Source: Verrucomicrobiaceae bacterium (GTDB taxonomy: Bacteria > Verrucomicrobiota > Verrucomicrobiia > Verrucomicrobiales > Akkermansiaceae). Taken from it: a stretch of 64,000 bases of DNA. The stretch is from assembly GCA_027486655.1 (NCBI GenBank), contig JAIXOR010000016.1:62001-126000 (forward strand), given 5' to 3'. Below are positions 1 to 64,000 of this stretch, piece by piece; the first letter of the stretch is position 1; each line of letters begins with the position of its first letter. The notes below the pieces were generated by a model. That model did no database searches and had not been told where the DNA came from. It worked only from the letters and a program-made list of their open reading frames with translations. Made by a program: the position numbers and the translations under genes.

Positions 1-833
1 CAGCCGGGTACTTCGCAGGCTTCCGGCAGCGGGATGTCCACGATGTCGAAAGGTCTGCCGCTCGGGCCGGGAAAGGATCGCAGCCTCGCAAGGTTGTCCT
101 CCAGCACGCGCCGGTTGGGTGAGGCGGCGTCTTTTTCGACGCAGGCGAGAATGGTCCGCTCATCCGTGAAACGGGCGAGGTCGTCGATGTGCCCGTCCGT
201 ATCGTCGCCCTCGATGCCCTGCTTGAGCCAGAGAATCTCGGAAACCCCGAGGCCTTCACGCAGTCTGGCTTCGATCTCCTCACGGCTGAGATGCGGGTTG
301 CGGTTCGGGTTCAGAAGCACGGCCTCGGTGGTGAGGAGTTGTCCCGCACCGTTCACTTCGATCGCTCCTCCTTCGAGGATCATTCCGCCTTGGAAGATGC
401 GTTTGCCCAGCGAGGCGGCGATCTTGCCAGGGATGGCGTCATCGAGTTCCCATGGCGGGAATTTTCCGCCCCAGGCATTGAATCCCCAGTCGGTGACCGC
501 GGTTTCGCCGGACAGGCGGTGTTTGACAAAGATCGGCCCGTGATCGCGGCACCAGACGTCGTTGTGCGGGTGGTCGAAGAGCTCCACCCGCTCCGGCACG
601 GCCTTGGCCCGGTTGCAGGCCTCGGCGATTGCTGCGTGATCGGATCCCGGTGCGTTGATGCGGACCGTTTCATGCCGCGATATGGCGGCGGCGATTTCCG
701 CGAATTTCCCCCGCATCAGGTCGCGCTTGGCTCCGCCCCAGTGGCGTGGGTCGTCCACCGGCCAGGAAAGCCAGACCGCCTCCTGAGGGGACCATTCGGC
801 AGGCATCGTGAAACCATCGGCAGCGGCGGACAT
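1..833 (-). CDS. agmatine deiminase family protein (3' end outside window)
   Basis: Peptidylarginine-deiminase/agmatine-deiminase family. The family converts agmatine to N-carbamoylputrescine plus ammonia in the cytoplasm, feeding putrescine synthesis. Read on the minus strand from an ATG at 833, the protein starts MSAAADGFTMPAEWSPQEAV. It carries the family motifs WCRDHGPIFV, GGMILEGGAIEVNG and DTDGHIDDLARF, which hold the substrate-binding acids and the catalytic His. The nucleophilic Cys lies near the C-terminus and would be beyond the left window edge, so catalytic completeness cannot be judged. No clear Shine-Dalgarno precedes the ATG; the gene is separated from upstream fucP by a strong terminator. 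The family assignment is firm; agmatine as substrate is inferred from the motifs. Confidence 0.88.
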   Translation of the reverse strand, partial: MSAAADGFTMPAEWSPQEAVWLSWPVDDPRHWGGAKRDLMRGKFAEIAAAISRHETVRINAPGSDHAAIAEACNRAKAVPERVELFDHPHNDVWCRDHGPIFVKHRLSGETAVTDWGFNAWGGKFPPWELDDAIPGKIAASLGKRIFQGGMILEGGAIEVNGAGQLLTTEAVLLNPNRNPHLSREEIEARLREGLGVSEILWLKQGIEGDDTDGHIDDLARFTDERTILACVEKDAASPNRRVLEDNLARLRSFPGPSGRPFDIVDIPLPEACEVPG

Positions 834-865
834 GCGCGAGTCTAAGCGGAGGCCGGGCCTGCTCG

Positions 866-904
866 GCAAAGAAAAAGGGCGGAACCGATAGCGGTCCCGC
901 CCTT
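866..904 (-). terminator. Rho-independent terminator after fucP
   Basis: A 13-bp stem (875-887 with 892-904, one G-U wobble, 4-nt loop) lies 20 nt past the fucP stop. On the minus strand it is followed by a T-rich run (TTTTTCTTTG). It should end the fucI-fucP transcript before the agmatine deiminase gene. Confidence 0.85.
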
Positions 905-924
905 GAAGAATCCGGAGAGTGCGA

Positions 925-2265
925 TCAGTGGCCTTTCGAGGCGTCCACGCCGACGATGCCCTTCGATCCGCTGAGGTTGCTCCAAAGGAAACCGTAGGCA
1001 GCCACCAGCAGGAAGCAGACGCAGGGAACGATGAAGCCGACCGACATCCCGTGATTGTCGCCGATCCAGCCCATGAGCTTCGGCATCAGCGCGCCACCCA
1101 TGATGGCCATGACGATGAACGACGAGGCCACCTTCGCCTTGCCGCCCAGGCCGTGGATTCCCAGAGCGAAGATCGTCGGGAACATGATCGACATGAAGAA
1201 GAAGCTCAGGAAGAGCGCGGCCGCGGACACCCAGCCGAGTTTGAGCACGATCACGAGCATGAGCACCGAGTTGATCGCTGCATAAAGCCCGAGGACCTTG
1301 TGCGCCGCGAAGCGGTTGAGGATGAACGCGCCCGAGAAGCGGCCGAGCAGGAAAAGGGTGAAGCCGACGAAGGCCAGCAGTTTGGTGGCTCCCTTTTCGT
1401 TGATGTAGAGCACGCCGTCGCGGAGTTCCGAGCCGCTCTCACCACCGAGCAGCCAGCTGGTTTTCATGCTCGCGGCGATGGCGGGCGTGTCCTCGATGAT
1501 GTAGAAGATGAAGAAACCGAAGATGCCGGCCTGGCAGGCCACGTAGAGGAACTGCGCGAGCACCGCACCGGAGAAGTGGAGGTGGGCCCACAGCGATTTG
1601 CCGGAGGCGGCGTTCTCGTCTTCGAGGTGATAGACATCGTCGCTCTTGATGTCCGGAATGCTTGCCTTCACGAATACCAGACAAAGAAGGAGCACCATGC
1701 CGGCGATCCACGCGTAGGGAATCCAGAGTGTCTCCTGGGCTGCCTGGGCACCGTCCTTGCTGTAGAAGAAGATGCCACCGATGATCGGTCCGAGGATCCA
1801 GCCCACGCCGTTGCAAACCTGGGCGATGTTGATCCGCACGGCCGAATACTGCGGGGCTCCCAGCACCGTGGTGTAGGGATTGGCCACGGTTTCAAGGAAG
1901 GTGAGCCCCATCGAAATCACGCAGACCCCGGCCAGGAAGGCCCAGAACTCCTTGATGCCCGTGGCGGGGATGAACCAAAGACAGCCCGCGGCCACCAGCA
2001 GCAAGCCGGAGATGATGCCACCCTTGTAGCCGAGCTTGCGGGCAAGCCAGCCGGCCGGGAGCGCCATCAGGAAGTAGCCGAGATAGTGCGCGAACTGGAC
2101 CCAGGCCGATTGCCGTTTGTTGAGATGCAGCAGTTCCTGGAAGTGCTTGTCCATCACGTCGATCATGCCGTTGCAAAGCGCCCACAGGAAGAAGAGCGAG
2201 CTGATCAGGGCAAAGGTGACGAAATGGTTTTTGCCGTCGCTGGTTCGAAAAAGTCCGGAATTCAT
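925..2265 (-). CDS. fucP: L-fucose:H+ symporter family MFS transporter
   Basis: A 446-residue major facilitator of the FucP family (fucose/glucose/galactose:H+ symporters), predicted to bring L-fucose across the inner membrane. The sequence shows about 12 hydrophobic segments. The N-terminal segment contains FFLWALCNGMIDVMDKHF, where FucP has its conserved Asn/Asp pair, and TM4-5 carries FLETVANPYTTVLG, a hallmark of the family. It lies 87 nt downstream of fucI on the same strand and is probably co-transcribed; a strong hairpin sits between them. Related permeases import other hexoses, but the fucI neighbour makes L-fucose the likely substrate. Confidence 0.9.
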   Translation of the reverse strand: MNSGLFRTSDGKNHFVTFALISSLFFLWALCNGMIDVMDKHFQELLHLNKRQSAWVQFAHYLGYFLMALPAGWLARKLGYKGGIISGLLLVAAGCLWFIPATGIKEFWAFLAGVCVISMGLTFLETVANPYTTVLGAPQYSAVRINIAQVCNGVGWILGPIIGGIFFYSKDGAQAAQETLWIPYAWIAGMVLLLCLVFVKASIPDIKSDDVYHLEDENAASGKSLWAHLHFSGAVLAQFLYVACQAGIFGFFIFYIIEDTPAIAASMKTSWLLGGESGSELRDGVLYINEKGATKLLAFVGFTLFLLGRFSGAFILNRFAAHKVLGLYAAINSVLMLVIVLKLGWVSAAALFLSFFFMSIMFPTIFALGIHGLGGKAKVASSFIVMAIMGGALMPKLMGWIGDNHGMSVGFIVPCVCFLLVAAYGFLWSNLSGSKGIVGVDASKGH

Positions 2266-2285
2266 AGGTTTTTGGGATGAGGTGT

Positions 2286-2306
2286 GGCCGGAGCGAGGCT
2301 CCGGCC
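2286..2306 (-). other. intercistronic hairpin between fucI and fucP
   Basis: A perfect 9-bp inverted repeat (GGCCGGAGC / GCTCCGGCC, 3-nt loop) lies in the 87-nt gap between the fucI stop and the fucP start. No U-run follows on the minus strand, so it looks like an mRNA-processing or partial-termination hairpin that could set the fucI:fucP ratio, not a full terminator. Confidence 0.55.
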
Positions 2307-2352
2307 GGATTGGCGGTGATTACGGGGATTCCCTGCGTTTGTCACGGAAACA

Positions 2353-4134
2353 TCATGCCTTGCCGTAGAGCGGGCCGTAGTTCTGGCAGGCGCGGAAGTC
2401 CGCACCTTCCAGATCCGCCGTGCCGAAGGCGCGCCAGGCGCTCGGACGGAAGACCCGGTCTTCGGAAACGTTGTGCATGTAAACCGGGATGCGCAGCATC
2501 GAGGCGAGCGTGATGTAAAGGTGGCCCACGTGGCCGCAGGTCATCACGCAGTGGTTCGCGCCCCAGTGGTTCATCACTTCATAGGCACTGCGGAAGGCTC
2601 CCTCGCCGGTGAGGATCGGCGCGAACCAGGTGGTCGGCCAGGTCGGGTTGGTGCGTTGGTCCAACGCGTCATGCACGTCGTCCGGCAGGTCGATGGTGTG
2701 GCCCTCGGCGATCTGAAGCGCGGGTCCAAGGCCATCCACCAGGTTGAGGCGGATCATGGTGGCGGGCATGCCGCCCTTGGTCCGATAGCGGGTGCTCCAT
2801 CCGCCGCCGGGGAAGTATTCGGTGATCGAGGGATGCCAGGTGGTGGCCTTGAGGCACTTCTTCACCTCCGCATCGCTGATTTCCCAGAAGGGTTTCATGG
2901 TCGGCTTGCCATTCTTGGTTTGCTCGCCGGTGCCATCGAGCGCGGCCGGGCCGGAGTTGATCAGGTGGAGGATGCCATCGCCAACCAGCGGATGCTCCAG
3001 CGACTTGCCGCTCGCCTTCTGGATCGCCTCGGTGCTCCAGTAAGTGCGAAGGTCCGCGAAAATCTGTGCGGTGTTGGTCAGCAGCCAGCCGAAGAGCATG
3101 CCGGCCCCGTTCAAGGCGTCGTTCTCGGTCGCCACGATGTAGGGAGCGCGCTTGCCGTTCCAATCGAACGATGAGTTGAGAATGGCTTCCATGAAGTCGC
3201 CGTTCGGAAAATGGTCGGTCCATTGGCGCTGGCCCTGGAAGCCTGCGGCGATCGCGTTGTGCCCCTGCGCCTGCTCGCCCAGTTTCATCTTCTTGAGCAC
3301 CGGATTTCCCACCATCAGGTCGCGGGCGATGAGGGCCATCTTCACGCTGTCTTCCCATTCGGTGTCCAGCACCTCGCGCGGACGTGTGGTGGCGGGGGAG
3401 TTGTAGTCCTTGCCTTCCTTGCAGTTCTTTTTGACCCACGCCAGCGCGGTCGCGAACTCGGCCTTGTCATACTGGCCTTTGCGCATGCGGCCGGCGATCT
3501 CGCTCATGTCAATGGCCTCGACGCGCATGCCGAACCATTTTTCCCAGAGCTTGGTGTCCACGACGGATCCGGCGATGCCCATCGAGGTGCCGCCCATCGA
3601 GAGATAGGACTTGCCGCGCATCAAAGCGACGGCGAGCCCGCACTGTGCGAAGGAAAGCAGCTTCTCCTCCACATCCTTCGGGATCTTGGTGTCGGTGGCC
3701 GCCTGCACGTCCTTGCCGTAAATGCCGAAGGCCGGCAGCCCCTTCTGGGTGTGTCCGGCCAACACCGCCGCCAGATAGACCGCTCCCGGGCGCTCGGTCC
3801 CGTTGAAACCCCACACCGCCTTGGGCGTGTGCGGATCCATGTCCATCGTCTCGGAACCGTAGCACCAGCACGGGGTGACCGTCAGTGAGACGCCAACGTT
3901 GGAAAGCTTGAACTTGTCCGCACAGGCGGCCGCCTCGCGGACTCCACCGATGCAGGTGTCCGCAATCACGCACTCCACCGGGCTGCCGTCCGGATAGCGC
4001 AGCTTCGCGGCGAAGAGATCCGCGACGGCCTTGGCCTGTTGCATGGTGCGCTCTTCCAGTGACTCGCGGACTCCACCGAGGCGACCGTCGATCGTGGGGC
4101 GAATGCCGATTTTTGGATAGTTGGATTTCTTCAT
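2353..4134 (-). CDS. fucI: L-fucose isomerase
   Basis: A 593-residue L-fucose isomerase (L-fucose to L-fuculose, Mn-dependent, cytoplasmic), close to the 591 residues of the E. coli enzyme. Numbered from the ATG at 4134 ([20 protein letters not shown]), the metal-binding/catalytic residues fall exactly at the E. coli positions: Glu337 in ATENDA, Asp361 in FADLRTYW and His528 in WGANHCVM. The frame is open 63 codons further upstream, but that stretch overlaps the regulatory region and is not homologous-looking. Fucose isomerases can also act on D-arabinose. No fuculokinase or fuculose-phosphate aldolase is in this window, so the rest of the pathway must be elsewhere. Confidence 0.96.
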
Positions 4135-4200
4135 GGTCTTAAAACAAATGGGTTCCTGTGCGCCGAGCGTGACAAGAATATCGGCGTTGTCAGCTGGTTT

Positions 4201-4243
4201 TTTCATGGACCAAGGAAAATCATGAGGAGGGGTGTCCATGAAA
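4201..4243. promoter_or_regulatory. inverted repeat in fucI-araC divergent promoter region
   Basis: Perfect 10-bp arms TTTCATGGAC (4201-4210) and GTCCATGAAA (4234-4243), 23 bp apart, lie in the 203-bp gap between divergent fucI and the AraC-type gene. The position makes this the best operator candidate for the adjacent regulator. AraC proteins often bind direct repeats, so the factor that binds here is inferred. Confidence 0.5.
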
Positions 4244-4337
4244 CGGCATGGGGTATCAGAGGGCTCGATGATGATCATTTCCATAGATATGCAGGATTTT
4301 GGATTGATCAGGCACTCTGCCACGCCATACTCGGCGC

Positions 4338-5216
4338 ATGAACGAAATCCGCGAGGCTCCCGCCTTCATTTCCCGGCAGGTGGAATCGTCACGCCTGTTC
4401 TTTCTCGAAGCCGAGGAGGGCCAGGAATTCGCCGTGCTGTGCGGCGGATTCGAGCGATGCCGCGAGGACTACCGGATCGATCGCGAGGACTTCCCGTGGT
4501 TCTGTCTGGAGTTTGTCAACCGCGGCAGCGGTTCGCTCACGCTGAATGGAGCCGACCACGAACTGCGGCCCGGGACTTTCTTCATCTACGGACCCTCGCT
4601 GCCCCACCGCATCGAAAGCTCGCCGGATAATCCGCTGGGCAAGTACTTCGTCGGCTTCAGTGGTCCGGGGGTCGAGGCCTTTTTTGCAAAGTACGACATC
4701 CGCCCCGGCATGGTGGCGCGCTGCCTCAAGGGAGAGGCCATCCGCCGGACCTTCGACACGTTGATCGACCGCGGTGTGCGGAAGTCGAAACACGCACGCC
4801 CCTTGTGCTCGTTGATCGCGCGGGAACTCCTGCTTCTTTGCCGGGATGATGCCGCGGATCCGGTGAACACGGACTCACCGGCCTTCGCCACCTACACCCG
4901 TGCCAAGGAGTTCATCGAGGCGAACTTCCTCCGCATCCAGACGCTGGAATCCGCGGCCAAGGGCTGCGGCGTGGAGGCTCCCTACCTCTGCCGGCTCTTT
5001 TCGCGGTATCACGACGAGAGTCCCTATCAGTTTCTAACACGTTTGCGGATGGACCACGCGTCGCGGCTTCTCCTTGAGGAAGGCGCCTCGGTCGGATCGG
5101 TATCCGCGGCGATGGGATTCAAGGACGCCTTCCATTTTTCACGGGTCTTCAAATCCGTGCATCACGTTCCACCTTCGAGATTCCGCAGGACGATGCATCC
5201 CCAGTGGCCCGGCTGA
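4338..5216 (+). CDS. AraC-family transcriptional regulator
   Basis: A 292-residue AraC/XylS-type activator. Residues ~20-150 form a cupin-like sensory domain (for example [20 protein letters not shown]). The C-terminal ~100 residues hold two helix-turn-helix motifs; the second is seen as [20 protein letters not shown] followed by [16 protein letters not shown], matching the AraC signature. It is transcribed divergently from fucI-fucP with an inverted repeat between them, so it is probably the local L-fucose-responsive regulator; the effector is inferred from context only. The last 68 nt overlap the 3' end of the opposite-strand rhomboid gene. Confidence 0.9.
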
Positions 5217-6051
5217 GCAGGGCTGTTAGAGCGCCGCAGGCCAGGCCGGCAAGGAATCCGCAAACATGCCCGGGGACATCCGTATGACCATCCGGGGCCG
5301 CGCCGCCCATCAACCCGAGCACCACGATGCCTCCCAGCACCGGTGCGGAAACACGCATGAGGCTGAGGTTCATCCGGTGGCGTATCAATGAGGAGAACCC
5401 GTGCCCGGATAGGATCCCCAGCGCGGCAAACACGGCCGTGGATGCCCCGATCGAAGTGAAGGGCGCGGGGTGGGTGAGTAGCGAGGTGAGGGAGTTGCCA
5501 AGAGCGCCGCAACCCAGGATCATCAACCATCCGGAACGAGAACCCACCAAACGGGAAACGAGTCCCCCGAAAAAGGCTCCGGCGAGCAGGTTGCCCGCGA
5601 GGTGCGAGGTGTCCGCATGAAGAAAAAGCCCCGTGACCGGCCGCCACCACTCGTGTCGGTCGATCAGGCCGGTACTGGACGAGGCACCGAGGTCGACCAA
5701 TCCGGGAATGCGGTTCTGAAGGATGAAGACCAGGGTCAGGCAGAGTGCCCATGCGGCGATCGCACCATATCCGGGAGCATGGCGGAATCCCTCCGCCTTC
5801 CGCACGGGCTCGCGGGGTGCCACGTCCTTTTCCGAATCGTATGCCCTGATTTCCGCAAGCGAGCGGGCAAGGAAGTCGGGCTCCACAAGAAGCCGATAAC
5901 CGGCGTCATCGCCATCCTGCACGATCCAGCAGGCCTGTCGCGTGGCCAGAACCACCAGCGCGTGTTCGCGGGCCGCTTCCAGTTCCGTATAGGACGCCAC
6001 TTCTGACAGCGATTCCAGCAATTCGGCTGTGCATTCCTCAGGATCGCTCAT
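5149..6051 (-). CDS. rhomboid-family intramembrane serine protease
   Basis: A 300-residue membrane protein. A ~95-residue cytosolic N-terminal region rich in charged residues precedes about six or seven transmembrane segments. The catalytic Ser motif is SIGASTAVFAALG (usual form GASG) and the catalytic His motif is DVPGHVCGFLAG, in the expected order and spacing. HLAGNLLAGAFFGG matches the HxxxN oxyanion-side motif. Rhomboids cleave membrane-anchored proteins within or next to the bilayer; no substrate can be named. The 3' end overlaps the AraC gene tail-to-tail by 68 nt. The second Gly of GASG is Thr here, a tolerated but uncommon variant. Confidence 0.85.
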   Translation of the reverse strand: MSDPEECTAELLESLSEVASYTELEAAREHALVVLATRQACWIVQDGDDAGYRLLVEPDFLARSLAEIRAYDSEKDVAPREPVRKAEGFRHAPGYGAIAAWALCLTLVFILQNRIPGLVDLGASSSTGLIDRHEWWRPVTGLFLHADTSHLAGNLLAGAFFGGLVSRLVGSRSGWLMILGCGALGNSLTSLLTHPAPFTSIGASTAVFAALGILSGHGFSSLIRHRMNLSLMRVSAPVLGGIVVLGLMGGAAPDGHTDVPGHVCGFLAGLACGALTALLSRATGDASSCGISKVERDARI

Positions 6052-6305
6052 GAAATCGCGTTTGTGTCATGGAAGGACGCACCGGGTGTCGTCCCGCCGT
6101 CAAGATCCACGGCAAGCTGCGGTCGTCAACCCGCGGAATGACGGCCGCCTCCGGATCGAGACCGTGGCCATCCTGAAAATCCTGCGGAACTCCCCGCAAA
6201 AGCATGCAAAACTTGCGGGGTTTTGAGCTGGGGTTTTGATCCTTCGAAAGTTCTGAAGATTTTAATTCAATGACTTTCAGTATCTTGGGGTGTCCTTTCG
6301 GATCA

Positions 6306-6320
6306 TGGTACGATCACTGC
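6306..6320 (+). promoter_or_regulatory. sigma54-like promoter
   Basis: TGGTACGATCACTGC fits the sigma54 consensus (TGGCAC-N5-TTGC) with the diagnostic GG-N10-GC spacing; two positions deviate. Transcription would start near 6332, leaving a ~195-nt leader before the ATG at 6526. It is plausible because the next gene encodes a sigma54 activator. Confidence 0.45.
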
Positions 6321-6352
6321 GATATCCCTATCGTTCTCCGGGGGGGGAACAA

Positions 6353-6366
6353 GGGACGCAAGTCCC
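6353..6366 (+). ncRNA. GNRA-tetraloop hairpin in leader
   Basis: GGGAC-GCAA-GTCCC is a perfect 5-bp stem capped by a GCAA (GNRA) tetraloop, directly upstream of the terminator stem. GNRA loops commonly dock into receptors in structured RNAs such as riboswitches. Confidence 0.5.
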
Positions 6367-6372
6367 ACCGAG

Positions 6373-6436
6373 AGCCAGTCTGTTGAATGCATCGATCCCA
6401 AGGGGCCGATCACTCGCAGGCTGGCTTTTGTGTTTT
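6373..6436 (+). terminator. leader terminator, possible attenuator
   Basis: AGCCAGTCTG (6373-6382) pairs with CAGGCTGGCT (6417-6426) over 10 bp with one wobble, followed by TTTGTGTTTT. A smaller hairpin can form in the loop. The loop segment GGGGCCGATC (6402-6411) is perfectly complementary to GATCGGCCCC (6443-6452); forming that helix would conflict with the terminator, giving an on/off switch design before the regulator gene. Confidence 0.6.
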
Positions 6437-6525
6437 CCGGAGGATCGGCCCCGGCGTTGGGAATATGGTTGGAATCGTGTGGAGGGAGTGGTTCAATCCC
6501 CGGCAGTTAGAAATCGCCCTCCCTG

Positions 6526-7890
6526 ATGGCCGCCCCTTCAAACCAACGCCCGAATCTTCTCATCGTGGATGACGATGATACGATTCGCAAGCTGTTGACC
6601 ATCGCCGCAAAAGACCACGGTTGGAGGCCAGTGGCTGTGGATTCGGGCGGTTCCGCTCTGGAGATTCTGTCTCCGGAGATCGAGGCTGTCGTGCTGGATT
6701 TGAATCTGCCCGGCATGAACGGCATGGAGATCCTCGCCCGTTTGCTGAAGGCCTCTCCTGGTCTTCCGGTGATCATGCTCACCGGGGTGAACGATGCGGA
6801 AACCGCTGTGTCCGCCATCAAGGCGGGGGCCAAGGACTACCTGACGAAGCCCTTCGAGTTGAGGCGTCTCTTCGATATCCTTTACCGCGTGCGCCGTGGT
6901 CCCTTGCCGGATGGCTCAAGTGGATCCTCCGGGTCTCAGGGTGCCGCGAAGCCGGCCATCACCACGCTCAACCTGCAGTTCCGGAGTTTGCTGGAGCACT
7001 TGGCCAAAGCCGCCAGGCTGGATTGCACGATTCTTCTCACGGGTGAGAGCGGCACCGGGAAAACCCATCTTGCCAGGGAGATCCACCGACTCAGCCCGCG
7101 TGCGTCCGGTGAGTTTGTCACCGTCAGTTGCCCGGCGCTTCCCAAGGACCTGTTGGAGTCCGAGCTCTTCGGTCACGAAAAAGGGGCCTTCACCGGAGCC
7201 ACCTCCGCCAAGGCGGGACGTTTCGAAATCGCCTCCAAAGGCACGCTGTTTCTCGACGAGATCGGCGATCTTCCCGCCGGCCTTCAACCGAAGCTGCTCA
7301 CCGTCCTTCAGGACCGCGAGTTCTTCCGCGTCGGCGGCACACGGCATCTTCACACCGACGCCCGCGTCATCGCCGCCACCAATGTGAACCTCCGCGAGCG
7401 GGTCGAGCAGGGGGCCTTCCGCGAGGATCTGTATTACCGCCTCAACATCATCGAGCTCCGGATCCCACCGCTCCGCGAGCGCCGGGAGGATATCCCGGGC
7501 TTGATCGATGGATTCCTCTCCCGCATTGCAAAGACTCGGGGCGGATCCTCGGGTTGGACGCTCTCGGCACCCGCGTTGAAGCTGCTCATGGAACAAGACT
7601 GGCCGGGGAACATCCGCCAACTTCAAAACGTGATCGAAAGGGCTACCGCCTTCGCCGAAGGAAGGGAACTCGGGGAAATGGACTTCCTGCCGATCCTCGG
7701 GGACTCCGCCGTCGATCCCTCACGCAGGCGCGGGACGGACTTTGCCGGCATGACTCTCGAGGAAATTGAACGGGATGCCTTCATCCAAACCTACAGACGC
7801 ACCGGCGGAAACAAGGCGAAGACGGCCCGCGAGCTCGGCATCTCGGAGCGCTCGGTGTATAACCTGTTAGATCGCCACGGGCTGAAGTGA
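6526..7890 (+). CDS. sigma54-dependent NtrC-type response regulator
   Basis: 454 residues in the classic three-part order. A receiver domain (about 8-120) has phospho-acceptor Asp58 in [10 protein letters not shown] sigma54-interacting AAA+ ATPase (about 145-380) has Walker A GESGTGKT near 173 and the sigma54-contact loop GAFTGA near 220. A Fis-type helix-turn-helix ends the protein ([20 protein letters not shown]). It should activate sigma54 promoters when phosphorylated by a kinase not present next door. A sigma54-like promoter precedes the gene, so autoregulation or regulation by a related activator is possible. A stand-alone receiver gene follows 135 nt downstream. Confidence 0.95.
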
Positions 7891-8025
7891 GTGGCGTCAC
7901 TCCGTGATCACGCCTACGCGATCGCGGAAATCTCATGGCTTGAGGCAGGCTGGGCACCGGGATACGCTGCGATTGTTAGTGATGGATCGGTTCGCTCCCC
8001 CGGAGACCCTCCAACCACCAACACC

Positions 8026-8421
8026 ATGAACCACAGATTGCGCATTCTGATCGTGGACGACGAACCCACCGTCGTCCTTCTCCTCAAGGAATTCCTGGTC
8101 GCCGAAGGCTACGACGTCGCGACCGCATCGAATGGCGAAGAGGCGCTCCGCATGTCCGATGGACGCGGGTTCGATCTCTACATCGTGGACCTGATCATGC
8201 CCCGCAAGGATGGCATCGAGACGATCCTTTCCCTGAAAGCCCGCTTCCGGAACAAGCCGATCATTGCGATGTCCGGCGGGTGGAGCAGCGGCGAAGGGAA
8301 CTTTCTCCCGCTCGCAGGCAAACTCGGTGCCTGTGGCACGCTGGCCAAGCCATTCCGCCGCTCGGATTTGCTCAATGCCGTGCGCCGCGAAACCGGGTCG
8401 GCGAAACGCGTGGCCGTCTGA
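8026..8421 (+). CDS. single-domain response regulator (CheY-like)
   Basis: A 131-residue stand-alone receiver. The acidic pocket is DDE at 11-13, the phospho-acceptor is Asp55 in YIVDLIMPRKDG, and the conserved Lys is in TLAKPF. There is no output domain, so it probably works as a phosphorelay intermediate or a protein-protein switch. The ATG at 8026 is chosen because the conserved receiver fold begins at once (NHRLRILIVDDEP); the frame is open back to 7891 but that stretch is not receiver-like. It lies in the same direction as the NtrC-type gene and may be its partner. Confidence 0.9.
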   Translation: MNHRLRILIVDDEPTVVLLLKEFLVAEGYDVATASNGEEALRMSDGRGFDLYIVDLIMPRKDGIETILSLKARFRNKPIIAMSGGWSSGEGNFLPLAGKLGACGTLAKPFRRSDLLNAVRRETGSAKRVAV

Positions 8422-8435
8422 GCGGCCGCGCGTCC

Positions 8436-9326
8436 TCACTTGATCTCCATGCCGCTCTTCGGCCAGATCCAGCGCTGCACCTTGCCTTCCTTGATCAGAG
8501 CCTTGGCCTGGATGGTTTTCACCCCGAAGATGGTCTCCGCCTTGTAATCGGCGAGACCTGCCTGATAGGCGGTGCCTTCGAAGGTCTCATCCGGCGCGGC
8601 CTTCCACGACAGCACCTGATCGTAGGTGAACTCCTTGATCTCGCCATTGCGGATGCTGTCCTGCATCAGCTTGACCACATTCACCGGACCTGTGGCGGCC
8701 GGCGCGGGAGCGGGTTCCGGGGCTGGTGCAGGCTCCGGTGCGGGTGCCGGTGCGGGAGTGGGTTCGGGCATCGGTGCGACTGGTGGTGCGGGCGCGGGTT
8801 CCGCGGAGTCCCCGGCCGGAGCCGGTGCAGGCTCGGGCGCTGGCGCGGGAGTCGGCGCGGGAGTCGGAGTGGGTTCCGGGGCCGGAGCGGGCTCAGGGGC
8901 AGGAGCCGGCTCTGGTGCCGGAGCGGGCTTGGCGCTGGGTGGATTGGCCGCCAGTTGTTCGAGAAGATCGGTTTTGTCGATCGGCAGCACGATCGTGTAG
9001 GCGGTGCTGCCAGGGCGGACCACCGCCTTGTCCCCATCGAGGCGAAGCAGTTTCGCGCGGCTGCCCTCCGCCACGGTCAGCGTCAACCCCGAGTCCTCAT
9101 CGGCAAACTGGATCTCCGCCTTGAGCGTGACCTGTTCCGGCAATTGATCCGGAGTGATCTTCGACAGGTCGACATCCGGCTTTGGCATGAGTTGTTCGAT
9201 GATCGGGGCGACCGTCGGCACCTTCTGGGCCGTGATTCCGGTGATCGAGTATCGAAGACCGGGCTCGAAAAAATAACCGAGGAATCCGGAGGCGGCCATG
9301 CCGGCGAGAATCAGGAAAAGTTTCAT
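8436..9326 (-). CDS. membrane-anchored Pro/Ala-rich hypothetical protein
   Basis: A 296-residue protein of unknown function. An N-terminal hydrophobic segment (MKLFLILAGMAASGFLGYFF) looks like a signal anchor. A ~90-residue domain follows, then a long low-complexity linker of PAPAPEP-type repeats (about residues 125-210, DNA 8695-8935), and a compact C-terminal domain of ~75 residues ending WIWPKSGMEIK. The middle linker resembles the periplasm-spanning Pro-rich regions of TonB-like proteins, but no TonB C-terminal motif is seen. It could span the periplasm or cell wall. Convergent with the CheY-like gene, 14 nt between stops. Confidence 0.8.
   Translation of the reverse strand: MKLFLILAGMAASGFLGYFFEPGLRYSITGITAQKVPTVAPIIEQLMPKPDVDLSKITPDQLPEQVTLKAEIQFADEDSGLTLTVAEGSRAKLLRLDGDKAVVRPGSTAYTIVLPIDKTDLLEQLAANPPSAKPAPAPEPAPAPEPAPAPEPTPTPAPTPAPAPEPAPAPAGDSAEPAPAPPVAPMPEPTPAPAPAPEPAPAPEPAPAPAATGPVNVVKLMQDSIRNGEIKEFTYDQVLSWKAAPDETFEGTAYQAGLADYKAETIFGVKTIQAKALIKEGKVQRWIWPKSGMEIK
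8695..8935. repeat. low-complexity GC-rich coding repeat (Pro-Ala-Pro-Glu)
   Basis: Imperfect tandem 6- to 18-nt units encode PAPAPEP/PAPTPAP runs in the minus-strand gene. It is a codon-level repeat prone to slippage and explains several spurious Gly/Ala-rich frames on the opposite strand. Confidence 0.85.
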
Positions 9327-9371
9327 CTGAGGGCTGATACGTAACGAGCCGCCGGACCCTTGAAAAGATTT

Positions 9372-9737
9372 TTAGCGATCCGGACCCGGCCGGGTGAGGT
9401 GATCGAGCGCTTTGGCGAAGCTGGCGTTGGCAAGGAAATGCCGGAGCTTCGCGTCGATTTCATCGTGGTGCTCCGCGGACCACGATGAAATGGCCTCGGA
9501 TACCTCCTTCAGGGCTTCGAGGTGTGAGGCGGCGTCGCGATCCCGCCACGCGTGGTCGGCGATGACGGATTCACGACGGCGGAGGAGATCGATGAGCGGG
9601 GCGTGCACGGGCCCGAACAGAACGGGTTTTCCTGTTTTTGGCCAGCCTAGGCTGCGTCTCAACGGCCGTGTTGGACCAGCGGGGCAGGGATGCTGACAGA
9701 GTGGGAGCGCAATCCGCGTTGAAACCCGTGTTCGCAT
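9372..9737 (-). CDS. small hypothetical protein
   Basis: A 121-codon frame whose last ~85 residues look protein-like (GPVHAPLIDLLRRRESVIAD, then an amphipathic helical stretch ending LDHLTRPGPDR). The N-terminal ~35 residues are Arg/Pro-rich and look non-coding, so the true start is probably internal and non-ATG (for example the GTG of PVHAP). No family is recognised. It lies between the Pro/Ala-rich gene and the divergent SGNH hydrolase gene. Confidence 0.4.
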   Translation of the reverse strand: MRTRVSTRIALPLCQHPCPAGPTRPLRRSLGWPKTGKPVLFGPVHAPLIDLLRRRESVIADHAWRDRDAASHLEALKEVSEAISSWSAEHHDEIDAKLRHFLANASFAKALDHLTRPGPDR

Positions 9738-9757
9738 ACCATCGCGCCGTCATCGTC

Positions 9758-10459
9758 ATGAAGCCCATCCTCGCACTTCTTTCCTTCCTGCTTCTCGCCA
9801 TCGCTTCGCTGCGGGCCGCCCCGCTTGATGGGCTTCGAGGGAATCTGGAAACGCCCTGGCCGAAGAACCGCACGATCAACCTGGTCTTCCACGGCCACAG
9901 CGTGCCGTCCGGGTATCACAAAACCCCGATGGTGAAACCCTTCGATTCCTACCCGCATCTGGTCCATGTCCGATTGAAGGAGCTTTTCCCCCACGCGGTG
10001 GTCAATGTGATCCTCACCTCGATCGGCGGAGAGGACAGCGTTTCCGGGGCCGCGCGCTTCGAACGCGATGTGCTTCCCCACAAGCCGGACCTGGTCTTCA
10101 TCGACTACGCGCTCAACGACCGCCGCAAGCCGCTTGAAGTGGTCGAGCGCTCGTGGCGTTCGATGATCGCCGCCGCGCGCAAGCAGGGGATTCCCGTCGT
10201 GTTGATCACCCCCACCGGCGACGCCACCGCGGATCTCGCCAAGGCGGGGGATCCGCTGCACGAACGCGCGGAGCTGATCCGCAGGATCGCGGCGGATGAA
10301 AAGGTGCTGCTTGCCGATGTGTCGGCCACCTGGTCGCGGGCGGGTGCGCAGGACGCGCTGCTCAGCCAGGTGAACCATCCGAATCGGAAGGGCCATGAGG
10401 TGGCAGCCGATGCGATCTGGAAATCCCTTGAAGACGGTGGATTGAAAAGACCGGACTAA
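9758..10459 (+). CDS. secreted SGNH/GDSL-family hydrolase
   Basis: 233 residues with a clear signal peptide (MKPILALLSFLLLAIASLRA). SGNH blocks are present in order: GHSVPSGY near the N-terminus (Ser block, with His in place of the Asp of GDS), an ND pair in FIDYALND (block III), and NHPNRKGH (block V, His). The family covers esterases/lipases and carbohydrate deacetylases. Placed 13 nt before a secreted GH2 glycosidase in the same direction, it may remove acetyl groups from the same glycan; that is inference. The ATG at 9758 is preferred over upstream in-frame codons because it starts the signal peptide. The stop TAA is part of a CTAACA motif. Confidence 0.8.
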   Translation: MKPILALLSFLLLAIASLRAAPLDGLRGNLETPWPKNRTINLVFHGHSVPSGYHKTPMVKPFDSYPHLVHVRLKELFPHAVVNVILTSIGGEDSVSGAARFERDVLPHKPDLVFIDYALNDRRKPLEVVERSWRSMIAAARKQGIPVVLITPTGDATADLAKAGDPLHERAELIRRIAADEKVLLADVSATWSRAGAQDALLSQVNHPNRKGHEVAADAIWKSLEDGGLKRPD

Positions 10460-10472
10460 CAGAAAGGAACCC

Positions 10473-13289
10473 ATGAAAACCCTGGCGTGTATCTCTTGGT
10501 TGGCGGCCATCGGGATGGCCGCTGTGGCTGGCGAAGGGATCGATCTGTCCGGCGAGTGGCGGTTTGCCCTGGATCCAAACGACCATGGCGCGCATGCGAA
10601 GCCGGAGGACTGGAGCTTTCCTGACAAGATCCGCCTGCCCGGGACCGTGGCCGCCCAGGGATTCGGAGAGCGTCCTTCGATGAAAACCGCGTGGACGGGC
10701 GAGGGGTGGCGATATCCGGAAATGTTCAAGGAATGGCAGGCCGATGGAAACTTCAAGTTCCCGTTCTTCCTCCAGCCGCCGCGGCACTACGTCGGCCCGG
10801 CGTGGTACCAGCGCGAGATCGTCATTCCGGAACATTGGAAGGACCGGCAGGTCACGCTCCACCTCGAGCGCGTGCACTGGACCAGCACGGTCTGGATCAA
10901 CGGTGCCAAGGCCGGCGAGGGGGAATCTCTCGGCACCCCGCACGAGTTCGACCTCGGAACGCTCCCTCCCGGCAGACATCAACTCACGCTGCGGGTGGAC
11001 AACCGGATGCGTGACATCAATGTCGGCCCGCTCAGCCACAGCATGACCGACCACACGCAGGGCAACTGGAACGGCGTGGTCGGCAGGATGGAACTGAGAC
11101 ATCGCGATCCACGGAACTTCATCCGCCTCGTCCGGGTGGATCCCGCTGCCGACGGCACGGTGAAACTGCGGATTTCAGGCAAAGCCGGCGACGCCGGTCA
11201 GGATGGTCCTTCGATCGTCGTGCGCGATGCCGCCGGGGGGCTGGCGAAGCTGGCAGGCGGCAGACCGGTTACGGATCGCGATGGGTCCTTCGAGTTGGAA
11301 CTCGTCGCCAAGGTTCCCGGCCCGGTGAAGACATGGGATGAGTTCTCACCCGCGCTCCATCGATGGATCGTGGAACTGGAAAGCGGCGACGACATGCCCT
11401 TCGACCGCAAGGAGGTCAGGTTCGGCATCCGCGAGGTCGGCACGAGGGACGGCCGCATCACGCTCAACGGCCGCAAGACCTTCCTGCGTGGCACGCTGGA
11501 GTGCTGCATCTTTCCTCTAACAGGGCATCCGCCGGTCGATGTCGATTCGTGGAAACGCATCGTGCGCATTTGCAAGGAGCACGGGTTGAACCACATCCGC
11601 TTTCACTCGTGGTGCCCGCCCGAGGCAGCCTTCATCGCGGCGGACGAGCTTGGATTTTACTATCAGGTCGAGGTTTCCTCATGGGCCAACCAGGGCGCGG
11701 AGATCGGCGGCGGGCGTCCGCTCGACGCATGGATCGAACGTGAATCCCAGCGCATGCTCGACGCCTACGGCAACCATCCGTCCTTCCTGCTCATGGCCTA
11801 TGGCAACGAACCCGGCGGCAGGAACCATGCGAGGTGGCTCCAGTCCTGGGTGGCGCGCCGCAAGGCGGACGACCCGCGGCGGCTTTACACCACCGGATCT
11901 GGCTGGACGATCATGCCGGGCAGCGATTTTCACAGCACGCCGGACCCGCGCCTCCAGCAGTGGGGCGAGGGCCTCAAGTCGATCCTCAACCGCCAGCCAC
12001 CGGGCACGGATTTCGACTGGCGGGACCGCATCGCGAAACACGGGGCCACGCCGGTCATCTCCCACGAGATCGGCCAGTGGTGCGCTTATCCGGACTTCCG
12101 CGAGATCGACAGATACACCGGCTACTTCAAGGCGCGGAACTTCGAGATCTTCCGTGAGACGGCGCGTCGCAACGGCCTGCTCGATCAGGCGGGGGACTTT
12201 CTAACGGCCTCCGGAAAACTCCAGACGCTTGCCTACAAACACGACATTGAGGCGGCCCTGCGCACACCCGGTTTCGGCGGATTCCAACTGCTCGATCTTC
12301 ACGATTTCCCCGGTCAAGGGACGGCGCTGGTCGGCGTGCTCAACGCCTTCTGGGACTCGAAAGGCTATGTGAGCGCCGATGACTACCGCCGTTTCTGCGG
12401 GCCCGTGGTGCCGCTGATCCGCACCAGGTCGATGGTTCTAACAAGCGACGAAACGCTTTCCGCTGAGGTCGATCTCGCCCAGTTCGGAGCGGAGGATTTC
12501 AAGCAACTGGAAACCGAGTGGTGCCTCGCCACCGAGGCGGGTGATGTGATCGCCACCGGCAGGTTCCCCGCAAAGGATCTTGCGGCCGGGGAACTCCACC
12601 CGCTGGGCCGGATCGAAGTTCCGCTGGCCAAGGTCACGCAGGCCGCGAAGCTGGTCCTTGAAATCGGCTCCGCGAAGTGCGGGTTTGCCAACGACTGGGA
12701 CTTCTTCGTGTATCCCGCGGCCGTCCAGGCCGCGCCGGCCACCGTGTTTGTGACCCGCGATTGGGCAGCGGCTTCTTCGGCGCTGGAGAAGGGGAGGAAA
12801 GTCCTGTGGTGTCCACCCGCCGATGCGGTGGCCGATGATCCGGAGCGGCCCTTGGTCGCCGGGTTTTCACCGGTCTTCTGGAACACCGCATGGACCCAGT
12901 GGCAAGCGCCGCACACGCTCGGCATCCTCTGCGATCCGAAACACCCCGCGCTCGCCGGCTTCCCGACCGATCCGCACTCGAACTGGCAGTGGTGGGAGCT
13001 CCAGCAAAACGCGCGGCCCTTCATCGTTACGCCCATGAAGGACCTGCGGCCGGTGGTCCAGGTCATCGACGATTGGTTCACCAACCGCAAACTCGCCTAT
13101 GTCTTCGAGGCCCGCGTCGGCAAGGGGAGCCTGCTCGCCTGCGCCATCGATTTGACACAAACCCAGGGCAGGCCGGTCGCCTCGCAGTTGCGGTCCTCGG
13201 TGATCGGCTACATGGAAAGCGATGCCTTCCGTCCCGCGGCCCGCCTGGAGGCCGCATCGCTGTCCTCCCTTGTCCGCAAGCCGCAATGA
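10473..13289 (+). CDS. secreted GH2-family glycoside hydrolase (beta-galactosidase-like)
   Basis: A 938-residue protein with a signal peptide (MKTLACISWLAAIGMAAVAG). The GH2 layout is visible: a jelly-roll sugar-binding domain (about 25-200, for example GPAWYQREIVIPEHW), an Ig-like sandwich, then a TIM barrel with acid/base Glu446 in YGNEPGG and nucleophile Glu532 in SHEIGQW. About 300 extra C-terminal residues form further beta domains. GH2 enzymes include beta-galactosidases, beta-mannosidases, glucuronidases and arabinosidases; the substrate cannot be fixed from sequence. It follows the SGNH hydrolase by 13 nt, so the two are probably co-expressed on one oligosaccharide. Two TCTAACR motifs and a TTCTAACAA lie inside the gene. 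Confidence 0.88.
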   Translation: MKTLACISWLAAIGMAAVAGEGIDLSGEWRFALDPNDHGAHAKPEDWSFPDKIRLPGTVAAQGFGERPSMKTAWTGEGWRYPEMFKEWQADGNFKFPFFLQPPRHYVGPAWYQREIVIPEHWKDRQVTLHLERVHWTSTVWINGAKAGEGESLGTPHEFDLGTLPPGRHQLTLRVDNRMRDINVGPLSHSMTDHTQGNWNGVVGRMELRHRDPRNFIRLVRVDPAADGTVKLRISGKAGDAGQDGPSIVVRDAAGGLAKLAGGRPVTDRDGSFELELVAKVPGPVKTWDEFSPALHRWIVELESGDDMPFDRKEVRFGIREVGTRDGRITLNGRKTFLRGTLECCIFPLTGHPPVDVDSWKRIVRICKEHGLNHIRFHSWCPPEAAFIAADELGFYYQVEVSSWANQGAEIGGGRPLDAWIERESQRMLDAYGNHPSFLLMAYGNEPGGRNHARWLQSWVARRKADDPRRLYTTGSGWTIMPGSDFHSTPDPRLQQWGEGLKSILNRQPPGTDFDWRDRIAKHGATPVISHEIGQWCAYPDFREIDRYTGYFKARNFEIFRETARRNGLLDQAGDFLTASGKLQTLAYKHDIEAALRTPGFGGFQLLDLHDFPGQGTALVGVLNAFWDSKGYVSADDYRRFCGPVVPLIRTRSMVLTSDETLSAEVDLAQFGAEDFKQLETEWCLATEAGDVIATGRFPAKDLAAGELHPLGRIEVPLAKVTQAAKLVLEIGSAKCGFANDWDFFVYPAAVQAAPATVFVTRDWAAASSALEKGRKVLWCPPADAVADDPERPLVAGFSPVFWNTAWTQWQAPHTLGILCDPKHPALAGFPTDPHSNWQWWELQQNARPFIVTPMKDLRPVVQVIDDWFTNRKLAYVFEARVGKGSLLACAIDLTQTQGRPVASQLRSSVIGYMESDAFRPAARLEAASLSSLVRKPQ

Positions 13290-13363
13290 CTCCGGAGGAT
13301 CCACCCACCGGGGGTGGGAATTCGGGTTTGAAACATCGGGAGGCACCCCCCAGAGTCCCGCCC

Positions 13364-14782
13364 GTGATTCCCAACGTCCTCGCCGAACGCTACGCCTCGC
13401 CCGCCCTCCAAGCCATTTGGTCCGCCGAAGGGCGGATCGTGCTCGAACGCGAATTCTGGATCGCCGTGATGAAGGCGCAGAAGGACCTCGGCCTGGACAT
13501 CCCCGCGGAAGCCATCGCCGCTTATGAAAAGGTCAAGGACCAGGTGGATCCCGCATCCATCATGGCCCGCGAGCGGGTGACCCGCCACGATGTGAAGGCG
13601 CGCATCGAGGAGTTCAACGACCTTGCCGGCCACGAACAGGTCCACAAGGGGATGACTTCGCGCGATCTCACCGAGAACGTCGAGCAGCTCCAGACCTTCC
13701 GCTCGCTGCTTGTCATCCGCGACAAGACGATCGCCGCGCTGCGCCGCATGCGCGAGCGCTCCGAGCAGTGGAGCGAACTCATCCTGACCGCACGCACCCA
13801 CAACGTGGCCGCCCAGCCGACCACCCTGGGCAAGCGTGTGGCGATGTTTGGCGAGGAATTGTTAGGCGGACTTGCCGCGCTTGAGGCGGTGATCGCCACC
13901 TATCAGGTCCGCGGCCTCAAGGGCGCCGTGGGCACCCAGATGGACCAGCTTTCGCTCTTCGAGGGCGACGCCGCCAAGGTCGCGGAGCTGGAAAAACGCG
14001 TGGTCGCCCACCTCGGCATGCCGGCGGTCTTCACCAACGTCGGCCAGGTTTATCCGCGCTCGCTGGACTTCCGCGTGGTGGCCGCCCTCACCGATCTCTG
14101 CTCCGGCCCGTCCTCGTTCTGCCGCACGCTGCGTCTCATGGCCGGCCACGAGACGGCGAGCGAGGGCTTTGCTCCCGGCCAGACCGGCTCCAGCGCCATG
14201 CCCCACAAGATGAACTCCCGCTCCTGCGAGCGTGTGAACGGCTTCCACGTGATCCTCAAGGGCTACCTGCAAATGGCCGCGGGCCTTGCCGGCGATCAAT
14301 GGAACGAGGGCGATGTCTCCTGCTCCGTGGTCCGCCGCGTGATGCTGCCGGACTCGTTCTACTCCATCGATGGCATGTTTGAAACCTTCCTCACCATCCT
14401 CGATCAGATGGATGCCTACGAGGCGGTGATCCACGCGGAGACCGCCCACTACCTGCCCTTCCTCATGACCACCACCATCATGATGGAGGCGGTGAAATCC
14501 GGCGTCGGACGCGAGACCGCGCACAAGGCGATCAAGGAGCACGCCGTGGCCACCGTGAATGATCTGCGGAATGGAAGCATCGATCGCAACAATCTGGTCG
14601 ACCGCCTCGCCGGAGACGCTCGGCTTGGCATGTCCCGCGAGTCGCTCGACGCCATCCTCGCCCGCGGCGACCGCGAGTCCGGTGCGGCGAAATCGCAGGT
14701 GGAGGCCTTTGCCGCCACGGTCAGGGCCCTCGAATCCGCCCACCCGCAGGCTGCGGCTTACGGGCCGGGGTCGATCCTGTGA
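13364..14782 (+). CDS. purB: adenylosuccinate lyase
   Basis: About 472 residues. It catalyses two fumarate-releasing steps of purine synthesis (SAICAR to AICAR; adenylosuccinate to AMP). The aspartase/fumarase superfamily signature is intact as GSSAMPHKMN, with the catalytic-loop Ser within it, and TSRDLTENVEQ and ARTHNVAAQPTT match family blocks. The start chosen is GTG 13364 (IPNVLAERYASPALQ), where PurB homology begins. An in-frame ATG at 13286 overlaps the GH2 stop (ATGA) and would add 26 unlike residues. A small CCCACC/GGTGGG hairpin (13304-13318) lies in between, favouring the later start. Confidence 0.93.
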   Translation: MIPNVLAERYASPALQAIWSAEGRIVLEREFWIAVMKAQKDLGLDIPAEAIAAYEKVKDQVDPASIMARERVTRHDVKARIEEFNDLAGHEQVHKGMTSRDLTENVEQLQTFRSLLVIRDKTIAALRRMRERSEQWSELILTARTHNVAAQPTTLGKRVAMFGEELLGGLAALEAVIATYQVRGLKGAVGTQMDQLSLFEGDAAKVAELEKRVVAHLGMPAVFTNVGQVYPRSLDFRVVAALTDLCSGPSSFCRTLRLMAGHETASEGFAPGQTGSSAMPHKMNSRSCERVNGFHVILKGYLQMAAGLAGDQWNEGDVSCSVVRRVMLPDSFYSIDGMFETFLTILDQMDAYEAVIHAETAHYLPFLMTTTIMMEAVKSGVGRETAHKAIKEHAVATVNDLRNGSIDRNNLVDRLAGDARLGMSRESLDAILARGDRESGAAKSQVEAFAATVRALESAHPQAAAYGPGSIL

Positions 14783-14794
14783 GATCCCTGCCGG

Positions 14795-16621
14795 CTACTG
14801 CCCGACGGGTGGCGGGCGTTTTCCGAGACGCCCCGCCACTTCCAGCAGCAGCCTGCCGGCGATTCCGGATTCCTCCATTTCCTCGATCACTTCGCGGGCC
14901 AGTCCGGGTTTGTCGGTGATCAGCCCATCCACGCCCTTGCCGATCTGCGCGGCCATGTCGAGGGGATCATTGACGGTCCACACGTGCACATCGATGCCGC
15001 GGCGCTTTGCTTCCGCGAGGAGCCGTCGCGGGGTGGAACGCGCGTTGAGTCCGAGAAACGAAACCTCCAATCGGGTGAGATCCCCCAAGGCCACCGAGGA
15101 AAGCAAACCGCGTTTCCATGCGGGCCTGGCCTGGCCGATGCGTTTCACCGCCTGGTGATCCAGCGACATGACCATCACCTGATCCTGTATTCCCGCCTGT
15201 TCGACCACCTCCACCACGCGTTCCTCCAGCCGTCCGCGCGGGCCGTAGGATTTCAACTCGATGAGCACGCCGCAGCGGTCCCGGCAGAGATCGAGCACCT
15301 CTGCGAGGCGCGGCACGCGTTCGCCGGAAAACTCCGTGCTTTTCCAGGAGCCGATGTCGATGTCCGCCACTTCCCGGTCCGTGAGTTCGCGCAGGACCGC
15401 CGCTTTGCCGCCGAGACGCATGAAGTCCTTGTCGTGAAACACCAGCACTGTGCCCTCCGCGTTTTCCTGCACATCCACCTCCACCCAGTCGGCACCTTCG
15501 GCGATGGCCTGCTTCACGGCGGCGAGCGTGTTCTCCGGCGCATCGGCCGAGGCTCCGCGATGGGCGATGACCATGGGGCGCTTGTCATCATGCAGGGAAT
15601 CCAGCCACCGATGGCACAGCCACACGGTGAGGGCGCAGGCGGAAAGCCCGGCAGCGGCCAGCACCGGCGGACGGGGCAGTGCCACGGGTTCGCAGTGGGG
15701 CAGCGGTCCCTCCTCATCGTCCAGAGGGGATTCCTGATAGAGACGCATGTTGCGCAAGGCCAGCAGTGCCAGTCCGCAGAATCCGGCAAGCCAGAGCGAG
15801 GCCGCCGCGAGCGCAAAACAAAGGCCCAGCGCCGTCACCAGCAGGCCGGGGTCCTCGATGAGCCGGGTGCTGGCGGACAATGCGAGTGTGCTCCACGGCC
15901 ACTGCAAGGCGGAGGCGGCCAGCGGCGTGAAGACCGCCCATGCGGCGATCCCGAGAAACACCCGCAGCCTTTGCCCGTGGACCGCCTGTCGGGAAAGCGC
16001 CAGCGCCTCGCGTGGCGACCGGCCCTGGAAGATGACGAGGGGCAGCGCATGCACCGCCCCGGTGGCATAGCGGGCCAGCACCAGCAGATGGAAAAACCCG
16101 ACGATCCCTCCAAGCGCGAGCGCCTTGCGGAACTCCGTGGTTTTCCCGGCGAGATGATAGTTGATATCATGATCGCCCAGAAAGATGTGATAAACTCCGG
16201 CCAGGGCCGCGGCGAAGGGCAGGGACAAAAGCACCGCACCCAGCAACAGTCGCAGGGACAACCTCAGCAGTCGCGGCAAGGCCGGGACCAACCTCGCCAC
16301 CGTGGCCGCGAGGTGGTGCCGCCCGCCTTCAAGCGCCGCCCGTGCGGGAACCAGCATCGCCGAGTAACCAAGCAAACGCAGGGTGATCCCCAACGCGGCC
16401 AGAACCGGAAGCCCGAGCGCCCCGGCCGGGCTGGCGAGAAAACCCAGGATGTCCGCATCGCTCAAGGCGGGCTCCCCGCTGATCCGCACGGTGGCATGGA
16501 TCAAGGCGGTGGTCAGAGGCGCGGCCACCATCGCTTGAACCAGCGTGACAGCAAGATGCACCGCAAGCAGCGTGGTCCAGCCAAGACGGAAGGCTTGCAG
16601 GACCGGAACGACGCGATTCAT
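14795..16621 (-). CDS. membrane-anchored glycerophosphodiester phosphodiesterase
   Basis: A ~608-residue protein. The N-terminal ~325 residues form a multi-spanning membrane domain (about 6-8 hydrophobic segments) of the GDPD membrane-domain type. The C-terminal ~240 residues form the TIM-barrel GDPD domain with AHRGASADAPENT, WVEVDVQ and VFHDKDF, supplying the catalytic His pair and metal-binding Glu/Asp. It hydrolyses glycerophosphodiesters to glycerol-3-phosphate and an alcohol, probably in lipid recycling. ATG 16621 (MNRVVPVLQAF) is preferred; an ATG four codons upstream (16633) is also possible. Convergent with purB, 12 nt apart. Confidence 0.9.
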   Translation of the reverse strand: MNRVVPVLQAFRLGWTTLLAVHLAVTLVQAMVAAPLTTALIHATVRISGEPALSDADILGFLASPAGALGLPVLAALGITLRLLGYSAMLVPARAALEGGRHHLAATVARLVPALPRLLRLSLRLLLGAVLLSLPFAAALAGVYHIFLGDHDINYHLAGKTTEFRKALALGGIVGFFHLLVLARYATGAVHALPLVIFQGRSPREALALSRQAVHGQRLRVFLGIAAWAVFTPLAASALQWPWSTLALSASTRLIEDPGLLVTALGLCFALAAASLWLAGFCGLALLALRNMRLYQESPLDDEEGPLPHCEPVALPRPPVLAAAGLSACALTVWLCHRWLDSLHDDKRPMVIAHRGASADAPENTLAAVKQAIAEGADWVEVDVQENAEGTVLVFHDKDFMRLGGKAAVLRELTDREVADIDIGSWKSTEFSGERVPRLAEVLDLCRDRCGVLIELKSYGPRGRLEERVVEVVEQAGIQDQVMVMSLDHQAVKRIGQARPAWKRGLLSSVALGDLTRLEVSFLGLNARSTPRRLLAEAKRRGIDVHVWTVNDPLDMAAQIGKGVDGLITDKPGLAREVIEEMEESGIAGRLLLEVAGRLGKRPPPVGQ

Positions 16622-16712
16622 GGCGGCAACCACGCTTCACGAAGCACCGGCGATGTCACGCCGAATCCATGCAGGCCTTGTTCCGGATGAGGTCTCCGGT
16701 GCGCGCCGCGGC

Positions 16713-17606
16713 TCAGATCGTGCAGATTTGGACGCCTTGTTTGAGGCTGGCGATTTTGTCGGGGCGCTTGGGGATGAATTCCTGGCCGACGAAGCCCTTG
16801 TAGCCGGTGTCTGCGATGGCGCGCATGATGGCGGGGTAGAAGAGTTCCTGGGAATCGTCGATTTCGTTGCGCCCCGGAACGCCGCCGGTGTGGTAGTGGG
16901 AGATGTATTCGTGGCTGGAGCGGATGGTGGAGATCACATCGCCCTCCATGATCTGCATGTGATAGATATCATAAAGCAGCTTGAAGTTGGGGCTGCCGAT
17001 CTTTTTGCAGAGTTCCACGCCCCAGGCGGTGTGGTCGCACATGTAGTCCTTGTGGTTCACCTTGGAGTTGAGGAGTTCCATGACCAGGGTGATGCCGAGT
17101 TTCTCGGCGATGGGGAGGATGCGTTTGAGGCCGATGGCGCAGTTTTCGAGGCCTTGTTCATCGCTCATGCCGCCACGGTTGCCGGAGAAGCAGATGGCTT
17201 GTTTGGCACCGACTTCGGCACAGGCCTTGAGGTGCGGTTCGTAGGCGGCGACGAGGGCGTCGTGGTGTTCGATGCGGTTGAATGCGCGCTCGATGCCGCC
17301 GACCTTGACGCCGGAGGCGGTGGTGCCGCCGGGGAAGGAGACCATGGCGCAGGTCATGCCGTATTTCTTGAGCGTGGCGAAGTCCTCGGGCATGAGGAGC
17401 TCGATCGACTGGAGGCCGAACTCCTTGCCGGCGGTGCAGAGGTCGTCCAGGGAGATGTTGTTGTAGCACCATTTGCAGACCGAGTGGTTGATGCGGGTGC
17501 CCGGGGCGGCGGCTTCCGCGGCACCGAGGCGGGTGGCGAGGGATGCGGCGGCGGCGGTGATGGCGGCGGTTTTTCCGGTGTTCATGAGGAAGGAGCGTCG
17601 GTTCAT
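16713..17606 (-). CDS. TIM-barrel sugar isomerase/epimerase (hydroxypyruvate isomerase-like), Tat-type leader
   Basis: A 297-residue protein. The N-terminus, MNRRSFLMNTGKTAAITAAAASLA, has a twin-arginine-like motif and hydrophobic stretch, suggesting Tat export. The body is a xylose-isomerase-like TIM barrel resembling hydroxypyruvate isomerase (Hyi), with metal-ligand-type Glu/His residues (VMELLN, LLYDIYHMQIMEGD, GFVGQEFIP). The combination of a Tat leader and an AP-endonuclease-2 fold is common in Planctomycetes/Verrucomicrobia, where substrates are mostly unknown. It lies 12 nt after ybeY and could share its transcript. Confidence 0.82.
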   Translation of the reverse strand: MNRRSFLMNTGKTAAITAAAASLATRLGAAEAAAPGTRINHSVCKWCYNNISLDDLCTAGKEFGLQSIELLMPEDFATLKKYGMTCAMVSFPGGTTASGVKVGGIERAFNRIEHHDALVAAYEPHLKACAEVGAKQAICFSGNRGGMSDEQGLENCAIGLKRILPIAEKLGITLVMELLNSKVNHKDYMCDHTAWGVELCKKIGSPNFKLLYDIYHMQIMEGDVISTIRSSHEYISHYHTGGVPGRNEIDDSQELFYPAIMRAIADTGYKGFVGQEFIPKRPDKIASLKQGVQICTI

Positions 17607-17618
17607 GGCGGATGGATG

Positions 17619-18086
17619 TTAGATCGAAAGGCGGGTTTGCAGGTCGGCGGACCAAAGGGTGGCGAGGATGTCCTCCTGCGCGGCCTCCATGGCGGCGCGT
17701 TCGGCGGGATCGGCATCCTCATGGCCGGCGAGGTGGAGCAGGCCGTGCACAAGGTAGCGGAGGATCTCGCGGGGGAGCGGCTCGCCATACTCGGCGGCCT
17801 GGCGGGCGGCCACCTCGGCACCGATGACGATTTCGCCGTGGTGGAAGGTGATCACATCGGTGGGCCCCTCGATGTCCATGAAGTCGCGGTGCACGCGGTC
17901 GCTGGTCTCGTCATCGACGAGGGCGACTTCGAGGGTGGCGAGCAGGGCGAGCGGGGAGTCCGGCCCGGTGGCGCGGGCGAGGGCCAGGGAGGCGGCCTCC
18001 GGGGCGATGTCTTCAAACGCGGTGAGCCAGTGCTCGGGGATGTCGGTGGCTTCCTGGTGATTGCCGATGATGACTTCGAGTGGCAT
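17619..18086 (-). CDS. ybeY: endoribonuclease YbeY (rRNA maturation)
   Basis: A 155-residue single-strand-specific metalloendoribonuclease acting in 16S rRNA 3'-end maturation and ribosome quality control. The zinc motif is HGLLHLAGHED: the first two His are canonical, and the third ligand position of the usual HGxLHLxGYDH is Asp, as also seen in Bacteroidetes-type YbeY. DVITFHHGE matches the upstream family block. It lies 24 nt downstream of a PgpH-like HD phosphohydrolase; this order (HD membrane protein, then ybeY) is conserved in many bacteria and supports both calls. The stop TAA lies in a TGTTAGA motif. Confidence 0.93.
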   Translation of the reverse strand: MPLEVIIGNHQEATDIPEHWLTAFEDIAPEAASLALARATGPDSPLALLATLEVALVDDETSDRVHRDFMDIEGPTDVITFHHGEIVIGAEVAARQAAEYGEPLPREILRYLVHGLLHLAGHEDADPAERAAMEAAQEDILATLWSADLQTRLSI

Positions 18087-18110
18087 GGACGGGGGCGGTG
18101 GCGGATGGGA

Positions 18111-19760
18111 TCAGGCGCGTTTGGGCATCGGGATGACGCGGCCACCCTGGGTGCTGTCCCGATCGTTGGCGGCGCGCCGGGTGGCGGTGCGGTCGTCGTC
18201 CTTCGGATAGTTGATGCGGCTGTGGAGCATGCTGCGCAGGGTGTTGGCGAAGCTGTCCTTGACGATGGAAAGTTCCTGAAGCGTGAGCGGGCAGTCGTCG
18301 AGCTGACCGTCGTGGATCTTGGCGCGGACGATGTCCTCGACCAGGGCGCGGATGCGGGCCGGGGTGGGTTTGTGGAGGGAGCGGGAGGCGCTTTCGATGG
18401 AATCGGCGAGGGCGATGATGCCGCTTTCCCGCGAGCTGGGCCGGGGGCCGGGGTAGCGGAAGTTTTTCTCGTCGATGCTGGGCAGGTCCTCCGGGTTTTC
18501 GAGGCCGCGGTCGACCTTTTCGAGTTCGAGTTTCTTTTGTTCCTGGGCGCGGCGATAGAAGTAGATGACGAGCGAGTCTCCGTGGTGTTCCTGGATGACG
18601 TCGATGATGCGCGGGTTGAGCTTGTGTTTGACGGCGAGGTCCACGCCGTCCTTGACGTGGGCGATGATGATCAGGGCGCTCATCGTCGGGGTGAGCGTGT
18701 CGTGGGGGTTTTCCCCGCTGTCGTGCTGGTTCTCGATGAAATAGCCGGGTTTGGTGAGTTTTCCGACGTCGTGGAAATACGAGCACACGCGGCACATCGG
18801 GGCGTTGGCACCGATCTTCTCGGCGGCGGCTTCGGCGAGCGAGGCGACGACGAGCGAGTGGTGGAAGGTGCCGGGGGCTTCGAGCTGCATTTGGCGGAGC
18901 AGCTTGTGGTTCAGGTCGCTGAGTTCGAGCCAGGAGATGTCCGTGGTGAGGAGGAAGATGCCCTCGAAGATCGGCAGCAGTCCGCTGATGAGCAGTGCGG
19001 TGATCACGGCGGTGCCGAAGGCGGCGGCGCTGCCGGTGCCGAGCAGTTGGACCTGCTGCATCGCGTTGGGGCCGAAGCAGGAGGCGATGTCGAGTTTCCC
19101 GAGCAGCAGGCCGAGGAGCAGGGTGACCGCGCCAACGTAAATGCCGGCCTGGAGGAGCTGGAGGCGTTTGCGCACCTGGTGCGCGAGCAACACGCTGGTG
19201 ATGCCGCTCACGAGGCTGAGAATCATGTAGCCGAACGCCTCACCCTGCGGGGCGAACAGACAGCCGATGAGAGTGACGAACACCGCGGAGAACGCGCCGA
19301 CGGCCCGGCCGAGCAAGACGCCGTGGAGCATCGGGGCGAGGGCGAAGGGGACGAAGAAGAAACGGAATACCTCGGGGATGAACCCGACGTCCACCAGGCT
19401 CATCGCGATGCGGACCAGCACAAGGTGGCCGATGAGTCCGCCGAGGACGAGGACGACGCGGCTGTTGCGCTTGCAGGAGGTCTTGAGGCTGACCTGGAAC
19501 ATCACCACAGCGGTGACGGCGATGATGAAGCCGTAAATGGTGCCCTTCAGCGGATCGTTGGCAAAGGACGTGCCGGGGGTGGATTTGAGCACCATCACCG
19601 CACAACTGACGACGAAGGTGGCATAGAGGGCGAATTTCACCCAGATGCTCTCCTCCAGCGCCTGAATCACCGGGTTTTCGCTATGAACCCGTCGTTTGCG
19701 GCCGGACGACAGCCCTTGTTGGGCCAACCGCCAGCGTTTGATGGCATCCAGAAATCCCAC
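18111..19760 (-). CDS. PgpH-type HD-domain membrane phosphohydrolase (c-di-AMP phosphodiesterase-like)
   Basis: 549 residues. An N-terminal part with one hydrophobic segment plus a cluster of about six more (about 35-270) is followed by a cytosolic HD domain with FHHSLVVASLAEAAAEKIGA and YFHDVGKLTKPGYFIENQ, holding the metal-binding His/Asp residues. PgpH proteins hydrolyse cyclic-di-AMP. This one is shorter than usual (about 700-800 residues) because the large extracellular 7TMR-HDED domain between the first two membrane segments seems to be missing: segment one (~40-60) is followed almost at once by the next (~70-95). Activity on c-di-AMP is inferred from the family and the ybeY linkage. 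Confidence 0.85.
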   Translation of the reverse strand: MGFLDAIKRWRLAQQGLSSGRKRRVHSENPVIQALEESIWVKFALYATFVVSCAVMVLKSTPGTSFANDPLKGTIYGFIIAVTAVVMFQVSLKTSCKRNSRVVLVLGGLIGHLVLVRIAMSLVDVGFIPEVFRFFFVPFALAPMLHGVLLGRAVGAFSAVFVTLIGCLFAPQGEAFGYMILSLVSGITSVLLAHQVRKRLQLLQAGIYVGAVTLLLGLLLGKLDIASCFGPNAMQQVQLLGTGSAAAFGTAVITALLISGLLPIFEGIFLLTTDISWLELSDLNHKLLRQMQLEAPGTFHHSLVVASLAEAAAEKIGANAPMCRVCSYFHDVGKLTKPGYFIENQHDSGENPHDTLTPTMSALIIIAHVKDGVDLAVKHKLNPRIIDVIQEHHGDSLVIYFYRRAQEQKKLELEKVDRGLENPEDLPSIDEKNFRYPGPRPSSRESGIIALADSIESASRSLHKPTPARIRALVEDIVRAKIHDGQLDDCPLTLQELSIVKDSFANTLRSMLHSRINYPKDDDRTATRRAANDRDSTQGGRVIPMPKRA

Positions 19761-20071
19761 GGCGGTGTGTCAGGTCGGTTCGTTCGGGCGGGCTCCCGGA
19801 ATGGGGCGCCGCCGGACGGCAGACTAGCCCCGCCCGGAGGGCTTGGCAATCCGCAAATCCCTTCGCAGCGGTGCTCGTCCGTTCCCCTCCGCGCGGGGGG
19901 ATGAAGGGACGCTTATCCGGCCCAGGATGGACGGTGTGGCTCCGCCGCCGCGGTCCCGGGTTTCCGCTGCTCCATGCGGAGAACGCGCGCCCAATCAGCC
20001 TGAATGGATCGTCTTGATCGTTCCGTTTCAATGATTTGCGGTGATTGAAACGAAAAATTCAAACGATCGAA
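19761..20071. other. 311-nt intergenic region with a 9-bp inverted repeat
   Basis: There is no convincing gene. CGTTTCAAT (20024-20032) and ATTGAAACG (20044-20052) form a perfect 9-bp inverted repeat with an 11-nt loop just past the ECF sigma stop. There is no U-run in either direction, so it is a possible operator for the upstream HD gene or an RNA hairpin. Confidence 0.4.
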
Positions 20072-20671
20072 TCAATCACTAAGATAAGAGCTGAGAGCCT
20101 CGCGGAGAGAGGTGCGTGCGCGGAAGAGGAGGCTTTTGACGGCAGAGACCGAGAGGTGGAGGACGTCGGCGATTTCCTCGTAGGAGAGTTGTTCGTAGCG
20201 TCGGAGGACGACGGCGAGGCGTTGGGTCTCGGGGAGGCCGGCGATGGCTTGGTCCACGGCGGTTTGGAGTTCGGACTGGAGGAGTTCGGCATCCGGGCGC
20301 TTGTCGGGAGCGGCCTCGATTTGCTGGTGGGTGTTTTCCTCGCGTTCGTCGGAGGAGACCTCCTTTTTGCGGCCGCGGCGTCGGGTTTCGTTGAAGACGA
20401 GGTTGCGGGTGATGGTGAAGAGGTAGGTGGTGAACTTGGCGTCCGGGCGGTAGTGGCGGGCGTTTTTCCAGATGCGGAGGAAGACCTGCTGGGAGATGTC
20501 CTCGGCGTCGTTGGGGCTGCCGAGCATTTTGGCGACGGTTCCGATGACGGCCTGCTGGTGGCGTTCGACGAGGTGTCGGAAGGCGGTGTGGTCGCCCTGT
20601 CCGATGCGCCGCATGAGATCGTGATCGAGGGAGCCCTCGTCGGCGTGAGCGGGCGTGAGTTTCTCCTCCAT
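20072..20671 (-). CDS. ECF-type RNA polymerase sigma factor
   Basis: ~199 residues. Region 2 (about 25-90) contains DAEDISQQVFLRIWKNA and the -10-binding FTTYLFTITRN; region 4 (about 145-199) contains LPETQRLAVVLRRYEQLSYE and EIADVLHLSVSAVKSLLFRA. No anti-sigma gene is adjacent, so its control cannot be inferred. ATG 20671 (MEEKLTPAHADEG) is preferred; an ATG 14 codons upstream (20713) gives a non-homologous extension. Confidence 0.9.
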   Translation of the reverse strand: MEEKLTPAHADEGSLDHDLMRRIGQGDHTAFRHLVERHQQAVIGTVAKMLGSPNDAEDISQQVFLRIWKNARHYRPDAKFTTYLFTITRNLVFNETRRRGRKKEVSSDEREENTHQQIEAAPDKRPDAELLQSELQTAVDQAIAGLPETQRLAVVLRRYEQLSYEEIADVLHLSVSAVKSLLFRARTSLREALSSYLSD

Positions 20672-20767
20672 GGGCAAGAACGGGGGTGTTGTGGCGGCGG
20701 TCGCGCTCAACATGGAGCATTCAACCGCGGGGCGAGGCTGAAGTTGCGGTGATTGTGCGGTTGCATG

Positions 20768-21169
20768 TCAGCGGCCTTCCGAGCGGGCCCAGGACTCGAC
20801 CTCGGGATCGAGAAAGACGCCGTCGAGGGCTTCGCGGGCCCAGTCCTCGCGTTTTGCAAGTTCGGCGAGCATGCGCCAGGCGACCACCTGGACGGCGGGG
20901 AAGTCGCTCCAAACCGCCTCGGCGAGGCACTGCCAGGAGCGGCCGGCCAGGCGTTCCGGTCGATCGAGCATGTCGAGGCAGTCCTGGGAGACGAGCAGGG
21001 TGCGGTCGATGTCCGGATCCTCCCCGACCGGGGGCACTTCGTAGGCGCGGAGCGGGATGCCCGAGGCACCGGTGATCTCGCATCTGGACTTGGCCCGGCG
21101 GGCGAGGTCCTTGCCCATTGCCTGGAGAGCCATCATTCGCGCCTGATGCAGTTCGTATCCCTTGGCCAT
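20768..21169 (-). CDS. PhnA-like protein with degenerate zinc ribbon
   Basis: 133 residues, resembling the PhnA family (named from the alkylphosphonate operon but not needed for phosphonate use; role unknown). The core CEITGASGIPLRAYEVPP matches the first zinc-knuckle region, and the second half (SWQCLAEAVWSDFPAVQVVAW) matches the family's helical block. Two of the four usual zinc Cys appear to be lost: CxxC is C-E-I-T here, and the later CxxC is LLVSQDC. The protein may have lost metal binding. ATG 21169 is chosen because upstream residues are non-homologous. Confidence 0.7.
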   Translation of the reverse strand: MAKGYELHQARMMALQAMGKDLARRAKSRCEITGASGIPLRAYEVPPVGEDPDIDRTLLVSQDCLDMLDRPERLAGRSWQCLAEAVWSDFPAVQVVAWRMLAELAKREDWAREALDGVFLDPEVESWARSEGR

Positions 21170-21375
21170 GGATCGGATCCTAGCGATGGAGGAAGGGATT
21201 GGAATCCCGAACTTTCGGCTCGAGCTGGCCGGATTCTTCTCTCCAGCTTCGATCCGCAGGTAGTGACCAAGTCTGTCAGGATTCTGCCCGAGAAAATCGA
21301 AGGATTCGAAAAAAACTGCAGCATCAACCGCAATCATGACGCCATGCCTCAAAGGTCCTGTCTGGAGATGCGGTG

Positions 21376-22257
21376 TCACCGCTCCTCAGGCTTCAATCTC
21401 ATTGTCTTAAGACGTCTCCAGAGAATTCCGGTCAGAATGAACACAACTGCGCTCGCGAGCGTGATCTCTTGCCATCGCAGTGTCCGCGCTTGCTGGGCCG
21501 ATGCAATGGTCTTTCCCGCTGCGGCCTCCTGAAGGCCATGGCGGCTTGGCCGTGTGATACTATGGTCCGGAAAATCCGGATCAGGCGGAACCTTCTTGCC
21601 GGTCATTGCCTCATACTTCCTGATCAGTGAGGCAAACGGGCGCTGGAGCCTGATGCCGGGGAGCGTTTGCGGAAGCGGAGCATCGTCGCTCTTGTTCGTC
21701 AGGTAATTGTCGGCCAAACCTCCCTTTTCCTCTTCTTCCACCAGAGAACGAAGTGACTCATCTTCGGGTGGAATCAAGCGCTTCATCTTTGCGAAGATTT
21801 TCTGGACTTCCGGGTGTTCCCAATTGACGGCGAAGAAATAATCCTTGGTGTCTTCCGCGCTATAGGCGTTTTCGATTGTGCGAAAGGAAACTCGTCCTTC
21901 TTCGCAGAGATCCAGTAATTTATTGAAAAACTCTACATACTCCATAGGAGGGAGTTCCTGACATGTTCCGGCGAAAAGAGAGAGTGAAGAGTTGAGCCTG
22001 ACCTCATCCGTGCTGTTGCGGATCGGATGCTGGTCCATCATGGGAATGCATTCGATGGTCTCCATGATCTCACGCCAATTCGTCAGAACATACTCCATGA
22101 ATCGTGGCGTCCCTGCCGCGAACTCAGAAGTATCCGGAGGTCCGTAGGGAATCCGCTTGCGGAATGCCTCGGCGATCTCCGGCTTTAGAACGAACTCGCC
22201 CCAAGCCGTGGCGCAGATGCTAAAGAGTGCGATGATGGATACCCAGCCTGTCTTCAT
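21376..22257 (-). CDS. exported hypothetical protein with C-terminal membrane anchor
   Basis: 293 residues, no recognised family. The signal peptide is MKTGWVSIIALFSICATAWG; a ~235-residue mostly helical, acidic, charged domain follows, and a C-terminal hydrophobic segment (ITLASAVVFILTGILW) precedes a basic tail RRLKTMRLKPEER. That order (signal, ectodomain, TM, positive tail) resembles a sortable membrane-anchored protein, though no PEP-CTERM or LPXTG motif is seen. Its ATG overlaps the stop of the upstream gene by 4 nt, so the two are translationally coupled. Its base composition is more AT-rich than its neighbours, suggesting recent acquisition. Confidence 0.75.
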   Translation of the reverse strand: MKTGWVSIIALFSICATAWGEFVLKPEIAEAFRKRIPYGPPDTSEFAAGTPRFMEYVLTNWREIMETIECIPMMDQHPIRNSTDEVRLNSSLSLFAGTCQELPPMEYVEFFNKLLDLCEEGRVSFRTIENAYSAEDTKDYFFAVNWEHPEVQKIFAKMKRLIPPEDESLRSLVEEEEKGGLADNYLTNKSDDAPLPQTLPGIRLQRPFASLIRKYEAMTGKKVPPDPDFPDHSITRPSRHGLQEAAAGKTIASAQQARTLRWQEITLASAVVFILTGILWRRLKTMRLKPEER

Positions 22258-22703
22258 CTGTTCCTGAAAGTGTTAGGCTTGTAGAAGGGTTCCGTATCCA
22301 GCAAGTGCAGGCACTTGGTCACACGATATCGTCCCGCATTGATCCAAGCTCCGTCGTAATCAAGGATTCCTACATGACCAAACCTGGAATTGATGGAATT
22401 ACGTTCGCTGCCGCGCATGATGGGGCAGATCCATTCTCCGCCCGTGCCGTAGAGCTGTTCCACTGAACTCCACGAGGATTCTTCAAGCGAGTCGCTGACC
22501 TGAAGATGGTAAAGCACTCCGGGAACCGTTTGGACCCGCAGGCTTTGCCACCATTCCGAGGATTCGTTTTCGAGGCACTCGAAACTCCATTGTGTGGGCC
22601 ACGAAGTGGCGTAAACCGGAGCAACTTGCGAGATTGCGATGCCCAGAAGCGAGCAGAGGGCTACGAGTCTTGAACCTAGCGGGGACCTAAGAACGTGTGA
22701 CAT
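22254..22703 (-). CDS. secreted hypothetical protein
   Basis: 149 residues, no recognised family. A signal peptide is clear (MSHVLRSPLGSRLVALCSLL followed by an Ala-rich cleavage region ending VYATS). The mature part is short and Trp/Ser-rich; VPGVLYHLQVSDSLEESSW resembles the beta-sandwich tail found on many Verrucomicrobial secreted proteins (a YxLxxSxDLxxW pattern). ATG 22703 is chosen because it begins the signal peptide; the frame stays open further upstream to 22904 without homology. Coupled (4-nt overlap) to the membrane-anchored gene downstream. Confidence 0.68.
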   Translation of the reverse strand: MSHVLRSPLGSRLVALCSLLGIAISQVAPVYATSWPTQWSFECLENESSEWWQSLRVQTVPGVLYHLQVSDSLEESSWSSVEQLYGTGGEWICPIMRGSERNSINSRFGHVGILDYDGAWINAGRYRVTKCLHLLDTEPFYKPNTFRNR

Positions 22704-23230
22704 GGCAGGATTGGTTGGAGTGAATCCTTCCAAGAGGACGGGGAGTTGGAAGAGTCGCACAGAGTCGACCGCAACGGCCTTCAGCCGTTCCCCGAGGAGG
22801 CCGGCCTGAACTTGCGCCGCTGCCTCTCCGGACCTGCGGTCGGTTTGGCGGCAATGTTTGCGGTCATTGCCGACCGCTCTGTGCGGGAAATTCAAAATTC
22901 CCATCCCCTTGAAGAGACCAGTATTTACTGAATGAATCGAAGTGACGCATCAAGGTGGAATTTCGGAAATGATGCCCAATACAGAGCAACTGCCCGAATC
23001 CGGGCTGCACGGCCACCCCACGGAGTTTGCGGCGTTTCAGAGTTTTGTTCCCCCTCCCAACTCTCGTGGAGGAGCCGCCGTAGCCCCCCCTCGGAAGGCG
23101 GTTGAGGACTTCGAATGCCGAAGGCGAGGGGAGCCTGCAACCGTGGCTGCATGGTGGGCTACACTTTTTCGGAAACCGCTCTTGTCGGCCGCTCGGTCCC
23201 TGACCTACCGTTGCCCAACCTTTTACAGGC
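22704..23230. other. 527-nt intergenic region with a large hairpin
   Basis: There is no convincing gene on either strand. A long imperfect hairpin runs from 22836 to 22877 (GCGGTCGG and GGCAATG on the left pairing with CATTGCCGACCGC on the right). The rest (22900-23230) is GC-rich with several short open frames that do not resemble proteins. It probably holds promoters for the divergent secreted-protein pair and kdsB. Confidence 0.4.
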
Positions 23231-23992
23231 GTGCCGCATTCCACACTTCACACACACATTCTGGGCGTTCTGCCGTCCCGCTGGGGCTCCACCCGATTTC
23301 CCGGCAAGCCGCTTCATCTCATCGCGGGAAAACCCTTGATCCAGCATGTTTGGGAGCGCTGTCGGAGTTGCAGCGGGCTTCACGAAATCATCGTGGCGAC
23401 CGATGATGAGCGGATTCTTCGGGCCGTGGAGGCATTCGGCGGACGCGCGGTAATGACCTCTCCGGATCATCCGACTGGCACCGACCGCATCGCCGAGGCC
23501 GTGCGTGCGGTGCCCGCCGCCACTCACATTGTGAACATCCAGGGCGACGAACCCTTGATCGATCCCGCGTTGATCGACGAACTGGCCGCCGTCATTTCCG
23601 GGCCAGGTGCGCCGGACATGGCCACGGCCGCCAACCCGCTGGACCCCGCCGACCCCGCGGTGGCGGATCCGAATGTGGTGAAGGTGGTGACCGCGCTCGA
23701 CGGGCGTGCGCTTTATTTCTCACGGTCCCCGCTGCCGTATTTCCGGAATCCGGTGGAGGGTCTGCCGGTTTTCCGTCACAAGGGCATCTACGCCTATCAG
23801 CGCGGTTTTCTCGAACGCTTCGTCACCTGGCCGCCCTCGCCGCTGGAACGCGCGGAATCCCTGGAACAACTCCGCGCCCTTGAAAACGGCGCATCCATCC
23901 ACGTCATCCCCACCGCGGACACCTCGCCCGGCGTCGACACGCCCGAACAAGCGCTTGAAGTCGAACTCCTTCTCTCGTCCACAGCTCACTGA
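23231..23992 (+). CDS. kdsB: 3-deoxy-manno-octulosonate cytidylyltransferase
   Basis: 253 residues; activates Kdo with CTP to CMP-Kdo for lipopolysaccharide inner core, so the organism should make Kdo-containing LPS. Family motifs: [17 protein letters not shown] at the N-terminus (nucleotide-binding), [11 protein letters not shown] (metal-binding Asp) and [12 protein letters not shown]. It starts with GTG at 23231. pyrG begins 22 nt after its stop, an arrangement also found in Chlamydiae, where CTP synthase supplies the CTP used here. Confidence 0.93.
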
Positions 23993-24014
23993 TCCCTGCT
24001 CACTCGGCACTCTC

Positions 24015-25634
24015 ATGAAATACATTTTCGTCACCGGCGGCGTCGTCTCCTCACTCGGAAAGGGCCTTGCGGCCGCCTCCATCGGCACCCTGCTGGAGGC
24101 CCGCGGCCTCAAGGTGCTGATGCAGAAATTCGATCCCTACCTCAACGTCGATCCCGGCACCATGTCGCCCTATCAGCACGGCGAGGTGTATGTGCTGGAT
24201 GACGGCGCGGAGACCGATCTCGACCTAGGCCACTACGAGCGCTTCACCTCCGGCGTGCTCTCGCGGATGAACAACCTGACCTCCGGGCAGGTGTTTGATT
24301 CCGTGATCAAAAAAGAGCGGCGGGGCGAATACCTCGGGAAAACCGTGCAGTTCATCCCGCACGTGACCGATGAGATCAAGGCGCGCCTGCACAAAGTGAC
24401 CAACGACAATCCCGAGGTGGACGTGCTCATCACCGAGATCGGCGGCACGGTGGGGGACATGGAGGGGCTGCTCTTTCTGGAGGCGCTGCGGCAGTTTGCT
24501 CTCGAAGTCGGCAAGGAGAACGTCTGCTTCATCCACGTCACCCTGCTGCCCTACATCAAGGCGGCCGGAGAGGTGAAAACCAAGCCCACCCAGCAATCGG
24601 TGGCCAAGCTCCGCGAGATCGGCATCCAGCCGGACATCATCATCTGCCGCACCGAGGCGGACCTCGATGAGGACAACCGCCGCAAGATCGCGATGTTCTG
24701 CAATGTCGAGCGCAAGAACGTGGTCGCCTTCCGCGATGTGGCCCACACGATTTACGAATGCCCGCTGGATTTGCGGCGCGACAAGATCGACCGGCTGGTC
24801 GTGGACAAGATCGGCCTCGGCCACACGCCCTCGCCCGCGCTTGAGGACTGGGAGCGATTCGTGCAGCGGGTGATCCACCCGAAGCACAAGGTCACCATCG
24901 CGGTGGCCGGCAAGTATATCGAACTCCAGGACGCCTACAAATCGATCTACGAATCGCTGATCCATGCCGGGGCGCACCACGACACGAAGGTGCGGGTCGT
25001 GCGTGTGGACACCGAGGCCATCGAGGACCATGGCGCGCAATCGGTGATCGGCGATGTGGACGGCATCCTCGTTCCCGGCGGCTTCGGCGACCGGGGCACG
25101 GAGGGCAAGATCATGGCGGCACGCTATGCGCGGGAAAACAAGATTCCCTACTTCGGCATTTGTCTCGGCATGCAGATCGCGACCATCGAGTTCGCACGCA
25201 ACGTCTGCGGCCTCGCCGGAGCGAATTCCACCGAGTTTGACAAGGCGACCAAGCATCCCGTGATCTGCCTCCAGGAGGAGCAGAAGGGCGTGGAGGACAT
25301 GGGCGCGACCATGCGTCTCGGTTCCTGCGAATCCATCGTTTTCGCGGGCACCCGCGCTGCCGAGCTTTACGGCAACAAGGATCGCATCCACGAGCGCCAC
25401 CGCCACCGCTACGAGTTCAACTCGGACTACCAGGAGCGCCTTCAGGAGGCGGGGCTGGTGATTTCCTCGGTCTCCGCGGACGAGGGCTTGGTCGAGATCG
25501 TCGAGCTTCCGGACCATCCCTTCTATCTGGGCGCGCAGTTCCACCCCGAGTTCCTGTCCAAGCCGAACCACCCGCATCCGCTCTTTGCCGGATTCGTGGC
25601 CGCGGCCCTGGAGCACGCGCAGAGCAAGCGCTGA
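24015..25634 (+). CDS. pyrG: CTP synthase
   Basis: 539 residues, the usual length. It amidates UTP to CTP with glutamine. The N-terminal synthetase domain starts [20 protein letters not shown] (ATP-binding loop), with the UTP/Mg site [13 protein letters not shown] and GTVGDMEG. The C-terminal class I glutaminase domain has the nucleophile elbow FGICLGMQ (Cys) and the His/Glu of GAQFHPEF. It forms a likely two-gene operon with kdsB. The ATG at 24015 matches family N-termini. Confidence 0.97.
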
Positions 25635-25649
25635 GGCCGCCTGTAGTGA

Positions 25650-27722
25650 TCACGGCGAACCCGCGGTCACCGGGCGGATGATCCCGTTCCACGACGGGAT
25701 GCCGATGGTTTTGAGATACGGTGCGCAGGCCTCGTCCTCGGCTGCCGTGCCGAGGGCCTGATAGAGATGCCAGATCGGTTTCCTGCCGAGCGGATCGCCG
25801 GGTTCGTCCGGGAACTTGCGCAGGCCGATGCGCAGCCCGCCCTCGCCGCGGTTGTCGATCCAATTGTGGTACTGCCACGACTCGATGGTCGGGAGCCGCT
25901 GGATTTTCTTCCAGGCGAGCGCCATGCCGGCGGCCTGGTCTTCGAGGGACTTGGGCGAGTAGTCCTTCGAGTTGAAGCCGTTTTCGGACAGATGCACCGG
26001 CCGGGGCTTGCCGCGGTCGAGCAGGGCGGGCTGGCGCATGTAGGCATCGAGCACCTCCAGGTTGTTGGGCGTGATCTTGTCGGTATCGATGGAAAAGGTG
26101 GCCTGCGTGTCCTCCCAGGTGCGCGGGTTGAAGAGGTTCTGCGGATACGGATGGTAGGCGAGGGCCCACGGGAAGTCGCCTTCGGCGCGGGTGAAAGAGA
26201 GCAAGTGGCGGATCATCTGGCGCGAGCCATACCAGCGCTTCTCCCCGGCCTTGGCCCAGTGGTGGGTGAGGGTGATGAAGGGGCGGGCATGCGGATCGTA
26301 TTGGGCGGCGATGAGGCCCATGAGGCGCATCGACCGCTGATAGAGATCCATGTAAACGAGGGCGGGCTTTTCCCCGGCGTTCGTCCAGACCCAGCCGGCG
26401 TCCACTTCGTTGTGCATGATCCAGTGGTGGACGCGCCCGAATTTCCCGTCGGGCCGCGACCAACGCTCGGCCATCAGGTTGAGGATCGCGCCGTAAAGCG
26501 CGATGCCGTCCGGCGAGGTGACATTCGGCATGGCGAAGGTGCCTTCGCGGACCGCATCGGGATGGCCTAACAGCCGGATCACGGGCTCGGCGCTTTTCGC
26601 GGGATTGGCCACAAGCAGGATGGCGGAGACCATGGCCTTGTGTTTCGCGGCTTCGCGGAAGGTGGCGTCGTATCCGGCGAGCGCCTTCTCCCGGGCGTGG
26701 TAGGTGCGGCCCTGCCAGGTGAAGGGCGTGGTGTCCGGACCGGGCTGGAGGGAGACGAGCGAGTGGATCATCACATTGACGGTCACCGCGGAGATACCGA
26801 GATCCCTCAGCTCATCCGGCAGCCGGGCGCGGTTCCAACCGCCGAGGCCCTTTTTGTTAGAAGGGGAGGCGGGCGGCAGTTCGGGCGACCGGCAGACGAC
26901 GGAATCCGCGTGGCGGGCGTGGGAGACGGGCTCGACTCCTGCCGGGGAAACCCGGATCAATTGCCAGCGAGAGGTGAGCCGATCGTAGGGCCGGCCGTCG
27001 CGGTCGCGCATGCGCGGCACTTCGATGCGGAAGCCGCCATCGGCGGATCCCGGAACGGCGGTCCGGTTTTTCCAGGACGAGGGGGAATCCAACAGCACAT
27101 CCATCGGGATGTCTGCCAGAAACACGGCACCGCCCGCGGCCGGGGCGCGGCCTTCGATGATCACGGATTCCCGCCCGACGGCGACGCGCTGGATGGTGCC
27201 GGGAAAACCCTGGTCAAGGTAGGCACGGAGTTTTTCCTCCGGCACCGAGGCGGTGCTGGTGCGTGGGGCGAACTCACCGGGCACGGCGGCGCGCAGCCGT
27301 GCCTTGCGGATCTGGAGGACGCGCCCGGCGGGCAGGGGAAGATCGAGGCGCAGGTCTTTCCAGCCTGCGGGCAAGGGCCGGCCCTGGGGCGCGAGGCGTG
27401 CGGCATAGGTGGACCACGTCTCGCTGTGGCCGATGGCCGGCAGCACGCGCGATGTCTTCGCCTCGTGCGGTGGCCCGGGGAGTACGGCGAAGGACGGGAC
27501 GCCGCCTGCCGAGAAATACTCGAACTCCAGCACCGGATCCGCCGGAATCTCCGCCGTGGCGGGTGTCGCGCGGACGGACATGGCAGCCTTGATTTCCACC
27601 GTGCCGCCCTGCTCGGAGAACGCGGGGTTCGGTCCGCTGAAGGCCTCAAGGCGCAGGGGGAGGGGGGCGGCGGCACCTGCGAACGATGCCATCCCTAACA
27701 AAACCAGGGCGGCGTGTTTCAT
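25650..27722 (-). CDS. secreted GH-A-like glycoside hydrolase (DUF5722-type)
   Basis: 690 residues with a signal peptide (MKHAALVLLGMASFAGAAAP). An N-terminal beta domain (about 20-270) is followed by a TIM-barrel-like region with two Glu motifs typical of clan GH-A retaining glycosidases: HNEVDAGW (acid/base candidate) and HLSENGFNS (nucleophile candidate). The pattern agrees with the family I know as DUF5722; no substrate is established to my knowledge. It is last in a four-gene minus-strand operon after two sulfatases and GH78; its ATG overlaps the GH78 stop by one base (TGATG). TTCTAACAA, CCTAACA and CCTAACAA motifs lie inside it. Confidence 0.75.
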   Translation of the reverse strand: MKHAALVLLGMASFAGAAAPLPLRLEAFSGPNPAFSEQGGTVEIKAAMSVRATPATAEIPADPVLEFEYFSAGGVPSFAVLPGPPHEAKTSRVLPAIGHSETWSTYAARLAPQGRPLPAGWKDLRLDLPLPAGRVLQIRKARLRAAVPGEFAPRTSTASVPEEKLRAYLDQGFPGTIQRVAVGRESVIIEGRAPAAGGAVFLADIPMDVLLDSPSSWKNRTAVPGSADGGFRIEVPRMRDRDGRPYDRLTSRWQLIRVSPAGVEPVSHARHADSVVCRSPELPPASPSNKKGLGGWNRARLPDELRDLGISAVTVNVMIHSLVSLQPGPDTTPFTWQGRTYHAREKALAGYDATFREAAKHKAMVSAILLVANPAKSAEPVIRLLGHPDAVREGTFAMPNVTSPDGIALYGAILNLMAERWSRPDGKFGRVHHWIMHNEVDAGWVWTNAGEKPALVYMDLYQRSMRLMGLIAAQYDPHARPFITLTHHWAKAGEKRWYGSRQMIRHLLSFTRAEGDFPWALAYHPYPQNLFNPRTWEDTQATFSIDTDKITPNNLEVLDAYMRQPALLDRGKPRPVHLSENGFNSKDYSPKSLEDQAAGMALAWKKIQRLPTIESWQYHNWIDNRGEGGLRIGLRKFPDEPGDPLGRKPIWHLYQALGTAAEDEACAPYLKTIGIPSWNGIIRPVTAGSP

Positions 27723-30478
27723 CAAAGCGGTGCGGAGAAGTGATAGATCCCGGAACCTGCGGAAAGTCGTTCTCCTTCCGCCTTCAGGATGCCGGGGGCG
27801 GATGCGGCGGGTTTTCCGGATTCGGACACCGCGCCCTTCACCGGCAGCAGGATTTCCGCGGTGGTGTTGGGCGGTACGGTCACCTCCGCATGGAAGACGC
27901 CGTTCTCGATGCGCCAGGCGCAGGCGAGCTTGCCGTGGCGGGTCATCATCGCGGCGGAGGCGCGCCGGATGCCATTGATGGGCCGCGGTGCGATCTTCAC
28001 CCGATCGAAGCCGGGTGCGGCGCGGTCGATGCCGGCCAGTTCGCCCATCATCCACTCGCAGACGGCTCCGAAGGCGTAGTGGGAGAACGAATTCATCTCC
28101 GGCGTGTGGACGCCCTTGCCTTTCACATACGAGTTCCAGCGCTCCCAGATCGTGGTGGCGCCGTTGTCCACCTCGTATCCCCAGCTGGGAAACTCGCGCT
28201 GGAGCATGAGAACGCCGGCAAGGTCGTGATGACCGTGGGCCGAGAGCGCGGGAAGCAGCGGACGCGTGCCCAGGAATCCGGTGGTCATGCGGTTGCCGTT
28301 TTCCTTCACGAGCTTGGCGAGATGAGCGGCGGATGCGGTTTTCCGGTCCTCCGGGATGAGGCCGAAGAAAAGCGCCATCGCATAAGCGGACTGGTTGTGC
28401 ACGGCGAGCGATCCGTCCGGCTTGAGATGGAGTTTGCGGAATGATGCGGTGACCTTGTCCGCGTGGGCCTTGTAGCCGGCGGCGCGTTTCGCATCACCGA
28501 TGGCGGTGGCCATCTCCGCCATGAGCCGGGCGCAGTAGGCGTGGTAGGCGAGATCGATGAAAGGAATGGGCGTCTTCACGTCGCCGAGGGAAAGCCAGTC
28601 GCCGAAGTTGCAGTCGTCGGTGGCTCCATCGAGTTCGGGGTCGCGGAGTTTGCGCCAGTCCATGAAGTCATTCATCTTGCGCCAGTGCTCGGTGATCACG
28701 CGGGTGTCGCCATAGACCTGCCAGATCGTCCAGGGGCAGATCACGCCGGCATCCATCCAGCCGGCGGCGTGGTGTTCGTTCGGGCGTGCGAGCGGCCGGG
28801 GGGCGTAGGCCGGGTAGGCGCCGTAGTCCCATTGGTCGTCGTTGAGGTCGCGCAGCCACTTGGTGTAAAACGAGGCGATGTCCGCATTGTAGGTGGCGGC
28901 TCGCACGTAGATCTGTGCATCGCCGGTCCAGCCCATGCGTTCATCGCGCTGCGGGCAGTCAGTCGGCATTTCGAAGAAGTTGGCGCGCTGGGTCCACACC
29001 ATGTTCTGATAGAGACGGTTGAGCATGGGTTCGTCCGACTCGAAGGAGCCGTGCAGCGGAGTGTCCGAGTGGATCACAATGCCGGTCACCGCGTCCTTGT
29101 CCGGAGTGCCGGGGAAACCGGTGAGCTCGACGTATTGGAACCCGTGGTAGGTGAACTCGGGCGTCCAGGTTTCTCCGGCGGGATCGCCCTTGAGGGTGTA
29201 GGTGTCCACGGCACGGGCGCAGCGCAGGTTTTCGGTGCTGAGGCGGCCGTCCTGATGGAGCATCTCGGCGTGGCGGATGGTCACCTTGTCGCCGGCCTTG
29301 CCTTTCACCTTGAGGCGGACCACGCCGGAAATGTTCTGGCCAAGATCAAAGATGAACACGCCGGGTTTGTGTTCGGTGACGGACTTGGCGGGCATTTCCT
29401 GGATCGGCCGGACGGGCACGCCGGGGTGGGGCTCGACCGCGGAGTCGGTGCCCGTTTTGACCACGGCGTCCTGCCACTTGGAATCATCAAAGCCCGCTTT
29501 GGACCAGCCGGGCATTTCCTTGCGCGCGTCGTAGGACTCACCCATGAGGATGTCCGACTCGGTGATCGGACCGGTGGAGCATTTCCACGAGGTGTCGGTG
29601 ATGATGTGGCGCTTCGTGCCATCGGCGAGCTCGAGTTCGAGCTGGACCCGGACGGCCGGTGAGATGCCGTAGTAGTATCGACCGTTCAATCCGGGAACCA
29701 GTCCCTCCTGGGCGGTCAGCAGGCCGTAGGCGACGTAGCCGGAATACCAACCATCGGCGAGAGTGGCACCGATCGCGTTGTCGCCGTCCTTGACGAAAGA
29801 AGTGACATCCCAGGTGCGGGAGTGGATTCGTTTCTGATAGGCGGACCAGCCGGGAGCGAGGCGTTCGTCTGAAACGCGTGCGCCGTTGATCTCCACGGTG
29901 AAGACACCGAGTGCGGTGGCGTGAAGGGTGGCGCGCTTCACGGCGCGGGCTTCGAAGCCTTTGCGGAAGTGCTTGGCTGGCGTGACGGTGAGCACTCCGC
30001 GTTCGGGATCGCCGACGAAGTTCTGGACGTTCTCCCGGGTGGTGAAGGAGGCGTCGTCCTTCGCACTGATCCACAAGGCCTGCCAGTCGGTGGGATCCAG
30101 AAGGCCCACGGCGAAGGATGCCGCAGGGCTCCATGACGAAGCTTTATCCGCCGCGTCCCAAACGCGGACTTTCCAGGTTGCTCGCGCCCGGGAGGAGAGC
30201 GGAACTCCGGCATAGGCGATCTGGTCGGTGGCGGCGGCCTGCACCTTGCCGGACTGCCACAGCGGGCGACCGTCCTCGGCGGCGACTTCGATTTCATACG
30301 CAGTCTGGCGGATCCCGCGGGCCGTTTCATCCGCGGGCTGGAGTTTCCACGAGAAGCGCGGCGTGCGCGTGCCGATGGCTGCCGGGTTCTGGTGATACTC
30401 GCAGCGGAGGTCGATGGGAATGGCGGTCTGGGCCATGGCGGCGGCGGATAGAAGGAGGAACGATGCCAGGGTTTTCAT
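27722..30478 (-). CDS. secreted GH78 alpha-L-rhamnosidase
   Basis: 918 residues with a signal peptide (MKTLASFLLLSAAAMAQT). Beta-sandwich domains (about 20-340, including the rhamnosidase N-terminal domain) precede an (alpha/alpha)6 barrel with the GH78 hallmark DCPQRDERMGWTGDAQ and the later WERWNS block; a C-terminal sandwich ends the protein. It releases terminal alpha-L-rhamnose. Preceded at 102 nt by a sulfatase and overlapping the next glycosidase, it points to a rhamnose-containing sulfated glycan such as ulvan or rhamnan sulfate (inference). ATG 30478 starts the signal peptide; the 35 codons further upstream are unlike the family. Confidence 0.93.
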   Translation of the reverse strand: MKTLASFLLLSAAAMAQTAIPIDLRCEYHQNPAAIGTRTPRFSWKLQPADETARGIRQTAYEIEVAAEDGRPLWQSGKVQAAATDQIAYAGVPLSSRARATWKVRVWDAADKASSWSPAASFAVGLLDPTDWQALWISAKDDASFTTRENVQNFVGDPERGVLTVTPAKHFRKGFEARAVKRATLHATALGVFTVEINGARVSDERLAPGWSAYQKRIHSRTWDVTSFVKDGDNAIGATLADGWYSGYVAYGLLTAQEGLVPGLNGRYYYGISPAVRVQLELELADGTKRHIITDTSWKCSTGPITESDILMGESYDARKEMPGWSKAGFDDSKWQDAVVKTGTDSAVEPHPGVPVRPIQEMPAKSVTEHKPGVFIFDLGQNISGVVRLKVKGKAGDKVTIRHAEMLHQDGRLSTENLRCARAVDTYTLKGDPAGETWTPEFTYHGFQYVELTGFPGTPDKDAVTGIVIHSDTPLHGSFESDEPMLNRLYQNMVWTQRANFFEMPTDCPQRDERMGWTGDAQIYVRAATYNADIASFYTKWLRDLNDDQWDYGAYPAYAPRPLARPNEHHAAGWMDAGVICPWTIWQVYGDTRVITEHWRKMNDFMDWRKLRDPELDGATDDCNFGDWLSLGDVKTPIPFIDLAYHAYCARLMAEMATAIGDAKRAAGYKAHADKVTASFRKLHLKPDGSLAVHNQSAYAMALFFGLIPEDRKTASAAHLAKLVKENGNRMTTGFLGTRPLLPALSAHGHHDLAGVLMLQREFPSWGYEVDNGATTIWERWNSYVKGKGVHTPEMNSFSHYAFGAVCEWMMGELAGIDRAAPGFDRVKIAPRPINGIRRASAAMMTRHGKLACAWRIENGVFHAEVTVPPNTTAEILLPVKGAVSESGKPAASAPGILKAEGERLSAGSGIYHFSAPL

Positions 30479-30579
30479 GCGTGCGGAGTGAGCCTGATGG
30501 TGGGGAACGGGGTGAGGCAAACCTGTCTTGCCAGGCAAGGGGCCGCGTTTACGGGAATCACGGACGGAGTGGGGCGAGG

Positions 30580-32040
30580 TCATTTGTTTTTCAGGGAATC
30601 CGGCGCATGGGCCGGGTTGGGCTTCGGGAGGATGGCAGCGGTGGCGGCAAGGTGCTCGTCGATCAGGGTGGCCATCCGCCTGACCCGCTCGGGGTGCTTT
30701 GCCGCGAGATCGTGCGATTCACCGATGTCCTCCTTCAGGTGGAAGAGCAGGTGGCGGTGGCTCAGTTGCGGACCGTCGTGGAAGACGCGGATGAGTTTCC
30801 AATCTCCGGAAATCGCGGCGATGGCGGGTGGCAGGGTGTCCGGCACGCGCGGGCTGTGCGGGAAATAGACAAACACCGCTTCACGATCCAGTGTGCCACC
30901 CTCCAGCACGGGACGGAGGTCCCGGCCATCAAAGGTTGGTGAGCCCGCCATCGAAAACCCGGGCATCGCGGCAAGGGTCGGGAACAAGTCCGAGGTTTGG
31001 ATGATTTCCGCACTGCGTGAGCCCGGGCGGATGAGGCCCGGCCAGGCGATCACGCAGGGCACGCGGATGCCACCTTCCCAGAGCGTGGCCTTGCCACCTC
31101 GCAGCGGTGCGTTGTCCGTGGGAGTGGTGCCATCGACGCGGTCATACATGTTTCCGCCGTTGTCCGAGGCGAAGATGAGGATCGTCCTGTCGGCGAGGCC
31201 GTTGCGGTCGATCGCATCCAACAGCCTGCCCACGGCGGCATCCATGGCCTCGACCATGGCGGCATAGGTGGGGCTTCGGCGGGGGCTCGCCGCATCGCAC
31301 GCGGCGCGGTGGGCCTCGATCCGGGACTTCGCGGCGTTGAAGGGCGCGTGCACCGAGAACTGCCAGTAGTTGAGAAAAAACGGCTGGTCCTTGTGCTCCT
31401 CGATGAAACGCACGGCCTCCTCCGCCATCCGCTCCTCAAGGTGGTCCTCCGGATGCCTCGGGTGCAGGTTCGGATAGTCCCACACGCCGACGAATCCCTT
31501 GCGCGGTCCGGGGCCGTTGTCGTGGGGGACGTCCACCTGGAAACCGTGCTGCAGCGGGCTGTAGGGCGGCGGGCCGAGGTGCCACTTGCCGAAGTGGCCG
31601 GTGGCGTATCCGTTGTTCCGGAATGCCTCGCCGAGGGTGACGGGATCGGTCCGCAGCCGTGTGGCCGATTCCGGAGCGAGCAGGCGCACGGCCGGTCCGG
31701 CGCGTTTCGGCAGGACGGGACGCAGCCTTGCCGCCGGCAGGTGTCCCACCGGGGCAGTGATGCCGTGGCGGGCGGCGGATTGACCGGTTAGAATGCTGGC
31801 TCGGGTGGGCGAGCAAAGCGGGCTGTTCGAGTAAGCGCGGCTGAAGGTCATGCCTCGGGCGGCGAGGCGGCTGAGGTTCGGCGTGGGATGAAACGAGGTT
31901 CCTCCCTGGAGCCCGCAGTCGCTCCATCCGAGATCGTCGGCGAGGATGAGCACGACGTTCGGCCGCAGCTTCGGCGTGGCGGCGCACGGCGCGGAAGGAG
32001 CCAGAGCGAGGAGTGCGGCGGCGGTGAAAAGCAGTCTCAT
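30580..32040 (-). CDS. secreted S1-family sulfatase
   Basis: A 486-residue arylsulfatase-type enzyme with a signal peptide. The formylglycine motif is canonical (Cys76 in CSPTRASILTG). Metal ligands are in LILADDLGW near the N-terminus and in FASDNGG, and GHFGKWHLG is the substrate/sulfate-binding block. It would remove sulfate esters from a polysaccharide in the periplasm or outside the cell, opening it to the GH78 and GH-A enzymes downstream. The start lies 24 nt after the stop of the second sulfatase, in one operon. An anaerobic or aerobic formylglycine-generating enzyme must be encoded elsewhere. Confidence 0.93.
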   Translation of the reverse strand: MRLLFTAAALLALAPSAPCAATPKLRPNVVLILADDLGWSDCGLQGGTSFHPTPNLSRLAARGMTFSRAYSNSPLCSPTRASILTGQSAARHGITAPVGHLPAARLRPVLPKRAGPAVRLLAPESATRLRTDPVTLGEAFRNNGYATGHFGKWHLGPPPYSPLQHGFQVDVPHDNGPGPRKGFVGVWDYPNLHPRHPEDHLEERMAEEAVRFIEEHKDQPFFLNYWQFSVHAPFNAAKSRIEAHRAACDAASPRRSPTYAAMVEAMDAAVGRLLDAIDRNGLADRTILIFASDNGGNMYDRVDGTTPTDNAPLRGGKATLWEGGIRVPCVIAWPGLIRPGSRSAEIIQTSDLFPTLAAMPGFSMAGSPTFDGRDLRPVLEGGTLDREAVFVYFPHSPRVPDTLPPAIAAISGDWKLIRVFHDGPQLSHRHLLFHLKEDIGESHDLAAKHPERVRRMATLIDEHLAATAAILPKPNPAHAPDSLKNK

Positions 32041-32064
32041 GGGCGAGGGGCCTGAAGGGAGATG

Positions 32065-33456
32065 TCAGCGCGCGGCTTCGAGCAACTCACGGAGTCGCGC
32101 GCGCATCCGCTCCAGCGTCGTGGCGCTTGCGGCATCGCCGGCGAGGTTGCGCAGCTCGGATGGGTCCGATTTCAGGTCGAAGAGCTGCTCGTGCCCCCAA
32201 TCCGGCCATTCGGTGAATTTCAAGTCCTTGGAAACGACAGTCCGCGACGAGGGGATCCGGTTTTTGTTAGAAATGACCGCGTGTTCATGGAGGAAGTCAT
32301 TCCGCCATGCCGGAGCATCTCCCGCAGCGGAGAGCAGAGGGGTGAAATCGCGGCCCTGCATGGTGCGCGGGGCCTTCACGCCGGCCGCGGCGAGCAGGGT
32401 GGGGGCGATGTCCACGTTGAGGACGAGCGAGTCGTTAGTGCCGCCCCGCAAAGCATCCGGCAGGCGGGGATCCCGGACGATGAGGGGCACGCGGATGCTT
32501 TCCTCGTAGGGATACCATTTGTCGGCGAGACCGCGTTCGCCGTGGAAGTATCCGTTGTCCGCGGTGAAGATGACTATCGTTTCATCGAGGATCCCGCGGG
32601 TTTCCAACTCGCGCAGCACGCGTCCGCAGGCGGAGTCCACCCCGGAAACGAGGCGCAGGTAGTTTTTCATCATCCGCTGGTATTTGTCGGGCGTGTCGAA
32701 GCGCCAGTGGAAGCGGACGCGGCCTTCGTTCTCGGGCGCTTGCAGGAAAGGGGGGAGTCGGCGGAAGGCTTCCCCGTCGGACAGCGCGGGAGCCGGGATG
32801 GTCGTGTCCTGATAGAGACTGAGTGTCTCCTTCTGCGGCAGATACTGGTCCGGATGCTCGTCCTGCGCGTGCGGGGCGAAGAACCAGAGGTTGAGCAGGA
32901 AGGGCTTGTCCTTCGGGCGCGTGTCGAGGAACTCGATGGCATCCTGCTCGTTTTTCGTGGTGACATGCACGGGCGGGCCATCTTCCGGTTTCACCCAATG
33001 GGTGCCGGAATAAGCGCGGCCGAAATCGAACTCCTTCGCCGGAAACTTGCTGCTGTGCCATTTGCCGACGTGTCCGACGTGATAGCCGTTGGCCCTCAGC
33101 AGGCCCGGGTAGCTTTCGCGCCACGGGGTTTTCATGGCCTTGAAGGAGGTGTTTCCATGACGGGACATCCATTGCCCGCTCAGCAGCGAGGAGCGGCTCA
33201 CTCCGCAGATCGCGGTGGTCACACAGGCGTGGGTGAATCGCATCCCCTCCCGTGACAGTTGGTCGAGATGCGGGGTCTTCACCACCGGGTGGCCCGCGAC
33301 TCCCAGGGTGTCGTGGCGGAGGTCGTCGGCGAGGAGGATGAGAATGTTCGGTCGCTTGTCCTTGCGTGGTGCTTCGGGCTCCGCGGCCTGCAAGAGCGGG
33401 CCAAGCGCCAGCAATGAAATGGCCAGCCAGGCAGGACCGTGTGGGATTCGCATCAT
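32065..33456 (-). CDS. secreted S1-family sulfatase with atypical CGVSR motif
   Basis: 463 residues from the ATG at 33456 (signal peptide [20 protein letters not shown]). Metal-binding [11 protein letters not shown] and FTADNGYF, plus GHVGKWHSS, place it in the S1 sulfatases. The formylglycine motif reads Cys84-Gly-Val-Ser-Arg: Cys and Arg are conserved but the +2 position, normally Pro or Ala, is Val. It is the first gene of the sulfatase-GH78 operon, divergent from the MTA phosphorylase gene. Whether this Cys is matured efficiently is uncertain. A TTCTAACAA motif lies at 32264-32272. Confidence 0.9.
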
Positions 33457-33595
33457 CCCGTGGATACCGGGCTGAGGAGGTCCTCCTTTCGGCCGGAGTT
33501 TCCCGCATTCAAGGGCGGAGGTCGCCGCGCCCGGGCAGTCGCCGCTTGCCGGAAGCCGGGGCATGATTTATCCCGCCCCCATGGAGAAGTCATCG

Positions 33596-34456
33596 ATGGA
33601 GCCTGCAATCGGAGTGATCGGAGGCAGCGGGTTGTATGAAATGGACGGCATCGCGGAGGTGCGTGAGATCGAGGTGGCCACGCCTTTCGGTCCTCCCTCG
33701 GACAAGGTCGTGACCGGGATGCTGGGCGGCAGGAAGGTTTGTTTCCTGCCCCGCCACGGAGTGGGGCACCGGATGCTTCCCCACGAGATCAACCACAAGG
33801 CGAACATCTGGGCACTGCGTTCCCTCGGAGTGCGCTGGCTCATCGCCGTGAGTGCCGTGGGCAGCCTGCGCGAGGAAATCGCGCCCCGCGATCTGGTGGT
33901 GCCGGATCAATTGATCGATCGCACCGGCACGCAGGCGAAGCACACGTTTTTCGGCAATGGCATCGCGGCCCATGTCGGATTTGCGGATCCCTGCTGCCAG
34001 GACCTGCGGCGTGTCCTGCTGGAGGCCGCGGCCATCCATACCAAACGCGTCCATGACGGCGGAGCCTACCTGTGCATGAACGGCCCCGCCTTTTCCACGC
34101 GGGCGGAGGCCCGGATGCACCGCATGATCGGAGCATCGATCATCGGCATGACCCACGCTCCGGAAGCGCGCCTCGCCCGCGAGGCCGAAATCGCCTCCGC
34201 CGTGCTCGCGCTGGTCACCGACTATGATTGCTGGAAGGACGGCGAGGAGGACGTCGAGGTGGGTGCGGTGATCGCCAATCTCCAGGCCACCAGCGCGCTG
34301 GCCCGGCAGGTCGTGCGCGAGGCCATTGAGAAAATCCCGGAATCGCCCGCAAGCCCGCCGCACCGCGCTTTGGATGGCGCCATATTCACTCCCCGCGCCC
34401 TTTGGCCGGAGAAAACCACGGCCGACCTCGCGCCCATCCTCGGCCGCTTCGGCTGA
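33596..34456 (+). CDS. mtnP: S-methyl-5'-thioadenosine phosphorylase
   Basis: ~286 residues; splits 5'-methylthioadenosine with phosphate into adenine and methylthioribose-1-phosphate (methionine salvage). Family motifs: GVIGGSGLYEM (phosphate), FLPRHGVGHRMLPHEIN, the purine-site CMNGPAFSTRAEARMHR, and TDYDCWK, which matches human MTAP and favours MTA over other nucleosides. In-frame ATGs occur at 33563, 33581 and 33596; 33596 is preferred because GGAG at 33583-33586 is well placed for it and homology begins at EPAIGVIGG. Confidence 0.9.
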   Translation: MEPAIGVIGGSGLYEMDGIAEVREIEVATPFGPPSDKVVTGMLGGRKVCFLPRHGVGHRMLPHEINHKANIWALRSLGVRWLIAVSAVGSLREEIAPRDLVVPDQLIDRTGTQAKHTFFGNGIAAHVGFADPCCQDLRRVLLEAAAIHTKRVHDGGAYLCMNGPAFSTRAEARMHRMIGASIIGMTHAPEARLAREAEIASAVLALVTDYDCWKDGEEDVEVGAVIANLQATSALARQVVREAIEKIPESPASPPHRALDGAIFTPRALWPEKTTADLAPILGRFG

Positions 34457-34514
34457 GGCCCGCCCGGTTCCACCGCTTGCAATCGCCTCATCGCGCGCCA
34501 TACACTGCCACATC

Positions 34515-35369
34515 GTGAAAGTCGGAATCCTCGCCAACCCGCACAAACCTGGCTCGCTCCCCACCCTCAGGGCCCTGCGCGCCGCACTCGCGGACCACGG
34601 AGTCTCCACTGTCCTCGATCACCAGACGGCGGAACTCGCCGGCGAGCCCGATGGCGTGCCCGCGTCTTCGTTTGCGACGCTCGTCGATCTGGCCGCGGTT
34701 ATCGGCGGCGATGGCACGATGCTCCACGCCCTTGCCCGTCTCGGCGATTTCGACAAACCCGTGGCCGGCATCAATGTGGGACGCCTCGGGTTTCTAACAA
34801 GCTGCACCGACGACGAACTCGGCGAGTTCGCCCGCGCCATCGCCTCCGGGCGGTTCAGCACCAGTCTGCGCACCCTGCTCGACATCACGCTGCGGCGTGC
34901 CGGTGGGAAAACGAGTGCCTTCACCGCCCTCAATGAAATCACCCTCGCCCGGGGCGAAACGGGTCGGCTTGTTTCCCTCATCGCCCGCGTCGATGGCGAG
35001 TTGCTCAACGAATACCGCGCGGATGGATTGATCGTCGCCACTCCCACCGGATCCACCGCCTACTCGCTTTCCGCAGGAGGGCCGCTCATCACTCCGGATG
35101 CCGGGGTGTTTCTCATCACGCCCATCTGCCCGCACAGCCTCAGCCAGCGCGCCTTGGTGCTTTCCGACTCCCGCGTCGTGGAGCTCGCCGCGGATGATCG
35201 TGAAAGCGGGCCGATGATCTTCACCGTGGACGGCCGGGACAGCCTGCGTGTGGAGCCGGGCGATGGGATCGAGGTTCGGAAATCCCCGCGCAGCTTCCGC
35301 CTGCTCACCCTGGAAGGCCGCACGTTCTATGAAGCGCTGCGCCAAAAGCTCGGCTGGCAAGGCGTGTGA
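34515..35369 (+). CDS. nadK: NAD kinase
   Basis: 284 residues; phosphorylates NAD to NADP. It begins with GTG at 34515 (KVGILANPHKPGS). Signature motifs: VIGGDGTMLHA (the GGDG active-site motif), NVGRLGFLT, the NE motif in ALNEITLARG, and GLIVATPTGSTAYSLSAGGP. The NVGRLGFLT codons contain an exact TTCTAACAA at 34792-34800. The stop abuts the stop of the convergent downstream gene with no gap. Confidence 0.95.
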   Translation: MKVGILANPHKPGSLPTLRALRAALADHGVSTVLDHQTAELAGEPDGVPASSFATLVDLAAVIGGDGTMLHALARLGDFDKPVAGINVGRLGFLTSCTDDELGEFARAIASGRFSTSLRTLLDITLRRAGGKTSAFTALNEITLARGETGRLVSLIARVDGELLNEYRADGLIVATPTGSTAYSLSAGGPLITPDAGVFLITPICPHSLSQRALVLSDSRVVELAADDRESGPMIFTVDGRDSLRVEPGDGIEVRKSPRSFRLLTLEGRTFYEALRQKLGWQGV

Positions 35370-36263
35370 TCAGCCGCGCGCTTCCAGGGTCCCGCGCAGT
35401 GCGGTGATCAGCCGCTCCCGCAGCGGACGCGCCGCGGTGGCCAGCCGCTTCTGCTCTTCTTCATACATCCGCCGGCCATCCCGGGTCTCGATCGGGACCG
35501 GCTGCAGCCCCCAGTCCGAGACGTCATAGGGGCTCGCCCGCATGTCCAGGGCCCGCAGCTCCAGCGCCAGCTCAAAGCACTCCAACAACAAATCCGATCC
35601 GCACCATGGCATGCTCTTGGCCGCCCACTTGTAGAGGTCCATGTTGGCATGCACACAGCCCGGTTGCTCGAACCAAACCCTCGATTCCAGATCCGGCTGC
35701 AAGCGATTGAGCGGACGCACCTCGCTGGCAAAGAACCGGAACGCGTCATGATGCGAGCAGCAGATCGGTCGTGACTCGACGACGGCATCAATCTCCTCCT
35801 GCGGCAGCCGCAGCCGCAGCGTCCGCTCATGCCGCACATCCCGCCCCCGGAAAACCATCGCCCACTCGTGCAATCCGTGGCAGGCGAAGTTCGGTGCGCG
35901 GTCCCTCGTCGCTTCTAACAACTCGATCGTCCGCCCGATCCGGGTGGCCGCCGCTTCCTCCAGCCGCCGTGGATCGGCAAACACGACGCCATCCTCCTGT
36001 GTGTGAAGTTTGCCCGCCAGATGGGCTGGCAGCGTGCCTCCATCGATCTCAAGCCCCACGCCGGTCCCTGCCTGCCACTTCTCTAACAGAGCGAGGGGAA
36101 ACGGATAGTATTCAAAAAGGAAATCCTCGATCGGATGGGGAAGTCCGCGGTCCTTCCGCGCACGGGTGGGGCCGGTGAAGCGTTCCGCGCGGCGCCGATG
36201 CGCGTCCGCCATTCCCCGCCAGACGGCGGATGGCAGAATCCTCAAAGGCGGGCGGGAAATCAT
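35370..36263 (-). CDS. protein of the family annotated as 3-methyladenine DNA glycosylase
   Basis: 297 residues. The sequence (WRGMADAHRRRAERFTGPTR, HPIEDFLFEYYPFPLALLEKW, QPGCVHANMDLYKWAAKSMP) matches a family best known from Actinobacteria that databases label 3-methyladenine DNA glycosylase. I know of no direct proof of that activity, so the label is provisional. Conserved His/Glu/Asp residues (CHGLHEWAMV, CSHHDAFRFF) suggest a metal-binding or hydrolytic site. It is convergent with nadK with no gap. TTCTAACAA (35913) and TCTAACA (36082) lie inside it. Confidence 0.65.
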   Translation of the reverse strand: MISRPPLRILPSAVWRGMADAHRRRAERFTGPTRARKDRGLPHPIEDFLFEYYPFPLALLEKWQAGTGVGLEIDGGTLPAHLAGKLHTQEDGVVFADPRRLEEAAATRIGRTIELLEATRDRAPNFACHGLHEWAMVFRGRDVRHERTLRLRLPQEEIDAVVESRPICCSHHDAFRFFASEVRPLNRLQPDLESRVWFEQPGCVHANMDLYKWAAKSMPWCGSDLLLECFELALELRALDMRASPYDVSDWGLQPVPIETRDGRRMYEEEQKRLATAARPLRERLITALRGTLEARG

Positions 36264-36382
36264 CGCGCGGCGAAGGAATCATGAATCCCGGCAAAACGCA
36301 AAACCCCTGTCACGCTCCGCACGCCCGCCCACCGCCGGCATTCGATCTTGCATCCCGGCCCGCCCGCGGATGGAGTGTTCGC

Positions 36383-37144
36383 ATGGTGTTTCCATCCCTC
36401 CCTTCACGCCGCGGCATCGCGGCCCTGCTGCTCGGTCTCGGCCTCGTGCTCCCGTTGCGGGCGGACCCACCCTACGCGGGAACGATCTTCATCGATCCGG
36501 ACATCCTCACCAAGGACGACCCCAGCACCTATCTCTCAATCACCGAGAAGGGCAGGGGAGAGCGATCCATGTTCGACCGCCGGACCAACTCGTTCAACAC
36601 GGTCAACGCACGGCTGTTCACCGCGAAATTCTCCGACTCGCGCGCGATCGAGGTGCAGGTCAACCCGGAGTTCTCCGCCACCAAGGCACGCAAGCTCGCG
36701 GTCCGCTATGCCAAGGTCATCGGCCGGCTCCCCAAATGCCTGCGCCTGGACGTCGACACCGTCTGGATCCACGCCGGCGTCCAACCCTTCGGCGGCGGCA
36801 ACCGCAACCTGCTCATCCACACCGGCCAGTCCGCCCTCTACGAAAAGGACGGCATCCTTGAGGAAACCCTCGTGCACGAGGCCTCCCACACGTCCCTCGA
36901 CGACGACCACGCCGCCGCCAAAGGATGGCTCGCCGCCCAGAAATCCGACCCGGACTTCATCTCCACCTACGCCCGCGACAACCCGACCCGCGAGGATGTC
37001 GCGGAAACCTTCCTGCTCTGGCTCGCCGTGCGCCACCGCCTCGAAACGATCGACGCCGAAACCGCCCGCACGATCCGCAGAACCATACCCGCCCGGCTCA
37101 AGTACTTCGACGCAAGGAACTTCGAGCTCTCCCCCATGCGCTGA
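36383..37144 (+). CDS. secreted putative zinc metallopeptidase (HExxH)
   Basis: 253 residues. A signal peptide (MVFPSLPSRRGIAALLLGLG) is followed by a compact domain containing HEASHTSLDDDH, an HExxH zinc motif, preceded by GGGNRNLLIHTGQSALYEKD. EDVAETFLLWLAVRHR may supply a third ligand or a structural helix. The architecture fits small secreted gluzincin-like proteases, but no named family is certain. ATG 36383 is chosen because it starts the signal peptide; the upstream in-frame part is not signal-like. It stands alone between convergent and tRNA genes. Confidence 0.7.
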   Translation: MVFPSLPSRRGIAALLLGLGLVLPLRADPPYAGTIFIDPDILTKDDPSTYLSITEKGRGERSMFDRRTNSFNTVNARLFTAKFSDSRAIEVQVNPEFSATKARKLAVRYAKVIGRLPKCLRLDVDTVWIHAGVQPFGGGNRNLLIHTGQSALYEKDGILEETLVHEASHTSLDDDHAAAKGWLAAQKSDPDFISTYARDNPTREDVAETFLLWLAVRHRLETIDAETARTIRRTIPARLKYFDARNFELSPMR

Positions 37145-37269
37145 TCCACCGGAGCCTTCCCTCCGCCCCGCATCCCCGCTTTCCTTCGCAATCTGCAAAA
37201 TTTCCCTTGCTTCCTCCGGCACCCGGCCCTAATCATCCCGCCCCGCGCCGAAAGGCGCATGGTTCCAAT

Positions 37270-37346
<77 letters not shown>

Positions 37347-37407
37347 CCACAATATCAGTTCGTTGGGTGCAATATTTACGGGATTTCCAGAAGGGGCGAT
37401 TCTGCCA

Positions 37408-37440
37408 CCGTGAACAAAACAGGCCGGAAACCGTGAACAA
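37408..37440. repeat. direct repeats between tRNA-fMet and integrase
   Basis: CCGTGAACAA occurs at 37408-37417 and 37431-37440, 23 bp apart (about two helical turns), in the gap between the tRNA and the recombinase. The spacing is typical of arm-type recombinase or excisionase sites; the function is inferred. Confidence 0.4.
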
Positions 37441-37495
37441 TGGTATGCGCAGGCAGATTCTGCGTGGGCCGATTGGTTAAATTCCGGTCATCGCA

Positions 37496-37541
37496 CCCCC
37501 AAAGTGGGGGTTTTGCGCAAATTCGACGGATTTCGGTGCTT
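37496..37541. promoter_or_regulatory. left copy: CCCCC/GGGGG hairpin plus TTTGCGCAAA palindrome
   Basis: CCCCC-AAAGT-GGGGG-TTTT (37496-37514) is followed by the perfect palindrome TTTGCGCAAA (37512-37521) and ATTCGACGGATTTCGGTG. The palindrome ends 39 nt before the integrase ATG. An inverted, related copy lies before the convergent gene at 39852-39920. The hairpin could also end read-through from the tRNA. Confidence 0.55.
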
Positions 37542-37560
37542 GCGACAACCGCACCCAACC

Positions 37561-38796
37561 ATGGCAAGCATCTACCGACGACCCGACTCAAACAACTTCT
37601 GTCTTTCCTGCTACCCTCGCCCCGGGGCGAAGCTCGTGCGTGCCAGTCTCGGCACTGACGACGAGAGCCTCGCCCAGATGGTGGCGCGGAAGGTGGACCT
37701 GCTGATCGAACTTGAACGGATGTCCGACATCGAGGTTCCCGAAAAAGTCCTCGCCGCCTTCGAGGGGCTGCGGGGCTCGTTCGGAGCCCCGGCGCTTACC
37801 GATGCCGGCGCGTCGGACACCTTGGCTCATGAGCTTCCACCGAAATGCCCGATCGACGACGTCATCCGGTCGTTTCTGATTCGTAGCGAGGTGAGCAATG
37901 TCTATCACGCCACCTCGGACAAGATCTCCCGACTTCGCCAGTTCTTCGGATCGGAGCGTATCAACGCGCTGGATCCCCGTCCGCCCGAGGTTCTCAAGCG
38001 GAGACGCAAGAAGATCAAGATGGCCCCACCTTGGTTCAAAGAAGACGACCTGGCGCTGATCACGACCGATACGATCCTGAAGTTTCTTTCGGAGAAGAAA
38101 TACTCACGATCCTACAAGCGGCACTATCGTGAACTGTTCCACGAACTCTTCCAGCATGCACTCAAGAGCGGAGCCTATCGCCCTGAAAATCCTTATGCTG
38201 CGAACCCCGCCGATGACCTGCCCTCCTTCAAGGGCACCGGTGAGCCCATCACCTTGTTGTCCGTAGCGGAGGTGGCGGAGCAATACCGGGCGGTCTCGCC
38301 GAACGCACTCATCCTCTTTGGCTGCCAATTGATGCTGGAGGGTGGATTCCGGTTGCATGAAATCCTCGCGCTGAAGCGCAGGGATCTCGATGTCGGCGGC
38401 AAGATCCGGCTCATCCTGCCGGACGATGGTCGCAGCACCTCGACCCGCTTGAAAACCGGTCAGCGATCCGTTACCGTCAGGCCGATTCTCCGACCGATGA
38501 TCCAAAGGTTTCGCGATACGGTCGCTGGCAAAGATTCTGATTGGTGTTTCGCTTCGCCGACAGGAGACCGGATGACGAGCGATGCGTTCGGCGAGTTGCT
38601 GAGGGGACTCAACCGCGCGGCGGGGCTTTCGTGGACCACCCAGGACTACCGGCACACCTTCGCCACCAACCGGATCGAGGAAGGCTGGAACCTGAAGAGC
38701 CTGGCTCAGGAGATGGGAACGAGCGTGCAGATGCTGATGGAACACTACGCGGGTTTTATCGATCCCCCGGTGCTGGCCGCCGCGCGGATGATCTAG
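37561..38796 (+). CDS. tyrosine recombinase / integrase
   Basis: 411 residues. An N-terminal arm/core-binding region (about 100-240) precedes the catalytic domain. GGFRLHEILALKRRDL carries the first Arg, and TTQDYRHTFATNRI holds the second Arg with the usual box-II His replaced by Gln (QDYR instead of HxLR). The third box is MGTSVQMLMEHYAGF with nucleophile Tyr396 and Thr in place of the common GH. These substitutions occur in other integrases, so activity is plausible. It lies next to tRNA-fMet and overlaps the 3' end of the convergent gene by 41 nt. It probably mobilises or fixes the 37.4-42 kb island. Confidence 0.88.
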   Translation: MASIYRRPDSNNFCLSCYPRPGAKLVRASLGTDDESLAQMVARKVDLLIELERMSDIEVPEKVLAAFEGLRGSFGAPALTDAGASDTLAHELPPKCPIDDVIRSFLIRSEVSNVYHATSDKISRLRQFFGSERINALDPRPPEVLKRRRKKIKMAPPWFKEDDLALITTDTILKFLSEKKYSRSYKRHYRELFHELFQHALKSGAYRPENPYAANPADDLPSFKGTGEPITLLSVAEVAEQYRAVSPNALILFGCQLMLEGGFRLHEILALKRRDLDVGGKIRLILPDDGRSTSTRLKTGQRSVTVRPILRPMIQRFRDTVAGKDSDWCFASPTGDRMTSDAFGELLRGLNRAAGLSWTTQDYRHTFATNRIEEGWNLKSLAQEMGTSVQMLMEHYAGFIDPPVLAAARMI

Positions 38797-39838
38797 CAGC
38801 CGTGTAGAACGCCTTGAGGATGGCGTCCCGTTTCGCGACGAAGTCCTTGGGCGGCGTGCCTTCGTATATCTCATCCGCGATCTCTGCGAGAAAATCCTCG
38901 GGGGTTTCCCCATGGTCACAGCCCTCTTTCTGATGCCACAACTGCACAAGCGCCAATGCGTAATCAACCACCTTGCTGAAATCTGGAGCCTTGAAGCATT
39001 TGATCATTTGCACGTCGATATTTTCCAATTCATTCGTGGCCAGGATAGCCTCGGCGATTTGGCCGACAGACGCGCGCTCGTCGTCATACTCAAAGGTGGA
39101 AAGAGACTGGAGGGAAATGCGCGGACGGAAGTGCCGCTTCAACCGATCCACCGCTAAATACACCGAGAGGCTGGTTTGTTTGCCTTTTCGTTCTGATGCC
39201 ATGGTTGCCGCAAGATGGTTCCGGCAGCAATCCAAGGCTGCGGTTGCGATTCCACATGGGTCTTCGAAGATTTCGAGTTGCTCGATATTGCTGTTCAGTT
39301 CGTCGTCTTGCCGCTCCTTCGGCTTTCCATTTTGCTGCCTCATGTATTCCAGCGCGAATTTCCACGCGCGCACGGTGTGGTCATCCTGCACCTTGGAAAG
39401 AATTTCGATCTGTCTGCCTGTTGGACGAATCTCATCCATGTCCGCGAGAATCATCTCCATCCGAATGCGTCCCGCATGAACGCATTTCCGCACCTGCCCA
39501 GCACTGCGCTGGATGAGTTGCGTGGCGAAGGTTTCGAAATTCTGAGACGTCGCACGATACTGTTGGGTCGAGTAGATTTCCCAGAGGAGGTAGTTGCGCA
39601 ATTCAATGCCGAGGGTTACGCCTTTGATGACCCGGCAGTTATCCAGGAAGCGCTGTTGTTCTTGGGTAGAGAGGTTTGTGTCTCCGGATTTCAACGCTAT
39701 TGCCGTTTCGTATCGATTTTTCAGGTAATCCGCCGAGATCGCCGTGACGATTTCCTCGTTGACGGCATATTGCGGAATGAGTGACAGCAGGGTTTCGATT
39801 CCGGTGTCATTGTCTTGTGCTTGCTTGTTCGTTTTCAT
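38756..39838 (-). CDS. putative DNA-binding protein of integrated element
   Basis: 360 residues, no firm family. Residues ~80-165 have a pattern I associate with a helical HTH-like domain of plasmid/ICE partition or replication proteins: LLWEIYSTQQYRATSQNFET, then FATQLIQRSAGQVRKCVHAG, then RPTGRQIEILSKV and a Trp in VRAWKFAL. The C-terminal half is acidic and helical. The start at 39838 (MKTNKQAQDN) is chosen; an upstream ATG at 39928 would translate the palindromic regulatory element. It converges on the integrase gene with a 41-nt overlap. Codon use is less GC-biased than in the flanking chromosome. Partition/regulatory function is a guess. Confidence 0.6.
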   Translation of the reverse strand: MKTNKQAQDNDTGIETLLSLIPQYAVNEEIVTAISADYLKNRYETAIALKSGDTNLSTQEQQRFLDNCRVIKGVTLGIELRNYLLWEIYSTQQYRATSQNFETFATQLIQRSAGQVRKCVHAGRIRMEMILADMDEIRPTGRQIEILSKVQDDHTVRAWKFALEYMRQQNGKPKERQDDELNSNIEQLEIFEDPCGIATAALDCCRNHLAATMASERKGKQTSLSVYLAVDRLKRHFRPRISLQSLSTFEYDDERASVGQIAEAILATNELENIDVQMIKCFKAPDFSKVVDYALALVQLWHQKEGCDHGETPEDFLAEIADEIYEGTPPKDFVAKRDAILKAFYTAARSSARRPAPGDR

Positions 39839-39851
39839 TGGTTTCGGGGTG

Positions 39852-39920
39852 TTCTTCACACCGAACGCGAATCCATTGAATTTGCGCAAAAACGCCCATT
39901 TCCCCCGGCGAATGGGGGGG
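39852..39920. promoter_or_regulatory. right, inverted copy: G/C hairpin plus TTTGCGCAAA palindrome
   Basis: On the minus strand, C7-ATTCGCC-G5 is followed by GCG and the palindrome TTTGCGCAAA (39881-39890), then ATTCAATGGATT. It matches the left copy over 21 nt from the palindrome onward with 2 differences. It ends 42 nt before the start at 39838, mirroring the 39-nt spacing at the integrase. Confidence 0.55.
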
Positions 39921-39971
39921 GACGCCATTCAATGCTCCTTTTTCGTATCAACAGCCCGGGCTGGGGGGCGC

Positions 39972-40289
39972 TCAGGTGACGTCCCGCATCCAATCTTCCT
40001 CTGGAACCAGGTGGAGCGTTACAGCATGATAGATCATCAGGTCCGATTCCATCGGCATCCACCAGGATTTTCTGAGATCAGGGCTGCTTACCCGGATGAA
40101 TGGGTGGGCACAGTAGCAACCCCATTTGTCCACGATGGCGGAACGGCAGTAGCCGCAAACGAAATCAATCCCGCCAACCCGCTTGGTGATCAACAGGACT
40201 GCGCCGGGATTGGGATCGAGATTGAAAATACTGCTACGTTTGATTTTCCGGGTGCCGCGGCCACCGAAGGAGAAGAAGGTATTCATCAC
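39972..40289 (-). CDS. small Cys-containing hypothetical protein
   Basis: A 105-codon frame, no recognised family. The middle has a possible metal site: FVCGYCRSAIVDKWGCYCAH (CxxC then CxCxH), followed by a Trp-rich C-terminus. Clustered Cys/His suggest a genuine small zinc-binding protein, but length and lack of homology keep this uncertain. It lies in the accessory island between the putative DNA-binding gene and the divergent metallophosphoesterase. Confidence 0.4.
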   Translation of the reverse strand: MMNTFFSFGGRGTRKIKRSSIFNLDPNPGAVLLITKRVGGIDFVCGYCRSAIVDKWGCYCAHPFIRVSSPDLRKSWWMPMESDLMIYHAVTLHLVPEEDWMRDVT

Positions 40290-40315
40290 TCCCTGAACAT
40301 GCCACGGGAGGAATA

Positions 40316-40394
40316 TGTGAAGGTCGCGTCAGGGGGTAGCCGAAAATTTTTCAGACCCGGCACCTTCACAAAACGGCACTCGGGGCTGTGAAGG
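40316..40394. promoter_or_regulatory. TGTGAAGG repeats upstream of metallophosphoesterase
   Basis: TGTGAAGGT (40316-40324) and ACCTTCACA (40362-40370) form a perfect 9-bp inverted pair, and TGTGAAGG recurs at 40387-40394, all within 110 nt of the ATG at 40425. It is a likely operator cluster for the phosphoesterase or the divergent small gene; the binding protein is unknown. Confidence 0.45.
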
Positions 40395-40424
40395 AGGTGG
40401 AGACCAACCACTCCGCCCAATACG

Positions 40425-41255
40425 ATGACAAAAAACACCCTTCATTATCCGACACGCGAACTACTATGGCTATCCGACATTCACCTGGACATGGTGGATG
40501 AAGATACGAAATCAGATTTCCTCGAAAAACTACGGGGCGTCCGCTGCGACGCCCTGTTGATCACTGGCGACATTTCCAATGCGAAGCAACTTGTGGGACA
40601 CCTCAACGATATCTCCGCAGCGTGTGGCGAGCGTCCCGTCTTCTTCACTCTCGGTAACCACGACTACTTTTTCGGCTCAATGTGCGAGGTGGAGAAATCG
40701 GTTGTCGAGCTGTGCGATCGGACACCCAATTTGATTCCGTTGGGGCAAGGCGAGGTGATCCAGCTCAGCCCGGATACCGCGCTCGTCGGCCACCGCGGCT
40801 GGTATGATGGTCGGGCTGGCGATGGTGAGCGCACTGAGGTGGTCAGCCCGGATCAACGGTGGATCAATGATTTCAAGCACCTCAACAAACGGAGATTCTT
40901 CAAGCGTATGAGGGAACTTGGGGAGGAATCCGCGAACTATTTCCGAAAGGTGCTCCCAAGCGCTCTGGGGCGATACCGGAATGTTCTCGTGGCAACCCAT
41001 GTTCCTCCTTGTTACCAGGCTCTGAAATACAACGGCGAACATTGCCGCTGGGAGCGACAGCCTTTTTACGCGAATTGTTCGGCTGGCGAGGTGCTCATCG
41101 GCCTTTCAAGGGTATATCCCAGGAGCAAGGTAACCGTGTATGCGGGCCACTCGCACAGCGCGATTCGTGTGGGAATTTCTTCACGTTTGGATGTCCAAGT
41201 GGCTGGTGCCAGGACGGGCAGGCCGGAGCTACAGGAGGTAGTTTCGATCCACTGA
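40425..41255 (+). CDS. calcineurin-like metallophosphoesterase
   Basis: 276 residues with the full dimetal set: SDIHLD, LLITGDIS, LGNHDYF, VATHVPPC and YAGHSHSA. It is soluble, with no signal peptide. The family includes nucleases, cyclic-nucleotide phosphodiesterases and protein phosphatases; the substrate is not predictable here. Its place in an integrase-linked accessory island, downstream of a repeat cluster, is compatible with defence or nucleotide-signal functions, but no partner effector is seen. AGGAGGT at 40393-40399 is too far from the ATG to be a good Shine-Dalgarno. Confidence 0.85.
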   Translation: MTKNTLHYPTRELLWLSDIHLDMVDEDTKSDFLEKLRGVRCDALLITGDISNAKQLVGHLNDISAACGERPVFFTLGNHDYFFGSMCEVEKSVVELCDRTPNLIPLGQGEVIQLSPDTALVGHRGWYDGRAGDGERTEVVSPDQRWINDFKHLNKRRFFKRMRELGEESANYFRKVLPSALGRYRNVLVATHVPPCYQALKYNGEHCRWERQPFYANCSAGEVLIGLSRVYPRSKVTVYAGHSHSAIRVGISSRLDVQVAGARTGRPELQEVVSIH

Positions 41256-41345
41256 CCGACGCCTTGCAGGCTTTGGTCAGTCCAAATGAACCTCTCCGGG
41301 GGAGTTTTCTCTCCCCACGGCGGCGGGTAGCCAAAACCCGGGTGT

Positions 41346-41990
41346 ATGAAGAAATACACCAAAACCAACAACGATAGTTCCAAGCGTAAGAATGGAAGCC
41401 ACTGCCGACTTGCGGACCTTGCCGGCCCTGCGGATGAGATTGATGCGATTTGCCGCGAAAGACTTCCCGACGGAGTGATCCAAGGGGGGATTCTTGCTGG
41501 TCGAGAACCCGAAATCCGGCAAGAAACCCTGATCATGGTTCTTTCGGGGTATCTTGAGGGCCATCCCGGTTACCGATCTGCAAGACACACTGGGAATTCG
41601 GAAAACATGAAGAGTGAAATGGGGCGCTGTGTTGCCATCGCGATGAAGATTTGCAAGAGGCGCATGGAGTCGAATTTATCGCGTGATACGGGAAGGCAAA
41701 CTCAAATGACTGAGCAACATGAAGGCACATGCTGTCATCCCTATGAATTGAAGCCAGGCGATTGGCCATCATCGGTGCGGGCGAGTCTTGTTCTGCGAGC
41801 GGCGGATGAAGCCGTGAAAGCGGGTGAAATCAGCGCGATGAATGCCGGACTTCTTCACATGATCGTGAGCCAGGGAATGAATGTGGAGGAAATCTCCAGA
41901 AAACAGCGAGTCAGTCCCAGTGCGGTCTATCAGCAGTTGCGAAGAATCCGGAAAGTGTTGCCGGAATGGATTGTCAGGCAGGAGTTCTAA
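41346..41990 (+). CDS. small sigma-region-4/HTH-like protein
   Basis: 214 residues. The C-terminal ~60 residues have a sigma-region-4/LuxR-like helix-turn-helix: GLLHMIVSQGMNVEEISRKQ followed by RVSPSAVYQQLRRIRKVLP. The middle contains MKSEMGRCVAIAMKICKRRM, a helix-rich stretch. There is no clear region 2, so it is not a complete ECF sigma factor; it may be a regulator or a divergent sigma-like protein. Relatively AT-rich, near the right side of the island; its stop is followed by a TTCTAACC variant motif. Confidence 0.5.
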   Translation: MKKYTKTNNDSSKRKNGSHCRLADLAGPADEIDAICRERLPDGVIQGGILAGREPEIRQETLIMVLSGYLEGHPGYRSARHTGNSENMKSEMGRCVAIAMKICKRRMESNLSRDTGRQTQMTEQHEGTCCHPYELKPGDWPSSVRASLVLRAADEAVKAGEISAMNAGLLHMIVSQGMNVEEISRKQRVSPSAVYQQLRRIRKVLPEWIVRQEF

Positions 41991-42280
41991 CCAGAAGACA
42001 GCTATTACATCAGCAGCCTGAGGGCCGACGCCGAAAAGTTCGGCCCCCTCATCCGGCTGCATAGGAATATCGAGAACCAGTGCCACTGGGTAGTTGCTTG
42101 AAGCGTCTGCGTGATAGCTCCCTTCCATTCGTCGCAGGTGATTTTGTATTCTTGTGGTAAAGAATGGCGCGGATTTACTTCGCCGCGAAGGGATCGCATT
42201 CCATGCGGCAATCTTTGCTGAACTGCCTGGCGAACGTCACGCTTGGCAAGAAACTGGCTTTTCTGCTACCGGTGCGGCTG
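41991..42280. other. intergenic/leader region before first sensor kinase
   Basis: There is no convincing gene, apart from the possibility that the kinase starts at an upstream in-frame ATG (42164 or 42203). No copy of the tRNA-fMet 3' end was seen here, so the right boundary of the island is unknown. Confidence 0.4.
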
Positions 42281-45124
42281 ATGCCAATCGGATTTCATCA
42301 TCGGCTTTCTGCGCGTGCGGCGGTTTTACTGGTCGTAGCGGGTTTGATTCCGGCACTTTTTGCCCTTGAGACCCGGCGAATCGATGCCCGGCTCGCCGCG
42401 GATGGCCGCTCGTTCATGATGACAGCCGCAGGCTTTGAGGAGTTTCGCGCCACCTGGTCGGCCACCTTCAAGCGTGACAGCGCTCCAGAGCGCGTGCTGG
42501 CCTCCACGGAGGGCATCGTCACTCCCGGCGCGGTCACGACTATTCGTTTTCCTGAAGAGAGCATCGAGCTTCTGTTCCAACTGGAATCACGCACCGATGC
42601 CCCCGCCATCATGGTCCGCGCCGGCATCCGCAACACCGGCACGGCACCCGTGAGTCTTCTCTCCGCCACCGCAGTTGCGGCGGAATGGAAACTACCCGCC
42701 AATTTGAACGGCTGGATGCTCACTGGGTTTCACCCGGCCACCCCGGTGGTCCAGGCTCTCCGCTTCATCGACAAGCCCCTTCAAGTGCATGAATATGGCG
42801 GATGTTTTCACGCCGATGGAGCAGGGTTCCTGTTCGGTCCGGTTGGGGACCCCACCGCTGATTTGGACTCCCTCTGGGTGAAGGTGGGGGATCACCGGAT
42901 GTCATTCCAATGCAAGGCGGAAATGAGCGGCGTGCGCGTGGATCCCGGAGAGACCCGCTGGGGTCAGCAAGTCGTCTTGCTGGTGGAAAATTCCCGGGAC
43001 GCCCTCCCGCGCTGGGCCGGCTGGACCGGAAAGTCCCATCACGCACGTGCCGAAAGTCCGGCGCTGACGGGATGGGGGACTTGGTACTCTTTCGGTGATC
43101 GTGTCAGCGGCGAGGATGTGCTGGCCGTGGTAGAAACTGTCAGAAAAAAACCGGACCGCCTGCGCCCGGATGTCATTCTCACCGACAAGGGCCATGGAGA
43201 AACAGAACGTTTTCCCGAAGGCCAGGCGTTCTACTCCCGCACCATCGCCGCGACCGGAGCACGTCCCGGTCTCAAGCTCGAATTCAACGGCAAGGTCGAT
43301 CCTTATGCCTACATCCGGCAGGTGGTGCGGGACGGAGTGCGCTTCGTGAAATTGGGCGATATCCGGGGACCCGGAGAAATCCGCAACCCCAAGGAAACGG
43401 ATTTCGAAATGCGCCGCCGCCAGTATGCCGCGGCCCGCGAGGCGGCCGGACCGGATACCTATCTGCTCAATTGCCGACTGTTTCTGGACCGCGCCTCGGT
43501 CGGCTATGTGGACGCCTCCCGCACCGGCCGTATGGCATGGAACAATCAAGTGCTCCCCGCCATCAAGGAGGTCCTGCGTTCCTATCACCTCAACGGCCGC
43601 TGGTTCGCCATCGACAACGACCACTTCTATCTCGGCACGGACACCACGAACGTCAGCCGCATCGGCGGCGGTTGGCCCGTGGCCCGCACTTGGATGAGCA
43701 TGGTCGGCATGTCCTGCGGCGCGGCCTTCGCCTCCGATCCCCTGAACCTGTCGGAGGTCAAGCCCTTCTGGCGCAACCTCGAAGTCATGACCCCGCCCGC
43801 CCGGGAGCAGACCGAAGTAATCGACCTCGGCATCTACTGGCACTGGCCGCGACTCGTCGGCCAGGTGCACCGCGAATGGGGAGATGCCACGGTCGCCTTG
43901 TTGTGGAATCCGGAAGAAGACGAGAGCATCATCAAGCTGGATTTTGCGAGCGCCGGCATGGATGGAAACCAACGCTACGCCGTCTGGTCGTTCTGGGAGA
44001 ACCGCTACCTCGGTCTCGCCCAGGAGTTCTGGAACACTCCCCGCCTGGCACCATCCGCCTCCCAGCACCTCCGGTTCACGCCCATCCCAGCTGCGTTCAA
44101 GCCGGTGCTCATCGGCTCGAACCTCCACATCTATTGCGGCGCGGCAGAAATCAAAACGATCCGCAGTACCCGCTCCTCCATGGCCATCGAGCTGAACGAT
44201 GCCGGGGCCCGCGCGGGCGACCTGTTTGTTTACAGTCACTATCTGCCTGTCCTGCGCTCGGCCTCAGGCCTCGTGATCAGCAACATCGACCAAGCCGGCG
44301 AAAACGTCTGGCGCATCCGCATGCGCGACAGGAAGCACGGCGCAGTCCAGCGTATCGAACTGTCCATCCTGTTGCCTGTCACTCTCCAATGGTGGTTTTG
44401 GATGCTGATAGCCCTGGTCATCACCGGCTTTCTAACAACCGTCTGGCGCTATATGGTTTCCCTGCGTTTGCAGCGGCGTCTGGCGCTTGACCAGGAACGC
44501 TCGCGCATCTCGCGCGACCTCCATGATGGCATGGGCGCGGACCTCACCCAGATCGCGCTCATCGCAGAGATGGCCGCCCGCCAACCGGGCCTGCTTCCCG
44601 CCGCCCGCGAGCAACTCGACCGCATCGTCTCCAGCACTCATGACCTGGCTGGCGAACTCGATTCCGTCGTCTGGGCCACCAACCCGGGCAACGATACATT
44701 GGAACACCTCGTTCAGTATCTGGAACACCACGCCCAGTCCTTTCTTGAAATCGCCGGGATCCGCCTGCGACTCGATATACCGCCCGAACTGCCGGACCTC
44801 ACCATCGGCTCGTCGGCTCGCCATAACATCTTCCTCGCCGTCAAGGAAGCGCTCAACAACATCGTGCGGCACGCGGAGGCCTCCCTGGTTCATCTGAGGT
44901 TGCGCGTTTCGGAACATTCACTCGAACTGGATATCGAGGATGACGGCCGTGGTATCGGAACCCGAACGACTGGTGATCCGTGTGCGGATGGGGTGGCAAA
45001 CATGTCCAAACGGATGGCGTTGATTCAAGGCCGCAGCGAATCCCTTCCGGGAAAGAATGGACACGGCACGCTCGTTCGTTTCAGGGTGCCTCTCGGCGCG
45101 CTGGATTCCCCGCCCCGACCATGA
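42281..45124 (+). CDS. histidine kinase with GH36/melibiase-like sensor domain (copy 1)
   Basis: ~947 residues from ATG 42281; in-frame ATGs at 42164 and 42203 are alternatives. After a signal/anchor segment (RAAVLLVVAGLIPALFAL), residues ~30-690 resemble a GH36/GH27-type alpha-galactosidase: a beta-sandwich, then a barrel with LTGWGTWYSF, LRPDVILTDKGH, FPEGQAFY, and a C-terminal sandwich. The usual nucleophile motif KxD is Lys357-Leu-Gly359, and the acid/base position near ASRTGRM is Met418, so catalysis looks lost. A TM helix (WWFWMLIALVITGFLTTVWR) leads to a HisKA_3 domain (His748 in RDLHDGMGADLTQIA) and an HATPase (N-box VKEALNNIVRHAE, G-box DIEDDGRGIG). It overlaps its response regulator by 4 nt. 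Confidence 0.85.
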   Translation: MPIGFHHRLSARAAVLLVVAGLIPALFALETRRIDARLAADGRSFMMTAAGFEEFRATWSATFKRDSAPERVLASTEGIVTPGAVTTIRFPEESIELLFQLESRTDAPAIMVRAGIRNTGTAPVSLLSATAVAAEWKLPANLNGWMLTGFHPATPVVQALRFIDKPLQVHEYGGCFHADGAGFLFGPVGDPTADLDSLWVKVGDHRMSFQCKAEMSGVRVDPGETRWGQQVVLLVENSRDALPRWAGWTGKSHHARAESPALTGWGTWYSFGDRVSGEDVLAVVETVRKKPDRLRPDVILTDKGHGETERFPEGQAFYSRTIAATGARPGLKLEFNGKVDPYAYIRQVVRDGVRFVKLGDIRGPGEIRNPKETDFEMRRRQYAAAREAAGPDTYLLNCRLFLDRASVGYVDASRTGRMAWNNQVLPAIKEVLRSYHLNGRWFAIDNDHFYLGTDTTNVSRIGGGWPVARTWMSMVGMSCGAAFASDPLNLSEVKPFWRNLEVMTPPAREQTEVIDLGIYWHWPRLVGQVHREWGDATVALLWNPEEDESIIKLDFASAGMDGNQRYAVWSFWENRYLGLAQEFWNTPRLAPSASQHLRFTPIPAAFKPVLIGSNLHIYCGAAEIKTIRSTRSSMAIELNDAGARAGDLFVYSHYLPVLRSASGLVISNIDQAGENVWRIRMRDRKHGAVQRIELSILLPVTLQWWFWMLIALVITGFLTTVWRYMVSLRLQRRLALDQERSRISRDLHDGMGADLTQIALIAEMAARQPGLLPAAREQLDRIVSSTHDLAGELDSVVWATNPGNDTLEHLVQYLEHHAQSFLEIAGIRLRLDIPPELPDLTIGSSARHNIFLAVKEALNNIVRHAEASLVHLRLRVSEHSLELDIEDDGRGIGTRTTGDPCADGVANMSKRMALIQGRSESLPGKNGHGTLVRFRVPLGALDSPPRP

Positions 45125-45780
45125 GCTCCCGCATATCATCCACCCAGCCCCTGACCGTCGCCGTCGTCGAGGACAACGCCGAACTCTGCAACTCCCTGCG
45201 TGGCATCCTCGATTCCACCGAGGGCATGGCCTGCGTGGCCGTTTGCGGCAGCGGCGAGGAGGCGCTTGGCACGCTTCCCCGTTTGAAACCGCATGTCATC
45301 CTCATGGACATCAATCTACCCGGAATGAGCGGTGTGGAATGCGTCCGCGGCTTGGTGGAGCTCATTCCGAAGACCCTCATCCTGATGCTCACCATCCGCA
45401 GCAACATCGATGCCGTCTTCTCCTCTCTCCAAGCAGGAGCCTGTGGTTATCTTCACAAGCCGGTGCATGCCGCAGACTTGCTTTCTTCTGTCCGGGAGGT
45501 CGTCGCCGGCGGTTCTCCGATGTCCGCCGCCATCGCGCGCAAGGTGGTGCAATCCTTCAAGATCCAACCCGCAGCGCGCGCCATGAACGAGATCAGCCTG
45601 CTGCTCACCGAGCGCGAACGCACGGTCCTCGAATATCTGGCCGAAGGCTACATCTACAAGGAGATCGCTGAAGAAATGAAAGTCAGTTGGCACACTGTGC
45701 ACAATCACATCCGGCACATCTACGAAAAGTTGCATGTCCGGAGCCGCTCGCAGGCCGTGGCCAAGTTCCGCGGGGAATGA
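45121..45780 (+). CDS. NarL/FixJ-type response regulator (partner of kinase 1)
   Basis: 219 residues. The receiver has VVEDN at the acidic pocket, phospho-acceptor Asp63 (VILMDINLPGMSGVECV) and Lys in LHKPVHA. The C-terminal LuxR-type HTH has LLTERERTVLEYLAEGYIYK and EIAEEMKVSWHTVHNHIRHI. The ATG overlaps the stop of the kinase gene (ATGA), so the pair is translationally coupled and almost certainly cognate. Probable targets are the surface-protein genes downstream. Confidence 0.95.
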   Translation: MSSRISSTQPLTVAVVEDNAELCNSLRGILDSTEGMACVAVCGSGEEALGTLPRLKPHVILMDINLPGMSGVECVRGLVELIPKTLILMLTIRSNIDAVFSSLQAGACGYLHKPVHAADLLSSVREVVAGGSPMSAAIARKVVQSFKIQPAARAMNEISLLLTERERTVLEYLAEGYIYKEIAEEMKVSWHTVHNHIRHIYEKLHVRSRSQAVAKFRGE

Positions 45781-45896
45781 GTTGGATTCTCCGGCTGTCC
45801 GGTGGTCAAGGGGCGACTCATTATGGATGTGAATGTTTTGGTTGGCTCCGACGTGATGCTTGGCAAACAGTTGGCGTCTATCATAGTCGACCTCCG

Positions 45897-48833
45897 ATGA
45901 CGATCCGGTTCCTCCCACGACTCACCGCCTTCGTGGTGCTTGCGATGGCCGTGGCGCTGGGGAACCAAACGCGTGCTGCGGACGGCCCGGATTCGCGGGT
46001 CGCCGCCGATGGCCGATCCTTCACGATCTCCGCACCGGGCTTGACGGTGCTTCGGGCTGGGTTTGCAGCAAAGGTGGAAATCAACGGTGGGAGACGTTCT
46101 CTCGATTCGACTTCTGGCAAGGTTGTCGAAGCAAAAACGGCGACGGTCTCGAGTGCATATGGTTCCACGAGAGTGACGACTTCGGTCATCCGCTTCGAAG
46201 CGGAGCGGCTCGATTTGTTGTTTCGTCTGGGACAGGTGGCCGGGATGCCGCAGGTGGTGTTGGTGCAGGCGGGGATCCACAATTTCGGGCAGCGCCCGGT
46301 TAGGCTGGCGGAGTTGTTGCCACTGATGATGAGGGATGCCCCGCCGTCAGGCAATGTCTCCGAGGCCGCCCATTTCCTGCAAGTGACCGGCAAGCCGGAG
46401 GAGTGGCTGCTCACCGGGCTGCATGCCAAGACCTCCGTCCAATTGATTCTCGGCGACATGCAAACCGAGGCGTGGATTCATGAACAAGGTGGCATCTACC
46501 GGAAAGACGGGACAGGGTTTCTGTTCGGACCGATTGGCGACCCCGTGAGTTATCTTTCGACGCTCTTCACACCGCAGGGAAATGGGCGGGCCGGAATGAC
46601 GCTGGTTTCCGCGATGGATAAAGTTCAAGTCAATCCGGGACAGGTCCGCTGGGGGCAACAGGCGGGGCTGTTTTTCGAACCGCCGCGGACGGCGATGGCA
46701 CGCTGGGCGGAATGGGTGGCCCGGACGCACGGCTCGCGGACAGCCAAGGGAGCCCTCAGCGGGTGGAGCAGCGTGTATTCGCCCGAACGGATCGCCCGTG
46801 GCACGGACGTGCTCGGTGTGGTCGCGCAAATCGGGAAGTCGGACGGACGGCTGCGGCCCGATGTCATCCAGATCGGCGAGAACTACGAAGTTGATCCCGG
46901 AAAACCTATGGACATCGCTGACTTCTATCCAGAGGGATTTCCCTTCTATGCGCGAAAAATTTCTGCCGCAGGTCAGCGGGCCGGCCTCAAGCTGGATTTT
47001 GACATGTCGAAAACAGACATCACCCGGTGCATCGCGGACGTGCGGCAGGCGGTCCGAGATGGCTTTTCGTATTTGAAGATTGGCTATCACCAGCCCAACG
47101 CGTTTCGCAAGACGCTTGCCGGGGGAGAAAAGACCAGTTTGGAGGTGTTCCGTGAAAACTTCCAGGCTCTCCGGGAGGCAGCAGGGGATGATACCTATAT
47201 TCTGTTTTGCGATTGGTTCACGGACCGTGCCACCTTGGGGCGGGTCGATGCCAGCCGCACCGGCCCCGTCACTACCCGCAGCGGTGTGAGAGATGTCATG
47301 CGGCACGTCCTGAATTCCTATCACCTCAACGACCGTTGGTTCGCGGTGGACAACGACTGCTACTACATGGCGACGGAGCTCAAGGATGTCAGCCCAGTGG
47401 TGGGCGGGTGGCCGCTGGCGCGGACCTGGATCAGCATGGTGGGACTGTCATGCGGCGCGGCGTTCACCTCCGACACTTGGGACCAGGAGAGGTTCAATCC
47501 CTACTGGCGCAACGTCGAGGTGCTGAGCCCGCCCGCAAAAGAGCGCACGGAGGTCCTGGACATCGGCACGGCGAAGGAATGGCCGCGGCTGGTTGGGCAG
47601 GTGAAACGGAACTGGGGCGACTTCACAGTGGCACTGCTTTGGAATCCATCCGAAAAGGAGCAATCGATCATGCTGGATTTCGCAAAAGCGGGGCTCGACC
47701 CGCGGAAGCGCTACGCCGTCTGGTCGTTCTGGGACAACCGTTATCTCGGTTTGGCCCAAGAATTCTGGAGCACGCCGCAGCAGGCTTCTGCGGCTTCACA
47801 GCACCTTCGGTTCACGGCCATTCCGAGATCTTCGGTGCCGGTGCTCATCGGCTCCAATCTCCACATCTACTGCGGTGCCGCGGAAATTGAAACCATCCGA
47901 AGTTCCAGTTCCTCCATGACCATCGCACTGACAGACGCCGGGGCCCGCGCGGGGGACCTGTTTGTTTATAGCCGCTATCTGCCTGTCCTGCGGTCGGCTT
48001 CAGGCCTCGTGGTCACCGCGATCGACCAAGCCGGGGAGAACGTTTGGCGCATTCGCGTGCGGGATCGGGAGTCCAGCCCTGCCCAGCGCATTGAGCTTTC
48101 GATCGATCTTCCCGTCACCCGGCAGTGGTGGTTTTGGTCGATGATCGCCTTGATGGTTGCCAGTATGATCACCGCCGCCTGGCGTTATGTGGCCTGGCTC
48201 AAGCTGGAACGCAAACATTCGCTGGCGGTTGAACGCTCCCGCATTGCCCGCGATCTGCACGACGATCTCGGTGCCAACCTTGCCGAGATCGCCATGATCA
48301 GCGATTTGGCTCAGGAGCAGTTGCCGGAGGATGATCCGTCGCGCCAATCGTTGAATGAGATTTTCACCCGTGCAGAAACGAATGCCCGACGCCTTGGAGA
48401 GATCGTCTGGGCGATCAATCCCGCAAACGACACATTGGAACGCTTTGCCGGATTCCTTTGCAAGTTCACCCAGGATTACCTCGCGCTGGCCCGCGTCGGC
48501 TGCCGCCTCGAAGTGCCGGAACAACTACCGCCCCTGCCGCTCAATTCGATCCAGCGCCATCACCTGTTCCTTGCAGCCAAAGAGGCCATCCACAATGCCG
48601 TGCGGCACGGCAAGCCCACAGAAATTACCTTGCGCCTCAGCAACAGGGTTGATCGGATCAGCATCATCATTGAAGACAACGGCTGTGGATTTGATTCGTC
48701 GCAGCAAGCAGCCTCGGTCCGCGGCACCCACAACATGCGTGAACGCATGGAAAAAATCGGCGGGACCTTCACCTGCCACAGCGCGCCGGGCCAAGGTGCC
48801 ACCGTTACTCTATCCGCTCCTTTGAAATCCTGA
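45897..48833 (+). CDS. histidine kinase with GH36/melibiase-like sensor domain (copy 2)
   Basis: A 978-residue paralogue of the preceding kinase. It starts MTIRFLPRLTAFVVLAMAVA (signal/anchor). The alpha-galactosidase-like sensor (about 40-720) contains LSGWSSVYSPERI, RPDVIQIGENYEV, YPEGFPFYARKI, and SYLKIGYH where KxD is expected (Gly396 replaces Asp); the acid/base region ASRTGPVTT has Val458. The cytoplasmic part has a TM helix (WWFWSMIALMVASMITAAWR), HisKA_3 with His788 (ARDLHDDLGANLAEIA) and an HATPase (AKEAIHNAVRHGK, IIEDNGCGFD). A shared block before the TM (RAGDLFVYSRYLPVLRSASG) is nearly identical to copy 1. It precedes its own regulator by 11 nt. Confidence 0.85.
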   Translation: MTIRFLPRLTAFVVLAMAVALGNQTRAADGPDSRVAADGRSFTISAPGLTVLRAGFAAKVEINGGRRSLDSTSGKVVEAKTATVSSAYGSTRVTTSVIRFEAERLDLLFRLGQVAGMPQVVLVQAGIHNFGQRPVRLAELLPLMMRDAPPSGNVSEAAHFLQVTGKPEEWLLTGLHAKTSVQLILGDMQTEAWIHEQGGIYRKDGTGFLFGPIGDPVSYLSTLFTPQGNGRAGMTLVSAMDKVQVNPGQVRWGQQAGLFFEPPRTAMARWAEWVARTHGSRTAKGALSGWSSVYSPERIARGTDVLGVVAQIGKSDGRLRPDVIQIGENYEVDPGKPMDIADFYPEGFPFYARKISAAGQRAGLKLDFDMSKTDITRCIADVRQAVRDGFSYLKIGYHQPNAFRKTLAGGEKTSLEVFRENFQALREAAGDDTYILFCDWFTDRATLGRVDASRTGPVTTRSGVRDVMRHVLNSYHLNDRWFAVDNDCYYMATELKDVSPVVGGWPLARTWISMVGLSCGAAFTSDTWDQERFNPYWRNVEVLSPPAKERTEVLDIGTAKEWPRLVGQVKRNWGDFTVALLWNPSEKEQSIMLDFAKAGLDPRKRYAVWSFWDNRYLGLAQEFWSTPQQASAASQHLRFTAIPRSSVPVLIGSNLHIYCGAAEIETIRSSSSSMTIALTDAGARAGDLFVYSRYLPVLRSASGLVVTAIDQAGENVWRIRVRDRESSPAQRIELSIDLPVTRQWWFWSMIALMVASMITAAWRYVAWLKLERKHSLAVERSRIARDLHDDLGANLAEIAMISDLAQEQLPEDDPSRQSLNEIFTRAETNARRLGEIVWAINPANDTLERFAGFLCKFTQDYLALARVGCRLEVPEQLPPLPLNSIQRHHLFLAAKEAIHNAVRHGKPTEITLRLSNRVDRISIIIEDNGCGFDSSQQAASVRGTHNMRERMEKIGGTFTCHSAPGQGATVTLSAPLKS

Positions 48834-48844
48834 CTCACACTTTC

Positions 48845-49498
48845 ATGCCTCCTGAACCCGTCACCGTCGCCATTGTTGAAGACAGCCCCGGCCTTCGTCT
48901 CAATCTGGAAACCATTATTCAGCGGGCGGACGGCTTCCAGTGCGTCGGTTCCTTCGAGGATGGCGAGCAGGCGGTGGCCGCCATCCCGGCCCTCCGTCCG
49001 CGAGTGGTGCTCATGGACATCAACCTGCCCGGGATGAATGGTGTGCAATGCGTCGAGCGTCTTTCCCAGAAACTACCGGACACCCACATGATCATGATCA
49101 CCGTGTATGACGACACGGACGCCATCTTTGATTCCCTCGCCGCCGGAGCCGGGGGCTACCTGCTCAAGCCGGTGCGCTCCGCCCAGCTCGTCGCCGCCAT
49201 CAAGGAAGTCCTCGCCGGCGGCGCGCCCATGTCCTCGAACATCGCCCGCCGCGTCATTCAAACTTTCCGGAAACCAGCCCCTGCTGCCGCAGTAGCGACC
49301 GCTCCGGATGGAATGACTCAACTTTCCGCCCGCGAAAATGATGTGTTGGAATTGCTGGTCAAGGGTCTGCTCCAGAAGGAAATCGCCCATCAACTCGGCA
49401 TCAGTTACTGGACCGTGCAAACCCACATCGCCCGGATCTACGAGAAACTCCACGTTCATTCCCGCGCTCAGGCCGTTGCCAAATTCCACGGCGGGTGA
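48845..49498 (+). CDS. NarL/FixJ-type response regulator (partner of kinase 2)
   Basis: 217 residues; receiver with IVEDS, phospho-acceptor Asp58 (VVLMDINLPGMNGVQCV) and Lys in LLKPVRS; LuxR-type HTH with LSARENDVLELLVKGLLQK and EIAHQLGISYWTVQTHIARI. Paralogous to the regulator at 45121. It is the last gene before the beta-strand-repeat surface proteins, which start 206 nt downstream behind a conserved upstream element, so it is the best candidate regulator of that element. Confidence 0.95.
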   Translation: MPPEPVTVAIVEDSPGLRLNLETIIQRADGFQCVGSFEDGEQAVAAIPALRPRVVLMDINLPGMNGVQCVERLSQKLPDTHMIMITVYDDTDAIFDSLAAGAGGYLLKPVRSAQLVAAIKEVLAGGAPMSSNIARRVIQTFRKPAPAAAVATAPDGMTQLSARENDVLELLVKGLLQKEIAHQLGISYWTVQTHIARIYEKLHVHSRAQAVAKFHGG

Positions 49499-49592
49499 TT
49501 TGCCCTGTAGCGTCGGTCTGCGACCGTCGCTGACTACCCCAGAGGGCGAAGTGTGATAGGGAAAGCCAATGTAGAAGCTCCACTCCCCCTCC

Positions 49593-49626
49593 GCATCCCT
49601 AGTTTAAGGGACATGACGGGATTTCA
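49593..49626. promoter_or_regulatory. conserved 34-bp upstream element, copy 1
   Basis: Contains CCCTAGTTTAAGGG (imperfect CCCTA-N4-TAGGG dyad), then ACATGACGGGATTTCA. It is identical at 33 of 34 positions to the element at 56619-56652. It lies 77 nt before the ATG at 49704 and right after the two-component genes; probable operator/promoter of the first surface-protein gene. Confidence 0.65.
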
Positions 49627-49703
49627 AATTGTGGCATGGTCCAGACGTCGGTTTGATCGACTTCCCGACTCCGCCCTCCGGAAACCCAATCCACGTTCTC
49701 TTG

Positions 49704-51790
49704 ATGAAACGCCAATTCAGTCCATTCCTCCGTTCAGCCCTCTTCGCCGCCACCGTCTTCGGACTCGGCACTGCCGCCCAGGCGGGAACATATAGCTGGA
49801 ACACCACGACTGGTAACTGGGATAGCTCCTCGGCCAACTGGACTGGTGCAGGCTCGACTTGGGTGGATGGCAACGACGCCGTGTTCAACAATACCGCCAC
49901 GGCTTCGACTATTACACTGATTGGCACGATCAACGCGACGAGCTTGCTTATCGGCAATAATGGAAACAACGCCAACTACTCCATCACCGGCGGCACGCTC
50001 AACAACAGCGGCACGCTCATCGTGCAGGGAAGCGGTGGCAACAGCGGAAGTTATACCGCCAATCCCACGACTACAATCAACTCAAGCGTCGCGGTTGCCG
50101 GTTCCACGCTCATCGGACGTGCCAATCTAGCGATTTCCGGAGGTAATTACACGACCAACCGGTTTACTGCCAATCCAACCAGCGCAGACTGGGCCAATAT
50201 AACGATTTCCGGAGGCACCGTGACCGCGACCAACGGAATCGACGGAACTCATGGTACGACCGGCAGCAATGGCAGCACCGCCACCTTCGCGCTCAATCTT
50301 AACGGCGGTACGCTCTATACGCCGTCGATCAGAGTGGCCGACCGGGAGGCAGGCACCAACAACAACGCCTGGCTGACCTTCAACGGAACCACGGTGAAGC
50401 CCACCGCCGATACCACCAGCTTCATCACTCTTTATGGTGGCAACCAGAATTCCTATATCTCCAACGGCGGTGCGATTATCGACACCTATGATGATGTGGC
50501 CGCCACCGCGCGCAACATCACCATCGGCGTCAACCTGAGAAACACCACCGGCCAGACCGGAACGCTGACAAAAAATGGTGCGGGCACGCTGACGCTCTCC
50601 GGAGCCAACACCTACACGGGAACGACGACCATCAACGGCGGCACGTTGGCCCTCCAGAACACGTATGGGAGTTCAGGATTCTCCATGGCCTCTGGCACGA
50701 TGTTGGATTTGAACGTAGCCGGCACTGACCGGAATTGCGCGACCACCACTTTCAGCGGCACGGGAACACTTCTCAAGACCGGTTCTAATATGGTGGTATG
50801 GGGTGCTGGTGCGGCGACATTCAACCTCGGTTCCGGTGCCCTCATCGATGTGCAGGGCGGCACCTTCACGGGTGGCTCGAACGCCAACGAAGTTTGGACC
50901 TCAAACCTGTCCGACCTGAACGTCGCCAGCGGAGCGACTTTCAACACCGTCGAAGCCAATGTCCGGGTCAACAAGATCACCGGAACCGGCACGATCAAGA
51001 CGGGCTATTCTGGCGCCGGATATGCGAACTTCACCATCGGTGTGGACAATGGCAGCAGCACATTCGGCGGTTCGGTCCAAAACTCCACGAGTAACGGCAA
51101 CCTGGTTAAAACCGGATCCGGAACCATCATTCTATCTGGAAACAACAGCCACGGCGGCGCGACCACCATCAGCGGCGGTTCTTTGGAATTCTCCGGCACC
51201 AACACCATCGGCGCGGTGACCGCGAACGGCGGCGGCGTCAGCTTCACCGGCGGCACCACCACCATCAGCGGCAATCTCAGCCAGACCATGGATGGCGGGA
51301 ATGCGATCACGATCATTAACAGCACGGTGACCATGAACCAGCTTTACAGTGGTGCCAATGATCTCGGTTCCATCGGCATGGCGTTCACGATCGGCGCGGG
51401 TGCCGATGTGACGGCGACCGGCGGCACCTTCAGCCGGACCTGGCGCGGTTCCGGCGGCATGTTCCTCAATGGAGGCACGCTGCGCACCTCGTATCTTGCC
51501 GCGAATAGCGCTTCGAGCGGACTCAATGACCGTGGCTATATCCATTTCAACGGCACCAGGATCGTCGCCACGGCGAACCAGAGCAACTTCATCCAGCTTG
51601 CGGGTGGAGCGAACTACGGCAATGAAAACTTCGCCAAACTGAATGCGACCACCACGTTTGATGCGGCGGGATCCAACATCGGAATCGGCGTCGAACTCCG
51701 GGGCACCGGCGGACTCACCAAGGATGGCGTTGGCACGCTGACTCTTTCCGGCGCGAACACTTACACCGGCGGAACCACGGTGAACACTGG
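49704..51790 (+). repeat. paralogous block A (shared with 56766 and 59761 genes)
   Basis: The first ~690 codons are closely similar at DNA level to the starts of the next two genes; stretches such as 50466-50620 and 57526-57680 differ at only a few bases. This is a recent tandem duplication or gene conversion. Sister blocks lie at 56766-58850 and 59761-61860. Confidence 0.8.
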
Positions 51791-54700
51791 TGTTCTCGAA
51801 CTCTCCGGTTCCAACAGCGGCACCGGCCGCATCCGCGGCCCGCTCACCGTCAATGCCGAGGCGGAAGTGCGCCTCACTAACGACGACGGCACGGGCTTTG
51901 GCTACAATGATGCGCGCATCAGCTCGCTTTCCATCAACGGCGGCGCGGTTAGCTCGGCGGGAACCCTCCACATCTGGAACCTCGCGGGCGGCGTGAACCT
52001 CACCGGCGGCTCGCTTTCCAGCAACGACGGCGTTTCCTCGGCCACCGCTCCGCAGCTCGAATGGGGAAACACCACACTCACCAGCAACGCCAGCGCGGAT
52101 ACCGCCACTGTCGCCGGCCGCATCCACATCCGGCGCGACGCGGCCCCGATGCTACGGGTCAACGTGGCTGACGGATCTGCCGCCACCGACCTGCTCATCT
52201 CCGCAGCGCTCACCGAGTCTGGCTCGGGTTGCGGCTTGGTGAAATCCGGTGCGGGCACGCTGAAACTGGGTGGCGCGGTCAATCTAACTGGTTTCCTCAC
52301 CGTTAATGCTGGCACGCTGGACCTCTCCACCGCCACGCTCGGCGAAAGCGCCCGCATCAACGTGGTTTCAGGGGCGCAGTTCATCCCGCCCACCAGCGGG
52401 CTTCCCGCCACGGCGGCTCTCTACGTCAACGGCCAGAAACTATCACCCGGCACCTGGGGCGCTCCGGGCAGCGTCGCCGCAGGACTGGCTCAATTCGAGT
52501 CGCCGGTCATTTCCGGCTCCACCGTGATCACCGTCCCGGACACCGGAATCTCGAACCGCGAACGCTGGAAATCGCTCAAATACGGCATTTTCAGCCACTA
52601 CACTCGCTGGGCCACTGGAACCGGCGACGTGAACGAGGCCGCAGATGCGTTCAACGCGCAGCAATACGCCGACGATCTGGAGCAGGCTGGCGTGCAATAT
52701 GTCGTCTGGACGGCTTGGCATGGGAGCACATTCCCGATGTTCCCAAGCCAGACGATGGTGAAATACGGCTGGCCGAATCGTTTCTCCACCCGTGATACCG
52801 TCAACGACATGATCGACGCGGTGAAGGCCAAGGGCATCCGCGTCTATCTTTACACCCATCCCTATCAGCCGATCACTTCGCCGAACTCGCGGCACAATGA
52901 TTTCATCAACGAGCTCTATGCCGAGCTCATCGCCCGCTACGGTTCGCGCATCGACGGACTGTGGATCGATGAAAACCAGATCAACGGCGACCAGGACAGC
53001 CTGGTGGACTACAAACGCCTGATGACCACCATCAAGGAGGGCAACCCGGAGTTGGTGACGATGCAGAACGGCGGGCAGATGTACACGGTGGACATGGGCG
53101 GCCCGGAGATCGTCGGCAATTGGAATTTCGGTTGGTCCGAGTCCATGTATAACCTGGTCAACCCCGGATCCGGCCCGGGCATGGATGACATGCTGCGCAC
53201 CACCGTGCTTGAAGCTTCGGCGAATTTCGAAGGTGGCGGCATGCATTGGAGTATCGATGGCGTGGCCAACGGCGGATTGGTGGAAACGACTCGCGCCTTA
53301 GCCCTCGGTCGCTACCTCGCGCCGATCCGCTCGTCCGTCTGCGAAACCACCCCAAGCGCCAGTTTTCCCCCGCCTTACAAGGATGGCCGGACCGTCAGCT
53401 ACAGCACGGTGGACTGGGTGGCGACGACCTCGATGGATGAAACCAAGGAATTCATCCATGTCCTCAAGGCTCCTTCCGGAAACACGCTCACGTTGCCCGG
53501 CACCGCGGATGGCAAGGTGTTCAGCAGCGCGACCTTGATAGCCTCGCTGCAACCCGGCGGCGGCACCCAACAATACCTCGGCCTGCCGATGGCCATGCTC
53601 CAGACGCCGCGCGGCATACTGCTGACACTTCCCAGTGGTGTTTCCTGGAGTTCTCTCGATACCGTGATCCAGCTCGACGTTGTTTCTAAAGGTGGCTCTG
53701 GCATGGTCAATGACACCAGCACGTCCATCACTTACAGCGGATCTTCGTGGTATTATCAAAATCACCGCGGGACAGGGGAGTTCAACGATGACATTCATTC
53801 CACAACTGCCAACGGCGATTCATTCACCTTCACCTTCTCCGGCACCGATGTGGAATACATCGCCTCTCGCTCTGCGAATCGCGGTCCGGTGGACATTTAC
53901 ATCGACGAGGTGTTCCAAGCGACGGTGGACCTTTCGAGCGGAACTCCAACCGGCAGTCGCCAGTCGGTTTTCAAAAAGTCCGGTCTTGCCCGTGGCACGC
54001 ACACGCTCCGCTGTGTCAAAATGGGAGGATCCTACATGGATTCCGACGCATTCCGCGTGAGCGAGCTTGTCAATGACGGCGATGCGGATCTGGCCGCCGG
54101 TTTCCCATCCACCTACAACCTCGGTGCCCGCTCAGCCGCTTACACTGGCAGGTGGCAGCCGGGCTCTGGTGCTGTGGCCTGGATCACTCCGGGAACCGGA
54201 ATCCATGCAGGTGCGGAACCTCTAACAGGCTCCCTCCCCACTTCCGGTGATTCGTTCGAGTTTTCCTTCTACGGCACTGCGGCAAGCGTCACGGTGGGCA
54301 GCCAGCATGCCTGGGGCTATTTCTATTTCATGGTCGATGGCGTGTTCCAAACCAATGTCCAGGTCTCCACCAGCAGCGGTTTGCAAACCTTCTCCACCGG
54401 CACGCTGCCGCTCGGCAACCATACGATCAAAGGCATCGTCTGGAGAGCCACGGGCGATCCGTTCCAGCCCGGTGTGAACGGCTTCACCGTCACCCGGCCC
54501 GATTTGTGGAACTACCAGACCGGCCGCGGGTATGGCGAGATCGGCGACGATGTCCACTACACCGACGTCAATCCCGGCGCCTTCTCCTATGCCTTCACCG
54601 GCTCGGGCGTGGATGTGATCACCACCCGCGACAGCGATGCGCGCATGGCCTGGTTCGGCGTTTCCGGCATGGGCCGTTCGGTCGGAGCTCGCCGCAACAA

Positions 54701-56432
54701 CTACTCGCCCGTCCGCCAGACCGGCACCAGCGTCTTCAGCATGCCGAATCTAACACCCGGTGCGCACAGCGTTTCCGTGCAGCATGGCGCGAATACCTCG
54801 GGGCTGAACTTCTCCTTCGCCCGCCTGGCCATCGATGCGCTCCGCGTTTACAAGGGCGAGTCCTTGTCCGCGGCTCCGCTCTATTGGGGTGCGACCGGTA
54901 ACGGCGGCTCCGGCACCTGGGACATCGGAGGCACCGCCAACTGGTTCGATGGCGGGCAGGCGACCGCATGGCAGGACTTCGGCGGAAACGACTATAGCGC
55001 CGTCTTCACTGGCACAACGGGAACGGTGAACCTCGCCTCGAACATCAACGCGAACCGTCTCACCTTCAAAACCGCCGGCTACACGTTGCAAGGCAACAGC
55101 CTTACCCTCAACGGCAGCGCCCCGACTCTCACAACGGACGCCAACGCCACCATCGCCTCCGCGCTCGGTGGTTCATCCGGCCTGACCAAAGCCGGCTCCG
55201 GCACGCTGTCCGTCACCGGTCCTAACACCTACACCGGCGCGACCACCATCGCCGCCGGCACTCTGGCCCTGAATGGCTCCTATGCCACGTCCGGCTTCGC
55301 AATTGCCACGGGGGCGGTGCTGGATTTCAACGCCGCCACCGCGCTGAATCTGCTCGCCGTGACTATTTCCGGCACGGGCACGCTGCGCAAGACGGGTTCC
55401 AACCAACTCCTCTGGGGCTCCTCTGCCGCAGTCTTCGCCCTCGGCTCCGATTCGCTCATCGACGTGCAGACGGGAACCTTTGTCGGTGGTTCCAACGCCA
55501 ACGAAAATTGGACTAACAACCTCGCTGATTTAAACGTCGCCGCCGGTACGATCTTCAAGGGAGTCGAGGCCAACGTGCGCGTCGATGTGCTCACCGGCAC
55601 CGGCGTGATCCGCTCCGGCTATTCCGGAGCCGGCTATAGCGCCTTCACCTTTGGCGTGGACAATGGAACCGGGACCTTCAATGGCAGCCTGACCAATGAC
55701 TCCGCACCGGGCAATTTCATCAAAACCGGCACCGGCACCCAGACGCTCGCCGGTTCCAACACCTACACCGGCACCACCACCATCAACGACGGCAAGCTCA
55801 TCATCACCGGCAGCCTGAACAACACCTTGTCGGTCACCATCGCCACCGGCGCGACTTTGGAAATCTCCGGCTCGCTCGCCGTCACCGGTAGCATCGTCAA
55901 CAACGGCACGCTCATCCTCACTGGCGCGCCGCAAATGAGCGCCTTGGGAACCATCACCAACAACGGCACGATCATCAACCTCGTGCCGGGATTCGCGCTT
56001 CCGCCCAATCTCGTGAACAACGGCTCGATTCAATCCGGACCCGGCGTGTCGGTTGACTACACGACATGGGCTTCCAATGCCGGTCTGGCAGGCGGCCCCG
56101 ATTCCGACGACGACGGCGACGGACTCAACAACCGCAGCGAATACGCCTTCGCCCTCAACCCGAAATCCGGCAGCTCCGCCAATCCGATCACCATCCCGCT
56201 CAAGCCCGCCGACGGCACCTTCACCTACACCCGCCGCGATCCCGCTCTTGGAACGAACCTCGCCTACTCCGTCTGGACCTCCCCGGATCTGGCAAGCTGG
56301 ACGCAAGACGCATCCGCCAGCCAGACCGTGACCTCCACCCAGGGCGACGTGCAATCCGTCCGCGTCACCATCTCCCCAAGCCGTCTCTCCAGTTCCAAAC
56401 TCTTCGTTCAGGTTCGCGCCACCATCCCCTGA
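49704..56432 (+). CDS. giant secreted beta-strand-repeat protein with embedded GH29-like fucosidase domain
   Basis: 2242 residues. A signal peptide (MKRQFSPFLRSALFAATVFG) is followed by a beta-helix-like region of autotransporter-associated repeats (GTLTLSGANTYTGTTTINGG) to ~935. A GH29-like TIM barrel follows (about 951-1330: RWKSLKYGIFSHYTRW, YVVWTAWHG), with nucleophile candidate Asp1089 in GLWIDENQ. Next come three beta-sandwich modules (about 1335-1700; YYQNHRGTGEFNDDIH, YQTGRGYGEIGDDVHY), a second repeat block (about 1726-2115), and a C-terminal domain with DSDDDGDGLNNRSEYAF and YSVWTSPDLASW. No autotransporter barrel or PEP-CTERM is seen. Probably a surface adhesin-enzyme for fucosylated glycan. 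ATG 49704 starts the signal peptide. Confidence 0.88.
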   Translation: MKRQFSPFLRSALFAATVFGLGTAAQAGTYSWNTTTGNWDSSSANWTGAGSTWVDGNDAVFNNTATASTITLIGTINATSLLIGNNGNNANYSITGGTLNNSGTLIVQGSGGNSGSYTANPTTTINSSVAVAGSTLIGRANLAISGGNYTTNRFTANPTSADWANITISGGTVTATNGIDGTHGTTGSNGSTATFALNLNGGTLYTPSIRVADREAGTNNNAWLTFNGTTVKPTADTTSFITLYGGNQNSYISNGGAIIDTYDDVAATARNITIGVNLRNTTGQTGTLTKNGAGTLTLSGANTYTGTTTINGGTLALQNTYGSSGFSMASGTMLDLNVAGTDRNCATTTFSGTGTLLKTGSNMVVWGAGAATFNLGSGALIDVQGGTFTGGSNANEVWTSNLSDLNVASGATFNTVEANVRVNKITGTGTIKTGYSGAGYANFTIGVDNGSSTFGGSVQNSTSNGNLVKTGSGTIILSGNNSHGGATTISGGSLEFSGTNTIGAVTANGGGVSFTGGTTTISGNLSQTMDGGNAITIINSTVTMNQLYSGANDLGSIGMAFTIGAGADVTATGGTFSRTWRGSGGMFLNGGTLRTSYLAANSASSGLNDRGYIHFNGTRIVATANQSNFIQLAGGANYGNENFAKLNATTTFDAAGSNIGIGVELRGTGGLTKDGVGTLTLSGANTYTGGTTVNTGVLELSGSNSGTGRIRGPLTVNAEAEVRLTNDDGTGFGYNDARISSLSINGGAVSSAGTLHIWNLAGGVNLTGGSLSSNDGVSSATAPQLEWGNTTLTSNASADTATVAGRIHIRRDAAPMLRVNVADGSAATDLLISAALTESGSGCGLVKSGAGTLKLGGAVNLTGFLTVNAGTLDLSTATLGESARINVVSGAQFIPPTSGLPATAALYVNGQKLSPGTWGAPGSVAAGLAQFESPVISGSTVITVPDTGISNRERWKSLKYGIFSHYTRWATGTGDVNEAADAFNAQQYADDLEQAGVQYVVWTAWHGSTFPMFPSQTMVKYGWPNRFSTRDTVNDMIDAVKAKGIRVYLYTHPYQPITSPNSRHNDFINELYAELIARYGSRIDGLWIDENQINGDQDSLVDYKRLMTTIKEGNPELVTMQNGGQMYTVDMGGPEIVGNWNFGWSESMYNLVNPGSGPGMDDMLRTTVLEASANFEGGGMHWSIDGVANGGLVETTRALALGRYLAPIRSSVCETTPSASFPPPYKDGRTVSYSTVDWVATTSMDETKEFIHVLKAPSGNTLTLPGTADGKVFSSATLIASLQPGGGTQQYLGLPMAMLQTPRGILLTLPSGVSWSSLDTVIQLDVVSKGGSGMVNDTSTSITYSGSSWYYQNHRGTGEFNDDIHSTTANGDSFTFTFSGTDVEYIASRSANRGPVDIYIDEVFQATVDLSSGTPTGSRQSVFKKSGLARGTHTLRCVKMGGSYMDSDAFRVSELVNDGDADLAAGFPSTYNLGARSAAYTGRWQPGSGAVAWITPGTGIHAGAEPLTGSLPTSGDSFEFSFYGTAASVTVGSQHAWGYFYFMVDGVFQTNVQVSTSSGLQTFSTGTLPLGNHTIKGIVWRATGDPFQPGVNGFTVTRPDLWNYQTGRGYGEIGDDVHYTDVNPGAFSYAFTGSGVDVITTRDSDARMAWFGVSGMGRSVGARRNNYSPVRQTGTSVFSMPNLTPGAHSVSVQHGANTSGLNFSFARLAIDALRVYKGESLSAAPLYWGATGNGGSGTWDIGGTANWFDGGQATAWQDFGGNDYSAVFTGTTGTVNLASNINANRLTFKTAGYTLQGNSLTLNGSAPTLTTDANATIASALGGSSGLTKAGSGTLSVTGPNTYTGATTIAAGTLALNGSYATSGFAIATGAVLDFNAATALNLLAVTISGTGTLRKTGSNQLLWGSSAAVFALGSDSLIDVQTGTFVGGSNANENWTNNLADLNVAAGTIFKGVEANVRVDVLTGTGVIRSGYSGAGYSAFTFGVDNGTGTFNGSLTNDSAPGNFIKTGTGTQTLAGSNTYTGTTTINDGKLIITGSLNNTLSVTIATGATLEISGSLAVTGSIVNNGTLILTGAPQMSALGTITNNGTIINLVPGFALPPNLVNNGSIQSGPGVSVDYTTWASNAGLAGGPDSDDDGDGLNNRSEYAFALNPKSGSSANPITIPLKPADGTFTYTRRDPALGTNLAYSVWTSPDLASWTQDASASQTVTSTQGDVQSVRVTISPSRLSSSKLFVQVRATIP

Positions 56433-56765
56433 TCATCTGTAGCCCCCCGGCATGGCCAATTTATGGCCAATCATGACCATGGCGGACGTCTGAGTTTTTA
56501 ATCTATTGTGCTTTGTTACATAGAGTTCTCTCCGCGTCTCCACCCCAAAGGCTACTCACGGACCGATCCCTCTTTCATTCAAAATCCATCATTTGAAATC
56601 CAAAATTCCCTTCCCCCGGCATCCCTAGTTTTAGGGACATGACGGGATTTCAGAATCCGCCATGTTTGCATTGTTTTTCCCAAGTTCGCATCGGAACACC
56701 CGCTTTTTGAACACAGGTGGGTGATCCATGCATCATTTATAGTTTTCGATCAACCCTCCAACCTC
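56433..56765. other. 333-nt intergenic region between surface-protein genes
   Basis: AT-rich compared with its surroundings and without a gene. It holds a direct repeat ATGGCCAAT (near 56453 and 56465) and the conserved 34-bp element (56619-56652). A promoter for the second surface protein is expected here. Confidence 0.5.
56619..56652. promoter_or_regulatory. conserved 34-bp upstream element, copy 2
   Basis: A perfect dyad CCCTAGTTTTAGGG followed by ACATGACGGGATTTCA; one base differs from the copy at 49593-49626. It lies 113 nt before the ATG at 56766. The flanking sequences differ, so conservation is confined to the element. Confidence 0.65.
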
Positions 56766-58850
56766 ATGAAAACCAAAGCCAATCCCTTCCTCCGTTCCGC
56801 TCTCTTCACTGCCGCCACACTTGCTTGCTGCCTCTCCGCTCAGGCCGGGGTTTACAACTGGGCCACCACTAGTGGTGATTGGGACACCTCCTCCGCCAAC
56901 TGGACCGGCGCAGGCTCGACCTGGGTGGATGGCAACGACGCCGTGTTCAACAATACCGCCACGGCTTCCACCATCACGCTGAGTGGCACGATCAACGCGA
57001 CGAGCTTGCTTTTCGGCAATAATGGGAACAACGCCAATTACTCCCTCACCGGCGGTGCGCTCAATAACAGCGGCACGCTCATCGTGCAAGGAAGTGGTGG
57101 CAACAGCGGCACCTACTCCAATAACCCTACCGTCACGATCAACTCGACCGTTGCGGTTACCGGCTCCACACTCGTCGGACGTGCGAATTTCACCATCTCC
57201 GGCGGCACCTACACGACCAGCCGGTTTACGGCCAATCCCACCAGCGCCGATTGGGGCAACGTGACGATTTCCGGCGGCACTGTGACCGCAACTAACGGCA
57301 TCGACGGCACCTATGGAACGACCGGCAGCAACGGCACGACCGCCACCTTCGCGCTCAACCTCAACGGCGGCACGCTTTACGCGCCGTCGATCAAGGTGGC
57401 CGACCGCGAGGCGGGAACCAATAACAACGCCTGGCTGACGTTCAATGGAACCACGGTGAAGCCCACCGCCGATACCGGGACCTTTATCACACTCTACGGA
57501 GGCAACCAAAATTCCTACATCTCCAACGGCGGAGCGATCATCGACACCTATGATGATGTGGCCGCCACCGCGCGCAACATCACCATTGGCGTCAATTTGA
57601 GAAACACCACCGGGCAGACCGGAACGCTCACAAAAAATGGTGCGGGCACGCTGACGCTCTCCGGTGCCAACACCTACACGGGAACGACGACCATCAACGG
57701 CGGCGCGCTGGTGCTCCAGAATACCTATGCGAGTTCCGGGTTCTCCATTAGCTCCGGAGCGGTGCTTGAGTTGAACGTGGCAGGCAGTGACCGGAATTGT
57801 GCGACAACCACTTTCAGTGGTGCGGGAACACTTCTCAAGACCGGTTCCAACATGGTGGTATGGGGAGCCAGTGCGGCCACATTCAACCTTGGTGCCGGAG
57901 CTCTCATCGATGTGCAAGGCGGCACCTTCAAGGGCGGCTCGAACGCCAATGAAGTATGGACTTCAAACCTTTCCGACCTGAATGTGGCCTCCGGGGCTTT
58001 GTTTGACGGGGTTGAGGCCAATGTCCGGGTCAACAAGATCACCGGAACCGGCACGATCAGGACGGGCTTCGGTGGAGCTGGATACGCGAACCTCACCATC
58101 GGTGTGGACAATGGCAGCAGTACCTTCGGCGGCTCTATCCAGAATTCCACGAGCACCGGCAACTTGGTCAAAGCCGGTTCCGGAAGCATCATTCTCTCTG
58201 GAAACAACAGCTACGGCGGCACGACCACCATCAGCGGCGGCTCTTTGGAGTTCTCCGGCACCAACAGCATCGGTGCGGTGACCGCCAACGGCGGCAGCGT
58301 CAGCTTCACCGGCGGCACCACCACCATCAACGGCAATCTCAGACAGACCATGGATGGCGGGAATGCGATCTCCATCACCAACAGCACGGTGACCATGAAC
58401 CAGCTTTACAGCGGTGCCAATGACCTCGGTTCGATCGGCATGGCGTTCACGATCGGCGCGGGTGCCGATGTGACGGCGACCGGCGGCACCTTCAGCCAAA
58501 CCTGGCGCGGCTCCGGCGGCATGTTCCTCAATGGCGGCACGCTGCGCACCTCGTATCTTGCCGCTAACAGCAGCACGATCCCTTGGCTCAACAACCGTGG
58601 CTACATTCATTTCAACGGCACGAAGATCGTCGCCTCCGCGAACCAAGCAAACTTCATCCAACTTGTGGGCGGAGCGAACTATGCTAACGAAAACTTCGCC
58701 CGACTGGAATCCTTGACCGAATTCGACACGTCCGGATACAACATCGGCATTGGCGTCATTCTCAATGGCAGCGGCGGACTGAAAAAGTCCGGGCGCGGCA
58801 TTCTCACGCTTTCCGGTGTGAACACCTACACCGGAGCCACCAGCGTCGAT
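56766..58850 (+). repeat. paralogous block B
   Basis: Sister of block A (49704-51790) and block C (59761-61860); encodes the repeat region with near-identical peptides such as FALNLNGGTLYAPSIKVADR and ITLYGGNQNSYISNGGAIID. Confidence 0.8.
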
Positions 58851-59702
58851 GGCGGCACCTTACACCTTACCGGCTCCCTCGCCTCGGCAAGCACTGTCAC
58901 AGTCGGCGGCTCCACCGCCACAGATTCACCGACGCTCACTGGAGCAGGCGGCACGGTCAGTGGAAATCTCATTATCGACTCCGCAGGTGGCGGCGCGGCG
59001 GGAACCATCAATCCGGGCACCGCAGGCACCACAGGCACCCTCAATGCCGGAAACACCACCATCGCCGGCACTTATGCCTGCGACATCAGCGGTGTCGATG
59101 CTGACCTCCTCGCCGTCACCGGCGATCTAGATGTCAACGGTGCCACACTCGCGATTTCCGGCGCGCTCACAGCACCAAGTTATACGATCGCCACCTACAC
59201 CGGTTCGTTATCCGGCACCTTCACCGTTACTCCGGCCCTGCCTTCGGGATATGCTTTGGATACCGCCACCGCCGGACAGATCAAACTAGTGCTCACCGCT
59301 AATGACTACGATTCATGGATCAGTGGTCCTTCTGGCTACTTCCCCGGTGAAACCGACTTGGCCATCATCGGCAGCACCGCCGATCCCGATGGTGACGGAC
59401 TCACTAACCAAGAGGAATACGCCTTCGGTCTAACACCCAACAGCGGTTCCTCGGTCAATCCGATCCTCGCTCAGCTCAACAAGGATACCGGCACCTTCAC
59501 CTATCAGCGCCGTAAGCCCTCGCTCACCGGTCTGACATCCTACAAGATCCTAACTTCCACCGATCTCGTCACTTGGGTCGAAGATACCACTGCCGGACAA
59601 GTCGCCACCGAAATTCCCTCCACGGACAACGAAAGCGTCGTCGTCACTCTGACTACGCCACCCGCCTCCGCGATGTTCTTCGTCCGCGTCAGCGCCAACT
59701 GA
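56766..59702 (+). CDS. secreted beta-strand-repeat surface protein (second paralogue)
   Basis: 978 residues with a signal peptide (MKTKANPFLRSALFTAATLA). The bulk is the same beta-strand repeat architecture as the first paralogue (repeats like GTLTLSGANTYTGTTTING at ~300 and GILTLSGVNTYTGATSVDGG near ~690). It ends in the C-terminal domain DPDGDGLTNQEEYAFGLTP plus YKILTSTDLVTWVED, which resembles a Ca-binding thrombospondin-3-like motif followed by a beta module common in Verrucomicrobial exported proteins. It lacks the GH29 domain. It has its own copy of the 34-bp element. Function probably adhesion or surface-layer building; no enzyme domain seen. Confidence 0.88.
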   Translation: MKTKANPFLRSALFTAATLACCLSAQAGVYNWATTSGDWDTSSANWTGAGSTWVDGNDAVFNNTATASTITLSGTINATSLLFGNNGNNANYSLTGGALNNSGTLIVQGSGGNSGTYSNNPTVTINSTVAVTGSTLVGRANFTISGGTYTTSRFTANPTSADWGNVTISGGTVTATNGIDGTYGTTGSNGTTATFALNLNGGTLYAPSIKVADREAGTNNNAWLTFNGTTVKPTADTGTFITLYGGNQNSYISNGGAIIDTYDDVAATARNITIGVNLRNTTGQTGTLTKNGAGTLTLSGANTYTGTTTINGGALVLQNTYASSGFSISSGAVLELNVAGSDRNCATTTFSGAGTLLKTGSNMVVWGASAATFNLGAGALIDVQGGTFKGGSNANEVWTSNLSDLNVASGALFDGVEANVRVNKITGTGTIRTGFGGAGYANLTIGVDNGSSTFGGSIQNSTSTGNLVKAGSGSIILSGNNSYGGTTTISGGSLEFSGTNSIGAVTANGGSVSFTGGTTTINGNLRQTMDGGNAISITNSTVTMNQLYSGANDLGSIGMAFTIGAGADVTATGGTFSQTWRGSGGMFLNGGTLRTSYLAANSSTIPWLNNRGYIHFNGTKIVASANQANFIQLVGGANYANENFARLESLTEFDTSGYNIGIGVILNGSGGLKKSGRGILTLSGVNTYTGATSVDGGTLHLTGSLASASTVTVGGSTATDSPTLTGAGGTVSGNLIIDSAGGGAAGTINPGTAGTTGTLNAGNTTIAGTYACDISGVDADLLAVTGDLDVNGATLAISGALTAPSYTIATYTGSLSGTFTVTPALPSGYALDTATAGQIKLVLTANDYDSWISGPSGYFPGETDLAIIGSTADPDGDGLTNQEEYAFGLTPNSGSSVNPILAQLNKDTGTFTYQRRKPSLTGLTSYKILTSTDLVTWVEDTTAGQVATEIPSTDNESVVVTLTTPPASAMFFVRVSAN

Positions 59703-59760
59703 TCTTCCATTCAATGTTCAGAATTCAACTTTCAAAATCCCCCGTCATCCCTCCTATCCG

Positions 59761-61860
59761 ATGAAAGCCAAAGTCAGTTCTTACCTCCACTCCACAATCG
59801 CCCTTGCCACCATGCTCGCGCTTGGTAACGTGGCCCACGCTGCGACCTACAGCTGGGCCACCACCACTGGCACCTGGGATACGACGACGGCCAACTGGAC
59901 CGGCACGGGCACGACCTGGGTCAACGGCAATGACGCGGTATTCAACAACACCGGTACCCTTTCCACCATCACCCTCAGCGGCACGATCAATGCTACAAGC
60001 TTGCTTGTCGGCAATAATGGAAACAACGCCAACTACTCCCTCAGCGGCGGTACGCTCAACAACAGCGGCACGCTCATCGTACAAGGAAGTGGTGGCAACA
60101 GCGGAAATTACGCCGGCAACCCGACCACTACAATCAATTCGACGGTTTCAGTGACCGGCTCCACTCTCATCGGGCGGGCGAATTTTACCATCTCAGGCGG
60201 CACCTACACGACCAGCCGATTCACCGCCAATCCAACCAGTGCCGACTGGGCCAACCTAACCATCTCCGGTGGCACCGTGACCGCAATCAACGGCATCGAC
60301 GGCACTTATGGCACGACCGGCACCAATGGCACGGGGGCCACCTTCGCCCTCAATCTCAACGGCGGCACGCTTTACACGCCGTCGATCAAGGTGGCCGACC
60401 GTGAACTCGGAGGCGGCAATAGCGCCTGGCTGACCTTCAATGGCACGACAGTGAAAGCCACCGCCGACACCACAAGCTTCATCACTCTCTATGGTGGCAA
60501 TCAGAACGCCTACATTTCCAACGGTGGTGCGATCATCAATACTTTCGATGACGTTGCCAACACCGCCCGCAACATTACCATTGGTGTCAGCTTGAGAAAC
60601 ACCACCGGACAGACCGGAACACTGACCAAACAAGGGACAGGAACGCTGACTCTCTCCGGTGCGAACACTTACAGCGGCGCAACTACCATAAGTGGAGGGA
60701 CGTTAAAGTTACAAAATTCCTATGCCAGCAGCGGCTTCGCCATTTCATCCGGCGCGGTGCTTGATCTGAATGTGGCCAGCGGGTCGAGGGATGGAGCCAG
60801 TACCACCTTTTCGGGAGCGGGAACCTTGCTTAAGACCGGCGCGGGAACATCCGTCTGGGGCGGCGGAGCAGCTACCTTTTCGCTGGGGTCCGGTTCTTTG
60901 ATTGACGTCCAAGAGGGTGTTCTCATCGGTGGCTCGAACGCCAACGAAGTCTGGACCAATAACAAATCCGACCTGAACGTCGCGAGCGGGGCGACCTTCA
61001 AAACGGTGGAAGCCAACGTCCGCGTGAACAAAATCACTGGGACCGGTACCATTGGCACCGGCTACAACGGCGCGGGCTACGCGAACCTCACCATCGGCGT
61101 GGACAACGGCAGCAGCACCTTCGGTGGTGTGATCCAGAATACCGATAACAATTCAAGCTTTGTGGGTAATCTGGTCAAGGCGGGCTCGGGCAAGATCACA
61201 CTCGCAGGCAACAACACCTACAAGGGCACCACCACCGTCAGCGGTGGAACGCTGGAATTCTCGGGCAATAACACCATCGGTGCGGTGACCGCGAACGGCG
61301 GTAGCGTCAGTTTCACCGGCGGCACCACCGCGATCAACGGCAACCTCAGCCAAACCATGGATGGCGGACATGCGATCACGATCACCAACAGCACGGTGAC
61401 CATGAACCAGCTTTACAGTGGTGCCAATGACCTGACTTCCCTCGGCATGGCCTTCACGATCGGCGCAGGTGCCGACGTGACAGCGACGGGTGGCGTATTC
61501 AGTCAAACCTGGCGTGGCTCCGGCGGCATGTTCCTCAATGGTGGCACGCTGCGGACGCCGTATCTTGCAGCCAATAGCTCGACCACATCGTTTCTCAACG
61601 ACAGAGCTTACATTCATTTCAACGGCACCAAGATTGTTGCCACCGCGAATCAGAGCAATTTCATCCAGCTTGTCGGTGGCGTGAACTATGGCAATGAGAA
61701 CTTCGCCAAACTGGAATCCACCACGACATTCGACACGGCGGGATATGGCATCGGCATCGGCGTCGAACTCCGGGGCACCGGCGGCCTGACCAAGGACGGC
61801 ACGGGCACGTTGACCCTCTCCGGCGCGAACACCTACACCGGCGCCACCACCGTCAATGCA
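59761..61860 (+). repeat. paralogous block C
   Basis: Sister of blocks A and B, more diverged (for example GGGNSAWLTFNGTTVKATAD against the TNNNAWLTFNGTTVKPTAD form). The divergence order suggests A and B were homogenised more recently. Confidence 0.78.
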
Positions 61861-62367
61861 GGCAAGCTCGTGGTGAATGGCAACATCTCCACCAGTTCGC
61901 TAACCACTGTCGGAGGCAGCGGAACGCTCGGCGGCACAGGAACCATGGGAAACACTACCGTGAATGGCATCTTCGCCCCCGGCAATTCCATCGGAACGCT
62001 CAATATCAATGGCTCACTTGTGCTTTCGGGAATCGCGGACTTCGAAATCGACCCCACCAACGGAATCGGACTCAACCGCTCTTCGGATCTCGCGAATGTC
62101 TCTGGGGCCATCACGTATGGCGGCATCCTGAACCTGCTTTATGGAGGGTCGGCATCGGACTTCACCAGCGGCATGATTTTCAACCTGTTCGACGGCACTT
62201 CATTCAGCGGAAGTTTCAGCACGTTGAATTTGCCGACATTGACCGGCGGCCTCACATGGCAGAACCACCTCGCCACCAACGGCACTCTAAGCGTCGTGCC
62301 TGAGCCCAATGTGGCTGCCCTGCTCGGCGGCATGGGCGTGCTTGCGCTGCTGCGCCGGAGGAGGTGA
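59761..62367 (+). CDS. beta-strand-repeat surface protein with PEP-CTERM sorting signal
   Basis: 868 residues. The signal peptide starts MKAKVSSYLHSTIALATMLA; the repeat region is homologous to the two preceding genes; the C-terminus is different and ends VVPEPNVAALLGGMGVLALL followed by RRRR, a textbook PEP-CTERM signal (VPEP, hydrophobic helix, Arg cluster). It should be processed by an exosortase, not in this window. Thus three related repeat proteins use two different C-terminal anchoring types. It starts 58 nt after the second paralogue without a copy of the 34-bp element, so it is probably co-transcribed with it. Confidence 0.9.
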   Translation: MKAKVSSYLHSTIALATMLALGNVAHAATYSWATTTGTWDTTTANWTGTGTTWVNGNDAVFNNTGTLSTITLSGTINATSLLVGNNGNNANYSLSGGTLNNSGTLIVQGSGGNSGNYAGNPTTTINSTVSVTGSTLIGRANFTISGGTYTTSRFTANPTSADWANLTISGGTVTAINGIDGTYGTTGTNGTGATFALNLNGGTLYTPSIKVADRELGGGNSAWLTFNGTTVKATADTTSFITLYGGNQNAYISNGGAIINTFDDVANTARNITIGVSLRNTTGQTGTLTKQGTGTLTLSGANTYSGATTISGGTLKLQNSYASSGFAISSGAVLDLNVASGSRDGASTTFSGAGTLLKTGAGTSVWGGGAATFSLGSGSLIDVQEGVLIGGSNANEVWTNNKSDLNVASGATFKTVEANVRVNKITGTGTIGTGYNGAGYANLTIGVDNGSSTFGGVIQNTDNNSSFVGNLVKAGSGKITLAGNNTYKGTTTVSGGTLEFSGNNTIGAVTANGGSVSFTGGTTAINGNLSQTMDGGHAITITNSTVTMNQLYSGANDLTSLGMAFTIGAGADVTATGGVFSQTWRGSGGMFLNGGTLRTPYLAANSSTTSFLNDRAYIHFNGTKIVATANQSNFIQLVGGVNYGNENFAKLESTTTFDTAGYGIGIGVELRGTGGLTKDGTGTLTLSGANTYTGATTVNAGKLVVNGNISTSSLTTVGGSGTLGGTGTMGNTTVNGIFAPGNSIGTLNINGSLVLSGIADFEIDPTNGIGLNRSSDLANVSGAITYGGILNLLYGGSASDFTSGMIFNLFDGTSFSGSFSTLNLPTLTGGLTWQNHLATNGTLSVVPEPNVAALLGGMGVLALLRRRR

Positions 62368-62754
62368 TGCTGAATTTTGAATGTTAGATTTTGAATGTTA
62401 GATTTTGGATACGGAATAGAAGAGAGAAGGCCACGGACTTCGTATGGGTTCTCCTCTCTCTTCCGTTTCGAATTTCATGCTTTGGATTTAGTGCTTTCTG
62501 AATTTTGCCTCTGGAGGGGCAATCCAAGGGCGGTGCGCGTTATGGGTTTCCGTGCGCCGCCCAACCTGTTTCCAGCCTTCTCACTCCGACTTTCCCGAAA
62601 ATTGCCGCCATCCAGAACTGTATGGTTGCAGCTCCATGAGACCGCTTCACCGGGCCATGCCCACACTCGCCACCACGCGACTGCAAGGACCCATCGCGCC
62701 AGCGCCGACCGGAGCGAGTGCGCCACTTCAAACCACCACGAATCGAAAGCTTCC
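62368..62754. other. 387-nt intergenic region with tandem TTTTGAATGTTAGA and hairpin
   Basis: TTTTGAATGTTAGA is repeated in tandem at 62376-62389 and 62390-62403, each containing TGTTAGA. A hairpin of GAAGAGAGAAGG against CCTCTCTCTTC follows (about 62418-62465) and may end the surface-protein transcript. There is no gene; a promoter for the fucosidase is expected in the right part. Confidence 0.45.
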
Positions 62755-64000
62755 ATGAATCCACTGAAATTTCCTGGCTTTATCTCGAATGAATCCCTCC
62801 CGGGTAATTCGATCTCACGGGCGCATGCCGCCATCACCAGATTCCGCGTCACCCGTTCACGCATCGCGCTGGTGGTTTCCGCCGCCCTTTGCATGCCCAT
62901 ATCGGCACAGCCCGCAGACCATCCTTTCGTCGCCGGGCAAGGCGACAACTCGCAGGTGCGCAGCAGCGACGCCAACTGGATGGCCCACACCCGCTTTGGG
63001 ATGTTCATCCACTTCGGGCTGTATTCCATTCCAGCAGCTGTCTGGCAGGGACAGCAAACCGGACGCAACACCTACGCGGAGTGGATTCGTGCGCAGTGGG
63101 GTTGGCCCAATCCCGAAGGCATTCCCAAGGAGAAATATCATGTTTTGCTCAAGCAATTCAATCCGGTGAATTTCGACGCCGACGAATGGATCAGCCTCGC
63201 CGCCAAGGCGGGCATGAAGTATTTTGTCATCACCACCAAGCACCACGACGGCTTCGCGCTTTGGAATTCGGCGGTTTCCAACTACGACATCGCCGCCACA
63301 CCCTTCGGCGCGAACGGACGCGACCCACTCGGCGAACTGGCCAAGGCTTGCCGGAAATATGACGTCAAACTCGGGTTCTACTATTCGCACTGGCTCGATT
63401 GGGAACACCCGGGCGGTGCGCTTCCGCCTTGGCCGGAGCGTTCCGAAGACCCAGCCATCACTCAACCCACGGATGCCGAATTCGCGAAATACTGGGAAGG
63501 CAAGTGCCTGCCGCAGGTGACCGAGTTGATCGAGCGATATAAGCCAGATATGTTTTGGTTCGATTCCTGGGGTGGCAGACCGCGGGATCAGGTCACGCCC
63601 GCGCGCCGCGACCAGTTGATCAAGCTGATCCGCGACAAGGCACCGGGCTGTATGATCAACGGCCGCATCGCATCCTATGATCCGGCCGGTGCGGACTTTG
63701 TTTCGATGGGCGATAACCAGTTCCCCGATGCAGCAAACGCGCCCAAAGTGCCGTGGGAAACGCCCGGCACGATGAACCATTCCTGGGGCTACAACCGCCT
63801 CGATTTCCAGTGGAAGTCGTTCGACCAACTGCTCGATACCCTCATCACCAACGCCCACCACGGCGGGGCCATCACGCTCAACGTCGGCCCGATGGGCAAC
63901 GGCTCGTTCCAAGTAGCCGCCAAGCGTCGCCTGAAAGAATTCGCAGCGTGGATGGACATCAACGAGTCGGCCTTGCAGCCCACCCTGCGCAGTCCTTTCC
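62755..64000 (+). CDS. secreted GH29 alpha-L-fucosidase (3' end outside window)
   Basis: The first 415 residues of a retaining alpha-L-fucosidase. A long N-terminal leader (about 50 residues) contains a hydrophobic export segment (RIALVVSAALCMPISAQPAD). The GH29 barrel begins WMAHTRFGMFIHFGLYSIPA and continues with KYFVITTKHHDGFALW, the fucose-binding HHDGF hallmark, and PDMFWFDSWGG, with the nucleophile Asp in WFDSW. It releases L-fucose, which would feed FucP/FucI at the left of this window. It lies 387 nt after the repeat proteins in the same direction and is probably a separate transcription unit. The acid/base region is beyond or near the right edge and was not assigned. Confidence 0.93.
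   Translation, partial: MNPLKFPGFISNESLPGNSISRAHAAITRFRVTRSRIALVVSAALCMPISAQPADHPFVAGQGDNSQVRSSDANWMAHTRFGMFIHFGLYSIPAAVWQGQQTGRNTYAEWIRAQWGWPNPEGIPKEKYHVLLKQFNPVNFDADEWISLAAKAGMKYFVITTKHHDGFALWNSAVSNYDIAATPFGANGRDPLGELAKACRKYDVKLGFYYSHWLDWEHPGGALPPWPERSEDPAITQPTDAEFAKYWEGKCLPQVTELIERYKPDMFWFDSWGGRPRDQVTPARRDQLIKLIRDKAPGCMINGRIASYDPAGADFVSMGDNQFPDAANAPKVPWETPGTMNHSWGYNRLDFQWKSFDQLLDTLITNAHHGGAITLNVGPMGNGSFQVAAKRRLKEFAAWMDINESALQPTLRSPF

Follow-up and report, generated by a model that had tools for sequence, protein, structure and literature searches.

Two histidine kinases of a Verrucomicrobiaceae bacterium predicted to sense with catalytically dead GH36 alpha-galactosidase-like domains

RESULTS

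The window, a 64,000-nucleotide stretch of DNA that was analyzed as a whole, carries two histidine kinase genes on the forward strand, HK1 (positions 42281 to 45124; 947 amino acids) and HK2 (45897 to 48833; 978 amino acids). Both proteins are numbered from their ATGs at 42281 and 45897; the longest open reading frame (ORF) of HK1 starts at 42164 and that of HK2 opens at a TTG at 45687. In each protein, a hydrophobic N terminus is followed by an extracytoplasmic sensor domain of ∼690 amino acids with a predicted GH36 fold, located at 42362 to 44398 in HK1 (profile and model, with the limits of the alignments) and at 45969 to 48101 in HK2 (limits of the model). A transmembrane (TM) helix leads into the kinase module, HisKA_3 plus HATPase at 44495 to 45094 in HK1 (Pfam, and a DesK match of the model) and HisKA_3 plus HATPase_c at 48231 to 48827 in HK2 (Pfam).

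The HisKA_3 matches have E values of 2.4e-9 (HK1) and 9.4e-11 (HK2), HATPase_c/HATPase_c_2 is present in both proteins, and the H-box of HisKA_3 and the N and G boxes of the ATPase mark them as DesK/HisKA_3 kinases. Among the related fused kinases described below, the H-box His is found in 39/39 and the N-box Asn in 38/39. The TM helix of HK1 (residues 696 to 714) exceeds a simple hydropathy cutoff of 1.6; the HK2 candidate, WWFWSMIALMVASMITAAW, falls below it and was therefore placed by alignment, at the position equivalent to that in HK1. Pfam searches at E values of up to 1 returned no Reg_prop or Y_Y_Y match in either protein, and the place ahead of the TM helix that a Y_Y_Y domain might occupy is filled by the enzyme's own C-terminal part. 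The anti-sigma output domain RsgI_N is not among the Pfam matches of HK1 and HK2, whose output is HisKA_3/HATPase. The original prediction that both large ORFs join a secreted glycosidase-like region to a TM helix and a HisKA_3 kinase is borne out by Pfam, models, and alignment, and in both cases the kinase is part of the same polypeptide. Since the architecture lies on one polypeptide and recurs in 41 proteins from several genomes, it is not an effect of chance or assembly.

The HK2 sensor model (pLDDT of 80.5, pTM of 0.81) matches a GH36 enzyme with a Foldseek E value of about 1e-23 and T. maritima GalA with a VIA Z of 22.7; GH27 enzymes reach 25.5, and the last ∼90 residues of the model are barely covered in these matches. 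The full HK1 model matches GH36 with a Z of about 18 and DesK with a Z of about 16; a GH97 identity was rejected at a lower Z of about 14. A profile of 18 family sequences finds T. maritima GalA with an E value of 1.4e-12. Pfam alone misses the glycoside hydrolase domain (Melibiase_C at an E value of 0.13, in HK1 only and under the cutoff), and a PHROGs scan of the HK1 sensor gave no match. As had been proposed, structure prediction and superposition yield a clan GH-D barrel, of the GH36 type. Taken together, models and sequences indicate that both sensors belong to GH36 by fold, with the barrel and the GH36 beta domains.

In GH36 enzymes, Asp residues occupy the nucleophile (KxD) and acid/base (RxGxD) positions; HK1 and HK2 have neither. 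The alignment places Gly359 (VKL-Gly359; 43355 to 43357) and Met418 (ASRTGR-Met418; 43532 to 43534) of HK1 and Gly396 (LKI-Gly396; 47082 to 47084) and Val458 (ASRTGP-Val458; 47268 to 47270) of HK2, all on the forward strand, at these positions, exactly the residues originally read there. Both catalytic Asp residues are present in 21/21 stand-alone and 20/20 remote proteins and in 0/41 kinase-fused proteins, HK1 and HK2 included. The nucleophile Asp is kept in 2/41 fused proteins and the acid/base Asp in 8/41, never both, so that some fused proteins could retain a residual activity or an altered one. Also missing is the pocket Trp (0/41; 40 proteins have another residue there and 1 has a gap). 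The length of the beta3-alpha3 loop is 20 to 42 amino acids in the fused set (n = 41) versus 44 to 86 in stand-alone and 62 to 84 in remote proteins.

Among the 23 columns conserved in the enzymes, three stand out as the most variable in the fused set, namely, the acid/base, the nucleophile, and the pocket Trp. Each catalytic position changed at least 15 times within the fused clade, and the neighboring Lys, Arg, and Asp stayed in place: the Lys and Arg beside the catalytic positions are retained in 39/41 and 38/41 proteins, and the barrel Asp is retained in 40/41. We take Lys, Arg, the Trp of GIW, and the Asp of IDDAY to have single-residue roles in GH36, and D387 of T. maritima GalA to be the acid/base; a D387A mutant of that enzyme is named in a PDB title. 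The second Asp of IDDGY occurs in 6/39 fused proteins. With this residue rare and the pocket Trp lost, the ligand need not be a galactoside and could be a protein. In these sequences, the kept Lys, Arg, and Asp together with the changing catalytic positions fit a receptor with a diversifying pocket, and a family that varies in its pocket suggests a sugar-receptor repertoire that is evolving.

The 41 kinase-fused proteins form one clade, with stand-alone enzymes that have both Asp residues as sisters, and the junction to the TM helix and kinase lies at the C terminus of the enzyme. Identity to HK1 ranges from 41 to 67% among 18 aligned full-length or nearly full-length members. Because the stand-alone sisters keep both Asp residues, the ancestor of the sensor domain was very probably a GH36-like enzyme that had both; a single origin of the fused family is probable, with later variation at the former active site. 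HK1 pairs with a protein of another genus (L027; 67% identity, support of 100/100). The partner of HK2 is a paralogue encoded on contig C17 of this genome (85% identity, support of 100/100). The tree places HK1 and HK2 in different deep subclades, which rules out a local tandem duplication and makes them, on sequence grounds, old paralogues. Thus, of the proposal that a glycosidase was recruited and then duplicated, the enzyme ancestry is supported and the local duplication is rejected.

The counts include N-terminally incomplete proteins (L034, L125, L132, and L113) because both sites fall inside them, as well as the cut stand-alone L052, the near-identical L023 and L024 (a 90% identity limit leaves 37 of the first 39 proteins), and L035 and L108, whose H-box lies outside the automated pattern and which were picked out by eye. 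Excluded were L114 and L116, the former cut where its contig ends and the latter with a broken frame, which have Ser/Asp at the two sites; L135, L038, L128, and a fragment of L113, in which one or both catalytic sites are missing; repeats of identical core sequence, such as L138, a repeat of L036; and G164:C50 and further matches with no assigned locus. In the phylum and class searches, the best two or three candidates per genome were scored.

Each kinase has its own regulator with a receiver and a LuxR/NarL helix-turn-helix (Response_reg and GerE in Pfam), the partner type of DesK/HisKA_3 kinases. RR1 (45121 to 45780, forward strand) begins with an ATG that overlaps the HK1 stop codon (ATGA), and RR2 (48845 to 49498, forward strand) follows HK2. 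Of the 20 loci examined, 18 have a regulator gene 3' of the kinase, and the remaining two end within the kinase. Candidate operators were found on the same strand. O1, a tandem ATGGCCAAT with an 11-bp step, lies at 56448 to 56471, and O2, an inverted repeat plus CATGACGG, lies at 49596 to 49619 and again at 56622 to 56645, so that the promoter at 56448 to 56645 carries both ahead of one gene.

O1 and O2 each occur three times with ≤3 mismatches in the 5.3-Mb assembly; the O1 copies lie no more than 60 kb downstream of HK1, and the O2 copies lie no more than 10 kb from HK2 or from its paralogue. One exact copy of O1 also occurs in another genus, just after the regulator most similar to RR1 (74% identity; 14 compared), and its 20-base core is found with ≤2 mismatches in 2/6 genomes (one exact copy in G056, with 2 mismatches in G149). 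A loose O2 pattern with ≤3 mismatches gave 62 matches, three of them exact, versus 12 in a backward control. We judged one further O2-like site convincing (C1:30009, which has 1 mismatch and follows closely on a different kinase-regulator pair), and rejected C55:58668, which has 2 mismatches and lies within a kinase frame, and most 3-mismatch sites, which resemble chance matches. The O2 copies on C14, the contig of the window, and on C17 may share ancestry by duplication, as HK2 and its paralogue are 85% identical. RR1-O1 and RR2-O2 are candidate pairings that we infer from few cases.

Downstream, also on the forward strand, lie two likely targets, a protein with PATR repeats, a GH29-like region, and CE2_N (49629 to 56432, Pfam; probable ATG at 49704) and the PATR protein preceded by O1 and O2 (56721 to 59702; probable ATG at about 56766). 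Another PATR protein (59761 to 62367) and a GH29 alpha-L-fucosidase frame that continues beyond the window (62395 to 63999) come next, and an intact stand-alone GH36 gene with both Asp residues follows ∼300 to 400 bp beyond the right end of the window (frame C14:126296-129211). This genome has 34 GH29 matches, and GH29 genes adjoin both its C14 and C17 loci. Linkage to GH29 is not a general rule: small HMMs, one built from three sequences and one from a single sequence, found no GH29 in loci L022 to L037 (3.7 to 14.3 kb) or at the C1 kinase (L099). Other fused loci carry GH95 (L022), GH127 and GH59 (L024), GH16 (L027), or sulfatases (L035 and L036), and PATR recurs in L027 and L033. In a scan of ten chosen ORFs, Pfam gave no match for the gene that follows the regulator in either L028 or L033, and an ORF listing read by eye showed no obvious carbohydrate genes near L025 and L026.

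DISCUSSION

We consider it probable, at roughly two chances in three, that HK1 and HK2 are histidine kinases that sense with a catalytically dead GH36 alpha-galactosidase-like domain and act through the proposed regulators and operators. Sequences, trees, and models show that a stand-alone secreted GH36-like enzyme was joined, in the simplest case once, at its C terminus to a TM helix and a DesK-type kinase. The fused clade lost the catalytic Asp pair and the pocket Trp and has a shorter beta3-alpha3 loop, but the Lys and Arg that flank the catalytic positions are retained, as is another Asp of the barrel. The opened, noncleaving pocket may bind a glycan fragment, and binding may alter the kinase via the TM helix. 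HK1 would phosphorylate RR1 and HK2 would phosphorylate RR2; RR1 would bind O1 and RR2 would bind O2 (TCCCTAGTTTWAGGGACATGACGG), activating secreted PATR/GH29 genes and others of the fucosidase-rich region, with the promoter of the gene at 56721 combining both inputs.

Alternatively, the dead domain could bind no glycan itself and be a docking platform for a protein, for which the neighboring intact GH36 enzyme and a binding protein loaded with sugar are examples. Pseudoenzymes often turn into scaffolds, and a stand-alone relative is encoded on the same contig here and ∼7 kb from a fused gene in G870. However, of the 11 genomes with fused kinases among 73 genomes of the genus, only 2 show a close stand-alone relative (E value of up to 1e-30), and variation is centered on the former active site while the neighboring Lys, Arg, and Asp stay in place; we regard docking as unlikely.

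A sensor that is still an enzyme, with a nearby or unusual residue doing the chemistry and the kinase reporting turnover or a covalent or product complex, would be in keeping with the Asp directly after the lost nucleophile of HK1 (KLGD) and with the fused proteins that kept one catalytic Asp. Yet none kept both, HK2 has neither one and no Asp beside Gly396 (KIGYHQ), and the lost Trp and short loop are common to all 41, which leaves this explanation very improbable. Drift of the catalytic positions over many residues could also reflect relaxed constraint, the GH36 remnant being a passive spacer in a kinase that senses something else at the membrane or through its TM helix. This we find hardly credible, as the domain is conserved elsewhere: in the fused set, median entropy is 0.30 at the 67 columns that do not vary among 18 stand-alone enzymes versus 1.56 over all 685 sensor columns, and the aligned family members are 41 to 67% identical to HK1, as given above.

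Building on the preferred reading of HK1 and HK2 as glycan receptors, we tentatively suggest, at somewhat less than even odds, that one GH36 capture gave rise to diversifying glycan receptors of Verrucomicrobiota in which the dead active site serves as the ligand pocket and in which pocket, regulator, and operator change together, and that two such receptors with different pockets are read jointly through O1 and O2 upstream of 56721, forming a two-input circuit for a complex fucose-rich glycan. Polysaccharide degraders among Verrucomicrobiota can carry many sugar-cutting enzymes, as the GH29 matches illustrate. Here, a receptor class has an enzyme relative still on the same contig, the steps can be read in order, from fusion through loop shortening and loss of catalysis to pocket variation, and two candidate operators can be tested directly. 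A GH36-kinase family would offer a natural series from enzyme pocket to receptor.

Compared with GH36 alpha-galactosidases (T. maritima GalA, 1zy9; AgaA, 4fnr; F. plautii GalN-ase, 8x1b), HK1 and HK2 share the N-terminal beta-sandwich, the barrel, and the start of the C-terminal sandwich and keep the Lys of KxD and the Arg of RxGxD, but they lack the catalytic Asp residues, have a shorter beta3-alpha3 loop, and add a TM helix and a kinase. With Reg_prop/Y_Y_Y kinases, such as L007 of this genome, they share the HisKA_3/HATPase module (over this part, HK1 shares 36 to 39% identity with the three closest kinases of the genome that lack a GH36 domain), but not the beta-propeller and Y_Y_Y sensor. 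In the open-access literature, which leaves out most subscription papers, we found no glycoside hydrolase domain on a histidine kinase. Such domains do have precedents as sensors. RsgI6 of Clostridium thermocellum is described as carrying a GH10 domain of very low activity on an anti-sigma factor, as an extracellular polysaccharide-binding sensor (PMC4711584), with output through the anti-sigma factor and proteolysis by RseP (PMC12203970); both it and HK1/HK2 are former-glycosidase sensors, GH10 with an anti-sigma factor in one case and GH36 with a histidine kinase in the other. Tobacco CHRK1 and other GH18 receptor-like kinases are reported to place an extracellular glycosidase-like domain, predicted to be enzymatically active, on a transmembrane kinase (PMC5485988), an arrangement shared with HK1 and HK2, although CHRK1 is a plant receptor-like kinase with a GH18 domain. 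New here are a LuxR-type regulator belonging to each kinase and a candidate operator for each regulator.

Two Adjacent Kinases with a GH36-Like Sensor

The sensor histidine kinases HK1 (ATG at 42281, ending at 45124) and HK2 (ATG at 45897, ending at 48833) are encoded on the same (+) strand, each followed by its own regulator: RR1 (45121-45780, +), whose ATG overlaps the HK1 stop, and RR2 (48845-49498, +), directly after HK2. Pfam identified HisKA_3 and HATPase in HK1 and HK2, and Response_reg and GerE in RR1 and RR2; the scan of the kinases gave no match for either sensor domain. Over their full length, HK1 and HK2 are 46% identical.

An AlphaFold2 model of the HK2 sensor, made with 18 family sequences, has a mean pLDDT of 80.5 and a pTM of 0.81, with weak stretches at residues 124-133, 305-314, and 466-490. 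In Foldseek, the F. plautii GalN-ase, at E about 1e-23, headed the PDB matches along with GH36 alpha-galactosidases. VIA-align, whose rows cover model residues 5-622 well, superposed it on a plant alpha-galactosidase (Z 25.5), 1zy9 (Z 22.7, 441 aligned, 3.2 A), and larger GH36 enzymes (Z 17-18). A full-length HK1 model (pLDDT 74.2, pTM 0.54) matched these enzymes as well (Z 18.3 to 1zy9, with 420 aligned at 4.1 A), and its C-terminal part matched DesK (Z 16.2, 121 aligned, 2.1 A). By sequence alone, a profile of the fused family (GH36-fold sensor, TM segment, and HisKA_3/HATPase on one protein) reached T. maritima GalA at E 1.4e-12. The models predict a GH36 fold for both sensors, and the superpositions bear out the alpha-galactosidase-like fold of the original prediction.

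Loss of the Catalytic Pair

At the positions of the GH36 nucleophile (KxD) and acid/base (RxGxD), HK1 has Gly359 and Met418 and HK2 has Gly396 and Val458; a recount in both proteins found the original numbering exact and, as claimed, both Asp residues absent. The complete pair occurs in 0/41 fused proteins (HK1, HK2, and two paralogues from the same genome included), 21/21 kinase-free, stand-alone relatives, and 20/20 remote GH36-like proteins, the last being a sample of matches rather than all of GH36, because they were picked by similarity to HK2. The fused proteins carry N (14), G (7), S (6), F (3), D, L, Y, or E (2 each), or A, Q, or V (1 each) at the nucleophile position and E (9), A (8), D (8), N (5), T (3), V or M (2 each), or S, G, Q, or C (1 each) at the acid/base position. 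Catalysis appears to have been lost in the fused family.

Among 23 enzyme-conserved columns, those of the acid/base, the nucleophile, and the pocket Trp vary most across 37 sensors (81st to 90th percentile of variability, not the whole-domain maximum), followed by a Cys near the acid/base; most others hardly vary. The KxD Lys is kept in 39/41 fused proteins and replaced by Arg in 2; the RxGxD Arg is kept in 38/41 and the FAVDND Asp in 40/41. The segment that runs from the Gly preceding the pocket Trp as far as the KxD Lys spans 20 to 42 residues in fused proteins versus 44 to 86 in stand-alone proteins, where 44 belongs to one divergent protein (L134) and the others have 68 or more. The alignments indicate that loss is focused on the former active site, a pattern expected of a pocket that would still bind but no longer cut, with changing ligands.

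Distribution and History of the Fused Kinases

We searched for relatives in the same genome, the genus, family, class, and phylum, two related groups, and one genome collection. They form three tiers: kinase-fused proteins; close, kinase-free stand-alone enzymes (L006, L100, and L139), 43 to 46% identical to the HK2 sensor; and a remoter group of stand-alone enzymes (25 to 31%). The fused architecture is uncommon. In the proposed count across genomes, matches whose frame is long enough for the kinase (940 aa or more) occurred in 9/195 family genomes and, with the best 2 or 3 candidates per genome scored, in at least 4/387 phylum and at least 4/384 class genomes. In one set of 17 matching records, 11 carry a Verrucomicrobiota taxon in the title and the other 6 only "bacterium." The genome itself encodes four fused kinases: HK1, HK2, and paralogues on contigs C17 and C1. 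In another family of the class, a stand-alone GH36 relative with both Asp residues lies ∼7 kb from a fused kinase (L145 and L138; G870 C4:478711-489738).

On a tree of 57 proteins, a single branch (support 100/99) separates the fused set from the rest; its sisters are L006 and L100 (100/100), and distant enzymes lie outside. A quick tree with five more proteins also recovered the fused clade (support 99); after rerooting, its nearest sister was L139 (SH-aLRT 95), a 790-aa enzyme with both Asp residues. Since the fused set is one clade with stand-alone enzymes as sisters, a single fusion event would be the simplest reading. In five aligned proteins, the end of the stand-alone enzymes coincides with the passage of the fused proteins into the TM segment; complete stand-alone enzymes extend 2 to 16 residues past the match. 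Counted on the tree, at least 15 changes are needed at each catalytic column.

HK1 and HK2 had been thought to stem from local duplication. The 57-protein tree instead places HK1 beside a protein of another genus, L027, and HK2 beside the paralogue on C17, and we conclude from this placement that they are old paralogues now adjacent. Third codon positions of HK1 and HK2 are 72% alike at HK1 residues about 622-672, 56 to 62% at residues 423-522, and 20 to 50% elsewhere. HK2 and the C17 paralogue are also mosaic, with third positions far more alike in alignment columns 351-550 than elsewhere. Past gene conversion may have acted within both pairs.

Sensor swapping looks common, because other kinases of this genome (L009, L011, L012, and L014) carry LamG-like or F5/8-type domains on the same HisKA_3 module.

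Regulators and Candidate Operators

Of 16 loci examined from the set of 17 matching records, 14 have a regulator gene after the kinase, and L025 and L031 end inside the kinase; the 17th, L038, was omitted as it ends within the sensor. With HK1, HK2, C17, and C1 added, this holds for 18/20 loci and for 18/18 where the DNA extends.

Comparison of intergenic DNA revealed two rare candidate operators. O2, TCCCTAGTTTWAGGGACATGACGG, occurs at 49596-49619 (+), at 56622-56645 (+), and beside the C17 paralogue; a search of the 5.33-Mb assembly with its 21-base core, allowing up to 3 mismatches, found no further copy. Among 14 regulators compared, similarity to RR2 is 90% for C17, 71% for L033, and at most 54% for the rest, and a 21/24 version of O2 lies about 30 bp past the L033 regulator gene; when a different locus, 19 kb long, was plainly shuffled 20 times, the best score was 18. 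O1, GGCATGGCCAATTTATGGCCAAT, consists of tandem repeats stepped by 11 bp. The genome has three copies with no more than 3 mismatches, at C14:118449 (window 56449; element 56448-56471, +), C14:130423, and C14:162980, each upstream of an ORF that by eye resembles a secreted protein. An exact copy of O1, the single one in that genome, lies directly after the regulator most like RR1 (L027; 74% overall and 85% in the HTH). Among five further genomes with fused kinases, O1 is absent from four, and the fifth has a match with 2 mismatches. From the covariation of operators with regulators, we infer that O1 is the binding site of RR1, and O2 that of RR2. All copies in this genome are on C14 or C17, close to these kinase loci, and one promoter, upstream of the PATR protein frame at 56721, has both, their starts 174 bp apart.

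Near other kinase-regulator pairs, hairpin-like elements with differing stems precede GACA(T/A)G(A/G)CAG (L028:9430-9455; L030:5716-5739; L037, after the regulator; G000:C1:30009-30032). These are possibly a family of regulator-specific operators.

Gene Neighborhood

Downstream of HK2-RR2 are genes for a protein with PATR, GH29-like, and CE2_N regions, two PATR proteins, and a GH29 fucosidase. Just outside the window lies L006 (G000:C14:126296-129211; frame opening 296 bp beyond the window, with its first ATG at about 395 bp), an intact stand-alone GH36 with an NPCBM insertion, both catalytic Asp residues, and E 5e-18 to T. maritima GalA; it is closely related to the sensors. Beyond it lie a BT_3657-like gene and more GH29 genes. 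A fucose-containing glycan is at most a reasonable guess for the inducer; in the loci examined, no GH29 lies near fused kinases of other genomes. An ORF at 37504-38796 resembles, by eye, a tyrosine recombinase.

Relation to Known Systems

Precedents for a GH domain as a sensor are RsgI6 (PMC4711584) and, in plants, CHRK1 (PMC5485988). In line with the original note, which knew of no such description, our searches of the open-access literature turned up no histidine kinase reported to carry a sensor that derives from GH36 or is a catalytically dead GH. GH domains as sensors are already known; a dead GH36 sensor on a histidine kinase appears to be new, and we regard it as a new variation on that theme. 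By their output half, HK1 and HK2 are DesK-type kinases; their sensor derives from GH36, although they are not GH36 members as enzymes.
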